From: an uncultured Lachnospiraceae bacterium
GTDB taxonomy: Bacteria; Bacillota; Clostridia; Lachnospirales; Lachnospiraceae
Direction of reading: 5' to 3'
Length of the DNA: 64,000 bases
NCBI GenBank assembly: GCA_947382625.1
Contig: CANDAG010000011.1
Span: 1-64,000 of the forward strand
Positions 1 through 64,000 of the stretch are shown piece after piece. The position numbers were made by a program, and so were the translations under genes. How positions within the stretch are numbered: the first letter of the stretch is position 1; each line of letters opens with the position of its first letter. Under the pieces are notes generated by a model that saw only the letters and a program-made list of their open reading frames with translations, did no database searches and was not told the DNA's origin.

Positions 1-121
1 CTTTCCCTCAAAAGTAGTAAATTGGTAGTAAATTCAGCTTGAAATCCTGCGTGTAAGCCCGTAAATCAAGGCTTTTTGGAGATAATCAACCATTTTATAA
101 TTAAAGTTTACAAATCATTTA

Positions 122-151
122 TTGGTAATCCCATGCAATTAATGGTAAAAT
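122..151 (+). promoter_or_regulatory. possible promoter of the DJ-1 gene
   Basis: TTGGTA (122-127) and TAAAAT (146-151) lie 18 bp apart in an AT-rich stretch upstream of the first gene. A small hairpin (GAGCCTG ... CAGGCTC, about 170-196) sits between this site and the start codon. The -35 match is poor, so this is only a candidate. The first 120 bp hold no gene; they show an 11-bp-spaced direct repeat of GTAGTAAATT near position 15. Confidence 0.3.
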
Positions 152-217
152 GATTTTATCAGAATTCAATGAGCCTGAGCGGGAAACGGCAGGCTCCGGA
201 AAGGTATGGGGATAGAC

Positions 218-769
218 ATGAACAGGATATGTGTATTTTTTGGAACAGGCTTTGAGGAGATAGAGGCGCTTACGGTGGTAGACATTTTGCGCAGGCAGGG
301 ATTTGAGACGAAAATGGTTTCCGTCATGGAAGAAAAGACCGTGATGGGCTCCCATCAGATCCCGGTGGTGACGGACTGCCTGATCGGGGATGTGGACTTT
401 ACCCGGGAGGATGTGCTGGTACTGCCCGGCGGTCTTGGGGGCACGAAGAATCTGGAGGCGTGTGAAATGCTGATGGAGCAGGTAGATGCTTTTGCCACCG
501 CAGGCAAAACAGTATGCGCGATTTGTGCGGCTCCATCTATCTTAGGCCACAGAGGACTTCTGAAAGGAAAAAGAGCGACTGCATATCCGGGGTTTGAGGA
601 GCAGTTAGAAGGGGCGGAAATTGTCTGTGAACCGGCGGTGCGGGACGGAAATATCATTACCGGACGGGGCATGGGATGTTCTATTCCTTTTGCACTTGAG
701 ATCCTTACCTGTCTGGCGGATAAAGAAGCGGCAGATACTATGGCAGAGAAGATTGTATACATGAAGTAG
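218..769 (+). CDS. DJ-1/PfpI family protein
   Basis: The protein of about 183 residues begins MNRICVFFGTGFEEIEAL, the typical DJ-1/ThiJ start, with the conserved Glu in the GFEEIEA loop. The nucleophile-elbow cysteine is in AICAAPSILG and the LVLPGG strand lies ahead of it. Family members act as small-molecule or protein deglycase/glyoxalase-like enzymes or oxidative-stress chaperones in the cytoplasm; which activity applies cannot be read from sequence. An ATG 12 bp upstream (206) is in frame, but 218 fits the family start and leaves room for the GGGGAT-type ribosome site. The CBS protein follows after 16 bp and is probably co-transcribed. Confidence 0.88.
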   Translation: MNRICVFFGTGFEEIEALTVVDILRRQGFETKMVSVMEEKTVMGSHQIPVVTDCLIGDVDFTREDVLVLPGGLGGTKNLEACEMLMEQVDAFATAGKTVCAICAAPSILGHRGLLKGKRATAYPGFEEQLEGAEIVCEPAVRDGNIITGRGMGCSIPFALEILTCLADKEAADTMAEKIVYMK

Positions 770-785
770 CTGGAGAAGAGAAACA

Positions 786-1226
786 ATGAACATATTATTT
801 TTTTTGACACCCAAAAGTGAGGTGGCCCATGTCTATGATACAGACACGCTCCGCCAGGTATTAGAAAAAATGGAAAACCACAGATACGCAGCAGTTCCTG
901 TGATCCGCAAAAAGGACGGATGCTACATGGGAACTTTAACAGAGGGAGATATCCTCTGGTACATAAAAGATCATGGGGATCTGTCCCTGCGCAGGGTAGA
1001 GGAGATCCCCATGACAGCAGTAAACCGCAACTTTGACAATGAGCCGGTGGATGTGGACGTGAATATGGAAGATCTGATGAATAAGGCCATGAACCAGAAC
1101 TTCGTCCCGGTGATCGATGACCGGAAACGGTTTATCGGGATCATCACCCGAAAGGATCTGATACAGTATCTTTGTAAGAAACTGGTAACCGTCCAGCTTG
1201 AGGCCGGCGGCATGAGCATTGGATAA
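786..1226 (+). CDS. CBS-domain protein
   Basis: This is a 146-residue protein made almost entirely of a tandem CBS pair (Bateman module). The first repeat is about residues 12-65 (RYAAVPVIRKKDGCYMGTLT, then GDILWYI). The second is about residues 75-135 (NFVPVIDDRKRFIGIITRKD). No enzymatic or membrane domain is attached, so it is probably a stand-alone adenine-nucleotide sensor. Partners are unknown. It follows the DJ-1 gene closely, and a tandem array of the 36-bp repeat begins directly after it. Confidence 0.85.
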   Translation: MNILFFLTPKSEVAHVYDTDTLRQVLEKMENHRYAAVPVIRKKDGCYMGTLTEGDILWYIKDHGDLSLRRVEEIPMTAVNRNFDNEPVDVDVNMEDLMNKAMNQNFVPVIDDRKRFIGIITRKDLIQYLCKKLVTVQLEAGGMSIG

Positions 1227-1244
1227 AGAAGGCGATATATGACA

Positions 1245-1351
1245 GGTAAGCTGCCTCGCAGAGCGGGGCAGCATTTGATCAATAAGTCAGCTCGTGAAGC
1301 GTGCCGGCGTTTGATCAATAAGCCGGCTCGTGAAACGTGCCGGCGTTTGAT
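1245..1351 (+). repeat. 36-bp palindromic repeat, three tandem units
   Basis: TTTGAT(C) recurs at 1274, 1310 and 1346, giving an exact 36-bp period. Each unit folds as an outer stem (for example GCTGCC 1250-1255 with GGCAGC 1267-1272, or GCCGGC with GCCGGC), an inner stem (CGC/GCG or CGT/ACG) and a three-base tip (AGA or GAA). Units are joined by TTTGATCAATAAG. The array fills the gap between the CBS gene and greA and keeps an open frame with the 12-residue period LINKxAREACRR. It is the same family as the repeats near 4399, 18020, 29220, 49018, 55709, 55797 and 62615. Confidence 0.9.
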
Positions 1352-1367
1352 GTGTAGGGGGATCAAA

Positions 1368-1871
1368 ATGTTTAATCAATTGACGCAAAAGGACATCGAT
1401 GCCATGGAGGCTGAGATAGAGGAGCGGAAGCTGGTCATCCGCCCAAAGCTTTTGGAAGCGGTAAAGGAGGCCAGGGCTCATGGAGACCTGAGCGAAAACT
1501 TTGAATATTACGCAGCCAAACGAGAAAAAAATAAAAACGAAAGCCGTATCCGCTTTTTAGAAAGAATGATCAAAACGGCAGAGGTGATCTCGGATGCTTC
1601 TGAAGAAGACGAGGTAGGCATGAACAAGACAGTGGAGGTTGAGTTCGAGGAGGACGGCACCTCCCAGAAGCTGAAGATCGTGACCACCATGCGGGGCAAT
1701 TCCTTGGAAGGCCTTGTGAGTGTGGAATCACCGATAGGGAAAGCCCTTATGGGACACAAGGCAGGAGATCGGGTCTACGTACAGGTCAATGCAGAGTACG
1801 GTTATTATTTAAAGATAAAATCTGTGGAAAACGTTGAAAGTGGTGAGGAGGATAAATTAAGAAGTTTTTAG
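1368..1871 (+). CDS. greA: transcription elongation factor GreA
   Basis: The 167-residue protein starts MFNQLTQKDIDAMEAEIEER, the start of the GreA coiled-coil domain. The coiled coil contains GDLSENFEYYAAK, whose tip Asp/Glu residues stimulate RNA cleavage in backtracked RNA polymerase. The C-terminal FKBP-like domain includes the VSVESPIGKALMGHKAGD motif. An open frame runs upstream to 1239, but that part is translated 36-bp repeat; 1368 has GGGGGATC as ribosome site and matches the family start. The length is close to the usual 157-160 residues. Confidence 0.93.
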   Translation: MFNQLTQKDIDAMEAEIEERKLVIRPKLLEAVKEARAHGDLSENFEYYAAKREKNKNESRIRFLERMIKTAEVISDASEEDEVGMNKTVEVEFEEDGTSQKLKIVTTMRGNSLEGLVSVESPIGKALMGHKAGDRVYVQVNAEYGYYLKIKSVENVESGEEDKLRSF

Positions 1872-2010
1872 TCCCTTTGCCGCGGCGCGGCCTCTTTTAG
1901 AAATATCGGAAAAACTTACCAAAATAATTTCGCCAACACCGTTAATACTATGAACAAGATAAGTGATAAAGAAACAGCTTTGAACAGAAGGGAGCTCTAC
2001 AGAGAGAAAT

Positions 2011-2068
2011 CTTCAGGATAAGCGAAATTCTTACTATCGCTTATCTTGAAGAATGACTGCCAGGCAGT
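2011..2068 (+). promoter_or_regulatory. paired hairpins in the leader of the spore protein gene
   Basis: CTTCAGGATAAGCGA (2011-2025) pairs with TCGCTTATCTTGAAG (2037-2051) over 15 positions with one wobble. It is followed at once by the perfect small palindrome GACTGCCAGGCAGTC (2054-2068). Both lie 27-84 bp before the spore protein start. They could be an mRNA-stabilising leader or mask the promoter region. A forespore sigma-G promoter is expected here, but I could not place one convincingly. Confidence 0.5.
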
Positions 2069-2094
2069 CAAATAAGATAACGGAGGTGAAAAAG

Positions 2095-2295
2095 ATGGCT
2101 AGCAGCAAATCTAATAGAGTAGAAGTTCCTGAAGCTAAGGCAGCTATGGATCGTTTCAAAACAGAAGTTGCTTCTGAGCTTGGTGTTAACTTAAAAGAAG
2201 GTTACAACGGCGATTTAACATCCAAGGAAGCCGGATCTATCGGCGGTGAAATGGTTCGTAGAATGATCAAGAAGCAAGAAGAAGAGATGAAATAA
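2095..2295 (+). CDS. alpha/beta-type small acid-soluble spore protein
   Basis: This 66-residue DNA-binding protein coats the spore chromosome and protects it from UV and heat. The GPR germination-protease recognition sequence KTEVASELGVNL is present, as is the second conserved segment GYNGDLTSKEAGSIGGEMVRRM. The start at 2095 is preceded by GGAGGTG (2082-2088); an in-frame ATG at 2053 lies inside leader hairpins and is not used. Its presence marks the organism as an endospore former. It is transcribed alone: hairpins before, a strong terminator after. Confidence 0.95.
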   Translation: MASSKSNRVEVPEAKAAMDRFKTEVASELGVNLKEGYNGDLTSKEAGSIGGEMVRRMIKKQEEEMK

Positions 2296-2348
2296 CACAT
2301 CTCTCGAGATGGAATAACCATCACTCGAAATAAGAAATAAAAAGAATG

Positions 2349-2381
2349 GCCCGTCTGCCACAAGCAGGCGGGCTGTTTTTC
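2349..2381 (+). terminator. terminator of the spore protein gene
   Basis: GCCCGTCTGC (2349-2358) pairs with GCAGGCGGGC (2364-2373) around a five-base loop, followed by TGTTTTTC. Good intrinsic terminator. Confidence 0.92.
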
Positions 2382-2438
2382 TGGTAGATCTGATCGGAAA
2401 GTCCATCAAAAATTAATTCGATAAATATAGAAATAATA

Positions 2439-2466
2439 TTGACAATATAGTAATGATTATTATACA
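2439..2466 (+). promoter_or_regulatory. candidate promoter for the 2741-3660 operon
   Basis: TTGACA (2439-2444), a 16-bp spacer and TATACA (2461-2466) lie in an AT-rich stretch after the spore protein terminator. If used, the transcript has a leader of about 270 bases containing the inverted-repeat element at 2531-2674. The 445-bp gap 2296-2740 otherwise holds only the terminator and that element. Confidence 0.5.
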
Positions 2467-2530
2467 ATCAAAATGTAAAATTTATATCTATATATATGGA
2501 TGATGATTTGAGACAAAGATGTAAGAAACT

Positions 2531-2674
2531 TATAGTGAACGACAAAATAATTTGTCGTTCACTATAGTCCCTCCGGGGGATACGCACGATTTTGCAAAGG
2601 TAAATGCTGCGCTTTGCGCAGCGCAAAATCGGCGCAGTGAACGCCAAAAACAAAAATTTTTGTCGTTCACTATA
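2531..2674. repeat. 144-bp inverted-repeat element (MITE-like)
   Basis: The element begins TATAGTGAACGACAAA (2531-2546) and ends with its exact reverse complement (2659-2674). A third, inverted copy at 2551-2566 makes the left end a perfect 16-bp-arm hairpin with an ATAA loop. The interior has GCTGCGCTTTGCGCAGC, and GATTTTGC pairing with GCAAAATC. There is no reading frame inside. TA is found at both outer edges, as expected for a TA-targeting non-autonomous element, but no transposase is in the window. Confidence 0.8.
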
Positions 2675-2740
2675 CATAACCATGTCTGACCCGGGCGGGT
2701 ATCAGGAAAGCAGGAAAGCAGAGAAGCGGAAAGGAGCAAA

Positions 2741-3100
2741 ATGGACAGTAAAGCGCTTGAATATTTAGAACAGAGAAGAGCTCATTGCGCCAACGAGCGC
2801 AAGCGGCTGCAGGAAGAGGGTTACGGCGATGAGGCGGATTTCGAGAAGATAAAAGAAAACGTCTATGATATTTTCAAAACAGTATTGTTGGTGGCACGGA
2901 AGCAGTATGGCGATGACCAGACGAAGATCTGTGGATTTTTCAGGGAAAAGCTGGAACAGATTCCCTCAGGCTGGCGCGCAGCTTATGAGGAAGCCAAAGA
3001 CCATGACGATATTAAGGCCATGCATATCGAAAATATTAAGCTGGGTGTCGCAGAGGATATCAAAAAGAATATTTTTCAGGAGGAGGGAGAGAAGAGATGA
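2741..3100 (+). CDS. hypothetical protein, regulator operon
   Basis: This 119-residue, highly charged, mostly helical protein (MDSKALEYLEQRRAHCANER...) has no signal peptide or membrane segment and I do not recognise it. It has a good ribosome site (AAAGGAG) and its stop overlaps the ATG of the following ArsR/DUF2087 regulator by 4 bases, so the two are translationally coupled and probably act together. It may be a small partner or co-regulator; nothing in the sequence fixes a role. Confidence 0.7.
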   Translation: MDSKALEYLEQRRAHCANERKRLQEEGYGDEADFEKIKENVYDIFKTVLLVARKQYGDDQTKICGFFREKLEQIPSGWRAAYEEAKDHDDIKAMHIENIKLGVAEDIKKNIFQEEGEKR

Positions 3101-3660
3101 CCGAAAATGAAACAATCCAGATCTTTAAATGCCTGTCAGATAAGTCCCGGCTTCATCTGCTCAAGGCGCTGGCCATAGAGGATATGTATGTGGAACGTTT
3201 GGCAGAGCGCCTTGATCTGTCGGCATCAACCGTATCCTTCCATATGAAGAAGCTTACGGAAGCAGGACTGGTGACTTCCTATAAAACACAGTACTATACG
3301 ATGTATTCTATTCAGACCGATATCCTCAGGATCAGTATTCTTGATCTGATCAAAGAAAAACCGGACGATGCGGCGATTCAGGAGGAGCGGGAGGCAAAGT
3401 ACCGTAAAGGAGTTATAGATGCCTTCTTTAAATACGGAAAGTTAAAATCCATTCCCGCCCAGAGGAAGAAAGAAAGGATCATCCTTGAGGTGATCGTTGA
3501 CGCCTTTGAATTTGAAAAGAAATATACCGAACGCGAAGTCAATATTATCATTGCCGACTTTTATGATGATTTCTGCACGCTGCGCCGGGATATGATCTCC
3601 GAAAAGCTTTTGGAGCGGTCAGGCAATATTTATTGGCGGGTGCAGCAGAAACAGACTTAA
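3097..3660 (+). CDS. ArsR-type winged-helix regulator with DUF2087 domain
   Basis: The N-terminal 80 residues form an ArsR-type winged helix (KCLSDKSRLHLLKALAIED, recognition helix LSASTVSFHMKKLTEAGLV). The C-terminal half (about residues 110-180) has the DUF2087 pattern, with KRKKERxxIL- and YTEREVN-like segments followed by DFCTLRRDMISEKLLER. No CxC metal site of classical ArsR sensors is visible, so the signal is not an arsenic-type metal by that site. It is coupled to the 119-residue protein upstream. Its 3' end converges on the ECF component gene around a CAGCCG/CGGCTG hairpin. Confidence 0.85.
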   Translation: MTENETIQIFKCLSDKSRLHLLKALAIEDMYVERLAERLDLSASTVSFHMKKLTEAGLVTSYKTQYYTMYSIQTDILRISILDLIKEKPDDAAIQEEREAKYRKGVIDAFFKYGKLKSIPAQRKKERIILEVIVDAFEFEKKYTEREVNIIIADFYDDFCTLRRDMISEKLLERSGNIYWRVQQKQT

Positions 3661-3674
3661 TGGCAGCCGGACTA

Positions 3675-4265
3675 TTACGGCTGCTCCCCCGCTTCCAGAT
3701 ATTTTTTCAGAGGGATCCATATCAGATAAGCCAGGAGGCTTCCGCACAGAGCCGTGATAAGCTGGGTCAGGGAAAAGGTGATCCTTGCTGTGGCCAACAC
3801 GCCGGGAAGCGCCTCAGGCTTGGGAAGCTTTGCTGCAATATGATCTCCAAAAGAGGGAAGAAGGATCAGGACGATCACTATTCCCATAAAGGCGGCCTTC
3901 AGCACGGAACCCACAGCCAGGCCCGCAATGAGCCTTTGGGAAGAATGCCCTTTGCCGAAAGTATTTTTGGGGGAATGAAAAAACCACACACACACAGCCA
4001 GGACTGCATTGCCTCCCATAACGGCAGGAAACATCAGAGGAATAGCAGCCATAATAGGGGAACCCGAGATAAAAAAGGCGGTAACAGGAGCGATGATGCT
4101 GATCAAGAGCCCGCTCCAGAGCCCCACGGCCAGAACTGCCAGAATGATGGTGGTATTGACAACAGGTCCGGTGAGATAGACCGAAAGGTTTTTGAAAAAC
4201 TGGCTGGCAATGCAGATGGCCAAAAGCAGCCCGGTCTGGACCAGCCCCTTGGTAGTAAGTTTCAT
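3675..4265 (-). CDS. ECF transporter S component-like membrane protein
   Basis: This 196-residue, very hydrophobic protein has about five or six membrane helices (MKLTTKGLVQTGLLLAICIA at the N-terminus) and the size and layout of substrate-binding S components of energy-coupling-factor vitamin transporters. The shared ATPases and EcfT are not in the window, as usual for group II systems. The substrate cannot be named. The start is preceded by AAGGAGGGC, and the leader carries a 15-bp hairpin (4296-4338). The gene converges with the ArsR-type gene. Confidence 0.65.
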   Translation of the reverse strand: MKLTTKGLVQTGLLLAICIASQFFKNLSVYLTGPVVNTTIILAVLAVGLWSGLLISIIAPVTAFFISGSPIMAAIPLMFPAVMGGNAVLAVCVWFFHSPKNTFGKGHSSQRLIAGLAVGSVLKAAFMGIVIVLILLPSFGDHIAAKLPKPEALPGVLATARITFSLTQLITALCGSLLAYLIWIPLKKYLEAGEQP

Positions 4266-4295
4266 TGGTTTTATGCCCTCCTTATAAGTAAAATC

Positions 4296-4338
4296 CGGTG
4301 GATGACAGCAGATGTGCGAACAGTGCTGTCATCCACCG
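4296..4338 (-). promoter_or_regulatory. long leader hairpin before the S component gene
   Basis: CGGTGGATGACAGCA (4296-4310) and TGCTGTCATCCACCG (4324-4338) are perfect 15-bp arms with a 13-base loop. The hairpin ends about 30 bases before the start codon of the minus-strand gene. No U-run follows in the sense direction, so it is not a plain terminator. It does not match a riboswitch I can name. Confidence 0.6.
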
Positions 4339-4398
4339 TTTAGTATAAAAGTAAGGACGGCAAAATGCAAGAACAGAAAATACAGGCCGGCTCACGGG

Positions 4399-4437
4399 AT
4401 CAAACGCCGGAATGCCTCACGAATCGGCTTATTGAAC
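4399..4437 (-). repeat. 36-bp palindromic repeat, one unit plus a partial
   Basis: On the minus strand it reads TTCAATAAGCC ... CCGGCGTTTGATC with a CGT-GAG-GCA tip. A truncated neighbour (GATCCCGTGAGCCGGCC, read on the same strand) adjoins it at 4384-4400. It lies immediately past the terminator of the SBP gene, between that operon and the S component promoter region. Confidence 0.75.
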
Positions 4438-4475
4438 AAAAAACCAGAGATCCGGATTGGGGATCTCTGGTTTTG
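4438..4475 (-). terminator. terminator of the LplB-YtcP-SBP operon
   Basis: AAAACCAGAGATCC (4440-4453) pairs with GGATCTCTGGTTTT (4461-4474), a 14-bp stem with a seven-base loop. On the minus strand it is followed by a T-rich run. It lies 18 bp past the SBP stop codon. Confidence 0.9.
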
Positions 4476-4492
4476 TATGTCAAGAAAGAAAT

Positions 4493-6217
4493 TTATTTCT
4501 CAACACCGGAAAGGATGCTGTCCAGTGTAAGATCATAGGCATCGTAGTTGCGCTGTACGATCTCAAGATAAGTGTTAAGGCCCGCGTCCTCCAGGCTCTT
4601 GATATAATCACCCCAGGTTGCATCGATGTTGCCGTCGATGATGGCCATGGCGTTATAGTTGTCGATCAGGTTGTAAAGGTTGTCTGAGATCAGAGCCATC
4701 TGTTCCTGATCCTCAGCCGAGTACCACATGTTGGGCGGGATGATGGTGTCATTTAAGTGCTTCTCAACAAAGCCTACCGTAGTCATGTCGCTGTACAGAT
4801 CTGCGGCGTCCTCCGGATATGCCACAACGGTGTCATAGTATTCCGACAGAACGATGGCCGGACGGGTAGGTGTGCAGTAGGTGCGTAGCTGGCTGAAGGT
4901 ATCGATGCCGTCTGGCATTTCCGCGTCGTGGTTCCACTGCATAACCCCGTTTTCGTCAAGAACATAGTACAAGCCGATGGAACCCCAGTTTGATTCCACA
5001 GAGCGCTGGGGATCAAAGAAGGCGTCGATGACGGAAGCGGCAAAGGCAGGATCCTCACAGGCAGTGGTGATGGCTATGCTGACAGAGTTGTGCATCTCGG
5101 AAATGTTATCCTTGATACCGTATTCACCGCCCGGTCCCTGCAGATAAGGAACTGCGGAGTACATGGCACGGCGCTCTGCGGGAACCATGTCGATGATGGA
5201 GAATACCACCATGGAGCCAACGGTGCAGTCGTCAGTATTGAGTGCGGCCTGCAGGGCAGCTTCGTCATTCAGTGCAAAGTCAGTCCAGAGAAGACCTTCA
5301 TTGTAGAGCTCGTTGAACCATTTAAGCCCTTCCTTGTAGGCATCGGTGGTGGCGGTACAGATAACGGTGCTGTCATCGTCAACTAATGCAAGACGGTCAC
5401 CGGTGTCTGCCTGTCCCCAGCAGCCGAAGAACTGACCGATGGACTGGTTGTTTCTCCAGGAGCCGATCCCTGAAGAACCGATACGGAACATAAAGGGAAT
5501 CTCATCGTTAGGATCGCCGTTGCCGTTGCAGTCGTTGTCGCGGAACGCGATCAGACATTCCTTGTACTCATCGAGAGTAGTGGGCATGTCCAGACCCAGT
5601 GCGTCCAGCCAGTCGGTATTGATGCTGAGGATACCCTGATTGCAGACAAGACCGAACATTTCCTCGATATAAGGGAAGCCCCAGATTTCACCGTCAGGTG
5701 CTGTCATAGCCGCACGGTACTCGGGATTATCTTCCAGGATGGAATACAGGTTGGGCATGAGCTCGGGAGTAATGTATTCGGTTACAGGAACGAAAATGTC
5801 CTGCCCCTGATAGTTGAGGATCGTACTTGCGGATACGCCTTCCATGAAGACATCCGGGAGATCTCCGGTGTTGATCATAAGGCTGATCTTCTCATCAGCG
5901 CCCTCGTCAGGAACCTCAATGACCTCCAGATCCACATTGCACTCTTCCTCTGTGTCGGTGATGACCTTCATCTCCGCAATAGGCATGGAAATGGCATTTT
6001 TGGTGTAAAGGACGCTGAGGGACTTTCTCTCCCCGGCATCATCCGATGTGCCTGCTGTGTCCGACGTATCCTTGGTATCGGCGGCGGAAGTCTGATCCGA
6101 TGTGTCAGTCTGGGCCGGATCGGAGTCTGCACCGGCAGAGGATTTTCCGCAGGAGCAACAGGTGGTGACCAGCAGCATGCCTGTCAGGAGAAGAGTTACG
6201 AGTTTTTTCTTTTTCAT
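4493..6217 (-). CDS. extracellular solute-binding lipoprotein, LplA type
   Basis: This is a 574-residue SBP of a carbohydrate ABC importer. The N-terminus MKKKKLVTLLLTGMLLVTTC is a lipoprotein signal with clustered cysteines (TTCCSC), followed by a Ser/Asp/Thr-rich linker to about residue 60. The mature part has the family-1 fold hallmarks (DEKISLMINTGDLPDVF, then GEIWGFPYIEE). The C-terminal region, with a HLNDTIIPP-like segment, is typical of the long LplA-type binders that work with LplB/YtcP permeases. It is the last gene of the operon and ends in a strong terminator. The partner loci suggest a fructose-containing oligosaccharide as cargo; this is inferred. Confidence 0.88.
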   Translation of the reverse strand: MKKKKLVTLLLTGMLLVTTCCSCGKSSAGADSDPAQTDTSDQTSAADTKDTSDTAGTSDDAGERKSLSVLYTKNAISMPIAEMKVITDTEEECNVDLEVIEVPDEGADEKISLMINTGDLPDVFMEGVSASTILNYQGQDIFVPVTEYITPELMPNLYSILEDNPEYRAAMTAPDGEIWGFPYIEEMFGLVCNQGILSINTDWLDALGLDMPTTLDEYKECLIAFRDNDCNGNGDPNDEIPFMFRIGSSGIGSWRNNQSIGQFFGCWGQADTGDRLALVDDDSTVICTATTDAYKEGLKWFNELYNEGLLWTDFALNDEAALQAALNTDDCTVGSMVVFSIIDMVPAERRAMYSAVPYLQGPGGEYGIKDNISEMHNSVSIAITTACEDPAFAASVIDAFFDPQRSVESNWGSIGLYYVLDENGVMQWNHDAEMPDGIDTFSQLRTYCTPTRPAIVLSEYYDTVVAYPEDAADLYSDMTTVGFVEKHLNDTIIPPNMWYSAEDQEQMALISDNLYNLIDNYNAMAIIDGNIDATWGDYIKSLEDAGLNTYLEIVQRNYDAYDLTLDSILSGVEK

Positions 6218-6285
6218 TGCATTACCTCCTTGTTAGGAATTTGTGTTTGTTTATCTATTTGTAGCTCCGTGACAGAGCATGCAAA

Positions 6286-7233
6286 TCAGCCTTTGATGGA
6301 TCCCACCAGCACGCCTTTGGTGAAAAAGCGCTGCAGGAACGGGTAAATAATGAGCAGGGGCAGGGAGGATACCACGATGATCCCGTATTTGAGCTGTTCA
6401 GCCAGGCGGATCTTATCGGCCATGTTCTGCAGATCAGAGGTCATGGACGAGGACTTTACCTGATTGACGATCAGCAGGTTGCGCAGCACAAGCTGCAGGG
6501 GGAACATGTCCTCTTTGTTTAAGTAGATCAATGCATGGAAATAACCGTTCCAGTGGCCTACCGCATAGTACAGTGTAATGACCGCAAGGAGGGCCTTTGA
6601 GAGCGGGAGCGCCATCCTGAAAAAGAAACGGAAGTCGCTGCAGCCATCAATATGAGCCGCATCCAGCAGCTCCTCCGGCAGGGTGGAGGAGAAGAAGGTC
6701 CGGGCGATCATCAGGTTCCAGACGCTGAGTGCGCCGGGGAGGATCATGGCCCACAGGTTATTTTGCATGCCCAGTGAGGTATTGATGATATAGGACGGAA
6801 TCAGCCCTCCTGAAAAGAACATGGTAAAGGCAAAGAGCTTGAGCACAAGCCCCCGTCCCACAAAATCCTTGCGGGAGAGCGCATAAGCGCCGGGAATGGT
6901 AACGGCCAGGTTAATGGCAGTGCCAAGCACCATGTAGACCAGAGAGTTCCGATACCCCAGCCACAGTGACCGGTAAGCAAAAATCTTTTGATATCCTTTT
7001 GTATACCACTTGGTAGGGTAGAGCAGCAGTGTCCCGTTGTTGACCACCATTGGGTCAGTTACGGATGCCACAAGTACAAAGTAGAGGGGATACAAAACGA
7101 TGATGGCGACAATCCCCAGAATGGCATAGTTGATCAGATCGAACCAGCGGTCAGAGGACATCTGCTTTACGCGCACAGGCTTATTTTTCTTTTTTCTATT
7201 TTTATTGCTTGTTGTTTCTGTATTTTTGCCCAT
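6286..7233 (-). CDS. carbohydrate ABC transporter permease, YtcP type
   Basis: The 315-residue inner-membrane protein has a charged, Lys/Asn-rich cytoplasmic N-terminus and six predicted membrane helices. The binding-protein-dependent permease EAA loop reads EELLDAAHIDGCSDFRFFFR, which docks on the ATPase. The C-terminus (GVLVGSIKG) is characteristic of the YtcP/LplC group. It starts 12 bp after the LplB-type gene. No ATPase is encoded here, so a shared MsmK-like ATPase is expected elsewhere in the genome. Confidence 0.92.
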   Translation of the reverse strand: MGKNTETTSNKNRKKKNKPVRVKQMSSDRWFDLINYAILGIVAIIVLYPLYFVLVASVTDPMVVNNGTLLLYPTKWYTKGYQKIFAYRSLWLGYRNSLVYMVLGTAINLAVTIPGAYALSRKDFVGRGLVLKLFAFTMFFSGGLIPSYIINTSLGMQNNLWAMILPGALSVWNLMIARTFFSSTLPEELLDAAHIDGCSDFRFFFRMALPLSKALLAVITLYYAVGHWNGYFHALIYLNKEDMFPLQLVLRNLLIVNQVKSSSMTSDLQNMADKIRLAEQLKYGIIVVSSLPLLIIYPFLQRFFTKGVLVGSIKG

Positions 7234-7244
7234 TGTTTAACCTC

Positions 7245-8189
7245 CTACCACAGTGAATTTTCTGTCAGCTTGCGGCTGATATAGTTCGCCGATATGACCA
7301 GTACGAAATTGATCACCGAGTTGAACATGCCTACGGCAGCCGAAAAGCTGAAATTACCGTTTATCAGACCGATCTTATATACATAGGTGGATATGATCTC
7401 ACTGACAGGGATATTCAGTGAGTTCTGCATCAGGTAAGCCTTTTCGTAGCCTACATTGAGCAGGCTGCCCATATTCAGGATGAACATAATGACGATGGTG
7501 GGCAGGATGCATGGGAAGTCAATGTGGATCAGGCGCTGGAATTTGGATGCTCCGTCTACCATGGCGGCCTCATAGAGCGTAGGATCCACGCCGCCTAAGG
7601 CTGCAAGGTAGATGATGGCGCCCCAGCCGGCTCCCTGCCAGACGCCGGAGGCAACATATACGGTGCGGAACCATTTGGGCTCGCCCATAAAGGTGATGGC
7701 CTGCCCGCCGAAATTCTGAATGATCTTATTGATAAATCCACTGCTCGGTGTGAGAAAAATACTCAGCATGGAAACCAGTACAACGGTGGAAATAAAGTAA
7801 GGTGCGTAGGTAATTGTCTGCACAAAACGTTTATAACCCTTGGACCGTACCTGGTTGAGCATCAGCGCCAGCAGGATCGGAGCGGGAAAGCCCCAGAGCA
7901 GAGAGTAAATACTGATCTTAAGGGTGTTTTCAAGCAGGCTTTTGAAATTAGGCAGATTGATGAACTGCTTAAAATATTTGAGCCCTGCCCATGGACTTCC
8001 CAGAATGCCCAGATTTACCTTATAGTCTTTGAAGGCAATGATCGCACCGTACATTGGTGCATAGGAAAAGACTATAATACAGATGATAGCAGGCAGAGCC
8101 AGCACATATAGCTGCCAGCTGTGTCTCATCCGTTTCCAGAGCGGCTTATTCGATGGTTTGAGACCAGGTGCGGTTTTTCTTCCGATCAT
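7245..8189 (-). CDS. carbohydrate ABC transporter permease, LplB type
   Basis: The 314-residue permease is the first gene of the minus-strand transporter operon. The LYVLALPAIICIIVFSYAPM opening and the EAA loop (LYEAAMVDGASKFQRLIHID) are typical of LplB. It pairs with the YtcP-type subunit to form the translocation channel. The start at 8189 has a GGGAGG ribosome site. Its promoter and operator lie in the 387-bp divergent region shared with the ROK regulator. Confidence 0.92.
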   Translation of the reverse strand: MIGRKTAPGLKPSNKPLWKRMRHSWQLYVLALPAIICIIVFSYAPMYGAIIAFKDYKVNLGILGSPWAGLKYFKQFINLPNFKSLLENTLKISIYSLLWGFPAPILLALMLNQVRSKGYKRFVQTITYAPYFISTVVLVSMLSIFLTPSSGFINKIIQNFGGQAITFMGEPKWFRTVYVASGVWQGAGWGAIIYLAALGGVDPTLYEAAMVDGASKFQRLIHIDFPCILPTIVIMFILNMGSLLNVGYEKAYLMQNSLNIPVSEIISTYVYKIGLINGNFSFSAAVGMFNSVINFVLVISANYISRKLTENSLW

Positions 8190-8225
8190 AATGGTTCATC
8201 CTCCCTTTTTTGAATTTCATCAACC

Positions 8226-8251
8226 GAATTAATTAACGGCGTAATTTAAAT
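8226..8251. promoter_or_regulatory. operator-like site, transporter side
   Basis: On the minus strand this AT-rich sequence reads ATTTAAATTA-CGCC-GTTAATTAATTC. It closely resembles the site at 8398-8424 when both are read along their own transcripts. It sits directly downstream of the -10 box of the transporter promoter. A ROK repressor bound here would block the start of transcription. Confidence 0.6.
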
Positions 8252-8260
8252 GTTGAAGAA

Positions 8261-8290
8261 ATAATAACACATACAATTTAGCAATGTCAA
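8261..8290 (-). promoter_or_regulatory. promoter of the LplB-YtcP-SBP operon
   Basis: On the minus strand: TTGACA (8290-8285), 17-18 bp spacer, TTATTA or TATTAT at the -10 (8267-8261). The -35 box is perfect. Expected start of transcription is near 8254, inside the edge of the operator-like site. Confidence 0.75.
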
Positions 8291-8362
8291 CACAATTATC
8301 AAAAATATTAAATATTTCCAAAATGTATTGTTCAAAATGCTTAAATGATATTAAATTGAATC

Positions 8363-8391
8363 TTGCATGTTCCAAAAATATGTGGTAAGAT
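8363..8391 (+). promoter_or_regulatory. promoter of the ROK regulator and downstream operon
   Basis: TTGCAT (8363-8368), exactly 17 bp, TAAGAT (8386-8391). It points towards the ROK gene and mirrors the promoter on the other strand. The AT-rich stretch between the two promoters (8291-8362) includes AATATTAAATATT. Confidence 0.72.
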
Positions 8392-8397
8392 GGACTC

Positions 8398-8424
8398 GAA
8401 TTTAATTTCGCCATAATTTAATTG
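8398..8424. promoter_or_regulatory. operator-like site, regulator side
   Basis: AATTTAATTT-CGCC-ATAATTTAATTG begins about 7 bp after the -10 box of the ROK promoter. It matches the minus-strand site at 8251-8226 around a shared central CGCC. Twin sites at equivalent positions of divergent promoters suggest one regulator, most simply the ROK protein itself, controls both. Confidence 0.6.
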
Positions 8425-8576
8425 CGGGTAAGAAAGGGTGATAAGGTACTGTTGGTTGGGAACGATCCGGATGCGTGTTATAATAAGACAGAATTTTATT
8501 ATGCTGTTATAAAATGAAGAATACCGCTCCGGTTTCGGGTTACGGGCGGGCCAAAAGGAAGAAGAGGAAAATATCG

Positions 8577-9788
8577 ATGAAACAGGGGTCTATTAATCAG
8601 AATGTTCAAAAGGAAAACAATATTTCCGTTGTGCTCCGCGCACTGCGCGCTGATGCGGAATGTACACGCATCCGGCTTACGGGAGCCACCGGACTTACCC
8701 AGCCTGCGATTACCAAGATCATTGGGCAGCTCATAGAGTGGGGGACGGTATCAGAGCTGGAAGGAGTAGGTAACGGAATTGGCCGTAAGGCTGCCCGGCT
8801 GCATCTGAATGCCCAGCGTTACCGGGTGGCTGCAGTGCGGATCAATCGTACCTATATAAATGCTGCTGTTTATGACATGGCTGGCAGGCTGTATGATATG
8901 GATTCCAGGGAGATCAGTTCCGAAGAGGGGGCGGAGCCTACTATGGAACGACTTATCGGTATGCTGAGCCGCCTGATCGCCCGTGCGGAGGTTCCGGTGT
9001 TGAGTATCGGAGTTGCTGTTCCGGGACCTTATAATTATTTTGCCGGGCGCATTTCGCTGATGAGCGGTTTCCCGGGATGGAGTGATATTGATATCAGAGC
9101 CGAGCTGGAGGCGGCTTTTGGGCTGCCTGTTTTTGTGGATCAGGATGCCAACTGCGGAGCGTTGGCTGAAATGTGGCATTCCGGATACGAGGGAAATTCC
9201 GATATGCTTTTTATCTGCGCAGACCGGGGGATCGGCGCCGGGCTGATTCTGGAATCATCGGTTTATCGAGGACGGGACGGTTTCGCAGGTGAATTCGGTC
9301 ATGCCAGCATCAATATATTCGGTCCCCGCTGTGAATGCGGCAACCGGGGCTGTCTCGAGCTGTACGGCTCTACGGTGGCGCTTGAGAATCTTTACCGCCA
9401 GGAGGCCTTTAACCCCATGGAGCCCGATTCTCTGCCGGAGAACACAGCGGCAGGGGAGATCCTGGCTCTTGTGCGGGAGGGGGATGTGGCTGCCCGCCGG
9501 GCCTACAGCAAGACAGTGTCTTATCTGTGCTTCGGAGTTGTAGGCATGATCAACACATTTAATCCGGCTACAGTGGTGTTTGCCGACAAGATCACTGAGG
9601 GCGGAAATCTGTTTCTCCAGGTGGCTGACCGTACCTTCAGGGAGTACCTGATGCCGGAGATTTATGACAGACTTCAGGTCAGAGTCTGTACACTGGAGGG
9701 GGATCCCATGCTGATGGGGGCCAGTGTCCTGGCTTATGACCAGATGCTGCAGGCACCGTCAGTCTATTTCCGCGGAGAAGAAGGCTGA
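8577..9788 (+). CDS. ROK-family transcriptional regulator
   Basis: The protein has 403 residues from the preferred start MKQGSINQNVQKENN, preceded by a GAAGAGGAAA ribosome site; an in-frame ATG at 8514 has none. Residues about 15-70 form a MarR-like winged helix (TQPAITKIIGQLIEWG). The rest is a sugar-kinase-like ROK domain with the DANCGALAE segment, a GIGAGLI phosphate-type loop and the zinc motif CECGNRGCLE. Such XylR/NagC-type proteins respond to a sugar or sugar phosphate. Its position between the divergent transporter and the catabolic genes, with operator-like sites on both sides, makes it the likely local repressor. Confidence 0.92.
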   Translation: MKQGSINQNVQKENNISVVLRALRADAECTRIRLTGATGLTQPAITKIIGQLIEWGTVSELEGVGNGIGRKAARLHLNAQRYRVAAVRINRTYINAAVYDMAGRLYDMDSREISSEEGAEPTMERLIGMLSRLIARAEVPVLSIGVAVPGPYNYFAGRISLMSGFPGWSDIDIRAELEAAFGLPVFVDQDANCGALAEMWHSGYEGNSDMLFICADRGIGAGLILESSVYRGRDGFAGEFGHASINIFGPRCECGNRGCLELYGSTVALENLYRQEAFNPMEPDSLPENTAAGEILALVREGDVAARRAYSKTVSYLCFGVVGMINTFNPATVVFADKITEGGNLFLQVADRTFREYLMPEIYDRLQVRVCTLEGDPMLMGASVLAYDQMLQAPSVYFRGEEG

Positions 9789-9875
9789 TGAGATTTTTTT
9801 GAAACGAACAGAGGGATATGCGCCGGAGCAAAGAGACTTTGAACCTTTACATATGCTCTGGCAGAAAGGATTGGT

Positions 9876-11642
9876 ATGATTATGAAGGCTTTGACAACGT
9901 TTACAGGATGTAAATCTCCGTGGGAACTGGATTTTGTGCTTGAAAAAGAGGGGACAGGGATTTTGGTGGAGGCCCGTTCGGGAGAGACATCGGCGTTTAA
10001 GGTCTCCCGTGACAAAATGCTTTGTGTGGAGATCAGCACACAGTGGAACCGGATGGGGCAAAGCAGAGAGAAGGATGCCATGCTTTGTTTCACATTGACT
10101 TCCCCTAAATGCAGCGGACAGATCCGTATCGTCTGGTATGGTTTTTCCTTCCGGCTGTATGTGGATGGGCAGCTTGAGGATGAGGAGTGGCCTTTAGGAG
10201 AGCCTGTTGGAGAAGTATGGGAGATTTCTGCCGTGGATGAGGTTTCGGATCTGGTATGCTCTGCTGCGGGAGCCTGTGAGGAGGAGCCGGAAACCGTCTT
10301 TACGGGGGCCTTCCAGAATTTTGTGCTTCCCGGGCATAACACCGGTGTAGGGGATTGCATGCCTTTTGCGAGAGATGGGCGTTATTGTCTGTATTATCTC
10401 TTTGACCGGCGCTCTCACGGGAGCAAGCGCGGGCTGGGAGCGCACCAGTGGGCTCAGGTCTCCTCTGATGATCTGAAGACCTGGACGGTTCATCCCATGG
10501 CGGTAGGCATTACCGAACAATGGGAGGGGTCTATCTGTACCGGCTCTCTGATCCGGAAGGATGACAGGATCTATGCATTCTATGCTGTGCGGATGTCTGA
10601 CGGAAGTCCTGCGCAGATGACCTGGGCAGTGAGCAGGGATGGGGTACATTTCGAAAAATCCGGGAAATATTTTTCACTGACAGAGCCTTATGAGCCGGTT
10701 TCCGCCCGTGATCCCATGGTCTTTTGGGGAGCGGATGAACAGTATCATATGCTGGTCACCACATCCCTTATAAACGAAGGGCGATTCGGCGGCTGCCTTG
10801 CCCACCTGACCAGCACCGACTTAGAGGAGTGGAAGCAGCAGGGACCCTTTATCGTGCCGGGCTATTCAGATCAGCCGGAATGCAGTGATTATTTTGAATG
10901 GAACGGATGGTACTATCTGGTATTTTCCAACTTTGCCATTGCCCGCTACCGTATGTCCCGCAGCCCCTTCGGCCCCTGGATCCGTCCGGAAAATGATCTG
11001 CTGGATGCCCTTGAGGTACAGGTACCGAAGACTGCCCCGTTTGGCAGGCGGCGCTTTTCTACCGGATTTTTGGCGCGCCGTCCCAGGGGATATGCAGGCA
11101 ATGCCGTGACTCATGAGCTGTTTCAGCGTCCTGACGGCACATTGGGGATCTGTCAGATAGAGGAGATCCTTCCTGCAGTAAAGGACAGGGTACGTCCCGG
11201 GGATATTTTTCTGGATGCCGGACAAAACCGTGCCTCTGCCGCGCTGCCTGCAATGGAAGGGGATTTCCGCCTGAGGGCAGTACTGGAGACGGGAAAGGCA
11301 AATGGACTGGCAGGGATGCTTCTGACACTGAGTACCGAGGATGGAGAGCGGCGCGGAAGCTATCGGATAGAAATGGACCCTGCCGCAGGGACGGTGGTCA
11401 TTGTACGGCCGGGAGAGGACTTTGACCGGGGATGCGGCCGTGGTCTGCTTAAGGGGATTGACCTTTCCGGAAGCATCCGGATCGATCTTCTGGTCAATGA
11501 TGATATCCTGGATCTGATGCTTGCGGACGGAAGGGGTATGACCATGCGGTTGGATGCGTCTGTCAGGGGCGGTTCATCCGTGGAGTTTTATGTTATGGCA
11601 GATACCCTTGCGGTATCAGATATTGAGCTTGCGACCATGTGA
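9876..11642 (+). CDS. GH32-like beta-propeller protein, variant active site
   Basis: This 588-residue protein has no signal peptide, so it is presumably cytoplasmic. Residues 1-140 are beta-rich. Residues about 150-450 form a five-bladed-propeller region with GH32/GH43 hallmarks: ARDP (R278-D279) and the acid/base Glu in PECSD (E335). In place of the usual WMNDPNG nucleophile block there is GVGDCMPF with D160. Residues about 455-588 resemble the GH32 C-terminal beta-sandwich. It could hydrolyse a fructosyl or related linkage, or be a lectin-like variant. It follows the ROK gene after 87 bp and precedes a canonical GH32 gene by 12 bp. Confidence 0.8.
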   Translation: MIMKALTTFTGCKSPWELDFVLEKEGTGILVEARSGETSAFKVSRDKMLCVEISTQWNRMGQSREKDAMLCFTLTSPKCSGQIRIVWYGFSFRLYVDGQLEDEEWPLGEPVGEVWEISAVDEVSDLVCSAAGACEEEPETVFTGAFQNFVLPGHNTGVGDCMPFARDGRYCLYYLFDRRSHGSKRGLGAHQWAQVSSDDLKTWTVHPMAVGITEQWEGSICTGSLIRKDDRIYAFYAVRMSDGSPAQMTWAVSRDGVHFEKSGKYFSLTEPYEPVSARDPMVFWGADEQYHMLVTTSLINEGRFGGCLAHLTSTDLEEWKQQGPFIVPGYSDQPECSDYFEWNGWYYLVFSNFAIARYRMSRSPFGPWIRPENDLLDALEVQVPKTAPFGRRRFSTGFLARRPRGYAGNAVTHELFQRPDGTLGICQIEEILPAVKDRVRPGDIFLDAGQNRASAALPAMEGDFRLRAVLETGKANGLAGMLLTLSTEDGERRGSYRIEMDPAAGTVVIVRPGEDFDRGCGRGLLKGIDLSGSIRIDLLVNDDILDLMLADGRGMTMRLDASVRGGSSVEFYVMADTLAVSDIELATM

Positions 11643-11654
11643 AAGGAGTATCCC

Positions 11655-13289
11655 ATGCAGACCCGCAGTATAAAAATAGAAAAGGGATGGCTGCATCTGC
11701 CCATTGGGCGGGATGCAGACCGATATTATGTAAAATTTGAAGCACAAGGAAAGCAGATCGGCGAATTTTATCTGGGGCTTGCGGCAGATGGACCGGATTT
11801 CTGGTGCGGTATGGAATTGGAAAAGTACATTGGACAGACCATTACCATGACTATGGATGCCTGCGACGGCAATCCCCCGGAGGGCTTACTTGAGGGAATT
11901 GTGGAAGGGGGTGCAATGGATGAGGATAATCCTCTTTATCCGGATCTGTACAGAGAAGAGCTGCGCCCGCAATACCATTTTTCCTCCCGGAGGGGCTGGT
12001 TGAATGACCCTAACGGACTTGTCTTTGACGGCAAAAGGTATCATATGTATTACCAGCACAATCCTTATGGCATTACCCATGGCGGTGTGAACATCCACTG
12101 GGGTCATGCGGTGAGTCCGGACGGGATTCATTGGAAGGAATATCCGGACGGGATCCGCCCCTGGGTGAGCAGCTGCCATATTGCATCGGGAAGCTGTATC
12201 ATTGACTATGAAGGAAAGGCCGGCTATGGGAAGGGAGCCATTATCGCTGCCTTTACCCATCTGGCCTCCGGTAATTACCGTTCGGATGATAAGCTTCCCT
12301 CCGAGGGGCAGTTCCTTGCCTATAGTGTAGATGAAGGCGTCTCCTTTACCCTTTTTCCGGAGTGCCCCCTCATCCCTGCAAGGGATGGCATGGATTGGAG
12401 GGATCCCCGTATTTTTCATGATCCCGAGGGCGGCTTTGGGATTGCGGTTTATGAGACAGATGAGAACGGCAATTGTGTGGCGTTTTATCACAGCGATGAC
12501 CTTCACCGCTGGACATTGACCGGCCGGGGGGATGAGCTGTATGAGTGCCCGGATCTGTTTCGTCTTACCCCTGAGGGAGGCGGTGCCCCTAAATGGGTGC
12601 TTTACGGGGCAGACGGCATGTATCGGGTAGGGGAATTTTCTGATGGTGTGTTCGCACAGGAGGGTGAAAGATTTCCGTTGGATTACGGTACCTGTACCTA
12701 TGCCGGCCAGACCTGGTCAGGCAGGGATGATACCTGCGGGCGGATGCACATCAGCTGGCTGCGGGATGACAAGCTTTCCTGGCAGGATACTACCTGCTAT
12801 CCGGATATGCCATTTTCCCAGCAGATGACGGTTCCCTGTCTTCTGAAGCTGGTCAATACGCTGCAAGGATATCGCGTTGCGCGTACACCCATACCGGCTT
12901 TGGACCTGTTGCACGAAGGTGAGCCGACGATACATAAGGTCACCCAAACCACCGGAACAGCGCTTTCTCTGCCGCTGCAGAGCGATACCCGTCTGACCAT
13001 TATAAGCGACGGACCGCTGAAGATTTGCGCCGACAAGGGGAGCTTTGTATACGATCCGGCAACCGGAAGGGTGATCTTTGACGGGGGACGGCGGGAATTT
13101 ACATTAACCAAAAAGGGCGCTCTGGAGCTGCGGGTACTCTGGGATACCATGTCCTGTGAATTTTTCCTGCAGGAGGAGATTTCCGCAAGCTACGGGCAGG
13201 ACATGCGCGGCAAAAAGCTGGAGATAAATTGCGAAACCGGATTTTCGGCGGAAGCAGAGGTATATGGGATGAAGAGCATCTGGCACTGA
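11655..13289 (+). CDS. glycoside hydrolase family 32 (beta-fructosidase type)
   Basis: This 544-residue cytoplasmic enzyme has all three GH32 catalytic elements: nucleophile D118 in WLNDPNG, the stabiliser R249-D250-P251, and the acid/base E297 in YECPD. An extra N-terminal beta domain (about 1-100) precedes the propeller, and a C-terminal beta-sandwich (about 420-544) follows. GH32 enzymes release fructose from sucrose, inulin or levan-type oligosaccharides; the lack of a signal peptide suggests it acts on imported oligosaccharide or its phosphate. It is the second gene of the operon that leads to the GRE pair. Confidence 0.92.
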   Translation: MQTRSIKIEKGWLHLPIGRDADRYYVKFEAQGKQIGEFYLGLAADGPDFWCGMELEKYIGQTITMTMDACDGNPPEGLLEGIVEGGAMDEDNPLYPDLYREELRPQYHFSSRRGWLNDPNGLVFDGKRYHMYYQHNPYGITHGGVNIHWGHAVSPDGIHWKEYPDGIRPWVSSCHIASGSCIIDYEGKAGYGKGAIIAAFTHLASGNYRSDDKLPSEGQFLAYSVDEGVSFTLFPECPLIPARDGMDWRDPRIFHDPEGGFGIAVYETDENGNCVAFYHSDDLHRWTLTGRGDELYECPDLFRLTPEGGGAPKWVLYGADGMYRVGEFSDGVFAQEGERFPLDYGTCTYAGQTWSGRDDTCGRMHISWLRDDKLSWQDTTCYPDMPFSQQMTVPCLLKLVNTLQGYRVARTPIPALDLLHEGEPTIHKVTQTTGTALSLPLQSDTRLTIISDGPLKICADKGSFVYDPATGRVIFDGGRREFTLTKKGALELRVLWDTMSCEFFLQEEISASYGQDMRGKKLEINCETGFSAEAEVYGMKSIWH

Positions 13290-13307
13290 GATTTGGAGGC
13301 TTTTGAT

Positions 13308-14180
13308 ATGAAGATACGGATATTTCAAAAAGGCTTTAACTACTCTCAGGACGGAAGAGGAAATCGTCTGGTGCTTCATCTGCAGGGGTGTAATATGCAT
13401 TGTCCCTGGTGTTCTAACCCGGAGGGCATGCCGCTGGAGGGAGCGCTTCTAACCCAAAAGGAATGGCTGGATGAAAGCTGCTGTCCTAAAGGAGCTGTCA
13501 GAGAGGGCCTGCTTTGCAGGCAGATGTGTATTTCCTGCAAAGAAAAACCATGCGTGACCAAACGAAGGCAGAGAGGGATCCGTCTGTCCTGCCAGGAATA
13601 TTCTGTAGATGAGATCGTGAAGGAATGTGAAGCGGCGAAGCCTGTGTTTTTTGAAGGGGGCGGTGTTACGCTTACCGGCGGTGAGATCAGTATGCAGTTT
13701 GCCGGGGTAAGAGAGCTGCTTGAGAAACTTGGAAAAAAGGGAATCCACAGGGCCATTGAATGTAATGGAAGCCATCCGGGGATGGAGGAGCTTATCCCCT
13801 GTGTAGAGCAATGGATTATGGATGTGAAGCACTATGATGAGGAGGTTCACAGAGAGTGGATCGGAGTATCTAATGAATGGACCCTCAGAAATCTGGAAAG
13901 GATTTCCGCAAAGCATCCTGATGTGCTGATCAGGGTTCCGCTGATCCCCGGCTTTAATGATAGCAGGGAGGATGCGGAAGGGTTTGGACAACTGTTCCGT
14001 GAAAAGCTCCATGGCGAAAATACGAGAGTTGAATTCCTTCTTTATCACGAGTATGGGAGAGACAAGTGGGCGCAGTGCGGAATGGAATATAAGATGAAGC
14101 CGGGACATCTGCCGCCCGGGATCAGAGAATTTTTTGAAGACAGAATGAAGGCATACGGGATCGTCTGTATGAGGACCTGA
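13308..14180 (+). CDS. glycyl-radical enzyme activating protein (radical SAM)
   Basis: The 290-residue protein begins MKIRIFQKGFNYSQDGRGNR. The radical SAM cluster motif is C28-x3-C32-x2-C35 (GCNMHCPWCSNPEG). An inserted Cys-rich region (about residues 48-80, including CISCKEKPC) resembles the accessory Fe-S insert of GRE activases. The SAM-binding TGGE motif follows. The ATG at 13308 has GGAGG 8 bp upstream; a TTG 15 bp earlier is ignored. It should install the glycyl radical on the enzyme encoded next, under anaerobic conditions. Confidence 0.93.
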   Translation: MKIRIFQKGFNYSQDGRGNRLVLHLQGCNMHCPWCSNPEGMPLEGALLTQKEWLDESCCPKGAVREGLLCRQMCISCKEKPCVTKRRQRGIRLSCQEYSVDEIVKECEAAKPVFFEGGGVTLTGGEISMQFAGVRELLEKLGKKGIHRAIECNGSHPGMEELIPCVEQWIMDVKHYDEEVHREWIGVSNEWTLRNLERISAKHPDVLIRVPLIPGFNDSREDAEGFGQLFREKLHGENTRVEFLLYHEYGRDKWAQCGMEYKMKPGHLPPGIREFFEDRMKAYGIVCMRT

Positions 14181-14214
14181 TAATGCCGGTCAGGGAAAGG
14201 GACAGGTCATTGAG

Positions 14215-16608
14215 ATGAGAATTGAAGAGATTTATTCGGCAAAGGAGATTACGGAGCTTGCAAAATCCCGTTTTCAGGAAGAGCGGAAGCTGGATCATCT
14301 GGAAGGATGGTTTCTTGCAAGAGAAATTGCCATGGAGTGTGATGAGAAATTTAAGGATGAGCCGGATTGCATACGGATCGGGAAGACTTTGGTGGAGGTG
14401 ATGAGGCAGATCCCTCTGACATTAGGGGACTATCATATTTTTGCAGGAACTCAGGACGACGCCTTTGCCCGTTCCTATGCCCTGATCAATCCGGCATTTC
14501 AGGTCAGCTCCTTTAGCGGATATTGTGATCCGGCCACGGTTTTTGGTGATATTGAGCCTGTCGGGGATATCACCAGGGAGAGGATTGCCCATGTAAAGGA
14601 GTATTATGCGCAAAATGATTTTGCCAAAGCATTGACAGCTGCTTATGCTCCTGTGGAGAGGTATACACAGGAGGCGGTATTTTTTCTGGAGCAGGTGACC
14701 GGACACGTGATCCCGGATGTAAGGGAATATCTTGCAAATGGGGCGCTCTCTGTCCGGGAGGAGATTGGCCGCAGACAGGAGGAGACCAGGGATCAGGAAA
14801 AGAAGATCTATTATGAGGCAATGAAATACAGCATAGATGCCCTGCTGGTTCTGGCAGAGCGATATCGTCTGCTTGCTCTGGAGAAGGCGGCAGGCACGGA
14901 AGGAAAAGAGAAGGAACGCTTTGCATTGATGGCAGATACGCTGGGCAGAGTCCCGGCCGGGGGAGCCTCTGATCTGTATGAGGCCATTCAGTCCTTCCTG
15001 CTGGTATGGCAGACCATGTGTCTGGAGCAAACGCCCAATCCCTTCGCCTTTTCTGTGGGAAATGCGGATCGTATTTTTGAACCCTACAGGAGCAGGAAGG
15101 ATACGGACAGGGAAATGACAGCGGCATTGTTTAAGCATTTGCTGGTATTTTATAATGTGGCGGACAGAAGCTGGGCAATCTCCCAGAATCTGATCATCGG
15201 CGGACGTGATCAGGAGGGAAACGATCTGACAAACGATACCTCTTATGCCATGTTTGATGCCTATTATGACATGAATCTTCCGCAGCCGATCCTTTCGGTA
15301 AAGCTTCACAAAAACACACCGGACAGACTGTATGAGGAAATGGGAAGATTCTTTTTTACACCGGGAGCGCTGACCCCGTCCTTGTTTAATGATGATGCCC
15401 TCTTTGAAATATTAAAGGCACGCGGTGTAGGGGAGGAGGATCTGCCGGATTATTCCGTGGCAGGCTGTCAGGAGCCGTTGATCATGGGGAAGGATAACGG
15501 AAATACAACGAACAGCTGGCTTAACCTGCCTAAGGTATTGGAATTAGTACTTCAGGGCGGCAGATCGGAGATTACAGGAACACAGATCGGAAGGACCAGG
15601 GAAGAGATGGGGTATGGAAATGCCCTGGAGCTGCTTGGACATATCCGGGAGGCCTTTTACCGGGAATTGGATTTTTATATAGACCGGATGACAGATGCGG
15701 CTAATAATGCATCCCGCGCCATCGGCATGTATCAGGTGCCTTTTCTCAGCACCATGATGGGTGGGGCTAAATCCGGTATTGATATGAGAGATACAGAACG
15801 TCAGGGGACGAAATACAACGGAAGCGGCTGCCTGATCCATGGATCAAGCGTGGTGGCAGATTCCTTTATTGCCATAGATACGCTGCTGAAGGAACGGCCG
15901 GAGGATGCGGAGAGAATGCTGGAGGCTCTTCGGACAAATTTTGAGAATGATCCGGAAATGCATCAATATCTGTGCGCCTGTGATAAGTTCGGAAATAATC
16001 TCGAGACAGTAGACAAAGAGGCCGCAGAGGTAGTGGCGCGGGCGGCGGATATGGTTGCATCCAGAAAAAATTATCTGGGTAATTCTTTCCGGCCGGATTT
16101 TGCATCCCCGTCCACACATCTGATGTATGGGTATTGGGTGGGAGCCACTCCCGACGGAAGAAAGGCCAGGGAAATGCTCAATTATGGGGTGGATCCGCTT
16201 TTTGGAGATGCGTCCGGCGGGATTGGAATGAGAATGCTTTCCAACCGGCAGCTTCCCTTCGAAAAAATGACCGGCGGATGCGCTTCCCACTTTGGGATCG
16301 ATCCGGGATATTTTAAAGGGAAAACCTTTGAGGAAAAGGGATTGGAATTTAAGACAAAAATCTTTACACCTTTGTTCTTTAACTGTTATGATAAGAGAAA
16401 TGTTTCGCCGTTTTATCTTTATGTCAATGTAACTACCCAGGAAATGCTGCGTAAGGTGCTGGAGGAACCCAAAAAATATGCGCCTGGCGGAGTTTACATC
16501 GTCAGGATCCATGGAACCTTTGTAAATTTTCTGGATCTTTCACCGGAGATCCAGGAGGATATCATTAAACGTCTGGATCCGGCATCTACACACATGAGCG
16601 CATCCTAA
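14215..16608 (+). CDS. glycyl radical enzyme, pyruvate formate-lyase superfamily
   Basis: The enzyme has 797 residues, the usual GRE size. The thiyl cysteine is C418 in VAGCQEP, with general-base-type Glu420. There is no second adjacent Cys, so it is not a pyruvate formate-lyase but a dehydratase/eliminase-type GRE. The radical glycine is G767, 30 residues from the end, in RIHGTF; the usual motif is RVxGY/F with a small residue before Gly, so His and Thr here are atypical. It is encoded with its activase, an FGGY kinase, an isomerase and GH32 enzymes, so the substrate is probably a sugar or polyol. The exact reaction is unknown. Confidence 0.9.
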   Translation: MRIEEIYSAKEITELAKSRFQEERKLDHLEGWFLAREIAMECDEKFKDEPDCIRIGKTLVEVMRQIPLTLGDYHIFAGTQDDAFARSYALINPAFQVSSFSGYCDPATVFGDIEPVGDITRERIAHVKEYYAQNDFAKALTAAYAPVERYTQEAVFFLEQVTGHVIPDVREYLANGALSVREEIGRRQEETRDQEKKIYYEAMKYSIDALLVLAERYRLLALEKAAGTEGKEKERFALMADTLGRVPAGGASDLYEAIQSFLLVWQTMCLEQTPNPFAFSVGNADRIFEPYRSRKDTDREMTAALFKHLLVFYNVADRSWAISQNLIIGGRDQEGNDLTNDTSYAMFDAYYDMNLPQPILSVKLHKNTPDRLYEEMGRFFFTPGALTPSLFNDDALFEILKARGVGEEDLPDYSVAGCQEPLIMGKDNGNTTNSWLNLPKVLELVLQGGRSEITGTQIGRTREEMGYGNALELLGHIREAFYRELDFYIDRMTDAANNASRAIGMYQVPFLSTMMGGAKSGIDMRDTERQGTKYNGSGCLIHGSSVVADSFIAIDTLLKERPEDAERMLEALRTNFENDPEMHQYLCACDKFGNNLETVDKEAAEVVARAADMVASRKNYLGNSFRPDFASPSTHLMYGYWVGATPDGRKAREMLNYGVDPLFGDASGGIGMRMLSNRQLPFEKMTGGCASHFGIDPGYFKGKTFEEKGLEFKTKIFTPLFFNCYDKRNVSPFYLYVNVTTQEMLRKVLEEPKKYAPGGVYIVRIHGTFVNFLDLSPEIQEDIIKRLDPASTHMSAS

Positions 16609-16674
16609 AGGGAGGATCAGATGGATGCGGTCCACCGGTTCACTGGATGTGACTGTTGTAAGGAGTGACGTTTT

Positions 16675-18018
16675 ATGAATGTTATGGGAATTGATATTGG
16701 AACTACAAGCATCAGTATGGTGCTGATCGATGAAAAAACGCGGATTCTTACGGCCAGTAAGACCATAGAGCACCAGTCCTTTCTGGAGGGAACGGATTCC
16801 GGTGAGGGCTGTTCAAAGGAAAGGGTGCAGGATCCGGAACGGATCTGGCGGCTTGTAAGGAAGGGAATGGAGGAGCTCACAGACGCATATGGCCTGCCCT
16901 CCGGGATCGGACTGACCGGGCAGATGCACGGGATGCTCTATGTGGACGGGGGTGGAAATGCTGTCAGCCCCTTATATACGTGGCAGGATGGAAGCGGAGA
17001 CCGTCCCTTAAAGGGCGGAAGGAGCAGTGTCCGGCTTTTGAGTGAAAAGGTTGGCACGGTTTTTGCGGGTTACGGACTGGCGACTCATTTTTATCTTCAA
17101 AACACAGGAAAAATACCCCGGGAGGCCAAAAAGATGACCACGGTCAGCGACTATATTGCCATGAAGCTGTGCGGGTATACGGAGCCTGTGATCGGTGTGG
17201 ATATGGCGGCAAGCTGGGGGTGCTTTGACCTGCAGAAAAAAGAATTCCTTTATGAGGCTCTCGAAGCGGCAGGGGTGGATATTTCCTATCTGCCTCAGGT
17301 AAGAAAGGATCATTTCATTGCGGGAAGGACAAGGGACGGCATTCCTGTCACAGGGTCTGTAGGGGATAATCAGGCCAGTGTGTTTGGTTCTGTCAGCAGT
17401 CTTTCGGATACCGTTTTGCTCAACGTGGGAACCGGAAGCCAGATTTCTTTTACCTCGGAGGAGTATGTGGCCTGTCAGGGAAGCATAGAGCTTCGTCCCT
17501 GCACCAGGGACTGCTATCTTCTGGTGGGTGCGTCTTTGTGCGGCGGAAGGGCCTATGCCATGCTGGAGCAGTTCTACCGGGAGATCACAGGAAACCGGGA
17601 AGAACCCTATTATCAGAAAATGCTGGAACAGGCCCGGGCCTTTGTAGAAGAATACGGGATCGATGCGGTGTGGGATGTGAGGACCACCTTTTCGGGAACC
17701 AGAAATAATCCCGGCGAAAAGGGAAGCATCGCAGGGATCAGCGGGGAAAACTTCCGTCCGGGAGCTATGACGGCAGGGGTGATCCTGGGAATCCTGAAAG
17801 AGCTGTATGAACAATATGAGGTGATGTGCCGTCTTACAGGAAAAAAGGCAAAGCATCTGGCGGGATCAGGCAATGGTATTCGCCAGAATTCACTGATGCG
17901 GCAGCTTGCGGAAGAGATGTTCGGGATGAAGATGGAAATTCCTGACTGCAAGGAAGAGGCGGCCTGCGGCGCCGCTTTGTGCGCGCTTGAGCAATTGCCC
18001 CGGGGAATGGCAGTATAA
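16675..18018 (+). CDS. FGGY-family carbohydrate kinase, sedoheptulokinase-like
   Basis: The 447-residue kinase has the ASKHA elements: phosphate-1 loop GIDIGTTSISMVL, the substrate segment GLTGQMHGMLYVD, the catalytic-Asp region SVGDNQASVFG, the nucleotide loop NVGTGSQISF and the adenosine segment HLAGSGNGIRQNSLMRQ. The MHG plus SPLYTWQD pattern resembles sedoheptulokinases more than xylulokinases, but substrate assignment from sequence is weak. It should phosphorylate the sugar product of the pathway. It follows the GRE by 66 bp and ends directly at a 36-bp repeat pair. Confidence 0.85.
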   Translation: MNVMGIDIGTTSISMVLIDEKTRILTASKTIEHQSFLEGTDSGEGCSKERVQDPERIWRLVRKGMEELTDAYGLPSGIGLTGQMHGMLYVDGGGNAVSPLYTWQDGSGDRPLKGGRSSVRLLSEKVGTVFAGYGLATHFYLQNTGKIPREAKKMTTVSDYIAMKLCGYTEPVIGVDMAASWGCFDLQKKEFLYEALEAAGVDISYLPQVRKDHFIAGRTRDGIPVTGSVGDNQASVFGSVSSLSDTVLLNVGTGSQISFTSEEYVACQGSIELRPCTRDCYLLVGASLCGGRAYAMLEQFYREITGNREEPYYQKMLEQARAFVEEYGIDAVWDVRTTFSGTRNNPGEKGSIAGISGENFRPGAMTAGVILGILKELYEQYEVMCRLTGKKAKHLAGSGNGIRQNSLMRQLAEEMFGMKMEIPDCKEEAACGAALCALEQLPRGMAV

Positions 18019-18019
18019 C

Positions 18020-18092
18020 ATCAAACGCTGGCCCGCGGGGCGAGCCGGCTTATCGATCAAACGTTGCCGCGCTCGAAGAGCCGGTTTGTTGG
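18020..18092 (-). repeat. 36-bp palindromic repeat, two tandem units
   Basis: TCAAACG starts at 18021 and 18057, again exactly 36 bp apart. The first unit keeps the stem (GCTGG/GCCGGC-like arms with a CGC/GCG inner stem). The second is more degenerate. It begins two bases after the kinase stop codon and ends before the isomerase ribosome site. Confidence 0.8.
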
Positions 18093-18115
18093 ATGAAAGA
18101 ATGAGGGTTGATTTT

Positions 18116-18994
18116 ATGAAGCTGGTAACACAGACAGAAGCTTTGGCGGAAGCCTTCGGAGAGAAGGAATGTATCATGATCCTGGCAGAGGCAGGATTCG
18201 ATGCGGCAGATGTGTCCTTTTTCGGCATGGAAGAGGGAAAAGGGATCTGGTGCGAAGAAAACTGGAGAGAATATGCGCTTCTTCTTAAGGAGACAGGAGA
18301 GGAGGCGGGGCTTATTTTTACACAGGCCCATGCGCCCTTTCCCTCCTCTCATGGATCGGAGCCTTATGACACTAATATAAGGAAGTGGATCATCCGCTCC
18401 ATGGAGGCGGCTTCCCTTATGGGTGTCAGAGATATTGTTGTCCATCCGGTCCAGCATCTGGACTACAGGAAGAACAGGGAGCGGCTTTTTGAGATGAATC
18501 TTGCTTTTTACCGCAGCCTGATCCCTTACTGCGAGGAATTTAATATCCGGGTCTGCGCAGAGAATATGTGGCAGTATGACAGCCGGCGGCAGTATATTGT
18601 GGACAGCGTCTGCTCCTGCCCGGAGGAGTTTAACCGTATGCTGGACGAGGTGGGAAGCCCCTGGATCGTGGGCTGTCTTGACCTGGGGCACTGCGCACTT
18701 GTGGGCACGGAGCCTGCGGATTTTATCCGCGCAATGGGAAAAGAGAGATTGCAGGCGCTCCATGTTCATGATGTTGACTATGTGAGTGACTGCCATACCA
18801 TGCCGTTTCTGGAGAGCCTTGACTGGAAAGCCATTACCCGGGCCCTTGGACAGATCGGCTATGAGGGTAATCTGACCTTTGAGGCGGATGAGTTTTTAAA
18901 GAAAATGCCCAGGGAGCTGATGCCTGAGGCCGCAAGGCTGCTGGCGAAGACGGGGCGCTATTTGATCAAATGCATTGCAGAGCAGGCGGAATAG
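18116..18994 (+). CDS. sugar phosphate isomerase/epimerase, TIM-barrel (AP endonuclease 2 fold)
   Basis: The 292-residue protein has metal-site residues typical of the xylose-isomerase-like TIM barrel: VHPVQH, CAENMWQY (Glu), CLDLGHCAL (Asp/His), HVHDVDY and a C-terminal FEADEF (Glu). Members isomerise or epimerise sugars or inositol derivatives with a divalent metal. The open frame extends upstream to 17987, but that part is kinase 3' end and 36-bp repeats; 18116 has GAGGG upstream. Last gene of the GRE operon, closed by a strong terminator. Confidence 0.88.
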   Translation: MKLVTQTEALAEAFGEKECIMILAEAGFDAADVSFFGMEEGKGIWCEENWREYALLLKETGEEAGLIFTQAHAPFPSSHGSEPYDTNIRKWIIRSMEAASLMGVRDIVVHPVQHLDYRKNRERLFEMNLAFYRSLIPYCEEFNIRVCAENMWQYDSRRQYIVDSVCSCPEEFNRMLDEVGSPWIVGCLDLGHCALVGTEPADFIRAMGKERLQALHVHDVDYVSDCHTMPFLESLDWKAITRALGQIGYEGNLTFEADEFLKKMPRELMPEAARLLAKTGRYLIKCIAEQAE

Positions 18995-19041
18995 ATCAGT
19001 CAGGACTTTACACTTGGTGCAGAGTCCTGACTGATTTTTTT
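18995..19041 (+). terminator. terminator of the GRE sugar operon
   Basis: ATCAGTCAGGACT (18995-19007) and AGTCCTGACTGAT (19023-19035) form a 13-bp stem followed by seven Ts. Its upper part (GGACTTTACACTTGGTGC...AGTCC) resembles a hairpin inside the element at 43627-43787. Confidence 0.95.
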
Positions 19042-19079
19042 CAGATGGGGAAATTGCCCGAAAAATATGCAAAATCCAC

Positions 19080-19110
19080 TCTGGTATTTTCCAAAAGGAT
19101 ATGATATAAT
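19080..19110 (+). promoter_or_regulatory. promoter of tig
   Basis: A perfect TATAAT (19105-19110) has an extended -10 TG one base upstream (TGATATAAT). No good -35 box is needed with the extended element; TGGTAT lies at the right distance. It lies 77 bp before the trigger factor start. Confidence 0.7.
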
Positions 19111-19186
19111 GCTACAATGACTGCGAGCATGTCCGGAATTCACATGAATTAGCATTAAAAGCATAGATTAAGGAGGATGTACCAGG

Positions 19187-20473
19187 ATGAGCGTACAGGT
19201 AGAGAAACTGGAAAAAAACATGGCAAAGCTGACCATCGAGGTTCCCGCTGAAGAAGTGGAAAAGGCGCTTAATAGCGCATTCATGAAAAATAAGAACAGG
19301 ATCAATGTCCCCGGATTCCGTAAAGGGAAGGTTCCCCGTCAGATGATAGAGAAGATGTACGGACCGGAAATTTTTTATGAGGATGCGGTGAATGAAATGC
19401 TTCCCGATGCCTACGAGAAGGCAGTGGAGGAATGCGGAGAGGATATCGTTTCTTCTCCCGAGATCGATGTTGTACAGATCAAAAAGGGCGAGCCCTTTAT
19501 CTTTACGGCAGAGGTTGCTCTTAAGCCGGAGGTTAAGCTCGGCAAGTATAAGGGGATCAAGTTAGAGAAGTTTGACCGCACCGTAACGGACGAAGAGGTT
19601 GACGAAGAGATCAACAGAGAAAGAGAGAGAAACGCAAGAAATGTGGAAGTAACGGACAGGCCTGTAAAGGACGGGGATATGACCGTTCTGGATTTTGAGG
19701 GCTTTGTGGACGGTGTGGCCTTTGAGGGCGGCAAGGGAGAGAATTACGACCTGACCATTGGGTCCGGCGCGTTCATCCCCGGCTTTGAGGAGCAGCTTGT
19801 AGGAGCCGAGATCGACAAGGAAGTGGAGGTTAACGTAACCTTCCCTGAGGATTATCAGGCAGAGGAGCTTAAGGGCAAAGCGGCCGTATTCAAATGTACC
19901 GTGAAGGAGATCAAGGAGAAAGAGCTTCCTGAGTTAGACGATGAATTTGCATCAGAAGTTTCTGAATTTGACACATTAGAGGAATATAAGGCGGACGTTA
20001 AGGCTAAAATTACAGAGAGAAAAGAAAAAGAGGTCAATAACGCCAAAGAGGAGCAGGTCATCGAGGCCATTATCAATGACTCTGATATGGAGATCCCTGA
20101 GGCTATGCTGCTGACACAGCAGAGGCAGATGGTAGATGAATTTGCACAGAGGATCCAGATGCAGGGTCTTACCATCGATCAGTATTATCAGATGACCGGC
20201 AATACCCGTGACCGTATGATCGAGCAGGTGAAGCCTCAGGCTGAGAGACGGATCAAGACAAGACTGGTATTAGAGGCCATCGTAAAGGCTGAAAATATCA
20301 CCGCTACCGAGGAAGAGTTTGAAGAAGAATTAAAGGTGATCGGGGAGGCTTACCAGATCGAGTTAGACCAGGTAAAGGAAACCCTTCCTGAAAGCAGCAT
20401 GGAGCAGATCAAAGAGGATATTGCAGTGCGTAAGGCTGCTGAGCTTGCAAGAGACAGCGCCATCGAGGAATAG
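19187..20473 (+). CDS. tig: trigger factor (ribosome-associated chaperone, peptidyl-prolyl isomerase)
   Basis: The protein has 428 residues, normal for Tig. The N-terminal ribosome-binding domain carries the signature GFRKGKVPRQMIEKMYG. The FKBP-type PPIase domain (about 150-245) includes FEGFVDGVAFEGGKGENYDL and FIPGFEEQLVGAE. The C-terminal helical chaperone arms follow. It binds the ribosome at the tunnel exit and holds nascent chains. AAGGAGG precedes the ATG. It has its own promoter and terminator and is followed by clpP and clpX, the standard order. Confidence 0.97.
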   Translation: MSVQVEKLEKNMAKLTIEVPAEEVEKALNSAFMKNKNRINVPGFRKGKVPRQMIEKMYGPEIFYEDAVNEMLPDAYEKAVEECGEDIVSSPEIDVVQIKKGEPFIFTAEVALKPEVKLGKYKGIKLEKFDRTVTDEEVDEEINRERERNARNVEVTDRPVKDGDMTVLDFEGFVDGVAFEGGKGENYDLTIGSGAFIPGFEEQLVGAEIDKEVEVNVTFPEDYQAEELKGKAAVFKCTVKEIKEKELPELDDEFASEVSEFDTLEEYKADVKAKITERKEKEVNNAKEEQVIEAIINDSDMEIPEAMLLTQQRQMVDEFAQRIQMQGLTIDQYYQMTGNTRDRMIEQVKPQAERRIKTRLVLEAIVKAENITATEEEFEEELKVIGEAYQIELDQVKETLPESSMEQIKEDIAVRKAAELARDSAIEE

Positions 20474-20523
20474 AAGATTATTTGAGAGTGGTCAACGGAT
20501 CACGTTCAGAGAGATATTCATAC

Positions 20524-20552
20524 GGTCTGCGCATGCAATGCGCAGACCTGTT
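20524..20552 (+). terminator. terminator after tig
   Basis: GGTCTGCGCA (20524-20533) and TGCGCAGACC (20539-20548) form a 10-bp stem followed by TGTTTG. The T-run is short, so read-through into clpP is likely. Confidence 0.7.
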
Positions 20553-20567
20553 TGAATCAAGGAGTCT

Positions 20568-20598
20568 GTAATTATTCAGCCTTCGGCTGAACAGTTGC
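20568..20598 (+). repeat. TTCG-capped hairpin in the clpP leader
   Basis: GTAATT-A-TTCAGCC, then TTC, then GGCTGAA-C-AGTTGC folds into one long hairpin whose tip C(TTCG)G is the very stable UUCG loop in RNA. It closely resembles the right-end hairpin of the element at 43757-43787, so it is probably a dispersed module rather than clpP-specific. It lies 27 bases before the clpP start. Confidence 0.6.
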
Positions 20599-20624
20599 AG
20601 GAGTTTCAGATAAGGAGGATCAGT

Positions 20625-21209
20625 ATGAGTTTAGTGCCTTATGTCATAGAACAGACCAGCAGGGGCGAGCGTTCCTACGACATTTATTCAAGACTTTTAA
20701 AGGAAAGGATCATATTTTTAGGGGAAGAGGTAAATGATGTTACGGCAAGCCTGATCGTGGCACAGATGCTGTTTTTGGAGGCTGAGGATCCGGAGAAGGA
20801 TATCCAGTTTTATATCAACAGCCCCGGCGGCAGCGTGACGGCCGGCATGGCCATCTACGATACCATGCAGTACATCAAGTGCGACGTGTCCACCAATTGT
20901 ATGGGCATGGCTGCCAGCATGGGTGCGTTTTTGCTGGCAGGCGGCACTAAGGGCAAGAGACTGGCGCTTCCCAATGCGGAGATCATGATCCATCAGCCCT
21001 CCGGCGGCAGCCAGGGGCAGGCTACAGAGATTGAGATTGCCGCCAAGCATATTTTGCGTACCAAGGAAAAACTGAACAGGATCCTTGCGGAGAATACCGG
21101 CAAGGATTATGATGTGATCGCTGCAGATACGGAGAGAGATAACTGGATGACGGCCGAGGAAGCTTTAGAGTACGGCCTGATCGACAGGATTTATCAAAAA
21201 CGTGTATAA
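20625..21209 (+). CDS. clpP: ATP-dependent Clp protease proteolytic subunit
   Basis: The protein has 194 residues from [20 protein letters not shown]. The serine-protease triad is S98 (GMAASMGAF), H123 (MIHQPSGG) and D172 (ERDNWM). It forms the double heptameric proteolytic chamber that works with ClpX, encoded 21 bp downstream. The start at 20625 has AAGGAGGA; the open frame extends 10 codons upstream without a ribosome site. Confidence 0.97.
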
Positions 21210-21230
21210 GTAAGCTGAAGGGGAAAAGAA

Positions 21231-22490
21231 ATGGCAGGAAAATTTTCTGACAATATCAGATGCTCTTTTTGCAATAAGACACAGGATCAGGTGAGGAAGA
21301 TGATCGCCGGTCCTGCGGGAGTGTATATCTGCGATGAATGCGTGGAGATCTGCGCTGATATTGTAGATGAGGGATATGAAGAAGAGGAAGAGGCAGAAGA
21401 AACTGAATTTGATATCAATCTGCTCAAGCCGGTGGAGATCAGGGACTTTCTGGATGATTATGTGATCGGACAGGATGAGGCCAAGAAGGTTCTGGCAGTT
21501 GCCGTATATAATCATTATAAAAGGGTGATGGCTCCCAGGGATATGGATGATGTAGAGCTTCAGAAGAGCAATATCATCATGCTTGGCCCTACCGGTTCAG
21601 GAAAAACTTATCTGGCACAGACACTGGCAAAGATCATCAATGTGCCCTTTGCCATAGCAGATGCTACCACTTTGACGGAGGCCGGTTATGTAGGAGAGGA
21701 TGTGGAGAACATTCTGCTCAAGCTCCTTCAGGCGGCGGACTATGATGTGGAGCGGGCGCAGTTTGGCATCATTTATATTGACGAGATCGATAAGATCACC
21801 AAAAAGAGCGAGAATGTTTCTATTACCAGAGACGTGTCGGGAGAAGGGGTACAGCAGGCGCTTCTGAAGATCGTGGAAGGGACTGTTGCCAGCGTGCCGC
21901 CTCAGGGGGGGAGGAAGCATCCTCATCAGGAGCTGATCCAGGTCGATACCTCCAATATTTTGTTTATCTGCGGCGGAGCCTTTGACGGCCTTGAAAAGAT
22001 CATAGAAAACAGGCTGAACCGTAATTCTATAGGCTTTGACGCCGAGATCGCGGTGAAGAGCAAACGGGAGATCAGCGATATCCTTAAGGAAGTGACCCCT
22101 CAGGATCTGGTGAAATTTGGTCTGATACCGGAGTTTGTGGGACGTGTGCCCATCACAGTGTCCTTAGAGGGCCTGGATGAGAAGGCGCTGGTAAGGATCC
22201 TGACTGAGCCTAAGAGCGCACTGATCAAACAATATCAGAAGCTGTTCGGCTTTGATGATGTGGAGCTTACCTTTGAGAAGGATGCGGTGGAAACCATTGC
22301 AAGGCTTGCCTATGAGCGCAAGACCGGTGCAAGAGGACTTCGCTCCATCATGGAAAAGGTAATGATGGACGCCATGTTCCAGATCCCGTCGGATGACACC
22401 ATTGAGGAGTGTGTGATCACCAAAGAAGCGGTGGAAGGAAAAAGCGAGCCCCTGCTGATCCATCGGGAAGTGATGCGCAGGGCAAGATAA
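21231..22490 (+). CDS. clpX: ATP-dependent Clp protease ATP-binding subunit ClpX
   Basis: The protein has 419 residues. The N-terminal zinc-binding domain has two CxxC pairs (CSFCNK and CDEC). Walker A is [16 protein letters not shown], Walker B is [10 protein letters not shown], and the pore and sensor regions follow ([15 protein letters not shown]). It unfolds tagged substrates and feeds them into ClpP. It is in an operon with clpP and ends in its own terminator. Confidence 0.97.
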
Positions 22491-22539
22491 AGGGACTTTG
22501 GCCGAAGGATAATTTGTGGGATACCATTATTAAGGATAA

Positions 22540-22563
22540 ATGCCGCCGTCAGGCGGCATTTTG
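22540..22563 (+). terminator. terminator after clpX
   Basis: ATGCCGCC (22540-22547) and GGCGGCAT (22552-22559) form an 8-bp GC-rich stem with a GTCA loop, followed by TTTTG. Confidence 0.8.
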
Positions 22564-22585
22564 TGTAGAGAGGGCAAAAAACACA

Positions 22586-22614
22586 TTGCAGAACGCCCCA
22601 TTTATTGTTAGTAT
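22586..22614 (+). promoter_or_regulatory. promoter of lon
   Basis: TTGCAG (22586-22591), 17 bp, TAGTAT (22609-22614), between the clpX terminator and the lon start. No CIRCE or CtsR operator was seen nearby. Confidence 0.6.
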
Positions 22615-22660
22615 TATGATGTGAATAAAGGGAATCTAAATAACAGGCAGAGGATAAGCG

Positions 22661-25000
22661 ATGAGTGAAATAAAGGAAGAAATGATACCAGTTATCCCTC
22701 TTCGGGGAATGACGATCCTGCCCGGGACGTTGATCCATTTTGATCTGAATCGGGAAAAGTCCGTGCAGGCCCTGGAATATGCCATGATGAAGGGCAGCAG
22801 GATTTTTCTGACAACGCAGAAGGATGGAGCGGTGGAGGATCCCGGAGAAGAGGATTTATTTCAGACAGGGACGGTTTCGGAGGTGAAGCAGGTCACAAGG
22901 CTCCCGCAAAAAATTGTCCGTGTGCTTGTGGAGGGACTTTGCCGGGGGACTCTAAAGGGGATCAATAAAGAATGCTCCGGATTTTTGGAAGGCTGTGTGG
23001 AGCTTTTTGAGAAGGAGGACTCCGAAGATGAGCTGGATCAGGTGGAAAAAGAAGCCATGCTGCGACAGCTTAAGGAATATTTTACTGCTTTTGTGGGCCA
23101 TTATCCCAAGCTGGACAAGAACGCTCTTCAAAGATATGCCCAGATCACGGATCCCGGCGTGCTGATGGATCAGATCGCCATGAACCTTCCGTTTGACTAT
23201 GAAAAGAAGCAGCAGGTGCTGGAGGCCCAGGATCTCCATGAGCGCTATGAGGTTTTGTGCGTTCATCTGCTGAATGAGATCGAGATCGCCAAGGCAAGGG
23301 AGGAGCTTGCCTATCGGATGAAGGAGCGGGTGGATAAGAATCAGAGGGATTATCTGCTGAGAGAGCAGCTCCACTATATCAGGGAGGAGTTGGGGGAGGA
23401 GGGATCCTTCTCTGATGCGGATCAGTTTGAAAAGGCCTTAGAGGAGCTTTGCGCCTCAGAGGAAGTGAAGACAAAGATCAGGAAGGAGATTTCCCGGTTT
23501 AAGAGCCTTTCGGGGAGCAGCTCCGAGGGGGCTGTGGAACGGGCTTATATCGAGACGCTTCTGGAGCTTCCCTGGGATAAGGCGTCAAAGGATAACGAAA
23601 GCATGCAAAGGGCCAGAGAGATCCTGGAGAGGGAGCACTATGGCTTAGAGCAGGTGAAGGAAAGGATCCTGGAATTTCTGGCAGTGCGCTGCCTGACAAG
23701 GAAGGGAGAAAGCCCCATTGTCTGTCTGGTGGGTCCTCCGGGAACCGGCAAAACCTCTATCGCACGGAGCGTGGCGGAAGCCCTGGACAAAAAATACGTA
23801 CGGATCTGCTTAGGAGGCGTCCGGGATGAGGCGGAGATCAGAGGCCACAGAAAGACCTATGTGGGAGCCATGCCGGGGCGGATCGCCGCAGGCTTAAAGC
23901 AGGCAGGAGTGAAAAATCCTCTGATGCTTTTGGATGAGATCGACAAGGTGAGCAATGACTATAAGGGAGATACCTTTTCTGCGCTTCTGGAGGTGCTTGA
24001 CGGGGAACAGAATGTGAGATTTCGGGATCATTATGTGGAAATCCCCATGGATCTGTCGGAGGTACTTTTCATTGCAACCGCCAACACCACACAGACAATC
24101 CCCAGACCGCTTCTGGATCGTATGGAGGTGATAGAGGTCAACAGCTATACGGAAAATGAGAAGTTCCATATTGCCAAAGAGCATCTGATCAAAAAGCAGA
24201 TGGTAAGGAACGGCATTACAGGTAAAATGCTGTCCATTCAGGATGGAGCCTTAAGAAACATCATTACCTATTATACCAGAGAAGCAGGCGTCCGGGAGCT
24301 GGAGCGGAAGATCGGGGATATTCTGCGCAAATCCGCCAGAGAGATCCTGGAGGCAAGGGAAGCAGGGGAGGAACCGCAAAAGATTAAGGTCACGTCCTCT
24401 AATCTGGATAAATATCTTGGAAAAAGAAAGTACAGTCTGGACAAAGCCAATAAGGAGCCTCAGGCAGGGATCGTGCGGGGGCTTGCATGGACCAGTGTGG
24501 GCGGTGATACCCTGCAGATCGAAGTGAACATGATGCCAGGGAAGGGCGAGGTGGAGCTTACCGGTCAGATGGGGGATGTGATGAAGGAGTCGGCCATGAT
24601 CGGTATCAGCTATGTGCGCTCTGTGGGAGATGAGAATCATATTTCGCCCAAGGTGTTTAAAGAAAATGACTTTCATATCCACATTCCTCAGGGAGCAGTG
24701 CCCAAGGACGGGCCTTCCGCGGGAATCACCATGGCCACGGCCATCTTTTCGGCGATCACCGCAAAGCCGGTGCGCAGTGACCTTGCCATGACAGGGGAGG
24801 TTACCCTGCGGGGCAGAGTACTTCCTATCGGCGGACTGAAGGAAAAGATACTGGCAGCCCGGATGGCAGGGATCAGGGAGGTGCTGGTTCCCGCCGAGAA
24901 CAAAAAGGATATCGAGGAGATCTCAGAGGAGATCACAGAAGGGCTTACCATCACTTATGTGAAGAATATGAAGGAAGTGTTAAAGCGGGCTCTGGTTTGA
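22661..25000 (+). CDS. lon: ATP-dependent protease Lon
   Basis: The protein has 779 residues, the standard LonA size. The N-terminal substrate-recognition domain begins around [14 protein letters not shown]. The AAA+ module has Walker [10 protein letters not shown] near residue 365 and Walker B in [10 protein letters not shown]. The C-terminal protease domain has the Ser-Lys dyad, Ser near 685 in [10 protein letters not shown] and Lys near 728 in [10 protein letters not shown]. It degrades misfolded and regulatory proteins in the cytosol. It has its own promoter and is followed by engB, a common Firmicute order. Confidence 0.97.
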
Positions 25001-25057
25001 TTCTGCAGATCAGCCCGGAGGCTGACGCGCCGGAGTTTGATATAGGAGAAAATAGAA

Positions 25058-25660
25058 ATGGTTATTAAAAATGTAAGTCTGGAAACGGTGTGCGGCATTA
25101 CCAGTAAGCTGCCGGTAAACGCCCATATGGAATTTGCCTTTGCAGGCAAAAGCAATGTGGGAAAGTCGTCTCTGATCAACGGACTCATGAACCGGAAGTC
25201 CCTGGCGAGGACCAGCGCACAGCCGGGTAAGACTCAGACCATCAATTATTATAATGTCAATGACCAGCTTTACCTGGTGGATCTGCCGGGCTATGGCTAC
25301 GCCAGGGCAAATCTGGAGATCAAGGCCGACTGGGGGAAGATGATTGAGAAATACCTTCACAGCTCCCGTCAGCTGAAAGCGGTTTTTCTGCTGGTGGATA
25401 TCCGCCATGCACCCTCTGAGAATGACAGGATCATGTATGAGTGGATCCTGCACCAGGGATTTGAGCCGGTGATCATTGCCACGAAGTCAGATAAGATCAA
25501 CCGCAGCCAGATCGGGAAGCAGATAAAGCTGATCAGAGAAGGACTGGCAGTGGTGGAAAATACCATTGTGATCCCTTATTCTGCCCAGACGAAGCAGGGG
25601 CGGGAGGAAATCTATGAGCTTTTGGATTCCTGGCTGGAGGAAACAAAGGATACGCAGTGA
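25058..25660 (+). CDS. engB: ribosome biogenesis GTP-binding protein EngB/YsxC
   Basis: This 200-residue GTPase has G1 AGKSNVGKSSLING, G2 in KTQTINYYNV, G3 VDLPGYGYAR and G4 ATKSDK. It is needed for assembly of the 50S subunit. The 57-bp gap after lon includes AGCCCGGAGGCTGACGCGCC and GAGTTTGAT, a possible decayed copy of the 36-bp repeat. A GGAG ribosome site precedes the ATG. Confidence 0.95.
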   Translation: MVIKNVSLETVCGITSKLPVNAHMEFAFAGKSNVGKSSLINGLMNRKSLARTSAQPGKTQTINYYNVNDQLYLVDLPGYGYARANLEIKADWGKMIEKYLHSSRQLKAVFLLVDIRHAPSENDRIMYEWILHQGFEPVIIATKSDKINRSQIGKQIKLIREGLAVVENTIVIPYSAQTKQGREEIYELLDSWLEETKDTQ

Positions 25661-25672
25661 GGTTATGACAGG

Positions 25673-26914
25673 ATGGAAAATAGACGGACATATTTAAAGG
25701 TACTGGTAAACTTAAGCCTGATGTTGATCCTTTTGCTTTTGTGTATTTTTGTGGTGCCGAGGATCATCATTGTTTTCATGCCCTTTGTGGTAGGCTGGGT
25801 GATCGCGCTGATCGCCAGCCCGCTGGTCAGGTTTTTTGAAAAAACACTGAAGATCAAGAGGAAAGCCGGCTCCGCCTTTGTGATCATTGCCGTGATCGCC
25901 CTGGTGGTGCTGGCAGGATATCTGGGAGGAGTAAAGCTGGCAGAGGAGACCGCAAGCTTTATCGGCGAGCTGCCGGATATGTGGGAGAGTACCCAGGAGG
26001 ACTTTACGGAGGTGGGAGAGAAGCTGGCAAACGCCAGCAGATATCTTCCGGAGTCGGTGCAGTCCACCTTTAAGGGGATTGTGGATAATGTGGAAGGCTA
26101 TATAGGAGATGCGATCGGGAAGCTCAGCACCCCTGCCATTGAGACCCTGGGGCGCTTTGCCATGAATCTGCCATCCATTCTCATCGGGATCATCATGAGC
26201 GTTTTGTCTGCCTATTTATTTGTTGCAGATAAGGAGTATGTGCCGAATCTGTTTTCCAAGATCATGCCTGAGGCCATCATGGAACGATGGGATATGGTCA
26301 AAAGAGGACTTCGCCACGCAGTGGGAGGCTATTTTAAGGCACAGCTGAAGATAGAGTTCTGGATGTATCTGCTTTTGGGAGTAGGCTTCAGTATATTAAA
26401 GGTGAGATATGCTTTTATTATTGCCATAGGGGTGGCGTTTCTGGACATGCTTCCCTTTTTCGGCACAGGGACGGTGCTTCTGCCCTGGGCGGCAGTGAAA
26501 TTTTTGAGCAGCGACTATACCATGGTCATCGGTCTTCTGATCATATGGGGAGTAGGGCAGCTTGCAAGACAGCTGATACAGCCAAAGATCATGGGAGATT
26601 CCATGGGACTGGCGCCTGTCCCTACATTAGTCCTTCTTTATGTGGGGTATAAGGTTGGCGGCGTGGCGGGGATGATCATTGCAGTCCCCATCGGCATCAT
26701 TGTGCTGAATATGTATGAGGAAGGTGTTTTTGACACTACCATCAACAGTCTCAAGGTGCTTTACGCCAGTATCAGTAATTTCCGTCATCTGGATGAGGAG
26801 GACATGAAGGCGGTACATATTTACAGAGAAGCGGAGAAGAAACGCATGCAGGCCAGAAGGAAGCAGGCAGAGGCAGAGCAAAAAGGAAAAGAAGAGGAAA
26901 AGCAAAAACCATGA
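25673..26914 (+). CDS. AI-2E family transporter
   Basis: The 413-residue membrane protein has about seven or eight helices. The conserved AI-2E region appears as GVAFLDMLPFFGTGTVLLPW and the C-terminal GLAPVPTLVLLYVGYKVGG. The extracellular loop between helices 2 and 3 is the usual long variable region, and the C-terminal tail is Lys/Glu-rich. Family members are proposed permeases for signal molecules or Na+/H+ antiporters; the substrate is unknown. It follows engB by 12 bp and overlaps the next gene by 4 bp. Confidence 0.88.
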   Translation: MENRRTYLKVLVNLSLMLILLLLCIFVVPRIIIVFMPFVVGWVIALIASPLVRFFEKTLKIKRKAGSAFVIIAVIALVVLAGYLGGVKLAEETASFIGELPDMWESTQEDFTEVGEKLANASRYLPESVQSTFKGIVDNVEGYIGDAIGKLSTPAIETLGRFAMNLPSILIGIIMSVLSAYLFVADKEYVPNLFSKIMPEAIMERWDMVKRGLRHAVGGYFKAQLKIEFWMYLLLGVGFSILKVRYAFIIAIGVAFLDMLPFFGTGTVLLPWAAVKFLSSDYTMVIGLLIIWGVGQLARQLIQPKIMGDSMGLAPVPTLVLLYVGYKVGGVAGMIIAVPIGIIVLNMYEEGVFDTTINSLKVLYASISNFRHLDEEDMKAVHIYREAEKKRMQARRKQAEAEQKGKEEEKQKP

Positions 26915-27897
26915 AGGTAACAGTGTATAATTGCAGGGAATTCGATGAGAAGGCTCTGTTTGAAAAATATGGGAAAGAGTTGGGAATTGAGCTGGTTTTG
27001 TGTCCGGATGCGCCGGATAAGGAAAACGCCGTCCTGGCAAAGGGGGCAGAATGCATTGATATCATCACATCCCAGATGCCCCGGGAGCTGCTGGAGGTTT
27101 TCGGAGGACTGGGAGTGAAATATGTGACCACCAGGACCATCGGCTATGACCACATTGATGTGAAGGCGGCAAAGGCACTGGGGATGACGGTTGCCAACGC
27201 ACCCTATGGCCCCTGCGGAGTGGCGGACTATGCGGTGATGCTGATCCTTATGACCATCCGCAAAATGAAACGGATCCTGGAACGCACCAATATTCAGGAT
27301 TATTCCCTGAAGGGGATCCAGGGCCGGGAGCTGAAGGATCTGACTGTGGGAGTCATCGGGACAGGCAGGATCGGCAGGACGGTGCTTCAGGATCTTTCCG
27401 GTTTCGGCTGCGGGCGGATCGCATACGATCTGTATGAAAATGAAGAAGTGAGGGCCATGGGAGTTCCCTATGTAACTTTGGATGAACTGTGGCGTCAGGC
27501 AGATGTGATCACCCTTCACGCCCCTCTTACCGATGAAAATTATCATATGATCGATGAGGATGCAATTTCCAGGATGAAGGACGGTGTGATGATCATCAAC
27601 ACAGCCAGAGGCGGCCTGATCGATTCCGAGGCATTGATCTCGGGGATCGAAAGCGGAAAAATAGGCGGCGCAGGCCTTGATGTGGTGGAAAATGAGTTTG
27701 GTCTGTATTATTATGACCACAAATCAGATATACTTAATAACAGGGAGCTGGCAATACTGAGAGGCTTCCCTAATGTGACCGTGAGCCATCACATGGCTTT
27801 TTATACGGATGATTGTGTGGAAACCGTTGTGAGAGATTCTCTGCTGGGATGCAAATATTTTGCAGAAGGCAGGGAGAATCCCTGGGAGGTCAGATAA
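26911..27897 (+). CDS. NAD-dependent D-isomer 2-hydroxyacid dehydrogenase (D-lactate dehydrogenase-like)
   Basis: The protein has 328 residues. The Rossmann motif is VGVIGTGRIGRTV. The catalytic set is Arg in NTARGGLID, Glu in VVENEFG and His in SHHMAFYTD. The overall pattern (TIGYDHIDVKAAKALGMTVA, then YGPCGVADYAVM) is closest to D-lactate-type dehydrogenases, which reduce a 2-ketoacid with NADH. The ATG overlaps the AI-2E stop (ATGA), so it is translationally coupled. A link to the VanZ-like gene downstream is tempting, but no ligase or VanX gene is present. Confidence 0.87.
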   Translation: MKVTVYNCREFDEKALFEKYGKELGIELVLCPDAPDKENAVLAKGAECIDIITSQMPRELLEVFGGLGVKYVTTRTIGYDHIDVKAAKALGMTVANAPYGPCGVADYAVMLILMTIRKMKRILERTNIQDYSLKGIQGRELKDLTVGVIGTGRIGRTVLQDLSGFGCGRIAYDLYENEEVRAMGVPYVTLDELWRQADVITLHAPLTDENYHMIDEDAISRMKDGVMIINTARGGLIDSEALISGIESGKIGGAGLDVVENEFGLYYYDHKSDILNNRELAILRGFPNVTVSHHMAFYTDDCVETVVRDSLLGCKYFAEGRENPWEVR

Positions 27898-28722
27898 TTG
27901 CGGAATTTTAAGATGATACTGCAATATGAAGGCACCAGATATCAGGGGTGGCAGAGGCAGGTAAGCACAGACAATACCATTCAGGGAAAGCTAGAGACAT
28001 TGCTCTCTAAGATGACAGGAGCGCCTGTTGAGGTGTGCGGCTCCGGAAGGACAGATGCCGGCGTCCATGCCCTTGGGCAGGTAGCCAATTTCCATGGGGA
28101 GACCGATATGACAGCCGGGGAGATCATGGATTACATGAATTTTTACCTTCCGGAGGATATTGCGGTGGTTTCCCTCAAGGAAGTGCCGGATCGGTTCCAC
28201 AGCAGATTAAATGCAGTGGGAAAGACCTATTGCTATCGGGTATTAAATACAAGGATCCCCCATGTGTTTGACAGGCGGTATGTGCACGTGGTGGAGGAAA
28301 AGCTGGATGTGGAGGCCATGAGGGAGGCGGCGGAGTATCTGCTGGGGACTCATGATTTCAAGGCCTTTACATCTAATAAGAGGAGTAAGAAATCCACAGT
28401 GCGCAGGATCGATGAGATCCGGATCGAGGAGGCGGCGGGAGCGCCTATGGGACTGCTGCCTGCGGGCAGCGCCGGAAGCTTCGGCTGGGGGCATGGAGAC
28501 AAAAGAATTCAGTCAGAAGGCGATGAGATACGCTTCTGGTACAGCGGAAACGGGTTTTTGTACCATATGGTAAGAATTATGACAGGGACGCTGCTGGAAG
28601 TGGGGACACATAAGAGAAGGCCTGAGGAGGCAGCAGAAATTTTAACGTCCGGATGCAGGGAGGCGGCAGGAGAGCTGGTTCCGGCAAAAGGACTTACTTT
28701 GATGGAGGTTCGTTATCAGTGA
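27898..28722 (+). CDS. truA: tRNA pseudouridine synthase A
   Basis: The protein has 274 residues. The catalytic Asp is in GSGRTDAGVHALGQ, and FHSRLNAVGKTYCYRV and FLYHMVRIMTG are family blocks. It modifies positions 38-40 of tRNA anticodon arms. The start codon is TTG directly after the previous stop: the protein begins MRNFKMILQYEGTRYQGW, matching the family, and GGGAGG lies 8 bp upstream. A Gly/Ala-rich insert of about 30 residues (around 180-212) precedes the last block and is unusual. The 3' end overlaps the VanZ-like gene. Confidence 0.95.
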   Translation: MRNFKMILQYEGTRYQGWQRQVSTDNTIQGKLETLLSKMTGAPVEVCGSGRTDAGVHALGQVANFHGETDMTAGEIMDYMNFYLPEDIAVVSLKEVPDRFHSRLNAVGKTYCYRVLNTRIPHVFDRRYVHVVEEKLDVEAMREAAEYLLGTHDFKAFTSNKRSKKSTVRRIDEIRIEEAAGAPMGLLPAGSAGSFGWGHGDKRIQSEGDEIRFWYSGNGFLYHMVRIMTGTLLEVGTHKRRPEEAAEILTSGCREAAGELVPAKGLTLMEVRYQ

Positions 28723-29243
28723 AAGACAGACAGTTTCAAGGGAAGACTTCTTCGAAGAAGCATTCTTCTGAGGAAAATTTCTTCCGGAAACATGTCAGAC
28801 TCATCTTTTTTCTTTATTTGCTTGTAGTCATTAAGGTAATTATTTTTAAATACCCTCTGGATCATTTAAGGGCCATTGCGGCGTCATGGCGAAAGGAAGT
28901 GATCCTGGAGGGACTTGATACGGCTAATTTTACGTTGTTTAAAACCATACGTATGTATATAGATTATTCCTATAAGCTGAACAGCTTTGAAAATCTTGTG
29001 GGAAATATTGTAGTGTTTGTTCCTTTTGGGTTTTTGCTGCCCTATGTGATAAAGTGGGGCAGAAATTTTCTGGTAATGCTCCTGAACTCCTTTGTGTTTG
29101 TTCTGGGGATAGAGGTTTTTCAGCTTTTCAGCGCCTTCGGCGCATTTGATGTGGATGATATATTGCTCAACTGCTTTGGGGCGGTGCTGGGATATATGGC
29201 TTATCTTGCATACGAAACTATCAAACGCCGATACACTTCGTGA
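28719..29243 (+). CDS. VanZ-like family membrane protein
   Basis: The protein has about 174 residues if it starts at GTG 28719, which overlaps the truA stop and has GGAGG about 10 bp upstream. Four membrane helices are visible (LIFFLYLLVVIKVIIF; NIVVFVPFGFLLPYVIKW; LGIEVFQLFSAFGAFDVDDI), the last with the VanZ pattern of a Glu/Gln in the third helix and an Asp-rich turn. The last residues (IKRRYTS) and the stop codon are encoded by the first unit of a 36-bp repeat array. The function is unknown; VanZ itself gives low-level teicoplanin resistance. Confidence 0.82.
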   Translation: MKDRQFQGKTSSKKHSSEENFFRKHVRLIFFLYLLVVIKVIIFKYPLDHLRAIAASWRKEVILEGLDTANFTLFKTIRMYIDYSYKLNSFENLVGNIVVFVPFGFLLPYVIKWGRNFLVMLLNSFVFVLGIEVFQLFSAFGAFDVDDILLNCFGAVLGYMAYLAYETIKRRYTS

Positions 29244-29335
29244 GTCGGCTTATTGATCAAACGTCGGCACACTTCGTGAGTCGGCTTATTGATCAAACGT
29301 CGGCACACTTCGTGAACCGGCTTATTGATCAAACG
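29220..29335 (-). repeat. 36-bp palindromic repeat, three tandem units
   Basis: TCAAACG starts at 29221, 29257, 29293 and 29329: exact 36-bp steps. The minus strand reads AATAAGCCGACTCACGAAGT followed by GTGCCGACG. The inner stem is CAC/GTG here instead of CGC/GCG elsewhere, a compensatory change around the same GAA tip. The array begins inside the 3' end of the VanZ-like gene and ends 30 bp before the DUF308 gene. Confidence 0.92.
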
Positions 29336-29365
29336 CCAACATAAAAAGAAAAGGAGAGAGTTGAC

Positions 29366-29947
29366 ATGAAGGATTTTTTTAAGGGACTAAAGGCAAATTA
29401 TACGGCGTCGGCAGTGCTGTGTATGGTATTCGGGCTGGTGCTTCTGATCTGGCCGGGAACCACCACCCGGATCGTGTGTACGCTGTTGGGAAGCGTGCTG
29501 CTGATTTACGGGGCGTTTCAGGTGGTGATCTGCCTGGCGAACAGGGAGAGAACCTTTTTGTCCCAGGGGATGCTGGTGTTCGGGATCGTACTTGCGGTGA
29601 TCGGGCTTTGGATTTTGATGAGGCCGGAGATGATCATCATGGCGGTGCCGGTGATCATTGGTATTGTGGTTTTGATCCATGGAGTGCACAATGTGGTACA
29701 GGCAATTGACCTGCAGAGAGAGAGCTACGATAAATGGTGGGTGGCGCTTTTGTTCGGCATTCTCACGGTTGGACTTGGAGGGATGCTGGTCTGCAATCCT
29801 TTCGGGGCAGTGGAGATGGCGGTCAGGATCATAGGGATTTCCCTGATCTATGACGGGGCATCGGATATGTGGATCCTTTCCAGAGTGTTTCAGGTGAAAA
29901 AGAATAAGGAAAAGATCATAGATGCGGATTACAGGGATCTGGATTGA
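29366..29947 (+). CDS. DUF308/HdeD-family membrane protein
   Basis: The 193-residue protein has six predicted membrane helices in three similar pairs, each with the pattern helix-GLVLLIWPG-helix (LVLLIWPGTTT, WILMRPEM, GMLVCNPFGAV), the internal repeat seen in DUF308/HdeD proteins. HdeD is linked to acid resistance in E. coli; the role here is unknown. AAGGAGAG precedes the ATG. The convergent gene at 29957 begins 10 bp past its stop. Confidence 0.85.
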   Translation: MKDFFKGLKANYTASAVLCMVFGLVLLIWPGTTTRIVCTLLGSVLLIYGAFQVVICLANRERTFLSQGMLVFGIVLAVIGLWILMRPEMIIMAVPVIIGIVVLIHGVHNVVQAIDLQRESYDKWWVALLFGILTVGLGGMLVCNPFGAVEMAVRIIGISLIYDGASDMWILSRVFQVKKNKEKIIDADYRDLD

Positions 29948-29956
29948 TTGACTTGT

Positions 29957-30580
29957 TTATTTACGGAGAAAAACGCCTGCAGTAAGCAGTACCGCTGCCC
30001 CCAGGAGCCAATAAATCCATGCGCCATAATCTCCCTGCATCATTTGAAACAGGGCAAGCCTCCCAAAGTATTTTCCTCCGCCAATATTCGTTGCATAATA
30101 GACGACTGCGGCCATATATCCGATCACTGCCTGATTTGTCACTGCGGAAACAAAGAAACCGATGCTTCCTAAAAAGAGGAGTTCACAGCAGGCTCCTCTG
30201 AAGAGGATACCGGTCTCAAAATCGCTTCCGCCCCTTTTCATAAAACCTGTAAACAGTAAAATGACAAAAAGGCATACCAGGATCGCTGACAGGATACGGA
30301 GAAGATAAAGCTTCCACATGGGAGTTGCTTTGCTTCTTTCCAGGTCCCGGATATCTTTATCCTGTTCCGGCGTAAAGAGAGGAGTAAGCAGGAGGATTCC
30401 GGCAAATGACACATACATCTCCATTACCGTTGCCGCCTGCAGATCCCCTAAGCCCTTAAAGCTGACAAATCCGCCGGAAAAAATCACAAGCAGGAGAGTG
30501 AGCAGGAGATGGGGATAGTATTGTCTTTTTATAAAACTGACAGTCAGCCATCCATATTGACAAAAGTCTGTTTTTTTCAT
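29957..30580 (-). CDS. ABC exporter membrane subunit (small)
   Basis: The 207-residue protein has about six membrane helices (LTLLLVIFSGGFVSFKGL near the start). It is the last gene of a three-gene minus-strand operon with an ABC-2-type permease and an ATPase, overlapping the preceding gene by 4 bp. It probably contributes to the membrane part of the exporter. The family is not recognised beyond this context. Confidence 0.7.
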   Translation of the reverse strand: MKKTDFCQYGWLTVSFIKRQYYPHLLLTLLLVIFSGGFVSFKGLGDLQAATVMEMYVSFAGILLLTPLFTPEQDKDIRDLERSKATPMWKLYLLRILSAILVCLFVILLFTGFMKRGGSDFETGILFRGACCELLFLGSIGFFVSAVTNQAVIGYMAAVVYYATNIGGGKYFGRLALFQMMQGDYGAWIYWLLGAAVLLTAGVFLRK

Positions 30581-31806
30581 AGCGCTTTTCCCCCTTTGCT
30601 CCGCTTTTTGTCATAAACAATGATGGTCAGGATGACGCAGACGATAGCCAACAGAAAATAGCATCCTCTGTTAAGCAGAAACTCTTTTTCCTGTGAGGCA
30701 AACCGCTCTGCCTGCCCGAAGGTATTCCATCTTGCCACCAGCTTAAACCCAAAGTCCCCGACTAAGGTGGAGGCGGTGAAAAGACTGGCAATTCCCCATG
30801 CAACCTGTATAAATACAGCCAGGAGCGTATCGGTAAGCTCTGTGATCAGAAAGGACAGGGCAAGCACGATCATGATCTCAGGCAGGAGCCATACACCGGT
30901 TACCGTCAGGAATGCCCAGCTGTCGCTCCGGATGCCAAGGGTTCGGGCCAGATCATAACAAGTCCGCTGCTGCCAGAAGGCGGTGATCACCACCGGAATA
31001 CAGATCAGGAACAGACTGGCAAGATAGCGGCTTGCAATGATCAGCCCGCTGGAAATCGGTCTTGAAAATATCACCTGCTGCGCCTTTTCCCTCTTATCTC
31101 TGAGAACCCTTGACACGCCGATGAAAATCGGTAAAACAGCAAGCATGATCCCGGCGTAATCACAAAAAAGACGCATGCAGGCACGTGTCAGACGGTCCTC
31201 CCTGCACAGGGTATCAAATTCCGCCCTGGCCTGCTCGTAGGTCATGGGGACGTACACGCTGTTTTCGTAGCGTTCCTTCTCATAGGAGGATCCCCTTCCC
31301 ACAAGTCGGCAGATATCCTCCATCGCCGTTTCAAACGCGGTATAAGTAAAACCATCTTTTACGGGAACTCTGTAATTTGCGGCGGCAGCTAAGGCATCTG
31401 CGGAAGGATTCGGATCGTATAAGCCTAATTGCGCTGTCATTTCCTCCGCCAGAGTCTGGAAGCTCTTTCCGGTACAGAGTTCCAGAATCTCACTGGCGGC
31501 GGCAGCCTCGTCTTCCGTGAGTGTTACTCCTTTATAAAAACCCATAGGATAAGTGGCAAAAGAATTATGATAAACCTCCTGCACCAGATTCGCCAGGGTG
31601 CCTTCCATGATCAGGTTTTGGTCCTTCGTTATGGTTTCTCCGTAGTAGGACTGGCCCGGAACCGGCTCCTTAAGCTGCTCCCATCCTTCGCTGCTCAGCT
31701 GACTGGTTATGAACAGCACAAAGACAGCAACGTAAATATAATATACCAGGCTTTTTAAAACCTGCCGGCATTCCTTTAAAAACAATGCTCCGAACATAAT
31801 GCTCAC
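30577..31806 (-). CDS. ABC-2-type transporter permease
   Basis: The 409-residue protein has one membrane helix near the N-terminus, a large outside loop (about residues 40-215) and five or six helices in the C-terminal half, starting with an AGIMLAVLPIFIGVSRVLRD segment. This is the layout of ABC-2 permeases with an extracytoplasmic insert. It sits between the ATPase gene (31822) and a small membrane gene. Substrate unknown; such trios often export peptides or antibiotics. Confidence 0.8.
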   Translation of the reverse strand: MSIMFGALFLKECRQVLKSLVYYIYVAVFVLFITSQLSSEGWEQLKEPVPGQSYYGETITKDQNLIMEGTLANLVQEVYHNSFATYPMGFYKGVTLTEDEAAAASEILELCTGKSFQTLAEEMTAQLGLYDPNPSADALAAAANYRVPVKDGFTYTAFETAMEDICRLVGRGSSYEKERYENSVYVPMTYEQARAEFDTLCREDRLTRACMRLFCDYAGIMLAVLPIFIGVSRVLRDKREKAQQVIFSRPISSGLIIASRYLASLFLICIPVVITAFWQQRTCYDLARTLGIRSDSWAFLTVTGVWLLPEIMIVLALSFLITELTDTLLAVFIQVAWGIASLFTASTLVGDFGFKLVARWNTFGQAERFASQEKEFLLNRGCYFLLAIVCVILTIIVYDKKRSKGGKAL

Positions 31807-31821
31807 CCCTTCTCTTTTTGA

Positions 31822-32709
31822 TCAACAAGCGATATTCTTCTTATTCATCAGATACATATAAGCATCCTCCACATCGGGCTGTACCTGCTTTGCATGGGGA
31901 AAAGGCCTTTCGTCTGCTATGATCTTGACGGTGGCGGCGGTTCCTGCTGTGAGTATTCCTGTCACCATGTATTTTTGCTTTACTCTTTCCAGCTCTGATG
32001 CTGCAATTTCCGTAGAATACACCTTCCCTTCCACGATAGAAAGCAGCTCCTTTACTTTGCCGTTAAAGCAGATCTTCCCCTGATCCAGTACGGCAATATT
32101 TTCACAGGTTGCCTCAATATCTCCTACAATATGGGTGGAGAGCAAAACGATCCTGTCTTTTGCAATTTCACACAGCAGATTCCGGAAACGGACTCTTTCT
32201 TCAGGATCCAGTCCTGCGGTGGGCTCATCTACGATGATTACCTCAGGCTGGTGTATGATGGCCTGGGCAATGCCAAGACGTCTTTTCATTCCTCCGGACA
32301 GGGATCTTACTTTTCCCCTCTTTTTTTCCAGTAAATTGACCTGGTCCAGTACCTCGGGCACCTTTATCTTTCTCTCCGTCTTACCCATTCCCGAAAGCAC
32401 CGCCAGATAATCCAGGGCTTCATAGACACTCATATTTCCATACATGGAAAAATCCTGAGGAAGATACCCCGTCATACTGCGTATCTTCCTGCTCTCCTCA
32501 ACAGGCACGCCGCAAATTTTTACTTCGCCTGCTGTTTTGGGGATCAGGGTGGTCAATACCTTCATTAAGGTGGTCTTTCCTGCGCCATTAGGCCCAAGCA
32601 GCCCGAACATGCCCCGGGGGATCGTAAGATTTACTTTCGACAGAGCCTGCTTTTTGCCATAATTTTTGGTCAAATCCAGAATTTCAATTGATGTCTCCAT
32701 TTGTATCAC
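31822..32709 (-). CDS. ABC transporter ATP-binding protein (BcrA/CcmA-like)
   Basis: The 295-residue ATPase has Walker A GPNGAGKTTLMK, signature LSGGMKRRLG, Walker B VIIVDEPTAGLDP and the switch His in LLSTHIV. About 75 residues follow the core domain, as in drug and bacteriocin exporters. First gene of the minus-strand operon, so it powers the two membrane proteins that follow. No regulator or two-component system is adjacent. Confidence 0.92.
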   Translation of the reverse strand: MIQMETSIEILDLTKNYGKKQALSKVNLTIPRGMFGLLGPNGAGKTTLMKVLTTLIPKTAGEVKICGVPVEESRKIRSMTGYLPQDFSMYGNMSVYEALDYLAVLSGMGKTERKIKVPEVLDQVNLLEKKRGKVRSLSGGMKRRLGIAQAIIHQPEVIIVDEPTAGLDPEERVRFRNLLCEIAKDRIVLLSTHIVGDIEATCENIAVLDQGKICFNGKVKELLSIVEGKVYSTEIAASELERVKQKYMVTGILTAGTAATVKIIADERPFPHAKQVQPDVEDAYMYLMNKKNIAC

Positions 32710-32923
32710 AATTCTCCCTTCCGATGATGTGATAACTGTTAACTGTTCAATCCCTTCGCAGCTACCACTGATCCCATAGTATAAAGTGAAAATCTATACG
32801 AATTCTCTACGGAAAGCTTAAAAATTTCTAAAGCTTTTTAAAAGAATTTCTCAGTTGCTTTTGCGTTCCCCGTACATTATAATAAAAAAAAGTATTAAAA
32901 TTCGCAGTACACAGAGGGACAGG

Positions 32924-33544
32924 ATGGGAAACGGCCAAAAGAGTGTAAGAGAAGCGGCAGCGGTGCTTAGAGAGTTGGGAATTGCTGATATATCGGAACG
33001 GATGATCATAGAATTTGAGCGCTCCTGGAACAGTGTGCCATGGGAGATCAGGGATTCTCTGGATGTAACGACCATGCTCCTTGCGGCAGTGGGGGTGGGG
33101 CGTTTTAATTTTGATACTTTTGAATGGACGCCTACGTCGGACATGGTGTACAGTTTTGATGTGGAGGTATTCGACATTGACAGGATGTACACTTTATTTT
33201 TGTGGGGAATACAATCCATAAGCAAAGGGGAATTTGAGATCACACAGATTCAGGAGGATGCAGGAGAGGCGGAGGACCCTTCGGGAGGCAGGACACAGAC
33301 CGTGCGGTTTTTGTGTGATGGAAAGCCCTGCGTTTATCATGCAAGAAGGAATCACGACTGGTTTGATATGGAAATTCTGAACTATATGAATGAAGTGCTG
33401 GCAGACACGGGCAAGCCCCAAAGGCTCTATTTCATGAGCGATGGCTATCAGGAGTGTATTATTTTTTACTGTACGGAATTCTGGGCCAAACGATTTGAAA
33501 AAAAGACAGGCTGCCGGTTGCATTGTGACACAAAGGCAGCATAA
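32924..33544 (+). CDS. hypothetical protein
   Basis: The protein has 206 residues from MGNGQKSVREAAAVLREL, preceded by AGAGGGACAGG; the open frame extends to 32855 without a ribosome site. It is soluble, with no signal peptide. Conserved-looking segments include FERSWNSVPWEIRDSLDVTT, VYSFDVEVFDIDRMYTLFL and YQECIIFYCTEFWAKRFEK. I do not recognise the family or infer a function. The 214-bp gap before it, shared with the exporter operon, shows no promoter I can place firmly. Confidence 0.65.
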   Translation: MGNGQKSVREAAAVLRELGIADISERMIIEFERSWNSVPWEIRDSLDVTTMLLAAVGVGRFNFDTFEWTPTSDMVYSFDVEVFDIDRMYTLFLWGIQSISKGEFEITQIQEDAGEAEDPSGGRTQTVRFLCDGKPCVYHARRNHDWFDMEILNYMNEVLADTGKPQRLYFMSDGYQECIIFYCTEFWAKRFEKKTGCRLHCDTKAA

Positions 33545-33591
33545 GAAAAGCCTGCAGATGAATGAAACTTTATGGAAAGGATATGGAGACT

Positions 33592-34488
33592 ATGGCAGTA
33601 TACGAATTAAAAAATGATGCGATTGCAATTAAGATCAACGCAATGGGGGCGGAACTGAGATCCCTGAAGAAACTGGATACAGGGATTGAATATATGTGGC
33701 ATGCGGATCCGGCTTTCTGGGAAAGAACCTCGCCGATCCTGTTTCCCTTTGTGGGCTCGGTAAACGGAAAAGAGTACCGTACGGGAGGAAAGACCTATCC
33801 TATGAATCAGCATGGATTTGCAAGGGATATGGAGTTTACCCTGCTTTCTCAGACAGAGGATGAGATCTGGTTTGAGATAAGGGATAACGAAGAGACCAGG
33901 AAAAAATACCCCTTTGCCTTTGTCCTGAAGCTGGGCTATCAGCTTATGGCCGATGGTGTGGAGGTAAAGTGGCAGGTAGAAAATCCGGGAACGGAGGAGC
34001 TGCCCTTTTCCATAGGAGGCCATCCGGCCTTCAACTGCCCGCTGAAGAAGGGGGCGGATAAGAACGGCCATTTCCTTAAATTTGCCAAAACATCCGGAGA
34101 AAAGTACGTGCCGCTGGAGAGCTTTGAGAGCACAAGAGTGGGAGACGGGCTTGTGATAGATGAAAAGGGGACCTATGAGCTGGAAGCCGGTTATCTTGCC
34201 GTCACAGAGCATCTGTTTGACTGCGATACTCTGGTGCTTGAGGACTATCAGGCCACAGAAATTTCGCTCTGCAGGGCAGATAAGAGCGCTTATGTAACTG
34301 TAACTATGGAGAATGTTCCTGTGTGGGGCGTGTGGACCCCATCTCCTGAGGCGCCCTTTATCTGTATTGAGCCCTGGTACGGCCGATGTGACAGGACAGG
34401 GTTTTCCGGAGATCTGAAGGAGCGGGAATGGGGCAATATTGTAAGGCCCGGTGAGATCTTTGAGGCGTCTTACAGGATTACGGTTTAA
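33592..34488 (+). CDS. aldose 1-epimerase family protein (LacX-like)
   Basis: The 298-residue protein has the galactose mutarotase fold: MGAELRSLK, EYMWHADPAFWERTSPILFP, HGFARDMEF with the conserved His, and IGGHPAFNCP with the second His. The catalytic Glu is likely in the C-terminal CIEPWYG block. LacX-like members interconvert sugar anomers or act on hexose 6-phosphates. The preferred start MAVYELKND fits the family; ATGs at 33562 and 33583 are in frame. Ribosome sites are weak at all three. Confidence 0.85.
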   Translation: MAVYELKNDAIAIKINAMGAELRSLKKLDTGIEYMWHADPAFWERTSPILFPFVGSVNGKEYRTGGKTYPMNQHGFARDMEFTLLSQTEDEIWFEIRDNEETRKKYPFAFVLKLGYQLMADGVEVKWQVENPGTEELPFSIGGHPAFNCPLKKGADKNGHFLKFAKTSGEKYVPLESFESTRVGDGLVIDEKGTYELEAGYLAVTEHLFDCDTLVLEDYQATEISLCRADKSAYVTVTMENVPVWGVWTPSPEAPFICIEPWYGRCDRTGFSGDLKEREWGNIVRPGEIFEASYRITV

Positions 34489-34575
34489 ATATAGAAAGAT
34501 TTAAGGAATGTTATTGACCGGAGTACCGTATAACATACATAGTCTCCGGATCTTGAAAGGAGTATAATCAGAAAC

Positions 34576-37284
34576 ATGAGCAAGGAGCTTGCAAAGACTT
34601 ACGACCCTAAGGGGATTGAAGACAGAATTTACGAAAAGTGGCTGGAGAAGAAATATTTCCATGCGGAGGTTGATCATTCCAAAACGCCTTTTACCATTGT
34701 GATCCCTCCCCCGAATATCACGGGACAGCTGCACATGGGCCATGCCCTGGATAACACCATGCAGGATATCCTGATCCGTTTTAAAAGGATGCAGGGCTTT
34801 AACGCACTCTGGCAGCCGGGGACAGACCACGCCAGCATTGCCACTGAGGTTAAGATCATTGAAAAGCTGAAGGAAGAGGGCGTAAGCAAGGAGGATCTGG
34901 GAAGAGAAGGCTTTCTTGAACGTGCCTGGGAATGGAAGAAGGAATACGGCGGGCGTATCATCAGTCAGCTGAAGAAGCTGGGCTCCTCCTGCGACTGGGA
35001 CAGAGAGCGTTTTACCATGGATGAAGGCTGTAATAAGGCGGTCACCGAGGTTTTCTGCAAGATGCATGAAAAGGGCTGGATCTATAAGGGAAGCCGTATC
35101 ATCAACTGGTGTCCGGTGTGTAATACCTCCATCTCTGATGCGGAGGTGGAATATACGGAGCAGGCAGGCCATTTCTGGCATATCAAGTATCCCCTGATCG
35201 AGGAGGACGGCATCGTGAGCACCACAAGATTTGTGGAGTTCGCCACTACCAGACCGGAGACCATGCTGGGCGATACGGCAGTTGCCGTGAATCCGGAGGA
35301 TGAAAGATATCAGGATATTATCGGGAAGAAGCTGATGCTTCCTATTGTTAACAGGGAAATTCCCGTAGTGGCAGATTCCTATGTGGATATGGAGTTTGGA
35401 ACCGGCGTGGTGAAGATCACTCCCGCTCATGATCCTAACGACTTTGAGGTGGGCAAACGCCATCATCTGCCGGAAGTGAATATTTTAAATGATGATGCCA
35501 CCATCAACGAAAACGGCGGAAAGTTCTGCGGCATGGATCGTTATGAAGCAAGGGATGCCATCGTCAAAGAGCTGGAGAAAATGGGTCTTCTGGTAAGGAT
35601 TGAGGAGTATTCCCATAATGTGGGAACCCATGACAGATGTAAGACTACCATTGAGCCCATGATCAAGCAGCAGTGGTTTGTAAAAATGGAGGAGCTGATA
35701 AAGCCTGCCGTGGAAGGCGTTAAAAACGGTGATATTCAGCTGATCCCTCCCCGGATGGAGAAGACTTATTTTAACTGGACGGATAATATCAGAGACTGGT
35801 GTATCTCCCGTCAGCTCTGGTGGGGACACAGGATCCCGGCTTACTATTGTGACAAATGCGGGGAGATCGTGGTGAGTCCTAAGGCGCCTTCTGTATGCCC
35901 GGCCTGCGGACATGACCATTTGACACAGGATGAGGATACCCTGGATACCTGGTTTTCTTCGGCTCTCTGGCCCTTTTCCACACTGGGATGGCCGGAAAAG
36001 ACAGAGGATCTGGCCTATTTTTATCCCACAGACGTGTTAGTGACCGGATATGATATCATCTTTTTCTGGGTGATCCGGATGATCTTTTCGGGCTATGAGC
36101 AAATGGGAGAAAAGCCCTTTAAGACAGTGCTGTTCCATGGACTGGTAAGGGATTCCTTAGGACGTAAGATGAGCAAGTCTTTAGGCAACGGTATCGATCC
36201 GTTGGAGATCATTGACAAGTACGGGGCGGACGCATTGCGTCTTACACTGATCACAGGAAATGCTCCGGGAAATGATATGCGTTTTTATTATGAGAGGGTG
36301 GAGGCCAGCAGGAATTTTGCAAACAAGATCTGGAACGCTTCCCGCTTTATCATGATGAATATGGACAATTTGTCCACGGACAGCTTGTCCACGGACGGTG
36401 ATGTGGAAGCTGCAAGGGAAATTTCGGATCTGACTGCTCCTGCCCTGGAGCCTGTGGATAAATGGATCCTCTCCAAATTGAACACTCTGGTTAAGGATGT
36501 GACGGACAATATGGAGAGTTTTGAGCTTGGGATCGCTGTGCAGAAGGTTTACGATTTTATCTGGGATGAATTCTGTGACTGGTATATTGAGATGGTTAAG
36601 CCCAGGCTGTATAACTCTGATAACAGGGAGAGCAGGAAGGCAGCCCTCTGGACTCTTCGTACAGTGCTGATCGACGGGTTAAAGCTCCTGCATCCTTATA
36701 TGCCCTTCATCACGGAGGAAATTTTCTGTACTCTGCAGTCGGAGGAAGAGTCCATCATGATCTCCCGCTGGCCTGAGTATCAGGAAGCAAGAAGCTTCCT
36801 GAAGGAAGAAAAGGAAATAGAAATTATCAAGGAAGCTGTACGGGGAATCCGTAATGTGAGGACCGAAATGAATGTGGCGCCTTCTAAGAAGGCCAGAGTT
36901 TTCGTGGTCAGCGATAAGGAGGAGATTTTGTCGGCCTTCCGGGAAGGACAGCTCTTTTTCAGATCTCTGGCAGGGGCGGCACAGGTGGACATACAGGCAG
37001 ACAAGGAAGGGATTTCCGGGGACGCTGTGTCGGTGGTGATTCCTAACGCCACCTTATATATCCCCTTTGAGGAGCTGGTAGATATCGGGCAGGAGATCGC
37101 CCGTCTGGAAAAGGAAGAGAAGCGACTTGAGGGAGAGCTTAAGAGAGTAAACGGCATGCTTGGCAATGAGCGGTTCCTCTCGAAGGCACCGGAGGCAAAG
37201 ATTGCCGAAGAGAAGGAAAAGCTGGAGAAATATACCCAGATGATGGAGCAGGTAAAGCAGAGGCTTGGCCAGCTCAGAAAATAG
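34576..37284 (+). CDS. valS: valyl-tRNA synthetase
   Basis: The class I synthetase has 902 residues. The HIGH-type motif is [15 protein letters not shown], the KMSKS motif is [17 protein letters not shown], an editing domain lies between ([15 protein letters not shown]), and a C-terminal coiled coil (about 830-902) holds tRNA. A zinc-type [14 protein letters not shown] pair lies in the middle. It charges tRNA-Val with proofreading of Thr. The 87-bp upstream gap is too short for a T-box leader. AAAGGAG precedes the ATG. Confidence 0.97.
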
Positions 37285-37340
37285 TCAGAGCGCACAGGGA
37301 CAGACAGCCTGATTCGTCTGGACCATAGAAAGGAGGCAGG

Positions 37341-38903
37341 ATGGGCAGCAGTACAGATTTTTTGACAGAGGATGAATTAAAGGAGCTTCGCAAGGAAATT
37401 GATAATCTGGGCAGAAGGCCTGCGGCAGTGCCTCAAGGCAATGAGGAGATCACCCAGGGACAGATTCTGAGTGAGATCATTGATGAGACAAACTCAAAGC
37501 TTTTGACGCTGGAGGAGAATGGCTCCTATGTGAAGATATCCAAGGATGGTATGACCGCCTGGCTCTACCTGACAGATCCCGGGATAGAGAGGGACAATTA
37601 TACCATGGAGGAGCTCACGGATTTCCTCAAAAAAAAGGATGTGGTGACAGGGTATCATCATTCCAACCTTGCCGCCATGATCAAAAAGAAGGTATATAAA
37701 AGGGAGATCGTTGTTGCTCAGGGTCAGCCTGCCATAGAAGGAAATAACGGATATTATGAATACAAGTTTGATTTAAACCAGCGCAGAGCGCCTAAGGTCC
37801 TTTCCAACGGCAGGGTGGATTATACCAACATGAGTTCCCTGCAGAATGTCCACGAGGGAGATGTGGTAGCGATCTACCATCATGCCAGAGAGGGGACAGA
37901 CGGATATGATGTGAAGGGACGGATCCAGCAGGTAAAAGGGGTAAAAGAAATACCGCCTCTTACCGGAAAGGCGATCTGCCAGAGCCAGGAGAATCCGGAT
38001 GTTTATATCGCTCTGCAGGATGGCAAGATCGGAATGAAGAACGGAAAGATCGATATCCAGGCTCTCCATGAGATCAACGGAGATGTTACGCTGATCACAG
38101 GCAAGGTTGAATTTTTCGGGGATGTAGTGATCACCGGCGGTGTGGAGTCCGGCGTTGTCATCCGGGCCGGAAGGAACATAGAGATCAAAGGAAATGTGGA
38201 AGCGGTGAATCTTTTTGCCGGAGGAGATATCATTCTGGCCCGCGGGATACAGGGCGGCCAGAAAGCCAAGGTCATTGCCAGAGGGAATATTTACGCGGAT
38301 TTCCTGGAGCACACGGTGGCAGTGGCCGGAGGCGATGTGCAGGCGAATACCATTTTGAATTCAAGAGTCTCCGCAGACGGCAAGATTACCCTTACCGGAA
38401 AGAAGGGAGCCATTATCGGCGGCTACAATCATGCCATGATGGGTATCGCCGCCACAGAGATCGGCAATGCCGCGGAGATCCGGACAGTGGTTCATGTGGG
38501 ATGTGAGAAGGAGGTCTATCAGAAGGTGCAGAAGCTCCGGATCGCCGATGCCTCCCAGGAGGAAGCCTTAAGCGAGATCAGGGAGGAATTTTCCGAGCTG
38601 GCTCAGAGAAAGAAAAAATCAGGAAAGCTTTCGGATGCCCTGGAGATCAAGCTGCAGACCCTGGAGTCGCAATATAACGCGGCCAAAAAGGAATTAGAGA
38701 CCACAAGAAAACAATTGAGAAAGTTAGAAGAAAAGATTACTCAGGGGCAGGGATCGGAGATCCTCATAAGCGGCAATGTCTACCGGGGAACAGTCGTATG
38801 CCTTGCCCAGGCGCAGATGCCCATAGAAAGAGATACCTGCTTTATGAAATACTATCAGCAAAAGGGTATGATCGAGAGCAGTGTACTTGCTTATTCTTCA
38901 TAG
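37341..38903 (+). CDS. FapA family (DUF342) polymer-forming protein
   Basis: The 520-residue protein has an N-terminal domain (about 60-190), then a central right-handed beta-helix-like FapA region (about 225-370) with repeating VVITGGVESGVVIRAGRNIE and GNVEAVNLFAGGDI segments. A coiled coil (about 400-475) and a short C-terminal beta part follow. Family members are cytoplasmic and of uncertain role, some linked to envelope or motility regulation. AAAGGAGG precedes the start. It is followed by folC after 14 bp. Confidence 0.85.
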   Translation: MGSSTDFLTEDELKELRKEIDNLGRRPAAVPQGNEEITQGQILSEIIDETNSKLLTLEENGSYVKISKDGMTAWLYLTDPGIERDNYTMEELTDFLKKKDVVTGYHHSNLAAMIKKKVYKREIVVAQGQPAIEGNNGYYEYKFDLNQRRAPKVLSNGRVDYTNMSSLQNVHEGDVVAIYHHAREGTDGYDVKGRIQQVKGVKEIPPLTGKAICQSQENPDVYIALQDGKIGMKNGKIDIQALHEINGDVTLITGKVEFFGDVVITGGVESGVVIRAGRNIEIKGNVEAVNLFAGGDIILARGIQGGQKAKVIARGNIYADFLEHTVAVAGGDVQANTILNSRVSADGKITLTGKKGAIIGGYNHAMMGIAATEIGNAAEIRTVVHVGCEKEVYQKVQKLRIADASQEEALSEIREEFSELAQRKKKSGKLSDALEIKLQTLESQYNAAKKELETTRKQLRKLEEKITQGQGSEILISGNVYRGTVVCLAQAQMPIERDTCFMKYYQQKGMIESSVLAYSS

Positions 38904-38917
38904 GTGGAGGGACCACA

Positions 38918-40255
38918 ATGATAACCTGTCAGGAAGCGGAAGAGTATATACTTTCTATCCCCAGATTTGCAGGCAAGCACACCTTAGAGGATACCAGAAG
39001 GCTGCTTGCCCGGGTAGGGGGAGATCAGGTAAAGGGAAGGATCATCCATATCGCAGGCACAAACGGAAAAGGCTCCGTTTGTGCTTATTTGCGTTCGGTT
39101 CTGCTGCAGAGCGGATGTACTGTGGGGGTGTTCACATCTCCCCATTTAGAGACTATGCGGGAGAGGATCTGTCTGGGAAATGAAATGATCTCCTCCGATG
39201 ATTTTGGGGCCATCTTTGAACGGGTCATGCAGGCGGTAAAGGAGGAGAAGCGTTTCCGGGAAGGATCGGATCCAGGTGAGGAAAGGGTCCATCCCTCCTT
39301 CTTTGAGTTTTTGTTCCTCATGGCAATGGCCTGGTTTAGTGAAAAGCAGCCGGATTATCTGATCCTGGAAACGGGTATGGGAGGGCGACTGGACGCTACA
39401 AACTGTCTTGCCCGTAAGGATCTGTGCGTGATCACGGAGATTGGTTACGACCATATGCAGTATCTTGGAAATACTCTGGGAGAGATAGCCGGTGAAAAAG
39501 CCGGTATTATGAGACCGGAGGTGCCGGTGGTATTTATCGACAAAAGGAGCGAGAGCACGGAGGTTTTGGCTGATCATGCCAAAAAAGTAAAAAGTCCGGC
39601 GATTATCATCGGAAAAAACAATATTTTGAATGTGAATATAAATCATAAAAGCATTGATTTTTCGCTTTATACTGGTTATTATAAATATGTTAATCTTTTG
39701 CTGGAGACCACTGCAGCTTATCAGCCGGAGAATGCATCCCTGGCGGTTACAGCCTGTGAACAGCTTAAAGATAAAAGAATCAGTGAGGACACCATAAGAG
39801 TAGGCCTTAAGGCGGCTAAGTGGCCGGGCCGGATGGAGGAGATACTTCCGGGGATTTATTTGGACGGCGCCCATAATGAAGACGGGATAGAAATGCTGCT
39901 TGCCACAGTAAGAAATGCGGAGTGCAAAGGAAAAAGATTTCTGCTATTCGGGGTTCTGGAAGACCGGCGTTATGAGGAAATGATCGGACAGATAGCAGAG
40001 TCGGCGCTTTTTGAGGAAATAGCCGTGACGGCCATCGATGAAAAGAGAGCGCTGCCTCTCGAAAAAGAAAGAGAGGTCTGGGGCAGATACAAGGAGGAAA
40101 CCGGCAGTGGCTTTGCTTTAAGCTTTCATGAGAATGCCGGATTGGCGTACCGGCACCTTTTGGACAAAAAACAAAGCAAAGATGTGGTGTACATTGCGGG
40201 ATCGTTATATTTGATTGGACAGATGAAGTCCTTTTTGAGGAGAATACAAGCATGA
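38918..40255 (+). CDS. folC: bifunctional folylpolyglutamate/dihydrofolate synthase
   Basis: The protein has 445 residues from MITCQEAEEYILSIPRFAGK. The ATP loop is IAGTNGKGSVCAYL, followed by FTSPHLETMRERI, ETGMGGRLDATN and the C-terminal DGAHNEDGIEMLL. It adds glutamate to folates and may make dihydrofolate. Start 38918 has GGAGGG; the open frame extends back over the end of the FapA gene. The last bases overlap the ATG of a 52-residue protein. Confidence 0.95.
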   Translation: MITCQEAEEYILSIPRFAGKHTLEDTRRLLARVGGDQVKGRIIHIAGTNGKGSVCAYLRSVLLQSGCTVGVFTSPHLETMRERICLGNEMISSDDFGAIFERVMQAVKEEKRFREGSDPGEERVHPSFFEFLFLMAMAWFSEKQPDYLILETGMGGRLDATNCLARKDLCVITEIGYDHMQYLGNTLGEIAGEKAGIMRPEVPVVFIDKRSESTEVLADHAKKVKSPAIIIGKNNILNVNINHKSIDFSLYTGYYKYVNLLLETTAAYQPENASLAVTACEQLKDKRISEDTIRVGLKAAKWPGRMEEILPGIYLDGAHNEDGIEMLLATVRNAECKGKRFLLFGVLEDRRYEEMIGQIAESALFEEIAVTAIDEKRALPLEKEREVWGRYKEETGSGFALSFHENAGLAYRHLLDKKQSKDVVYIAGSLYLIGQMKSFLRRIQA

Positions 40256-40410
40256 TCGATTTTGAAGAGGAATTAAAAAAATTTCAGTTCAGCCTTGAGG
40301 TTGAGGATGCGGAGGAAGCCATCAATTCCCTGAGCAGGGAAATAGATATGGCGGATCTTCTGCTTAAGATGATGGAAAAGACGGAAAAGGAAGAAAAAGA
40401 GGAAGAATAA
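40252..40410 (+). CDS. small acidic protein coupled to folC
   Basis: The 52-residue protein begins MIDFEEELKKFQFSLEVEDA and ends in a Lys/Glu-rich tail. Its ATG overlaps the folC stop (ATGA), so it is translationally coupled. It is helical, without a membrane segment. The pattern of alternating acidic and hydrophobic residues looks constrained, but I do not recognise the family. The TPR gene starts 10 bp later, within the same transcription unit. Confidence 0.7.
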   Translation: MIDFEEELKKFQFSLEVEDAEEAINSLSREIDMADLLLKMMEKTEKEEKEEE

Positions 40411-40420
40411 GGAGTACGGC

Positions 40421-41857
40421 ATGATTTGTTATAAATGCGGATGCCGTTTGTCTGAACATGATTTTTGTACGGGCTGCGGTGCGGATGTAGCCCTTTACAA
40501 AAGGATTATGTTTGCATCCAACCGTTTGTATAATGACGGGCTTGAGAAGGCTTCGGTGAGAGATCTATCCGGAGCGATCATCAGCTTGCGGCAGAGTTTA
40601 AAATTCAACAAAAATAATATTGATGCCCGGAATCTTCTGGGTCTTGTTTATTTCGAAATGGGGGAGGCAGTTGCCGCCCTGAAGGAATGGGTGATCAGTG
40701 ATAACATCCGGCCCAAGAAAAATATCGCGGCGGATTACATTGAAATGATCCAGGCAAATCAGGCCAGGCTCAGCAGCATCAATGAAACCATCAAAAAATA
40801 CAACCAGGCTTTGATGTACTGTCATCAGGACAGTGCGGATCTGGCCATCATACAGCTGAAAAAGGTACTCTCCAACAGTCCCAAATATGTGCGGGCTCAT
40901 CAGTTGCTTGCCCTTCTTTATATCAATTCCGAGGAATGGGAGAAGGCACAGCGGGAGCTTGTAAGATGCAGCCATGTGGACACCAACAATACCACGACCA
41001 TGCGGTTCCAGAAGGAAGTGGAGCGTATGCTGATGCCGGAGGCGGCTCCGGGTAAGGGGCCTGTTAAGAAGAAAGGGTCCGGCAATGCAGTGCGCTACCA
41101 GAGCGGTAATGAGATCATCATCCAGCCCGCGAACGTAAAGGAGCCCAAAGGGATCAGCTCTTTGCTGAATCTGGGGATCGGAGTGATCATCGGTGTGGCC
41201 ATCGCCTGCTTTTTGATCCTGCCGGGGCAGATCCGGAACGTCAAGGCAGATACGAGTGAGGAGCTGCGAAAGGTAAGCGAGAACTTAGATGCCAAGACGG
41301 CCACCATTGACGAGTTAGGACAGAAGGTACAAAAGCTTCAGGATGAGAACGCCCAGCTTTCGGAGGAGATCGCTTCCTATCAGGTTAATGACGACACCCT
41401 GAAGGCTACCGATAATCTGATGATGGCGGTGAGCGCATACCTTGCAAATCCTGATGATCTGGAAGCGGTAGCGGCCCATCTGGAGGCTTTGGATGAAGAG
41501 TTGGCCAGGGACGAGGAGGACAGCAGCAAGTACAAAACAGAATCCTACATGGCTTTGTATAACGGTTTTGTGGATACGGTAAGGCCCAGGCTTGTGGAGT
41601 ATTACTATAATACGGGGTACGAAAATTACCGGTCACGGAACTTTGAGGATGCCATACCGGATCTGGCCAGGGTTTACCAGTATGACGAGACCAACGTAAA
41701 CGCGTTGTTCTTCCTGGGGATCAGCTACTACAGGACAGAAGATTATGATAATGCCAAAGAAACCTTTGCAAAGGTGATCGATAATTTCCCGGGCACCAAC
41801 AGTGCCAGCCAGTCGAAGACTTATCTGGCGGAGATCAATAATACGGAAGCACGCTGA
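40421..41857 (+). CDS. zinc-ribbon and TPR membrane protein
   Basis: The 478-residue protein has a zinc ribbon (C3-x2-C6 ... C16-x2-C19) at the N-terminus and TPR repeats at about 35-210 on the cytoplasmic side. One membrane helix follows (about 245-268, NLGIGVIIGVAIACFLIL), then a coiled coil (about 275-330) and two TPRs outside (about 395-470). The layout suggests a scaffold linking inside and outside; function unknown. The stop codon TGA lies in the loop of the first hairpin of the 95-bp repeat element, so the last residues (TEAR) are repeat-encoded. Confidence 0.8.
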   Translation: MICYKCGCRLSEHDFCTGCGADVALYKRIMFASNRLYNDGLEKASVRDLSGAIISLRQSLKFNKNNIDARNLLGLVYFEMGEAVAALKEWVISDNIRPKKNIAADYIEMIQANQARLSSINETIKKYNQALMYCHQDSADLAIIQLKKVLSNSPKYVRAHQLLALLYINSEEWEKAQRELVRCSHVDTNNTTTMRFQKEVERMLMPEAAPGKGPVKKKGSGNAVRYQSGNEIIIQPANVKEPKGISSLLNLGIGVIIGVAIACFLILPGQIRNVKADTSEELRKVSENLDAKTATIDELGQKVQKLQDENAQLSEEIASYQVNDDTLKATDNLMMAVSAYLANPDDLEAVAAHLEALDEELARDEEDSSKYKTESYMALYNGFVDTVRPRLVEYYYNTGYENYRSRNFEDAIPDLARVYQYDETNVNALFFLGISYYRTEDYDNAKETFAKVIDNFPGTNSASQSKTYLAEINNTEAR

Positions 41858-41941
41858 TGCGTGCGCAGGTCATAAGGAATCCTCCCGTCTGCGACGGGTC
41901 CCTCCTTATGACAAGAAATACGGAAGCACGCTGATGCGTGT
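41846..41941 (+). repeat. 95-bp three-hairpin element, copy 1
   Basis: Hairpin 1: GCACGC-TGAT-GCGTGC (41849-41864). Central stem: GTCATAAGGA (41869-41878) with TCCTTATGAC (41903-41912), enclosing CCCGTC-TGC-GACGGG (41884-41898). Hairpin 3 repeats hairpin 1 (41926-41941). A 24-bp direct repeat (positions 41841-41864 and 41917-41940) flanks the centre. CATAAGGAAT recurs after hairpin 3, as if a further unit began. The same architecture with different bases is at 50255-50349. Confidence 0.88.
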
Positions 41942-41967
41942 ATTGCTCATAAGGAATAATAAAACGA

Positions 41968-41999
41968 AAGAGAACAGACGATGAGTTTGTTCTTTTTTT
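41968..41999 (+). terminator. weak terminator before the spoIIA operon
   Basis: AAAGAGAACA pairs imperfectly with TGTTCTTTTTTT around a short loop and ends in seven Ts. It would close the folC-TPR transcription unit. Confidence 0.55.
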
Positions 42000-42021
42000 C
42001 ACGAATCATTAGGGGGATTTT

Positions 42022-42330
42022 ATGGAAGAGAATTTTAAGGTGATCGATAATTACCTGATGGTCCGGATGCCGGAGGAGGTGGATCATCACAAGTCGGGTT
42101 TTATCAGCAAAACGGCCGATGATTATATTATGAAGGACGGAGTGGGGAACGTGGTTTTTGATTTCGAGGATACTCGCTTCATGGACAGTTCCGGGATCGG
42201 CATTATTATCGGGAGGTACAAAAAAATCTCCTACTTTGGCGGAAAGGTGTTTGCCATCAATGCAGATACGCGGATCAAGAGGACTTTGATGATATGCGGC
42301 CTGCACAAGGTCATCGAGATTATGGAATAA
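42022..42330 (+). CDS. spoIIAA: anti-sigma F factor antagonist SpoIIAA
   Basis: The 102-residue STAS-domain protein has the phosphorylation site [15 protein letters not shown] (S56/S57). When unphosphorylated it releases sigma-F from SpoIIAB and starts the forespore programme. AGGGGGAT precedes the ATG. First gene of the canonical spoIIAA-spoIIAB-sigF operon. A sigma-H-like AGGAATA lies near 41952, too weak to call as its promoter. Confidence 0.95.
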
Positions 42331-42344
42331 GAGGATGGGAAGAT

Positions 42345-42875
42345 ATGGAAACAGAACGGAAATTTAAAAAGGACATGGAAGATATTACAGACATGCAGAA
42401 TGAGCTGCAGATGAGCTTTGATGCCATATCCGAAAACGAGGCCTTCGCCAGACTGGCAGTTGCAGCCTTTGTGATGCCCCTTGATCCCACGATGGAGGAG
42501 ATTTCGGATATCAAAACAGCAGTTTCGGAGGCGGTCACCAATGCGGTCATTCATGGCTATGATGAGGAATACATGCAGGAAAGGGACAGGCAGGGCTGCT
42601 CCGGAGAAAAAAGGGAAAAGGTTCATATGTACTGCCGGATCGAAGGGGACATGCTTTACATAGAGATCAGGGATATGGGAAAAGGTATAGAGGATATTCC
42701 CAAAGCCATGGAACCTCTTTATACCACAAAGCCGGAGCTGGAGAGATCAGGAATGGGATTTGCTTTTATGGAGGCCTTTATGGATCATTTGGAGGTGATC
42801 TCCGAGCCGGGCTGCGGTACAGTGGTCCGGATGGAAAAAAGGCTGCAGGCGGCGGAGGAAGAGAATGATCTATGA
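42345..42875 (+). CDS. spoIIAB: anti-sigma F factor / protein kinase SpoIIAB
   Basis: The 176-residue GHKL ATPase has N box [13 protein letters not shown]1 [12 protein letters not shown] and G2 [13 protein letters not shown]. It binds sigma-F and phosphorylates SpoIIAA. It is about 30 residues longer than typical SpoIIAB: there is an N-terminal extension and an insert [15 protein letters not shown] between the N box and the next strand. Start 42345 is chosen over upstream in-frame codons that overlap spoIIAA. It overlaps sigF by 4 bp. Confidence 0.93.
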
Positions 42876-43600
42876 CAGAAAATACAGTACTGATTAGGCG
42901 GGCACAGGCAGGAGAAAAAAAGGCGCGTGAGGTACTGATAGAACAAAACTTAGGGCTGGTACGCCATATTGTAAAGCGTTTTCTGGGACGGGGCTACGAA
43001 GCGGAGGATCTGTTTCAGATCGGCGTGATCGGTCTGATCAAATCCATTGATAAGTTTGATACCGGTTATGAGGTGAAGTTTTCCACCTACGCAGTGCCGC
43101 TCATTACAGGAGAGATTAAAAGATTTATCCGGGATGACGGTATGGTAAAGGTGTCACGGACCCTGAAGGAAAACAACATAAAGGTGAAATATGCCAGGGA
43201 GAGACTTGGCAGCAGGCAGAGCCGGGAGCCGACTCTTGAGGAGATCGCCGGTGAGGCGGCGCTTACAGTTGAAGAAGTTGTGCTTGCCATGGAGGCCAAT
43301 GTTCAGGTAGAATCAATCTATAAGTCGGTCTACCAGAATGACGGGAATGAAATATTCATGGTAGACCAGCTGGCAGACGAGAAACAAAACGAGCAGGAAA
43401 CGGTTTTGAACCACATGGTCTTAAACCAGCTGATCGATGACCTGCCGCAAAAGGAGCAAAAGCTGATTCTGCTCAGGTATTATCAGGACAAAACCCAGAC
43501 AGAGGTTGCAAAGGTTTTGGGGATCAGCCAGGTGCAGGTCAGCAGACTGGAAAAGAAGATCCTGCTGAACATGCGGCAGAAAATGACAGAGACCGAATAA
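42872..43600 (+). CDS. sigF: RNA polymerase sporulation sigma factor SigF
   Basis: The 242-residue sigma-70-family factor has region 2 from [20 protein letters not shown] to the core-binding and -10 residues ([20 protein letters not shown]), region 3 and region 4 ([14 protein letters not shown] helix-turn-helix). It drives early forespore genes. Coupled to spoIIAB by an ATGA overlap. A 14-bp inverted-repeat element begins 27 bp after its stop. Confidence 0.95.
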
Positions 43601-43626
43601 AGAAAAACGTAACTGTGAAGGTATTG

Positions 43627-43787
43627 GTAACTATTCAGCCAGGACTTTGCACTTGCTGCAAAGTCCGTGAAAAAAAACGTTCCTGCGGAACGTGTAGATT
43701 AAGCCAAGTGTGAATCTGCCCCTTCGCCGCAGGCGATTTAAAATGGGCAGATTCATGTAACTATGAAGCCGAAGGCTGAATAGTTAC
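43627..43787. repeat. 161-bp inverted-repeat element made of stacked hairpins
   Basis: Outer 14-bp ends GTAACTATTCAGCC (43627-43640) and GGCTGAATAGTTAC (43774-43787) are exact complements. Inside are four hairpins: GGACTTTGCA/TGCAAAGTCC (43642-43666), ACGTTCC/GGAACGT (43677-43693), GAATCTGCCC/GGGCAGATTC (43712-43754) and GTAACTAT-GAAGCC/GGCT-ATAGTTAC (43757-43787). The first resembles the terminator at 18995 and the last resembles the clpP leader hairpin at 20568. No coding frame. It fills the gap between sigF and the glucosaminidase gene. Confidence 0.75.
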
Positions 43788-43837
43788 AGGTATTGAACAG
43801 TTATACAAAAACAAAAAGAAAGAGAATGGGAATACCA

Positions 43838-46800
43838 ATGAAAAACTGGAAAAAACATAAAAAGTGGATGGCAGGCATGCTGTGTGTGATCCTGCTCCTT
43901 GGTATGGGAGAGGGCGCGCTGGCATCCCAGACCAAAGAAGAAAACCAGGCCTGGGAGGATTCTGCAGAGGACGGCATCGATGAGGAAATGAATGAGACAT
44001 CGGATGATGTGACTGCAGAGGAAGGCTCCGGCGATGGAACGGAAGGATCCGACAAAGATTCTGAAGAGACTCCTTCGGATGCTTCGGAAACCGGCGCGGA
44101 AGACGGAACAGGGGAGGAAGCTCCGGATACATCCGGAGATCTGCCAAAAGACGGATCAGACGATCTACCGGAGGATATATCGGAAGATGCGGAAATCCGG
44201 GAATATATAAAGGAGGCACAGAGCGCCCTTTCAGAGATTGAAAAGAAAGAGTCTCTCATGGCTCTTGTGTATCTGTGTGAAAGCTATGCCCTGAAAAAAT
44301 CTCCGGATCCGGAAGGAGAGAATATTGTAAAATTTCCCTCAGGAACTACAGTTTTTATCAAAGGAGTAGAGGCCGATGAGGATTTTAATCTTTGGTATCA
44401 GGTGACAGGGGAGCTGAGCGGTAAGGCTTACACCGGTTACATACAGCGAGAATATCTGGCTTATTCCAATGAGCTGTTTCTTGCCTGGGAGGATACTTAT
44501 TTCCCCAGGATTGCCATGTTTGCTTCAGGGAGCGGAGTGTATCCTGATGTAGAGCAGTTTCCTGCCTCTTACAGGGATAAGCTGATGCGGTTAAAGCAGG
44601 CTCATCCTAATTGGATCTTTGTAAAGCAGAATACGAACTTAGACTGGCAGAAGGTAGTCAGCGCCGAAAATTATAAGGACAGGAATCTGATCAGCAGCAG
44701 TCAGGGAGCCGCTTATCGGGGAGACTATTATGGACAGGGATGGTATTATGCTTCGGAGGGAGCGGTAAAGTATTACTTAGATCCCAGAAACTTTCTGGAT
44801 GATACCAGAGTATTCCAGTTTGAACAGCTGACCTATAATTCATCCTATCATTCTAAGGCGGCAGTACAGAATATCTTAAGCAAAACCTTCATGAAGGGAC
44901 AATTGCCGAAATCAGACATGACCTATGCGGATGCCTTCTTTAAGATCGGGGTTTCCTTAAAGGTGAGTCCCTTCCATTTAGCATGCCGTGTCTACCAGGA
45001 GCAGGGACAGGGGACGTCTCCGCTGATTTCCGGAAATTATGACGTGGTGCCTGAATATAAGGGCTATTATAATTACTTCAATATTGGCGCTTCCGGAAAA
45101 ACGGATAAGCAGGTGATAGAATCAGGGCTGGCAAGAGCCCGCAAGGAGGGCTGGGATACGCCCTACGCCTCCCTGAAAGGCGGAGCGGGGATTCTGTCTG
45201 TAAATTATATCCTGCGCGGACAGGATACCCTTTATCTCCAGAAATTTGATGTGGATGCAAGCGACGGCACATTGTATACCCATCAGTACATGCAGAATAT
45301 CATGGCGCCCTATACGGAATCCTCTATGGTAAAACGGGCATATATAGAAACCGGTGCGTTGGACAACCCCTTTGTGTTTAAAATCCCGGTTTATAATAAT
45401 ATGCCGCAGACGGCCTGCCCGGTGCCGACAGCAACGCCGACTCCAAAGCCCACGGCCACGCCGACACCCACAGCAACACCAAAGCCTACAGCTACACCGA
45501 CACCAGCAGCAACGCCTACGCCAAAGCCTACGGCTACGCCTACAACCACAGCCACGCCTACACCAACAGCAAAGCCTACGGCCACACCGATCCCGACAGC
45601 CACACAGAAGCCTACAGAGGCTCCTGCGGCCACGGCTACACCGACATCCACAGCGACGCTAAAGCCTACGACCGGGCCGACAGTTACTGCAGCACCGACG
45701 CCAATGTCCACCGCGTCTCCAGCAGCAACACCCGGGGCAAGTGTCACCCCCGCCGCCACAGGGGCACCGACGGCAACAGCTACGGCAGAACCGACACTGA
45801 AACCCACGGCCGCAGCGACTGCGATGCCTGCCGATGCACCGACCTTAAGGCCCACGGCGAAACCCACAGCAATATCAAGCCCTGCGGCTACAGCCACACC
45901 GGTGTCAACCACTGCACCAACCTTAAAGCCGACAGCCACACCGACAGTCACGGCGACAGCGACCCCGACGGCAACGCCGACACCCACGGCGACAGCGACC
46001 CCGACGGCAACGCCGACACCCACGGCGACAGTGACCCCAATGGCAACGCCGACACCAACAGCTACCCCTACAGCGACTCCGACAGCAACACCGACGCCCA
46101 CGGCCACAGCGACCCCGGCGGTCACAGCATCGCCCACGGTCACGGCCGCATCGACGGCAAAGCCGGGTACGGCCCCTGCGTCAACCTCCGCTGCATCGTC
46201 AACGGGGCACAGGGAACCACAAGCACCGGCAGCAACGCAGGATCCCGGGAATCCTCCCGAAGCATCTGCTTTGCCGGCACCTACAGCCACATCGGTTCCC
46301 GCCGTTTCTCCGGAAGGGACAGAAGGGCATAGGGATGGTAATTCTGCGAATATAAATGGAAATACCAATTCGGCAGGCGTTACCGTGACAGCGGCTACGC
46401 CCAGGCCTTATACGGAATCAGGGGAAAAGAAGACGGTTTCAATGGATATGAGCAAAACAGGCATGATCTATGCGCAGACACTTCAGCAGATCAGGGAGCA
46501 GGGAATGGAGGTGGAATTAAAGGTCAGCGATAAGGCAAGCTGGTTTATCGATGGCAGTGCCATAGAAGATGACGGATTGGGTGACATCAATCTGGGAGTA
46601 ACCTTTGGAGAGAGCCGGATCCCTAAGGAAAAGCTGGAAATATTAACAGAGAATGAGAAATACATAGAGATGTCCCTGGCTCACGAGGGAGAGTTTGGTT
46701 TTACCATCGTGCTTTCTGTGAAGCTGGAGGATATCCAGCCGGGTCAGTATGCAAATCTCTTCTATTATAATGAGGAGACAGGGGACTTTGAGTTTATGTG

Positions 46801-47086
46801 CGCCTCTGTAACAGGCAGTGCAGGCACCGCAGACTTTGAATTCTCACATGCCTCGGACTATGTGATCATTATCAGTGAGGAAACAAAGGAAACACTGATC
46901 CGGGAGAAGGAATACGCCCTGGAAGAGGTAAAGGCCCGGGAGGCAGAGGCAATAGCGCAGGCAAAGGAAGAGCTTCCTGCCAAAGAACCCGGGAAGGCTG
47001 CCGCCATCATAGCTTTGATCCTCCTTGGCAGTGCCGCCATCGGGATTGCAGTTTATCTGGTAATGAAAAGGAAGGATGAAAGGTAA
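43838..47086 (+). CDS. surface N-acetylglucosaminidase-like cell wall hydrolase with Thr/Pro linker
   Basis: The protein has about 1082 residues. A signal peptide ([20 protein letters not shown]...ALA) is followed by an acidic Ser/Glu/Asp-rich stretch (about 30-120), an SH3-like domain (about 150-215) and a GH73-type region (about 240-515; [55 protein letters not shown]). A Thr/Pro/Ala repeat linker (about 525-830, units like [10 protein letters not shown]) leads to a beta domain (about 870-1040) and a C-terminal helix with a KRKDER tail. There is no LPxTG motif, so it is held by the final helix. The length is exceptional because of the linker. Starts at 43793 (TTG) and 43826 are in frame; 43838 begins the signal peptide. 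Confidence 0.82.
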
Positions 47087-47094
47087 GGACAAGA

Positions 47095-47487
47095 ATGGTT
47101 CAGGAAAAAGTGCTTCTGTTTAATTTCAAAGAGGAATCCCAGTTAAAGGCGGTCAGGACAACCTTGTTTCTCATGCAGATTCCGGAACGCATTGTGCAGA
47201 GGGAAGAATATGGGAAGCCGCTGAAGGGGCTTTTGAAGGAAGACGGAAGGTCTGATGGAAAGGCCGGCCTTATGTGCCGGGAGTTGGACGGGCAGATGCT
47301 GGTTTTTGCAGGATTGGGAGGAGAGAGGCTTGAGAGCCTTCTCTCTCTCCTCCGGTCCAATCCGGCGTGCGGAAGAATCCCTTATAAGGCGGTGCTTACG
47401 GAAATGAATCAGGACTGGAACGCCTATGTTTTGCTGGAAGAGCTGAAAAGAGAGCATAAAGCCATGTGTGAAGGAAGCCAGGGGTAA
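47095..47487 (+). CDS. DUF3783-like protein
   Basis: The 130-residue soluble protein ends with the pattern IPYKAVLTEMNQDWNAYVLL, then EELKREHKAM, which resembles the DUF3783 domain. The N-terminal half (VLLFNFKEESQLKAVRTTLF) looks like a small alpha/beta fold. Function unknown. It begins 8 bp after the surface hydrolase gene and is probably co-transcribed with it. Confidence 0.7.
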   Translation: MVQEKVLLFNFKEESQLKAVRTTLFLMQIPERIVQREEYGKPLKGLLKEDGRSDGKAGLMCRELDGQMLVFAGLGGERLESLLSLLRSNPACGRIPYKAVLTEMNQDWNAYVLLEELKREHKAMCEGSQG

Positions 47488-47588
47488 AAGTCTGGCCCGG
47501 ATCTGGGGGGTGAGCTGTTCCCAGATTCATATGAGAAGCGGAAGATGAAGCATTGAAATAATCCGTGTTCACAAAAGGAGAGAAAATT

Positions 47589-48251
47589 ATGCAGGCAATC
47601 GTAGAAACTATATTTGATGCGGTGTACCTTATTTCGGTTATTGCAATCGGTATCACAATGATTGTAAGAAGTAAGCAGAACAGGCAGTACAGGCTGTTTG
47701 GTATTATGGCAGTTGTATTGGGAGCGGGCGACTCATTCCACCTTGTTCCAAGAGCGCTTGCCTTGTGTACCACGGGGCTTGAAAATTTTACAGCAGCATT
47801 GGGAATCGGAAAGCTGATAACATCCATTACCATGACGGTTTTTTATATCCTGCTGTATTATGTATGGCGGGTACGTTATGACATTAAGGGGCAGAATGGA
47901 ACAACAGCAGCGGTGTATCTGTTATCCGGTTTGCGTATTGCATTGTGCTTGTTCCCTCAAAATGAATGGTTAGCTGCAACAGCCCCTCTTTCATGGGGGA
48001 TTTACCGAAATATTCCTTTTGCGTTATTGGGACTTCTCATTATTGTACTGTTTTTTAAAAGTGCAAAGGAAAGCAATGATAAAGCATTTAAATTTATGTG
48101 GTTGACAATAGTCCTTAGTTTTGGATTCTATATTCCTGTAGTATTATTCGCAGATATGATCCCGCTTATTGGTATGTTGATGATACCCAAAACGTGTGCT
48201 TATGTATGGACTATATGGATCGGGTTTTCTGCTATGAAAAATGAGCAGTGA
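47589..48251 (+). CDS. hypothetical membrane protein
   Basis: The protein has 220 residues and about seven membrane helices (FDAVYLISVIAIGITMIV, then LFGIMAVVLGAGDSFHLVPR with a conserved-looking DxFHxxPR). The start is ATG 47589 with AAAGGAGAG; a GTG 24 bp upstream is in frame. Not recognised. It stands alone between the DUF3783-like and Uma2 genes. Confidence 0.7.
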   Translation: MQAIVETIFDAVYLISVIAIGITMIVRSKQNRQYRLFGIMAVVLGAGDSFHLVPRALALCTTGLENFTAALGIGKLITSITMTVFYILLYYVWRVRYDIKGQNGTTAAVYLLSGLRIALCLFPQNEWLAATAPLSWGIYRNIPFALLGLLIIVLFFKSAKESNDKAFKFMWLTIVLSFGFYIPVVLFADMIPLIGMLMIPKTCAYVWTIWIGFSAMKNEQ

Positions 48252-48396
48252 AAAATGGGTGATGGGATATGGAAAATAATACAGGACGATGTGAAAAGAG
48301 AAAATAATATAGTAAATCCGCACAAAGCATGTTACAATGAGGGCAAAGCAGACATCTTGCGGAACGCGATGGTGTTGTTTTTGAAAGGAGAAAACT

Positions 48397-48945
48397 ATGG
48401 CATTACCGCAACCGAAAGCATATACGGAAGAGGCGTATTATGAACTCCCGGAAGAAATTCGGGCAGAACTGATCGATGGACAGTTTTATGATATGGCTGC
48501 GCCGAGCAGGGTACATCAGAGAATTCTGTCTGAGCTTCATATTACTATTGGACAGTATATCAGGGAAAAAGGCGGTTCGTGTGAAGTATATCCTGCACCG
48601 TTTGCCGTCAGGTTATTTCCGGATGATAATAAGACGATCGTAGAGCCTGATATTAGTGTGATATGCGACCGCAGAAAGCTCACAGACAGGGGATGTACCG
48701 GGGCACCTGACTGGATCATTGAAATCGTATCCCCCAGTACAGCCAGCCATGACTATATCCGCAAGTTGAATTTATATGCAGAGGCAGGCGTACGTGAATA
48801 TTGGATCGTAAACCCTGCAGATCAGTCTGTCTATGTCTATCTTTTGGAAGGGGACGGTTTCCGGACTACAGCGTATACGTTTCAGGATAAGATCAAGGTA
48901 AATATTTACGATGATCTGTATATTGATTTCTCGTCTGTTCTCTAA
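48397..48945 (+). CDS. Uma2 family endonuclease-fold protein
   Basis: The 182-residue protein has the restriction-endonuclease-like Uma2 (DUF820) pattern: YELPEEIRAELIDGQFYDM, TIVEPDISVICD, GAPDWIIEIVSPST and a final GVREYWIVNP. The PD-(D/E)xK-type acidic residues (EPDI, EIVSP) are present. These genes are common in Clostridia and cyanobacteria with unknown biological role. GAAAGGAG precedes the start; TG-n-TACAAT at 48330-48338 is a likely extended -10. Followed by a strong terminator. Confidence 0.88.
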   Translation: MALPQPKAYTEEAYYELPEEIRAELIDGQFYDMAAPSRVHQRILSELHITIGQYIREKGGSCEVYPAPFAVRLFPDDNKTIVEPDISVICDRRKLTDRGCTGAPDWIIEIVSPSTASHDYIRKLNLYAEAGVREYWIVNPADQSVYVYLLEGDGFRTTAYTFQDKIKVNIYDDLYIDFSSVL

Positions 48946-48977
48946 ATAAAATATCTTCAGGTAAAATTCTTATATGG

Positions 48978-49015
48978 AAAATGGACAGTCCGTAAAATGA
49001 ACTGTCCATTTTTTT
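48978..49015 (+). terminator. terminator after the Uma2 gene
   Basis: AATGGACAGT (48980-48989) and ACTGTCCATT (49001-49010) form a 10-bp stem followed by seven Ts in total. Confidence 0.93.
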
Positions 49016-49017
49016 AA

Positions 49018-49150
49018 TTCAATAAGCTGTCTCGCGAAGCGTAGCAGCGTTTGATAGGCTCTCTCCTGGAGCACGTTAGTGTTTGCTGCAATAAGTGATA
49101 GCGTCTGCTACACTAAGCGATAGCGTTTGGACACTAAGCGATAGCGTTTG
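49018..49150 (+). repeat. 36-bp repeat unit followed by a degenerate GCGATAGCG array
   Basis: One good unit (49018-49055) has GCTG/CAGC outer pairing and a CGC-GAA-GCG tip. It is followed by AAGTGATAGCGTCTG and two copies of ACACTAAGCGATAGCGTTTG with short spacing, which look like eroded or internally deleted units of the same family. The region separates the Uma2 terminator from the 3' end of the minus-strand secreted-protein gene. Confidence 0.75.
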
Positions 49151-49154
49151 CTGC

Positions 49155-50225
49155 TTACGCACCCGTAATATCAAGTGCATGCATATAAGCATCCGAGCCA
49201 CGGGCGCAGGTGACAGAAAGCTTCCTGCCGCTGATCAATACCTTCAGTCCACTGACATTTCTTACGGCGTCAAGCTTTAATTCCATTTGTCCCTGGGGGG
49301 TATCAAGATACAATATGTTTTCTGTGGATTTGCTTCCTACAGTACCTGTTACAGTGGAGGTGGAAGAAGTATCCACATCGGAAGCATTGGCGCCGTCTTT
49401 GGATCCGATGATGGTTGCAGCGTGCATATAGGCGTCGGATCCATGATAGACTGTCACGGTCAATTTCCGGTCGGGGGTAAGAACCATGCCGCTTCTGGAG
49501 TCGGTATTGCTGTCGATGACAATCTGCATCTCGCCTTCAGAGGTGTCAAGATACAGCAGGTTTTCTTTGGTCTTGTCAGACACCTTCCCGGATACGGTAG
49601 AGGTGGAGGCTGTTACCGCAGAAGCAGGAGCGGGAGTCAGAGACGAGGATGCGCCGGAAGCTCCGGATGTGCCGGAGGTTGTCCCATCAGTAATCCGCAC
49701 GGCGTGCATATAGGCGTCAGAGCCTCTGGTGCAGGCAATGGTGTAGGTTTTGTTCTCCACCAGGACGGTACAGCCACTCATATCCGTGGAAGAGTCCAGC
49801 TTGATCTCCATTTCGCCCTGAGCAGTGTTGAAGTATAAGATGTCATCCTTGCTCTTTCCTGTTATTTTTCCGGTTACGTTGGTGGTAGAGGAATCAAGAG
49901 TGACTGTTTTGGTCGGCGTTGCGTTGGTGATCTTTACGGCGTGAAGATATCCGTCATTGCTGTGGCATACAGAGACAAAAATCTTTTTGTCCGGAAGCAA
50001 TACCTTACAGGCGCTGGTATCCGTGTTGCTGTCCAGCTTGATCTCCATATTACCTTCTTTGGTAGAAAGCTTCAAAAGCTCTGATGTGGTTCCGGACATA
50101 ACGGTTCCTTCAACCGTTGCAATGACTTCTGAAGCCCGGGTCTGCAGAAGCCCTGTTGGGGACAGGAGCATTCCAAGGGTAAGGCAGAGTGCCGTGCATA
50201 ATCTGAAAATTTTGTATTTTTTCAT
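49155..50225 (-). CDS. secreted protein with four 65-residue repeats
   Basis: The 356-residue protein has a signal peptide (MKKYKIFRLCTALCLTLGML ... RA), then four repeats at about 36-101, 114-179, 208-273 and 289-354. Each follows the pattern (V)xGxV...ILYLDTxxGxMEIKLDSxTD.SGxxVL...R/K...V...GSDAYMHAxxI. Ser/Thr-rich linkers separate repeats 2-3 and 3-4. Each repeat looks like a small OB- or beta-barrel-type domain. No catalytic motif or anchor is visible; possibly a secreted binding protein. Family not recognised. AAGGAGG precedes the start, and the 95-bp element lies in its leader. Confidence 0.72.
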   Translation of the reverse strand: MKKYKIFRLCTALCLTLGMLLSPTGLLQTRASEVIATVEGTVMSGTTSELLKLSTKEGNMEIKLDSNTDTSACKVLLPDKKIFVSVCHSNDGYLHAVKITNATPTKTVTLDSSTTNVTGKITGKSKDDILYFNTAQGEMEIKLDSSTDMSGCTVLVENKTYTIACTRGSDAYMHAVRITDGTTSGTSGASGASSSLTPAPASAVTASTSTVSGKVSDKTKENLLYLDTSEGEMQIVIDSNTDSRSGMVLTPDRKLTVTVYHGSDAYMHAATIIGSKDGANASDVDTSSTSTVTGTVGSKSTENILYLDTPQGQMELKLDAVRNVSGLKVLISGRKLSVTCARGSDAYMHALDITGA

Positions 50226-50254
50226 AATATAAGAGCCTCCTTATGGTATGATTG

Positions 50255-50349
50255 GAAGCGCACTGATGTGCGCGTAGGTCGTAAGGAATCCTCCCGCCTG
50301 TGGCGGGGCCCTCCTTGCGACATGTAATAGGAAGCGCACTGATGTGCGC
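50255..50349. repeat. 95-bp three-hairpin element, copy 2
   Basis: Hairpin 1: GCGCAC-TGAT-GTGCGC (50258-50273). Central stem: GTCGTAAGGA (50278-50287) with TCCTTGCGAC (50312-50321), enclosing CCCGCC-TGT-GGCGGG (50293-50307). Hairpin 3 repeats hairpin 1 exactly (50334-50349). Every stem differs from copy 1 at 41846-41941 by paired changes. It lies in the divergent gap, in the leader of the secreted repeat protein read on the minus strand. Confidence 0.88.
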
Positions 50350-50659
50350 GCATAGGTATGGTTGTGACCTCCCTGGTCAATTTATCATACAATATCCGTC
50401 ATGGAAAAACAAGGCGGATCACTGATTTTGGACAAAATTTACCAAAAATTAATATTAAGAAATGACAGTGGTGACATATGGAAATAGGAAAAGTGACAGT
50501 TGTAATCTAAAAAGTTGACTTGATTGGTCATTAGCTGGAAAATTTCCAGTAAAGTTAATACAATCCACAAATCTGAGAAAAATACTATAGAGTACGCCCT
50601 ACAGAATTGTTAAAATAAAACGGGATGTTTGTCATGTCATTTCAAGGAGGGGAGGAAAT
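50350..50659. other. divergent intergenic region before yesN-type gene
   Basis: AT-rich region without a reading frame. TGACAG occurs three times on one strand (about 50463-50505, AATGACAGTGGTGACATATG and GTGACAGTT), a possible regulator site. TTGACT near 50516 and TTGGAC near 50427 are candidate -35 boxes, but I could not pair either with a good -10 box. Confidence 0.5.
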
Positions 50660-52282
50660 ATGTTGATCAGACGTGTGGTTGTGGCAGATGATGAGAAAAT
50701 TCAGAGGGATGTGCTGGCTGTTGTTCTGCAGAAACTTTTGCCAGGGACGGAGGTGATCTCCTGCGCGGATGGACAGGAGGCGTATGGGGAAATTGAAAAG
50801 GAGGAAACCCAGCTTTTGGTCACGGATATCTGTATGCCTATATTGGACGGAATCGGACTCATCGAAAAGGTATCTGCGACATATCCGGAGGTAAAGATCG
50901 TGTTGGTCAGCGCTTATCAGGAATTTGAATATGCCAGGAGCGCCATTCGTTTCGGTGTATCGGAATATCTGCTGAAGCCTTTTCGGGTGGAGGACGCCAG
51001 AAAGCTGGTGGAAAGAGTCTCTGGCATACTGGAGGAAGAGCAGGAACAGAGCAGACAGCAGAGTTGTTATGCGGCCATGCTGGAGAAGGAGAAGGCGGAT
51101 GAGCGGCAGAGCCTGTTAAGGAAGCTGATTGAGGGTACCTTGGACGAGGAGACTCTGCCAGAAATTTTTTCGGAACTGGAGGGACCTGGAGTGGCTGCTA
51201 TAATACGATGGAAAAATTTAGGGGAAAAAGGACAGAGGTATCAAAAGCGGAGGATGAAGGAAAGACAGGAGATGCTGCTGGATGCGCTGGAGGACGGAAA
51301 ATGGCTTGGTTATTCCGGGAGGGAGAAACATTTGGTGGAACTGAACCGGGGACTCAACAGACAGGAGAACAGATACGCGCTTCTTTTGCCGGAAGCGGAG
51401 GAAGAGGAGATAGCCCGAGCTTTGGCAGGTCTGGTTGAGGAGATGAAGGAGAAGGGGCTCATCTGTCATGCGGGTATTTCAGAACGGAAGGAAATGCTTT
51501 TGGGAGAAATATCAAAAGCAGTGCAGCAGGCAGATGACGCACTGTCTTTTTGTTTCTATCAGCCTTGGGAAAACTGTGTCTTTTCTTATAGAAAGCTGTA
51601 TACAGCACCGGAACCGCAGCTGCCGCCTCTGACCGATTACGAACGAAGGCTGAGGGAAGCAGTGAGAAGTGGGGCGTCAAAGGGACTCGGAGAGACGTTA
51701 AGACAGCTGAAGGGAGAGTTAGAACGAGGATCACTATGCTATCCAGGCAGGGTCAGACACAGGATATCTTCTATTGTGGTATCCATCCTAAGAGAGGTGG
51801 AGGGGATGATATCTCAGAAGGAATACGATATCCTGTTGAACGTAGCCTATAGCAGATATGTGGAGTGCGACAGCCTGGAACAGCTTTTTATCATATCAGA
51901 AGAGTTATTGGAGGAAGTGGCGGGGTATTTTGTAAAGGCTCCGGAGGCCTATGATGCGGTGGAAATCTGTGTGGCCTTTCTGAGGCAGCACCTGGAGGAG
52001 GATATTTCCCTTCAAACCCTGGCGGAGATGGTGCATTTTCATCCCAATTATCTTTCCGCCCAGATTAAGAAGAAGCTGGGAGTTTCCTTTTCCACTTATC
52101 TTTTGAATCTGCGCATGGAAACGGCTTGCAGGCTGTTGACGGAAACGGACTGTCGGGTGTTGGATATCGCCAGACGTTGCGGCTTTCGTGACAGTAGCTA
52201 TTTTAACAGAATATTTCGCAGAGAATATCAGATGTCGCCGGAACAGTTCAGAAAGGTGCATACATCATGCAGACAGGAATAA
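50660..52282 (+). CDS. YesN-type AraC-family response regulator
   Basis: The 540-residue protein has a receiver domain (1-125, phospho-acceptor D56 in LLVTDICMPILDG), a central helical linker domain (about 130-420) and a C-terminal AraC double helix-turn-helix (about 440-535; LAEMVHFHPNYLSAQIKKKL and DIARRCGFRDSSYFNRIFRR). It activates sugar-uptake genes on signal from the YesM-type kinase, whose ATG lies inside this gene's last codons. AAGGAGGGGAGG precedes the start. Confidence 0.95.
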   Translation: MLIRRVVVADDEKIQRDVLAVVLQKLLPGTEVISCADGQEAYGEIEKEETQLLVTDICMPILDGIGLIEKVSATYPEVKIVLVSAYQEFEYARSAIRFGVSEYLLKPFRVEDARKLVERVSGILEEEQEQSRQQSCYAAMLEKEKADERQSLLRKLIEGTLDEETLPEIFSELEGPGVAAIIRWKNLGEKGQRYQKRRMKERQEMLLDALEDGKWLGYSGREKHLVELNRGLNRQENRYALLLPEAEEEEIARALAGLVEEMKEKGLICHAGISERKEMLLGEISKAVQQADDALSFCFYQPWENCVFSYRKLYTAPEPQLPPLTDYERRLREAVRSGASKGLGETLRQLKGELERGSLCYPGRVRHRISSIVVSILREVEGMISQKEYDILLNVAYSRYVECDSLEQLFIISEELLEEVAGYFVKAPEAYDAVEICVAFLRQHLEEDISLQTLAEMVHFHPNYLSAQIKKKLGVSFSTYLLNLRMETACRLLTETDCRVLDIARRCGFRDSSYFNRIFRREYQMSPEQFRKVHTSCRQE

Positions 52283-54117
52283 AAGAAAAGCTACAGTCAA
52301 TGAGCTTTCAGCTTAGGATTGCTCTGCTTCTCATGGCCTTTACAATGCTGTCTTCCCTGACTGTCTGGCATGTGATGGCGGGGCAGTATAAGAAGGAAAT
52401 GATTGCTGGGGCATCGGAGGCAGTGCATTCCGTGGTGTCCGCCAATAATGAGGTGTTGCATATGACCTTAAAGCAGGTGGAAGACGGCGCTCAGATGATG
52501 CTTAATGATAAAGAATATTATGATTTCTTTTCGGGACTGCCAGAGGCGCAGGTATCTGATTATATGAGCTACAGCAGGCTGATTGGTACTGCCATGGTTC
52601 GCCAGTTCAGTATACAGACAAAGGTGTATACCACCTGGCTGTGGACCTCTAGGTGGATGTTCGGAAATTCCAGAAGTATGAGTGTCAGCGGTGAGGGGAT
52701 ACTCCATTCCGGTCTGCTGGAACTGGCGGAGAAAGCCGGAGGAAACTCGTGCTGGCTGGGGGGATATGATTTCGGCCAGGTCATGGGCTCTTCCTGGTTG
52801 CAGGAAAAATCCTTCTATGATTACCAATATCCCATCACCCTGATCCGGCAGATGCGTTTTCAGTACAGCGATTTTGGTGCCTATCATGTGTTGCCCCAGG
52901 GAGAAGAGTGGCCGGTATTGTTCGTTTTTATTCTGGAGGAAGACATTCGGGAGATTTATGAGAACAGCGTTTCCTACGTGGGTAGTATCTGCGGCATCAC
53001 CGATGAGAACGGTAAGATCATCTCATCCGATTCGGAGAACTTTCCACCTGCGGGACAGACGCCGGAGGAGATTTTCTCACACATGGGAAAATCAGGCTAT
53101 GCCCAGTGCAGTCTGGAGGGCAGGGAATATCTTCTCTGCTTTGATTCTCTGAAGGATCCCGGCTGGCTTTCCTGGGCGCTGGTGCCTATGGACACGCTGG
53201 TGAAGGATACGATGGAACAGATGGAGCGGATGCAGCTCTTATTTCTCTTTCTGTTTTTATTGCTGTCCGCTCTGGCGGCCTGGGTGGTCTCCGGAACCGT
53301 GACGAAGCCGGTGAGTGTATTGGCAGCCGCGGCGGAGCGTGTCTCCACAGGAAACTTCAGTGTGGTAACGCCCGTTCCGACGGGGGGAGATTTCCGTCTT
53401 TTGACGGAGAGCTTTAATCACATGGTACGGGAAATAGATAAGCTGATCCGGGAAAATTATCTGATCAAGCTGGAACAGAAGGAGGCCCAGCTGACGGCCC
53501 TTTCTATGCAGATCAATCCTCATTTTCTCTACAATACCCTGAATACCATCAACATGTTGGCACTTCAGAACGGGGACGAGGAAACCTCCGACCTGATTGT
53601 GAGCCTGTCGGAAATGCTCCAGTATACGCTGAAAAAGGAAAACGGAAAGATATGGCTTAAGGAAGAACTGGGCTGGGCTTCCAATTATCTGCACATCATG
53701 GAGAAGAGATACGATGGACGTTTCCTTGCGGATATGGAGGTACAGGAGGAACTGGTGGACTGTCTGGTACCACGTTTCTTCCTGCAGCCGTTGGTGGAAA
53801 ATGCTATCCTCCATGGATTCCGTAACATGAAAAGCGGTGGCCATCTGCGGATCGTAGCAGAAAAGAAGGGAAATCAGCTGCATATTCTGGTGGAGGATAA
53901 CGGAAGGGGAATGGATGAAAAGACAAGGCGGGCCTACCTGGCGGGTATGCCGGAGCAGAGCGGGATCGGAGTCTCTAATGTGCATGAAAGGCTGAAGCTG
54001 ATCTATGGGGAAACCTATGAAAGAAGGGTGATTTCAGCACCGGGGAAGGGCTGTTGCATTCATCTGTATCTTCCCTTCGAGAAGGAGAAAACTGACTGCC
54101 GAGATATGATGCCATGA
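52267..54117 (+). CDS. YesM-type sensor histidine kinase
   Basis: The 616-residue membrane kinase has TM1 (about 15-38), an extracellular sensor (about 40-320) and TM2 (LLFLFLFLLLSALAAWVVSG). A HAMP domain follows, then the His_kinase region with the phospho-acceptor in INPHFLYNTLNTINML and a HATPase domain with NAILHGFRN and VEDNGRGMDE. It should sense an extracellular carbohydrate, possibly through the SBP, and phosphorylate the YesN-type regulator. It overlaps that gene by 16 bp. Confidence 0.95.
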   Translation: MQTGIKEKLQSMSFQLRIALLLMAFTMLSSLTVWHVMAGQYKKEMIAGASEAVHSVVSANNEVLHMTLKQVEDGAQMMLNDKEYYDFFSGLPEAQVSDYMSYSRLIGTAMVRQFSIQTKVYTTWLWTSRWMFGNSRSMSVSGEGILHSGLLELAEKAGGNSCWLGGYDFGQVMGSSWLQEKSFYDYQYPITLIRQMRFQYSDFGAYHVLPQGEEWPVLFVFILEEDIREIYENSVSYVGSICGITDENGKIISSDSENFPPAGQTPEEIFSHMGKSGYAQCSLEGREYLLCFDSLKDPGWLSWALVPMDTLVKDTMEQMERMQLLFLFLFLLLSALAAWVVSGTVTKPVSVLAAAAERVSTGNFSVVTPVPTGGDFRLLTESFNHMVREIDKLIRENYLIKLEQKEAQLTALSMQINPHFLYNTLNTINMLALQNGDEETSDLIVSLSEMLQYTLKKENGKIWLKEELGWASNYLHIMEKRYDGRFLADMEVQEELVDCLVPRFFLQPLVENAILHGFRNMKSGGHLRIVAEKKGNQLHILVEDNGRGMDEKTRRAYLAGMPEQSGIGVSNVHERLKLIYGETYERRVISAPGKGCCIHLYLPFEKEKTDCRDMMP

Positions 54118-54253
54118 GGATTAAGCCTGTGGAACAGACAGTGATATTTGCCTTGCAAATGTACAGGAATCTTAGAATTCTCCAATGGCGGGAGGATCAT
54201 GGAATCTGCTATGCTTATTTTGTCAATAAACATCTCACGAAAGGAGAAAGGAT

Positions 54254-55689
54254 ATGAAAAAGAAGAAATTTGTCAGTCTGTTGTTACTGGCTTCCATGAT
54301 GGCTTCCCTGGTGGGCTGCGGAAGCTCTTCCGGAGCGGGGGGGGTAATGCGGATGGCGAAAATACCGTGCAGTCGGCCATAGCAGAGACAACGGAGAAGA
54401 AGGTATCAGGAGAAGATAAGGCACCTGCGGGGGAAGTGACGGAGATCCGTTTCACGGAGTGGGACGGCGGCGAGACCCTGGAGCTGTATGAGGATATCGC
54501 GGCGAAGTTCAATGCGGAGCATCCGGATATCCATGTCACAGTCATGAACATTCCCGACGAATATGATACCAAGATCACGGCAATGATTGCCGGTAACGAT
54601 ACGCCGGAGCTGTGCTATATGGAATCGGGAACGATCCTTTATCCGCTGGCAGAGGAGGGAGTGATCCTGAATCTGAAGGACTATATGGACAATGATCCGG
54701 ATTTCGACAGCAGTTGCCTGATGGAGGAGCTGATCTACAGAAAAAGCGATGATTTCATCGTGGCCTATGGCGCCGGAGCCGAGAATATCTGTATGTTCTA
54801 CAATCCGGCCCTGTTTGAGAAGTACGGCGTGGAGAAACCTCCGGCGGATTACGAGGATGCCTGGGACTGGGATACCTTCGTGAAGAACGCGCAGCTTCTC
54901 ACCATTGATACGGAGGGAAGAAATGCGCTGGATCCGGATTTTGATCCGGAAAATATCGATATTTATGGCGCGAATCTTTCTCTGTGGTGGGCAGGTTATA
55001 TGCCCTTTATTTACAGCATGGGTGCGGATTTCCTGACGGAGGACGGCACTGGAATCGGTTATGCCACTGAAGAGGGAATTGAGGTATTTCAGAGACTGCA
55101 GGATTTGATCTATGTATATCATGTGGTTCCCACGCCGACAGCTGGTTCTGCCATGCCTGGTCTTTCTGAAAGGATCGCGACCAATAAGGTGGCCATGAAT
55201 TTTGATGGCCAGTGGAGCAATACCACCCTGATGGACGACGGTGTGGCATATGATGTGGCAGCTATCCCCAAAATGGGAGATCAGGCCAAAACGGTTATCA
55301 CCTGTGCAGGTATTTCGCTGATGAACACAGACAAGGCGGACGCTGCCTGGGAATTCCTGAAATATATGCTGACTGAGGTGGGAGCCAACGAGCCTCTGTA
55401 CAAGTCTGCTCTGTGGCTTCCCAACAATAAAAATGAGTACACGGATGAATATATGAAGTTCTGTATCACGGACAGACATCCGGACAGCTACTATGAAGCA
55501 ATTGTGAAGCCCATGACCGACGGAACGGCCAGACCGCCCGTTACCGCCAGAGTGAAGAATTTCAGCAGAATCAACGATGTGATCACTCCGGCACTTGACG
55601 AGCTTTGGGCAGGTGAGAAGACTGCCAGAGAGGTGCTGGAGGGAGTCAGGGATGCAGCTGACGCGCAGGTACAGGGATTCTATGAATAA
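54254..55689 (+). CDS. extracellular sugar-binding lipoprotein, frameshifted at a G8 tract
   Basis: The true start at 54254 (MKKKKFVSLLLLASMMASLVG, lipobox LVGC, GGAGAAAGG ribosome site) opens a frame that stops soon after a run of eight G (54337-54344). The remainder, from NADGENTVQSAIAETTEKK to 55689, is in another frame. One extra G restores SSGAGGGNADGENTVQ and a full-length SBP of about 478 residues with family-1 features (FTEWDGGETLELYEDIAAKF, NFDGQWSNTTLMDDG). As read, the lipoprotein is not made from one frame. Causes may be sequencing error, phase variation or recoding. It follows YesN/YesM and precedes two permease genes. Confidence 0.8.
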
Positions 55690-55708
55690 TTCAGTGGAAA
55701 CAATTTTA

Positions 55709-55746
55709 ATCAATAAGCCGACTCGCGAAGCGTGGCGGCGTTTGAT
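55709..55746 (+). repeat. 36-bp palindromic repeat, one unit
   Basis: ATCAATAAGCCGACTCGCGA then AGCGTGGCGGCGTTTGAT: GCCGAC pairs with GGCGGC except one position, and the inner stem CGC/GCG holds a GAA tip. It lies 20 bp after the SBP stop codon. Confidence 0.88.
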
Positions 55747-55762
55747 GGAATAGCTGAGAAGG

Positions 55763-55793
55763 GAAGGAAAATGTGAAATTCGCATTTTCCTTC
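55763..55793 (+). other. hairpin between SBP and permease genes
   Basis: GAAGGAAAATG (55763-55773) and CATTTTCCTTC (55783-55793) form a perfect 11-bp stem with a nine-base loop and no T-run. It sits between the two 36-bp repeats. Such hairpins often protect the SBP message or lower permease expression. Confidence 0.6.
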
Positions 55794-55796
55794 TTC

Positions 55797-55834
55797 ATCA
55801 ATAAGCTGATTCGAGAAGCGTGACAGTGTTTGAT
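55797..55834 (+). repeat. 36-bp palindromic repeat, one unit
   Basis: ATCAATAAGCTGATTCGAGA then AGCGTGACAGTGTTTGAT. The outer arms have shifted to CTG/CAG pairing, and the tip sequence CGA-GAA-GCG has one broken pair. It ends 24 bp before the first permease start. Confidence 0.85.
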
Positions 55835-55858
55835 ATAAAACCCAGGGAGTGATATGAT

Positions 55859-56767
55859 ATGGATAAAAAGAAAAACTCAGAAAAAAAAATCCGTGCTAAC
55901 CTGACGGGGTGGGCCTTTGTGATGCCTGCGCTGGTCGGTTTTTTGATCTTCAATCTGCTTCCTATGATTATGAGTGCCTATTACAGTTTGTGTGAATACA
56001 ATATCATAGGGAAGCCGCACTGGATTGGATTGGCAAATTACACTGCTCTTTTGTTTGGGAAGAACGAGACCTTTTGGGTTTCAGTCAGGGCTACGGTTCT
56101 TTATGCTGTTATGGCGGTACCGGCCAATTTGGTGTTCTCCTTCATGATCGCCATATTGCTGAATCGGGAAATGGCCGGCCGGGCCTTTTTCCGTTCATTG
56201 TTCTATCTGCCATGTATCGTGCCTGCGGTGGCTTCCAGTTTTGTATGGCTGCTTCTGATGAATCCGGACTATGGACTTTTAAACGAACTGCTACGTTTGC
56301 TCCATCTGCCAAAAAGTCAGTTCTTTTGGGGAGCGGACAGTGTGCTGCCATCGATTGTGTTTATGGGAATTTGGGGGACGGGTTCCACACAGGTTATTTT
56401 TTTGGCAGGATTGCAGAATATTCCCAGAGTGTATTATGAAGCTCTGGAAATCGATGGCGGTAATGCCTGGCACAAGCTCTGGAACGTCACCCTTCCCATG
56501 GTTTCTTCCACTCTTTTTTTTAATCTGGTCATGGGGATTATTGGAGCTCTTCAGGTATTTTCTCAGGCCTATATTCTTACCAACGGTGGGCCAAATAATC
56601 GCTCTCTGTTTTATGTATATGATTTGTGGAGACAGGCCTTCAAGTATATGGATATGGGAAAGGCATCTGCCATGGCATGGCTGTTGTTCTTTGTAGTTAT
56701 AGTCCTGACGGCAGTGGTATTCAAAACATCCGATAAATGGGTGTATTATGAAGGGGGAGAGGATTGA
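55859..56767 (+). CDS. sugar ABC transporter permease (MalF/UgpA type)
   Basis: The 302-residue permease has six helices (WAFVMPALVGFLIFNLLPMI at the start). The EAA loop is YYEALEIDGGNAWHKLWNVT, docking to an ATPase that is not encoded here. A GGGAG ribosome site precedes it. It pairs with the next gene (1-bp overlap) and with the frameshifted SBP upstream, forming one importer controlled by the YesM/YesN pair. Confidence 0.92.
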   Translation: MDKKKNSEKKIRANLTGWAFVMPALVGFLIFNLLPMIMSAYYSLCEYNIIGKPHWIGLANYTALLFGKNETFWVSVRATVLYAVMAVPANLVFSFMIAILLNREMAGRAFFRSLFYLPCIVPAVASSFVWLLLMNPDYGLLNELLRLLHLPKSQFFWGADSVLPSIVFMGIWGTGSTQVIFLAGLQNIPRVYYEALEIDGGNAWHKLWNVTLPMVSSTLFFNLVMGIIGALQVFSQAYILTNGGPNNRSLFYVYDLWRQAFKYMDMGKASAMAWLLFFVVIVLTAVVFKTSDKWVYYEGGED

Positions 56768-57618
56768 TGATGGGAAGAAAAAGGGATTTCAGATACTATG
56801 TGAAGCGCACGTTTTTCTATAGCTTCCTTTTGTTACTGGCAACTGTCTGCGTCATTCCGCTCTACTGGATGGTGCGTTCTTCATTTATGGTAAATACTGA
56901 AATCTACAGTATGCGACCCTTTGTGTTCTGGCCAAAGGAGATGTTGTGGGAAAATTATGCAAAGGCATGGAACTCCGCTAATTTCCCTGTCTATACACTT
57001 AATACAATGATCGTTGTACTTAGCTGCATGGCGGGAACTTGCCTGACATCTGCCATGGCGGCATATGCCTTTTCACGGTTGAATTGGAAAGGAAAGAAGC
57101 AATGCTTCGCGTTGGTGTTGTCTACCATGATGTTGCCTGGTTCGGTGACGTTGATTCCCCAATTTTTGATCTGGAGGAATTTTAATCTGGTGGATACGCT
57201 TTGGCCGCTGATTCTGCCCTCCTTTTTCGGAGGCGGAGCCTTTAATATCTTCTTGCTGCGGCAGTTTTTTCTGGGGATTCCCAGGGAGTTGGACGATGCA
57301 GCGAAGATTGACGGGGCGGGGGCATTGCAGATTTTTTTCAGAATCATGATACCATTGTCAAAATCTGCCATGGTGGTGGTGGCGCTGTTCACTTTTTTAA
57401 ATTGTTGGAATGACTTTTTTGGGCCGATTATTTACCTGAATTCCAAGGAGCATTTCACTATCGCCATCGGACTCCTGCAGTTTAAGGGGGACTATGGAAC
57501 CAAATGGAATCTGCTCATGGCGGCTTCCACCCTGTCGGTAATGCCCTGCATTTTAGTGTATCTGTTCGGGCAAAAGTATCTGGTGGAGGGAATTGCGCTG
57601 ACAGGACTGAAGGCATGA
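56767..57618 (+). CDS. sugar ABC transporter permease (MalG/UgpE type)
   Basis: The permease of about 283 residues has six helices and the EAA loop LDDAAKIDGAGALQIFFRIM. The C-terminus YLVEGIALTGLKA is typical of the MalG/UgpE group. The start is taken at the ATG overlapping the previous stop (TGATG). A downstream ATG 3 bp later is equally possible. Confidence 0.92.
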   Translation: MMGRKRDFRYYVKRTFFYSFLLLLATVCVIPLYWMVRSSFMVNTEIYSMRPFVFWPKEMLWENYAKAWNSANFPVYTLNTMIVVLSCMAGTCLTSAMAAYAFSRLNWKGKKQCFALVLSTMMLPGSVTLIPQFLIWRNFNLVDTLWPLILPSFFGGGAFNIFLLRQFFLGIPRELDDAAKIDGAGALQIFFRIMIPLSKSAMVVVALFTFLNCWNDFFGPIIYLNSKEHFTIAIGLLQFKGDYGTKWNLLMAASTLSVMPCILVYLFGQKYLVEGIALTGLKA

Positions 57619-57663
57619 TTTTTGTTGTATGTCCGTTAAAATGGAAAGAGAGAAATTATATAT

Positions 57664-59766
57664 ATGAAACAAGAATATATTAACAAAATTTATTCTGGTT
57701 GGCTGGCTAAGATTATCGGTATTCGGCTGGGGGCTCCGGTAGAGGGCTGGACTTATGAGCAGATTCAGAAAAGATATGGAGAAATCATTGATTATCCGGT
57801 GGATTATTGTGATTTCGCAGCGGATGATGACAGCAACGGGCCGGCTTTTTTTATACGTGCGCTGAAAGAGGGAAAGCATTTCCTGGAGATAGAACCCCAG
57901 GATGTGGGGGATACGTTGTTAAATTATGCGGGATACGAGCATGGCTTTTTCTGGTTTGGAGGCTATGGAACTTCTACGGAGCATACGGCGTTCGAAAATC
58001 TGTGGAGCGGTATTCCAGCACCCCGCAGCGGTTCGGCCAAACAGAACGGCTTGGCAGTGGCGGAGCAGATCGGTGGACAGATTTTCGTTGACTGTTGGGG
58101 GCTTGTGAATCCCGGGAATGAGGAGCGGGCAGCGCGGATGGCTCGGACAGCGGCTTCCGCCACCCATGACGGAAACGGCGTATGGGGTGGTATTTTTGTG
58201 GCAGTCTGTATCAGTCATGCTTTTGTGGAAACAGATATTCGTAAGATTATCCATAAGGGACTGAGTTTTATTCCAAAAGACTGCGAATATGCAGCAGTGG
58301 TGCGTGCCGTCATGACGTTTCATGACGGCCATTCAAAAGACTGGCGGAAATGCCTTTTTTATATTCATAAAAACTGGGGATATGACAGATATCCGGGCAA
58401 CTGCCATATCATTCCTAACGCTGCTGTTATGATTTTGTCACTTCTGTATGGAGAGGGTGATTTTGACCAGACGCTCTGTATCTGCTGTATGTGCGGATGG
58501 GATACAGACTGTAATGTGGGAAATGTGGCCACGATCATGGGCGTTCGGGGAGGCACGAACGCTATTGACTATGACCGATGGAGGAAGCCTATCAATGATT
58601 TTTTGGTGTTTTCCAGCATAGCCGGGATATTGAACATTTCGGATGTGCCGGAAGGGGCGTCCTATATGGCGAAGCTGGCTTATGAGCTGGATGGCGAGAC
58701 ACCGCCGGAGCCTTGGCAGTTAATCTGGAGCCGGGGAAGGGGACTTTGTCATTTCGTATATCCCGGTTCTACACATGGAATCAGGGTCAGAGGCGGAGAA
58801 GTATGGAACATTAGTAATGTAGACTGCTCTGATGCTCTGGGCGGACAGGCACTATTGGTGGAAACCTTTGGGAAGACTGGGGAGGAGATGGAGGTATATA
58901 GAAAAACCTATTATGAACCGAAGGATTTTTATGATAACCGTTACCAGCCTTCTTTTTCACCTACGGTATATCCAGGACAAAGGATACACTGCAGGCTCCG
59001 TTCTGTGAAAAACTCTCTGGAGGTAAAACTATACGCCAGGATACGCGAGGCGCAGGGAGAGAAAATCCTCTGCTCGGAGGTTTTTGTTCTGGAGAGTAGT
59101 GATTTCCGCAGGGTTTCCTGGCAAATTCCCCAAGGGGGCTGCTTTACAGTGTTGGAGATAGGTATCCGGTATTCTGCTGTTGGCCCTGGCATCGGTATTG
59201 TGTTGGATGAGCTTGATACGGATGGGGAAGCAGACTATGTCATTGACTTCTCACAGGAGAGAATGGAAAAATGGACGGATATCCATCGGGAAGTCAGCCA
59301 GTTTACCAGAGAAAAAGGGCTTAGTTATCTGGAGAGTGGTCGTCTGCATCTGGCAGGCACTGATTTCGCGGAGGTTTATACAGGAGACTGGGAGTGGCAG
59401 GATTATGAGGCGGAATTTACGCTGATTCCGATTCTGGGGGAGGAGCATTATGCGTTGGTGCGCGTTCAGGGCGCACTTCGCTCCTATGTGGTGGGTTTCA
59501 CCGGTAAGAACCGCATGGGCATTTGCAAGAAGGATCGGGAAATAAAAATCCTGCGGGAGATTCCCTTTGAATGGCAGTATGATGAAGCATACCGTATCCG
59601 AGTGCGGGTGGAAAAGGATTGGATTCGTGTATTTGACAAAGAGGTGGAAATTTTTGCTGTGCAGGATTGGGAAAATCCATGGTTGACGGGAGGAATAGGG
59701 ATTGGCGTAGGAAATAACAGCCATTGTTGCTGTGATGGGATCCGGTTGATCGTGAGGAAGGATTGA
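57664..59766 (+). CDS. ADP-ribosylglycohydrolase family protein with C-terminal beta-sandwich
   Basis: The 700-residue protein has no signal peptide. Residues 1-340 form an ARH/DraG-type domain: SGWLAKIIGIRLGAPVEG, the first metal acidic cluster AADDDSN (D54-D56) and the C-terminal metal motif CGWDTDCNVGNVATIMG (D280, D282). The middle part (about 350-510) and the end (about 540-700, EFTLIPILGEEHYALVRVQG, IGIGVGNNSHCCCDGIRL) look like beta-sandwich domains of carbohydrate-acting proteins. The place in a sugar ABC operon suggests it cleaves an N- or O-glycosidic ribose or related sugar linkage, not protein ADP-ribose; inferred. Confidence 0.87.
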   Translation: MKQEYINKIYSGWLAKIIGIRLGAPVEGWTYEQIQKRYGEIIDYPVDYCDFAADDDSNGPAFFIRALKEGKHFLEIEPQDVGDTLLNYAGYEHGFFWFGGYGTSTEHTAFENLWSGIPAPRSGSAKQNGLAVAEQIGGQIFVDCWGLVNPGNEERAARMARTAASATHDGNGVWGGIFVAVCISHAFVETDIRKIIHKGLSFIPKDCEYAAVVRAVMTFHDGHSKDWRKCLFYIHKNWGYDRYPGNCHIIPNAAVMILSLLYGEGDFDQTLCICCMCGWDTDCNVGNVATIMGVRGGTNAIDYDRWRKPINDFLVFSSIAGILNISDVPEGASYMAKLAYELDGETPPEPWQLIWSRGRGLCHFVYPGSTHGIRVRGGEVWNISNVDCSDALGGQALLVETFGKTGEEMEVYRKTYYEPKDFYDNRYQPSFSPTVYPGQRIHCRLRSVKNSLEVKLYARIREAQGEKILCSEVFVLESSDFRRVSWQIPQGGCFTVLEIGIRYSAVGPGIGIVLDELDTDGEADYVIDFSQERMEKWTDIHREVSQFTREKGLSYLESGRLHLAGTDFAEVYTGDWEWQDYEAEFTLIPILGEEHYALVRVQGALRSYVVGFTGKNRMGICKKDREIKILREIPFEWQYDEAYRIRVRVEKDWIRVFDKEVEIFAVQDWENPWLTGGIGIGVGNNSHCCCDGIRLIVRKD

Positions 59767-59840
59767 ATCTGATTTGGATGTGACACCATTTCTTCCGGGT
59801 AAGATTTTAAGCTTGAGCAGACTGGGAAAGGTATCAGGAC

Positions 59841-60767
59841 ATGAAAAACAGCAATTTGTTTACAGAAAAAATTGAATGCTGGGAGGATTGGGGAAGGGTC
59901 TATCAGTCTATTCCGGCTTTTGAGAGGCTGGCCGCTTTTATTATGGAAAAGGAAAATCTCCCAAAGGCTAAGATCACCCATCTCACGCCGGGAACCAATG
60001 CGGTCTTTCGGGCGGGGGAATACGTGCTGAAGATCTACGCTCCGAAGGAGTCGGGGATGGATCAGACAGACAGCCGCAGGACAGAGCTTTTTGCGGCAGA
60101 GCATGCGGAGAAAGCAGGGGTTTCCACGCCTTCGGTGGTGGCCGCAGGGGAGATTGAGGATACTTATTCTTTTGCCTATATGATCATGAGATATGTTAGG
60201 GGAAAGGAGTTGGGACAGGTCCTTAAGGATTCCAATGAGGAAGAACAGTTTTGGCTGGGACGGCAGCTCAAAAGGCTTACAAATGCCATGAATATGCCCT
60301 GCGCCCCTTTTAATAATATCCAGGTGATCTCTGATCCGGACAGGAGTAAGAGATGGAAGTCTTATTCGGAAGCCTTTCGGGATGATCGGGCAGCATATTT
60401 AAAAGAGCATGACTTTGGAGAATTTGTGTTCACTCATGGAGATCTGTGCGCTGATAATATTCTTGTGGAGGAGCACGGTAAGCAGAGTGAGCTTATGATC
60501 ATTGATTTTGCCGATTCTGTATTGGCGCCAGAGTGCTACGAGCCGTCTCTGATCGCATTTGAATATAGGCAGTATCCGGCATTTCTGCGCGGATTCTGGG
60601 AAGGAGAGGACTTAGAGCTGGCAGCAGGGCAGGTGTTTCATGGGATACTGATCCATGATTTTGGCGGAGACATTGTAAGATCAGCCTTTCAGGGTGCAAC
60701 CGGGTTTGAAAGGGTAAAGGAGCTATATGAACAAATCCTGGGCATGCCCTTCTTTTCAAAATTGTAA
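59841..60767 (+). CDS. APH-family phosphotransferase (small-molecule kinase)
   Basis: The 308-residue kinase has the aminoglycoside phosphotransferase fold: hinge IMRYVRGKELG, catalytic loop FTHGDLCADNILVEE (HGDxxxxN) and metal Asp in IIDFADSVLAPECYE. An N-terminal nucleotide region precedes (TPGTNAVFRAGEYVLKIYAP). Substrates in the family include aminoglycosides, choline, homoserine and sugars. Position after the ARH-family gene suggests it may phosphorylate that enzyme's product; alternatively it is independent. AAAGG precedes the ATG. Confidence 0.85.
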   Translation: MKNSNLFTEKIECWEDWGRVYQSIPAFERLAAFIMEKENLPKAKITHLTPGTNAVFRAGEYVLKIYAPKESGMDQTDSRRTELFAAEHAEKAGVSTPSVVAAGEIEDTYSFAYMIMRYVRGKELGQVLKDSNEEEQFWLGRQLKRLTNAMNMPCAPFNNIQVISDPDRSKRWKSYSEAFRDDRAAYLKEHDFGEFVFTHGDLCADNILVEEHGKQSELMIIDFADSVLAPECYEPSLIAFEYRQYPAFLRGFWEGEDLELAAGQVFHGILIHDFGGDIVRSAFQGATGFERVKELYEQILGMPFFSKL

Positions 60768-60879
60768 GAATTGGCGGTAAATATAGAAAAGATATTTCAG
60801 AATTTTGTTGAAATTTGATCCGGCGTTGGGTAAACTAAAGATAGCTGTCTATCGACAAATGCTGAAAGGAGCGGCCAAT

Positions 60880-62562
60880 ATGAAAAAAGCGATCAGTCAG
60901 TCAGTATTATCTTTTATTTTAAACGGGGTATCCATTTTATCCCTGTTATTTCTGGTAGTGTCTCTGTCTAATTACAGGGATGTCAATAATCGTCTGGATC
61001 AGGCCAATGAGGATCGGTTTGCGTTGACCTACAATGCCAACAGGTTTATGAACGGGTCAGCCTATCTTACCAATGAGGTGAGGGCTTTTGCGGCTACCGG
61101 TTTAAAGGAGCATTACGATAACTACTGGAATGAGATCAATAACCTGAAAAACCGCGATATCGGAGTTGCCATGCTGCAGGAGATCGGTATCACAGAGGAT
61201 GAGCAGGCGATGATCGATGAGATGTCGGGTCTTTCCAATACGCTGGTGCCTCTCGAGGAGGAGGCCATGAACAATGTACAGGCCGGCAGGAGGGATGAGG
61301 CGATTGATTATGTGTACGGGGAGGATTACAGTACTTCCATCGCAAAGATCAATTCCCTGAAGGAAGAATTCCTTGCAGACTTAGATGAGAGAACCTTAGA
61401 TGAGGTAAATTCTCTTGTGGAGGAGACAGATCACATCAAGACCAATATGACGGTGATCCTTGTGATCGTGGTACTGCTTCAGGTGATCAGCATGATCTTT
61501 ATCAGGCGTAATGTACTCCGTCCGGTGATCGAAGTGAGGAATCAGATGGGAGAGATCTCCCAGGGAAATCTTTCGGCGGAATTTTCTTTAAAGCCGGATA
61601 CCTCAGAGATCGGTATGCTGGTGGCCTCCATCCACGATACCAAGCAGGAACTCAAAAAGTACATAAATGACATTGAATCGGAACTATCCCAGATGGCAAA
61701 GGGCAAGATGGATCTGACCATAGACGGTCAGTACAGGGGAGAATTTCTTCCGATCCAGAATGCCATGCGTCAGATCCTGGATTCTTTAAACAAGGCATTA
61801 TCCCAGATCAACATGACTGCGGGTATGGTATCCCGGGAATCAGAAAAAATGGCCTCAGACGCCCAGGTGCTTTCCAATGGGGCGGTAGAGCAGGCATCAG
61901 CAGTCCAACAATTGACAGCCAGTATTCAGGACTTGTCCGATCAGGTAGACCGGGCCTCTGCAGATGCGGATGAAGCACGGACAAGCACGGAGAAGGCAAC
62001 CACTCAGCTTGAGCTATGCAATCAGAAGATGGGTGAATTGACTAACGCCATGCAGGATATCTCTCAGTCCTCCCGGCAGATCGAGGGGATCATTAAGACT
62101 ATCGAGGATATTTCCTTCCAGACCAATATTCTGGCGCTTAACGCAGCGGTGGAAGCAGCCCGTGCCGGTGATGCAGGAAAGGGCTTCGCCGTGGTAGCGG
62201 AGGAGGTTCGCAGCCTTGCCAATAAGAGCGCGGCGGCAGCCAAGGATATAGCGGAGCTGATCGAAAATTCCATGGATCTGGTACGGCAGGGAGAGGTATT
62301 GTCAGAGGAGACTACCCAGGCACTTACCGAGGGCGTATCCGGTGCGCATACCTCCACCGAACTGGTAGAGAGGATTGCAGGCGCCGCCAGGCAGCAGGCT
62401 CAGGCCCTGCATCAGGTTTCGATGGGAATGAATCAGATCTCGGATGTAGTCCAGACCAATGCATCCACAGCAGAAAAGTCCGCGGCATCTGCCGAGGAGC
62501 TTTACAGTCAGGCGGAGGAGCTTAAGGTTTCCGTTCAGAGATTCCAGCTCCGCAGAAAATAA
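60880..62562 (+). CDS. methyl-accepting chemotaxis protein
   Basis: The receptor has 560 residues from [22 protein letters not shown]1 is about 8-30, a four-helix-bundle-type sensor region with long coiled segments follows (about 35-185), then TM2 (about 188-212, [18 protein letters not shown]). A HAMP domain leads to a signalling domain ending in the hairpin tip ([20 protein letters not shown], then [18 protein letters not shown]). It relays an attractant signal to CheA. The open frame extends upstream to a TTG at 60805 without a ribosome site. No che genes nearby. Confidence 0.95.
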
Positions 62563-62583
62563 AAAGAAAGATGCTTTAAAGTG

Positions 62584-62612
62584 AAGGGCGCCGCATGCGG
62601 CGCCCTTTTTTT
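62584..62612 (+). terminator. terminator after the chemotaxis receptor
   Basis: GGGCGCCGCATGCGGCGCCC (62586-62605) is a perfect palindrome followed by seven Ts. Very strong; it may work in both directions. Confidence 0.95.
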
Positions 62613-62614
62613 GA

Positions 62615-62652
62615 ATCAATAAGCTGGCTCGCGAAGCGTGACAGTGTTTGAT
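62615..62652 (+). repeat. 36-bp palindromic repeat, one unit
   Basis: ATCAATAAGCTGGCTCGCGA then AGCGTGACAGTGTTTGAT. It starts three bases after the T-run of the receptor terminator and ends 26 bp before the stop of the minus-strand alpha-glucosidase gene. The inner stem is CGC/GCG with a GAA tip. Confidence 0.88.
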
Positions 62653-62677
62653 CTCTTCTTATGTAAGAAGTGCAGTC

Positions 62678-64000
62678 TCATAAAGCCACGATCACCTGGC
62701 AGGACTTTAGAGTAAATTCATCCTCTCCGGTGGGAATTTCCCTCAGATTGTTCAAAAGGATCCTGCCCCCGGCCAGCACGTTATGTCTGACGGTAATCTC
62801 TTTTTCACTCAAATTGGCAAATACAAAAATCGACTTATCCCCCAGCCTTCTTTCATATGCCAGAAGACCCTGGACATCCTCAAGGACAGGAAGGAAGGTA
62901 CCATAGGTAAAGATTTCTCTGTATTCTGGTGACCTGCGCAGAGCTACCAGTTCCTTGTAATAAGAAAGAATGGAATCCTCCTCCTGAAGCTGGGCTTTTA
63001 CATTGATTTCTTTATAGTTTGGATTGGTCTTGAGCCAGGGATTGCCCGTTGTAAAGCCGGCATTTGGAGAATCATCCCACTGCATGGGTGTTCTTGCGTT
63101 ATCCCGGCTGGAGTGATAGCAGGCCTCCAGGGCTTCCTCCTCGGTAGCGCCTGCTTCTATGGCTGTCTGATATTCCCAGCGGGTGCCGATATCGTCGTAG
63201 TCATCAATGGACTCCATACGGCAGTTACGCATGCCAATCTCCTGTCCCTGATAAAGGAAAGGAATGCCTCTGAACAGAAGGCTGATGGTACCCAGCATTT
63301 TGGCTCCGGTGTCATTTTGAGCGTAAGGGGGCAGATAACGGTCAATGCATCTTGGACAATCATGATTTTCAAGTACATTGGCCATAAATCCAACATTCTC
63401 ACATTTAAGCTGGGACTGGAACAAAACGTGTTTCATGATTTCCAGCCTGGCGGCAGTAGAGCCGTAGGGCTTCTTTTTTTTGTCGAATACGGGATGCGCG
63501 CTGAAGTCAAACATGGTGGAAAAGTGGCCGTTCTCACCAATAAACTGGGAGAGCTCGTTTTCCTTCATGTTGAAAACCTCGGCAACGGTAAAGGCATCGT
63601 AGCGCTCAAAGGTGTTTTTCTTCAGATCCTCCAAAAGCTCACCGACTCCCTCCACCTTTTCTACCATACGCCATACCCAGGCAAGCCCGTCCAGTCCGTC
63701 CGGCTCAAAGCTTTCAAAGTCGGGGTCTTTTTTGATATTGATGATCGCATCGATGCGGAAGCCGGAAACACCCTTTTCCAGCCACCAGTTGATCATGTCA
63801 TATAATTCCTTCAGCAGCTTTTCGTTATTCCAGTTCAGGTCCGGCTGCTCTTTGGCAAACATGTGCAGGTAGTAATAGTCGCTGCCTTCCACCTTTTCCC
63901 ATGCGCTGCCGCCAAAATAGGAGCGATAGTTGCTGGGAGGATTACCGTCCTTTCCTTTTCGGAAATAAAAGTAATCGCCATATTCCCCTTCGGGATCCTT
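62678..64000 (-). CDS. alpha-glucosidase, GH13 oligo-1,6-glucosidase type (partial)
   Basis: The frame stays open through 64000, so the 5' end is outside the window; about 441 C-terminal residues are seen. Catalytic elements of GH13: nucleophile Asp in GFRIDAIINI, acid/base Glu in FTVAEVFNM and transition-state His-Asp in LENHDCPRCI. FYFRKGKDG and GGSAWEKVEG near the window edge and DLNWNNEKL fit oligo-1,6-glucosidase/alpha-glucosidase. It hydrolyses isomalto- or malto-oligosaccharides in the cytoplasm. The beta-sandwich C domain ends at 62678. Confidence 0.93.
   Translation of the reverse strand, partial: KDPEGEYGDYFYFRKGKDGNPPSNYRSYFGGSAWEKVEGSDYYYLHMFAKEQPDLNWNNEKLLKELYDMINWWLEKGVSGFRIDAIINIKKDPDFESFEPDGLDGLAWVWRMVEKVEGVGELLEDLKKNTFERYDAFTVAEVFNMKENELSQFIGENGHFSTMFDFSAHPVFDKKKKPYGSTAARLEIMKHVLFQSQLKCENVGFMANVLENHDCPRCIDRYLPPYAQNDTGAKMLGTISLLFRGIPFLYQGQEIGMRNCRMESIDDYDDIGTRWEYQTAIEAGATEEEALEACYHSSRDNARTPMQWDDSPNAGFTTGNPWLKTNPNYKEINVKAQLQEEDSILSYYKELVALRRSPEYREIFTYGTFLPVLEDVQGLLAYERRLGDKSIFVFANLSEKEITVRHNVLAGGRILLNNLREIPTGEDEFTLKSCQVIVAL

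Follow-up and report, generated by a model that had tools for sequence, protein, structure and literature searches.

The gene run at 9876..18994 of the window, by which we mean the whole 64,000-nucleotide stretch analysed here, is a real operon carrying a glycyl radical enzyme (GRE) of an uncharacterised subfamily that is spread over scattered Clostridia. Judged from comparison of related loci, the recurring unit is the activase, the GRE and an FGGY kinase, and it is this comparison that backs the kinase link. The gene order in the window is not an effect of chance open reading frames, and its GH32 and TIM-barrel parts are not co-conserved with the GRE. The genes and families assigned to this run by an earlier sequence-only reading, together with the divergent importer and the ROK regulator, were confirmed (Table 1).

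Table 1. Features of the GRE gene run and its flanks, with positions in the window.
Feature	Position	Strand	Basis
Extracellular solute-binding protein (SBP), ABC importer	4493..6217	-	SBP_bac_1 51.7 bits
ABC importer permease	6286..7233	-	BPD_transp_1 37.2 bits
ABC importer permease	7245..8189	-	BPD_transp_1 62.9 bits
Candidate operator, copy 1	8225..8252	+	28-nt direct repeat, 75% identity to copy 2
Candidate operator, copy 2	8397..8424	+	28-nt direct repeat
ROK-family regulator	8514..9788	+	ROK 170.9 bits; N-terminal extension; NagC-like full-length match
GH32-type protein, divergent	9876..11642	+	Glyco_hydro_32N 71 bits
GH32 beta-fructosidase-like hydrolase	11655..13289	+	Glyco_hydro_32N 160 bits
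Radical-SAM GRE activase	13293..14180	+	TIGR02494 185.9 bits, cut-off 174.35; CX3CX2C and Cys-rich insert
Glycyl radical enzyme (GRE)	14215..16608	+	PFL-like 339.5 bits; Cys418, Glu420, Gly767 in RIHGT
FGGY carbohydrate kinase, type 1	16675..18018	+	FGGY_N 71.6, FGGY_C 48.3 bits
AP_endonuc_2 TIM-barrel protein, probably resident and outside the pathway	18113..18994 (ORF 17987-18994)	+	
Terminator-like stem-loop, then T-run	18993..19037	+	-28 kcal/mol, z -7.5, 0/200 shuffles as low

In the run that begins with the first GH32-type gene and ends with the kinase, neighbouring genes are separated by 12, 3, 34 and 66 nt, the 34-nt gap being that between the activase and the GRE. The SBP and the two permeases (4493-8189, minus strand) form an importer divergent from the ROK gene. 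The WLNDPNG, RDP and ECPD motifs are present in the second GH32 gene, which scored 129 bits with the BfrA model, far below its cut-off of 900. The first GH32-type gene found a match in 1 of 98 relatives at E 1e-40, namely the window's own genome. The activase may start at an ATG five codons inside the called ORF. For the TIM-barrel gene the ATG at 18113 is the likelier start, since the DNA becomes similar to that of G012, a genome of the same genus, from 18116 onwards.

Between the importer and the ROK gene are the two best promoter-like sites, one on each strand, with 11/12 and 10/12 matches. This divergent promoter region also contains two copies of a 28-nt sequence that are 75% identical, and a pattern built from both found no third copy in the window. 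This repeat is a candidate ROK operator at most; two-copy repeats can be chance. Over the whole run we counted 13 promoter-like and 13 terminator-like sites compared to 10.7 and 10.4 in shuffles, which is near shuffle level. One further 10/12 promoter-like match falls inside the GRE gene (16363-16392) and could possibly act as an internal promoter allowing separate expression of the kinase. Separate regulation of the GRE and GH32 genes, which would count against the sequence-only reading, is not indicated by these internal sites.

The GRE belongs to the Pfam glycyl radical family (PF02901), as indicated by its PFL-like score (339.5 bits; cut-off 24.3) and by the adjoining cognate radical-SAM activase. 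C418 and G767 align with the catalytic Cys and the C-terminal glycine of 12 other GREs, and Cys418, Glu420 and Gly767 are invariant in a 41-row alignment of relatives (73% mean column identity), bearing out the earlier description of a sugar-operon GRE with a single Cys and Glu420. Pyruvate formate-lyase carries an adjacent Cys-Cys pair; this pair is absent from the window GRE, where a single Cys within AGCQEP is found, invariant in the 41 rows. In alignments with six family rows, the GRxD motif of 12/12 other GREs is replaced by GNAD, the Arg of the next strand (11/12 other GREs) by Lys, and the stretch after the Cys reads KDNGNTTN. The predicted structure (pLDDT 83, pTM 0.88) is a GRE barrel, which in structural ranking ties among propanediol dehydratase, glycerol dehydratase and PflD. 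The loops bearing Cys418 and Gly767 were modelled with low to middling confidence, and pockets were compared by sequence alignment.

We rejected membership of a named GRE subfamily, since the NCBIfam cut-offs were all missed and the FastTree placement lay outside. The window GRE scored 237.6 bits with the PFL2-3/glycerol dehydratase model TIGR01774 (cut-off 678.2) and 38-177 bits with the HypD, HpsG, HpfG, CutC, indoleacetate decarboxylase, PFL and HPAD models (cut-offs 994-1150). The same two lines of evidence answer the earlier proposal that the GRE be placed among characterised subfamilies, with none of which it clustered. Relatives were taken from a public genome scan as the best 80 of 203 (59-83% identity; L025-L104), and with L006 they make up a set of 81 loci, which contains one duplicate, the GRE row of L006 (G036) being the same as that of L066. 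In a FastTree tree of 103 GREs with flagged long branches, comprising 82 family rows (the window, L006 and the 80 loci) and 21 others, the family rows form one clade with a long stem of 1.79 changes per site and support of 100. YbiW and PflD fall outside this clade. The glycyl loop RIHGT is found in 82/82 family rows and 0/21 other GREs, of which 20 have RVxGY or RVxGF and 1 has RICGL. The clade signature comprises RIHGT and the sequence GCQEPLIMGKDNGNTTN.

Close relatives are thinly scattered. Among 60 related genomes only one has a close relative of the GRE (65%, order-level kin), the remaining GREs in these genomes having at most 30% identity over more than 260 residues, with 34-40% in shorter C-terminal stretches; none of 35 same-genus genomes has a close relative. 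In a class-level sample the GRE was found in 14/391 genomes at E 1e-100 or better, the window's own counted, and identity in the other carriers was 54-69%. Locus L032 belongs to a cultured strain, Blautia schinkii DSM 10518. The genome of one member (L088, 59%) is metagenome-assembled and carries the label Propionivibrio (Pseudomonadota), which may reflect transfer or a binning error. Taken as a whole, the GRE represents a conserved, uncharacterised type of oxygen-sensitive radical enzyme with a scattered distribution among gut bacteria.

To describe the neighbourhoods, tblastn was run over all 81 loci (the best 80 of 203 relatives and L006) within 6 kb of the GRE; many of these loci end early at contig ends. 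The activase was found on the same strand in 76/81 loci and an FGGY kinase in 66/81, the latter rising to 52/58 where there is enough flank on both sides. The kinase, named earlier as a partner of the GRE, is thus conserved beside its relatives. It is absent within 6 kb in 15/81 loci, 9 of them short of flank, which counts against the explanation that we favour below. Two distantly related kinase types account for the linkage, the window's type in 49 loci and a XylB-like type in 14, and no locus passes both thresholds. Some type-1 loci, such as L027, also hold another XylB-type kinase, so that the either-or holds for the two defined types and not for all FGGY kinases. The type-2 kinases of L046 and L048 pass the XylB xylulokinase cut-off (TIGR01312), and the type-1 kinases scanned (window, L025, L089, L006 and L091) miss it, the window kinase with 104.3 bits against 380.25. 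That the two types alternate at one position suggests a kinase step that is probably required and belongs to the GRE pathway.

Of 70 activases, 65 were parsed. In 34 of these the CX3CX2C motif is followed by a long stretch rich in Cys (80-99 aa, 4-8 Cys), as in the window, and in 31 by a short one (30-59 aa, 0-2 Cys), so by sequence two activase architectures serve a single GRE clade. In L039, L040 and L042 the activase is absent at its normal position and an aldo-keto reductase gene lies directly upstream of the GRE. L069 holds a second, distant GRE homologue (18592-20856; 21%) about 6 kb downstream of the first, beside another FGGY kinase.

The GH32, SBP and TIM-barrel genes of the window rarely or never accompany the GRE in its relatives. 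The second GH32 gene has homologues close to 3 of the 81 related GREs (the best 80 of 203 and L006), at L036, L038 and L044, the last two confirmed as GH32 type, and homologues of the first were found by tblastn near none of the 81. The comparison indicates that GH32 is a local accessory and not a general partner of the GRE, and the fructose-linked substrate proposed in the sequence-only reading does not hold as a general rule. The importer fares no better as part of that rule: at E 1e-8 no SBP homologue lies near any of the 81 relatives, some of which do have unrelated or distant importer genes nearby. Other loci have other glycosidases, including GH116 (L030), GH38 (L084 and three loci of the L084 cluster) and a GH78-like enzyme (L099), as well as a GHL6/GH42-like enzyme (L095) and DUF5696 (L069); this list is a sample from 20 scanned proteins among about 110 neighbours of at least 480 aa.

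The TIM-barrel protein, assigned earlier to the pathway as an isomerase, was rejected in that role. It has homologues near 0/81 related GREs, and its orthologue in the same-genus genome G012 (78%) lies, as in the window, directly before tig (trigger factor), with no GRE, kinase or GH32 gene in the 19 kb covered. Two distant permeases (33-35%) are found about 9 kb upstream of that orthologue, and the orthologues in G020 and G473 likewise have no GRE, kinase or GH32 gene nearby. These comparisons make it most likely that the TIM-barrel gene is resident and stands outside the pathway. Since DNA similarity between the window and G012 begins only at this gene, at 18116, with a single 61-nt stretch upstream, in a permease gene, the importer-GRE-kinase block was probably acquired upstream of it; the G+C content of the block is not diagnostic of acquisition.

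Less constant neighbours within 6 kb, in the same 81 loci (best 80 of 203 and L006), are a GntR-LacI-type regulator (34/81), a ManA-like isomerase (28/81) and fructose-6-phosphate aldolase (FSA; 8/81), a gene that likewise adjoins ybiW in E. coli. DeoC lies near two loci, and near one there is a GldA-type dehydrogenase gene, which resembles anhydroglycolysis. D-psicose 3-epimerase passes its cut-off in L051 and has homologues in five loci. The ManA-like proteins retain the residues aligned with E. coli ManA Gln97, His99, Glu134 and His255, which we take to be the Zn ligands, and in L095, L099 and L104 there is a 4-nt overlap between their gene and that of the kinase. As a ManA-like partner in the window's genome we could find a distant match alone (32% over residues 10-211), and this candidate was rejected. 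FSA was rejected as an obligate partner, being undetected in the window's genome (88% complete) and not enriched genome-wide among carriers (6/14 compared to 68/148 sampled genomes, a sample that includes some carriers). Protein clustering, which covered 79/81 loci, revealed a protein of 216-252 aa after the ManA-like gene in nine loci (cluster 8: L072, L077-L079, L081, L087, L091, L101 and L102), whose representative has no Pfam or NCBIfam match. It also placed the anaerobic ribonucleotide reductase NrdD and its activase NrdG downstream of the GRE in the same direction in L048 (16092-19257), L056, L057, L058 and L065. Housekeeping neighbours (Tex, carbamoyl-phosphate synthase, elongation factor G, FtsK, tRNA synthetase and a chloride channel) were set aside.

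Two groups of known enzymes are informative for function. The B12-independent glycerol and 1,2-propanediol dehydratases (1r8w, 5i2a) are the best PDB sequence match (193 bits to 1r8w) and share with the window GRE the Cys-x-Glu pattern and the GH of the GHV loop. However, identity is about 25%, and the positions of glycerol dehydratase His281, Ser282 and Asp447, which we take to be active-site residues, align with Phe277, Ala278 and Thr432; unlike these dehydratases, the window GRE has no aldehyde dehydrogenase or microcompartment genes in its neighbourhood. The second group is YbiW and PflD of E. coli. Anhydroglycolysis includes FSA and GldA steps. For YbiW and PflD it was reportedly described by Ma et al. 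in JACS in 2024. According to PMC12441222, these enzymes convert 1,5-anhydro-glucitol- and 1,5-anhydro-mannitol-6-phosphate to 1-deoxyfructose-6-phosphate after PTS uptake, and the titles of PDB entries 8id7 and 8id0 also name phosphorylated substrates. By analogy, we propose that the window GRE acts on sugar derivatives as well, although it belongs to a separate clade with RIHGT in place of RVAGY, and has an FGGY kinase and an ABC importer where pflD neighbours PTS genes. In the open-licence literature we found no report of a GRE of the RIHGT clade paired with an FGGY kinase.

Considering this evidence together, the GRE probably removes oxygen from a sugar-like food molecule, enabling fermentation. 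The explanation that we consider best, advanced tentatively, is that it is an eliminase whose deoxyketose product is taken up by the kinase and then by an aldolase. We infer eliminase chemistry by analogy, because GREs with the same Cys and Glu abstract hydrogen beside a leaving group; the presence of an ABC importer and an FGGY kinase instead of the PTS genes of pflD leads us to propose the order elimination, phosphorylation and aldol cleavage, and dehydration before phosphorylation is plausible. In the window, the ROK-controlled importer and the two GH32-type hydrolases would take up and cut a glycoside carrying the substrate. The activase would generate the glycyl radical on Gly767, and the radical would pass to Cys418. 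For the substrate we propose a monosaccharide-like polyol or anhydro-sugar; Cys418 would abstract hydrogen from one of its carbons that bears a hydroxyl, while Glu420 would assist departure of the neighbouring C-O bond. Elimination would yield a deoxyketose, perhaps a 1-deoxyketose, with return of the hydrogen. This product would be phosphorylated by the FGGY kinase and cleaved by an aldolase (FSA or DeoC type where present), and the deoxygenated half would serve as an electron sink. The gene content, its conservation, the linkage of activase and kinase and the Cys, Glu and Gly residues are observed, and a GRE fold is predicted. Against this explanation, YbiW and PflD lie outside the GRE clade, and FSA is undetected in the window's genome and unenriched in carriers. 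The ManA-like isomerase, with its Zn ligands apparently kept, does not fit a 1-deoxyketose; it is this enzyme, together with the undetected FSA, that the proposed pathway accounts for least well. In a bolder form, which we regard as somewhat doubtful, the clade would be a new GRE class of gut Clostridia, with a rewritten glycyl loop and pocket, that deoxygenates or ring-opens an unphosphorylated sugar-like substrate before at least two interchangeable FGGY kinases act, a PTS-independent radical glycolysis fed by different glycosidases in each species.

The order of the steps could also be reversed, with the FGGY kinase phosphorylating an imported polyol or anhydro-sugar and the GRE then acting on the phosphate ester. 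Open-chain ketoses or polyols are the usual substrates of FGGY kinases, a preference better suited to a ring-opened product, and neither YbiW nor PflD is a close neighbour of the GRE clade; we consider this order unlikely, even though the kinase is conserved beside the related GREs, the GRE is structurally as distant from PflD as from the diol dehydratases, and the E. coli substrates are phosphorylated after PTS uptake (8id7, 8id0; PMC12441222). The GRE could instead catalyse a different reaction (a decarboxylation, an isomerisation or the cleavage of a C-C or C-N bond) or use a non-carbohydrate, the kinase serving another step of the diet-linked operon. Its pocket motifs are unlike those of all GREs compared, which weakens the analogy with the diol dehydratases, and the GREs of nearby score include the C-N lyases CutC and HplG. 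The kinase linkage in most loci, the sugar transporters and hydrolases in several of them and the Cys-x-Glu pattern, which matches eliminases, nevertheless make this quite unlikely. A fructan-specific pathway, in which the GRE would act on fructose or a fructose-linked polyol freed by the GH32 enzymes, draws on the shared gene run in the window and on the three relatives with GH32 homologues nearby, the two confirmed ones included; we judge it very unlikely, as such a homologue is missing near 78/81 relatives (the best 80 of 203 and L006) and GH116, GH38 or GH78-like hydrolases are found elsewhere.

As PMC11574389 notes, the function of many abundant gut GREs is not known. The clade described here is sharply bounded and has a short signature, and its recurring kinase makes the substrate class testable. 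If it is true that the GRE deoxygenates a dietary polyol or anhydro-sugar, its carriers would gain a further sink for electrons under anaerobic conditions, and perhaps a source of propanediol-type products.
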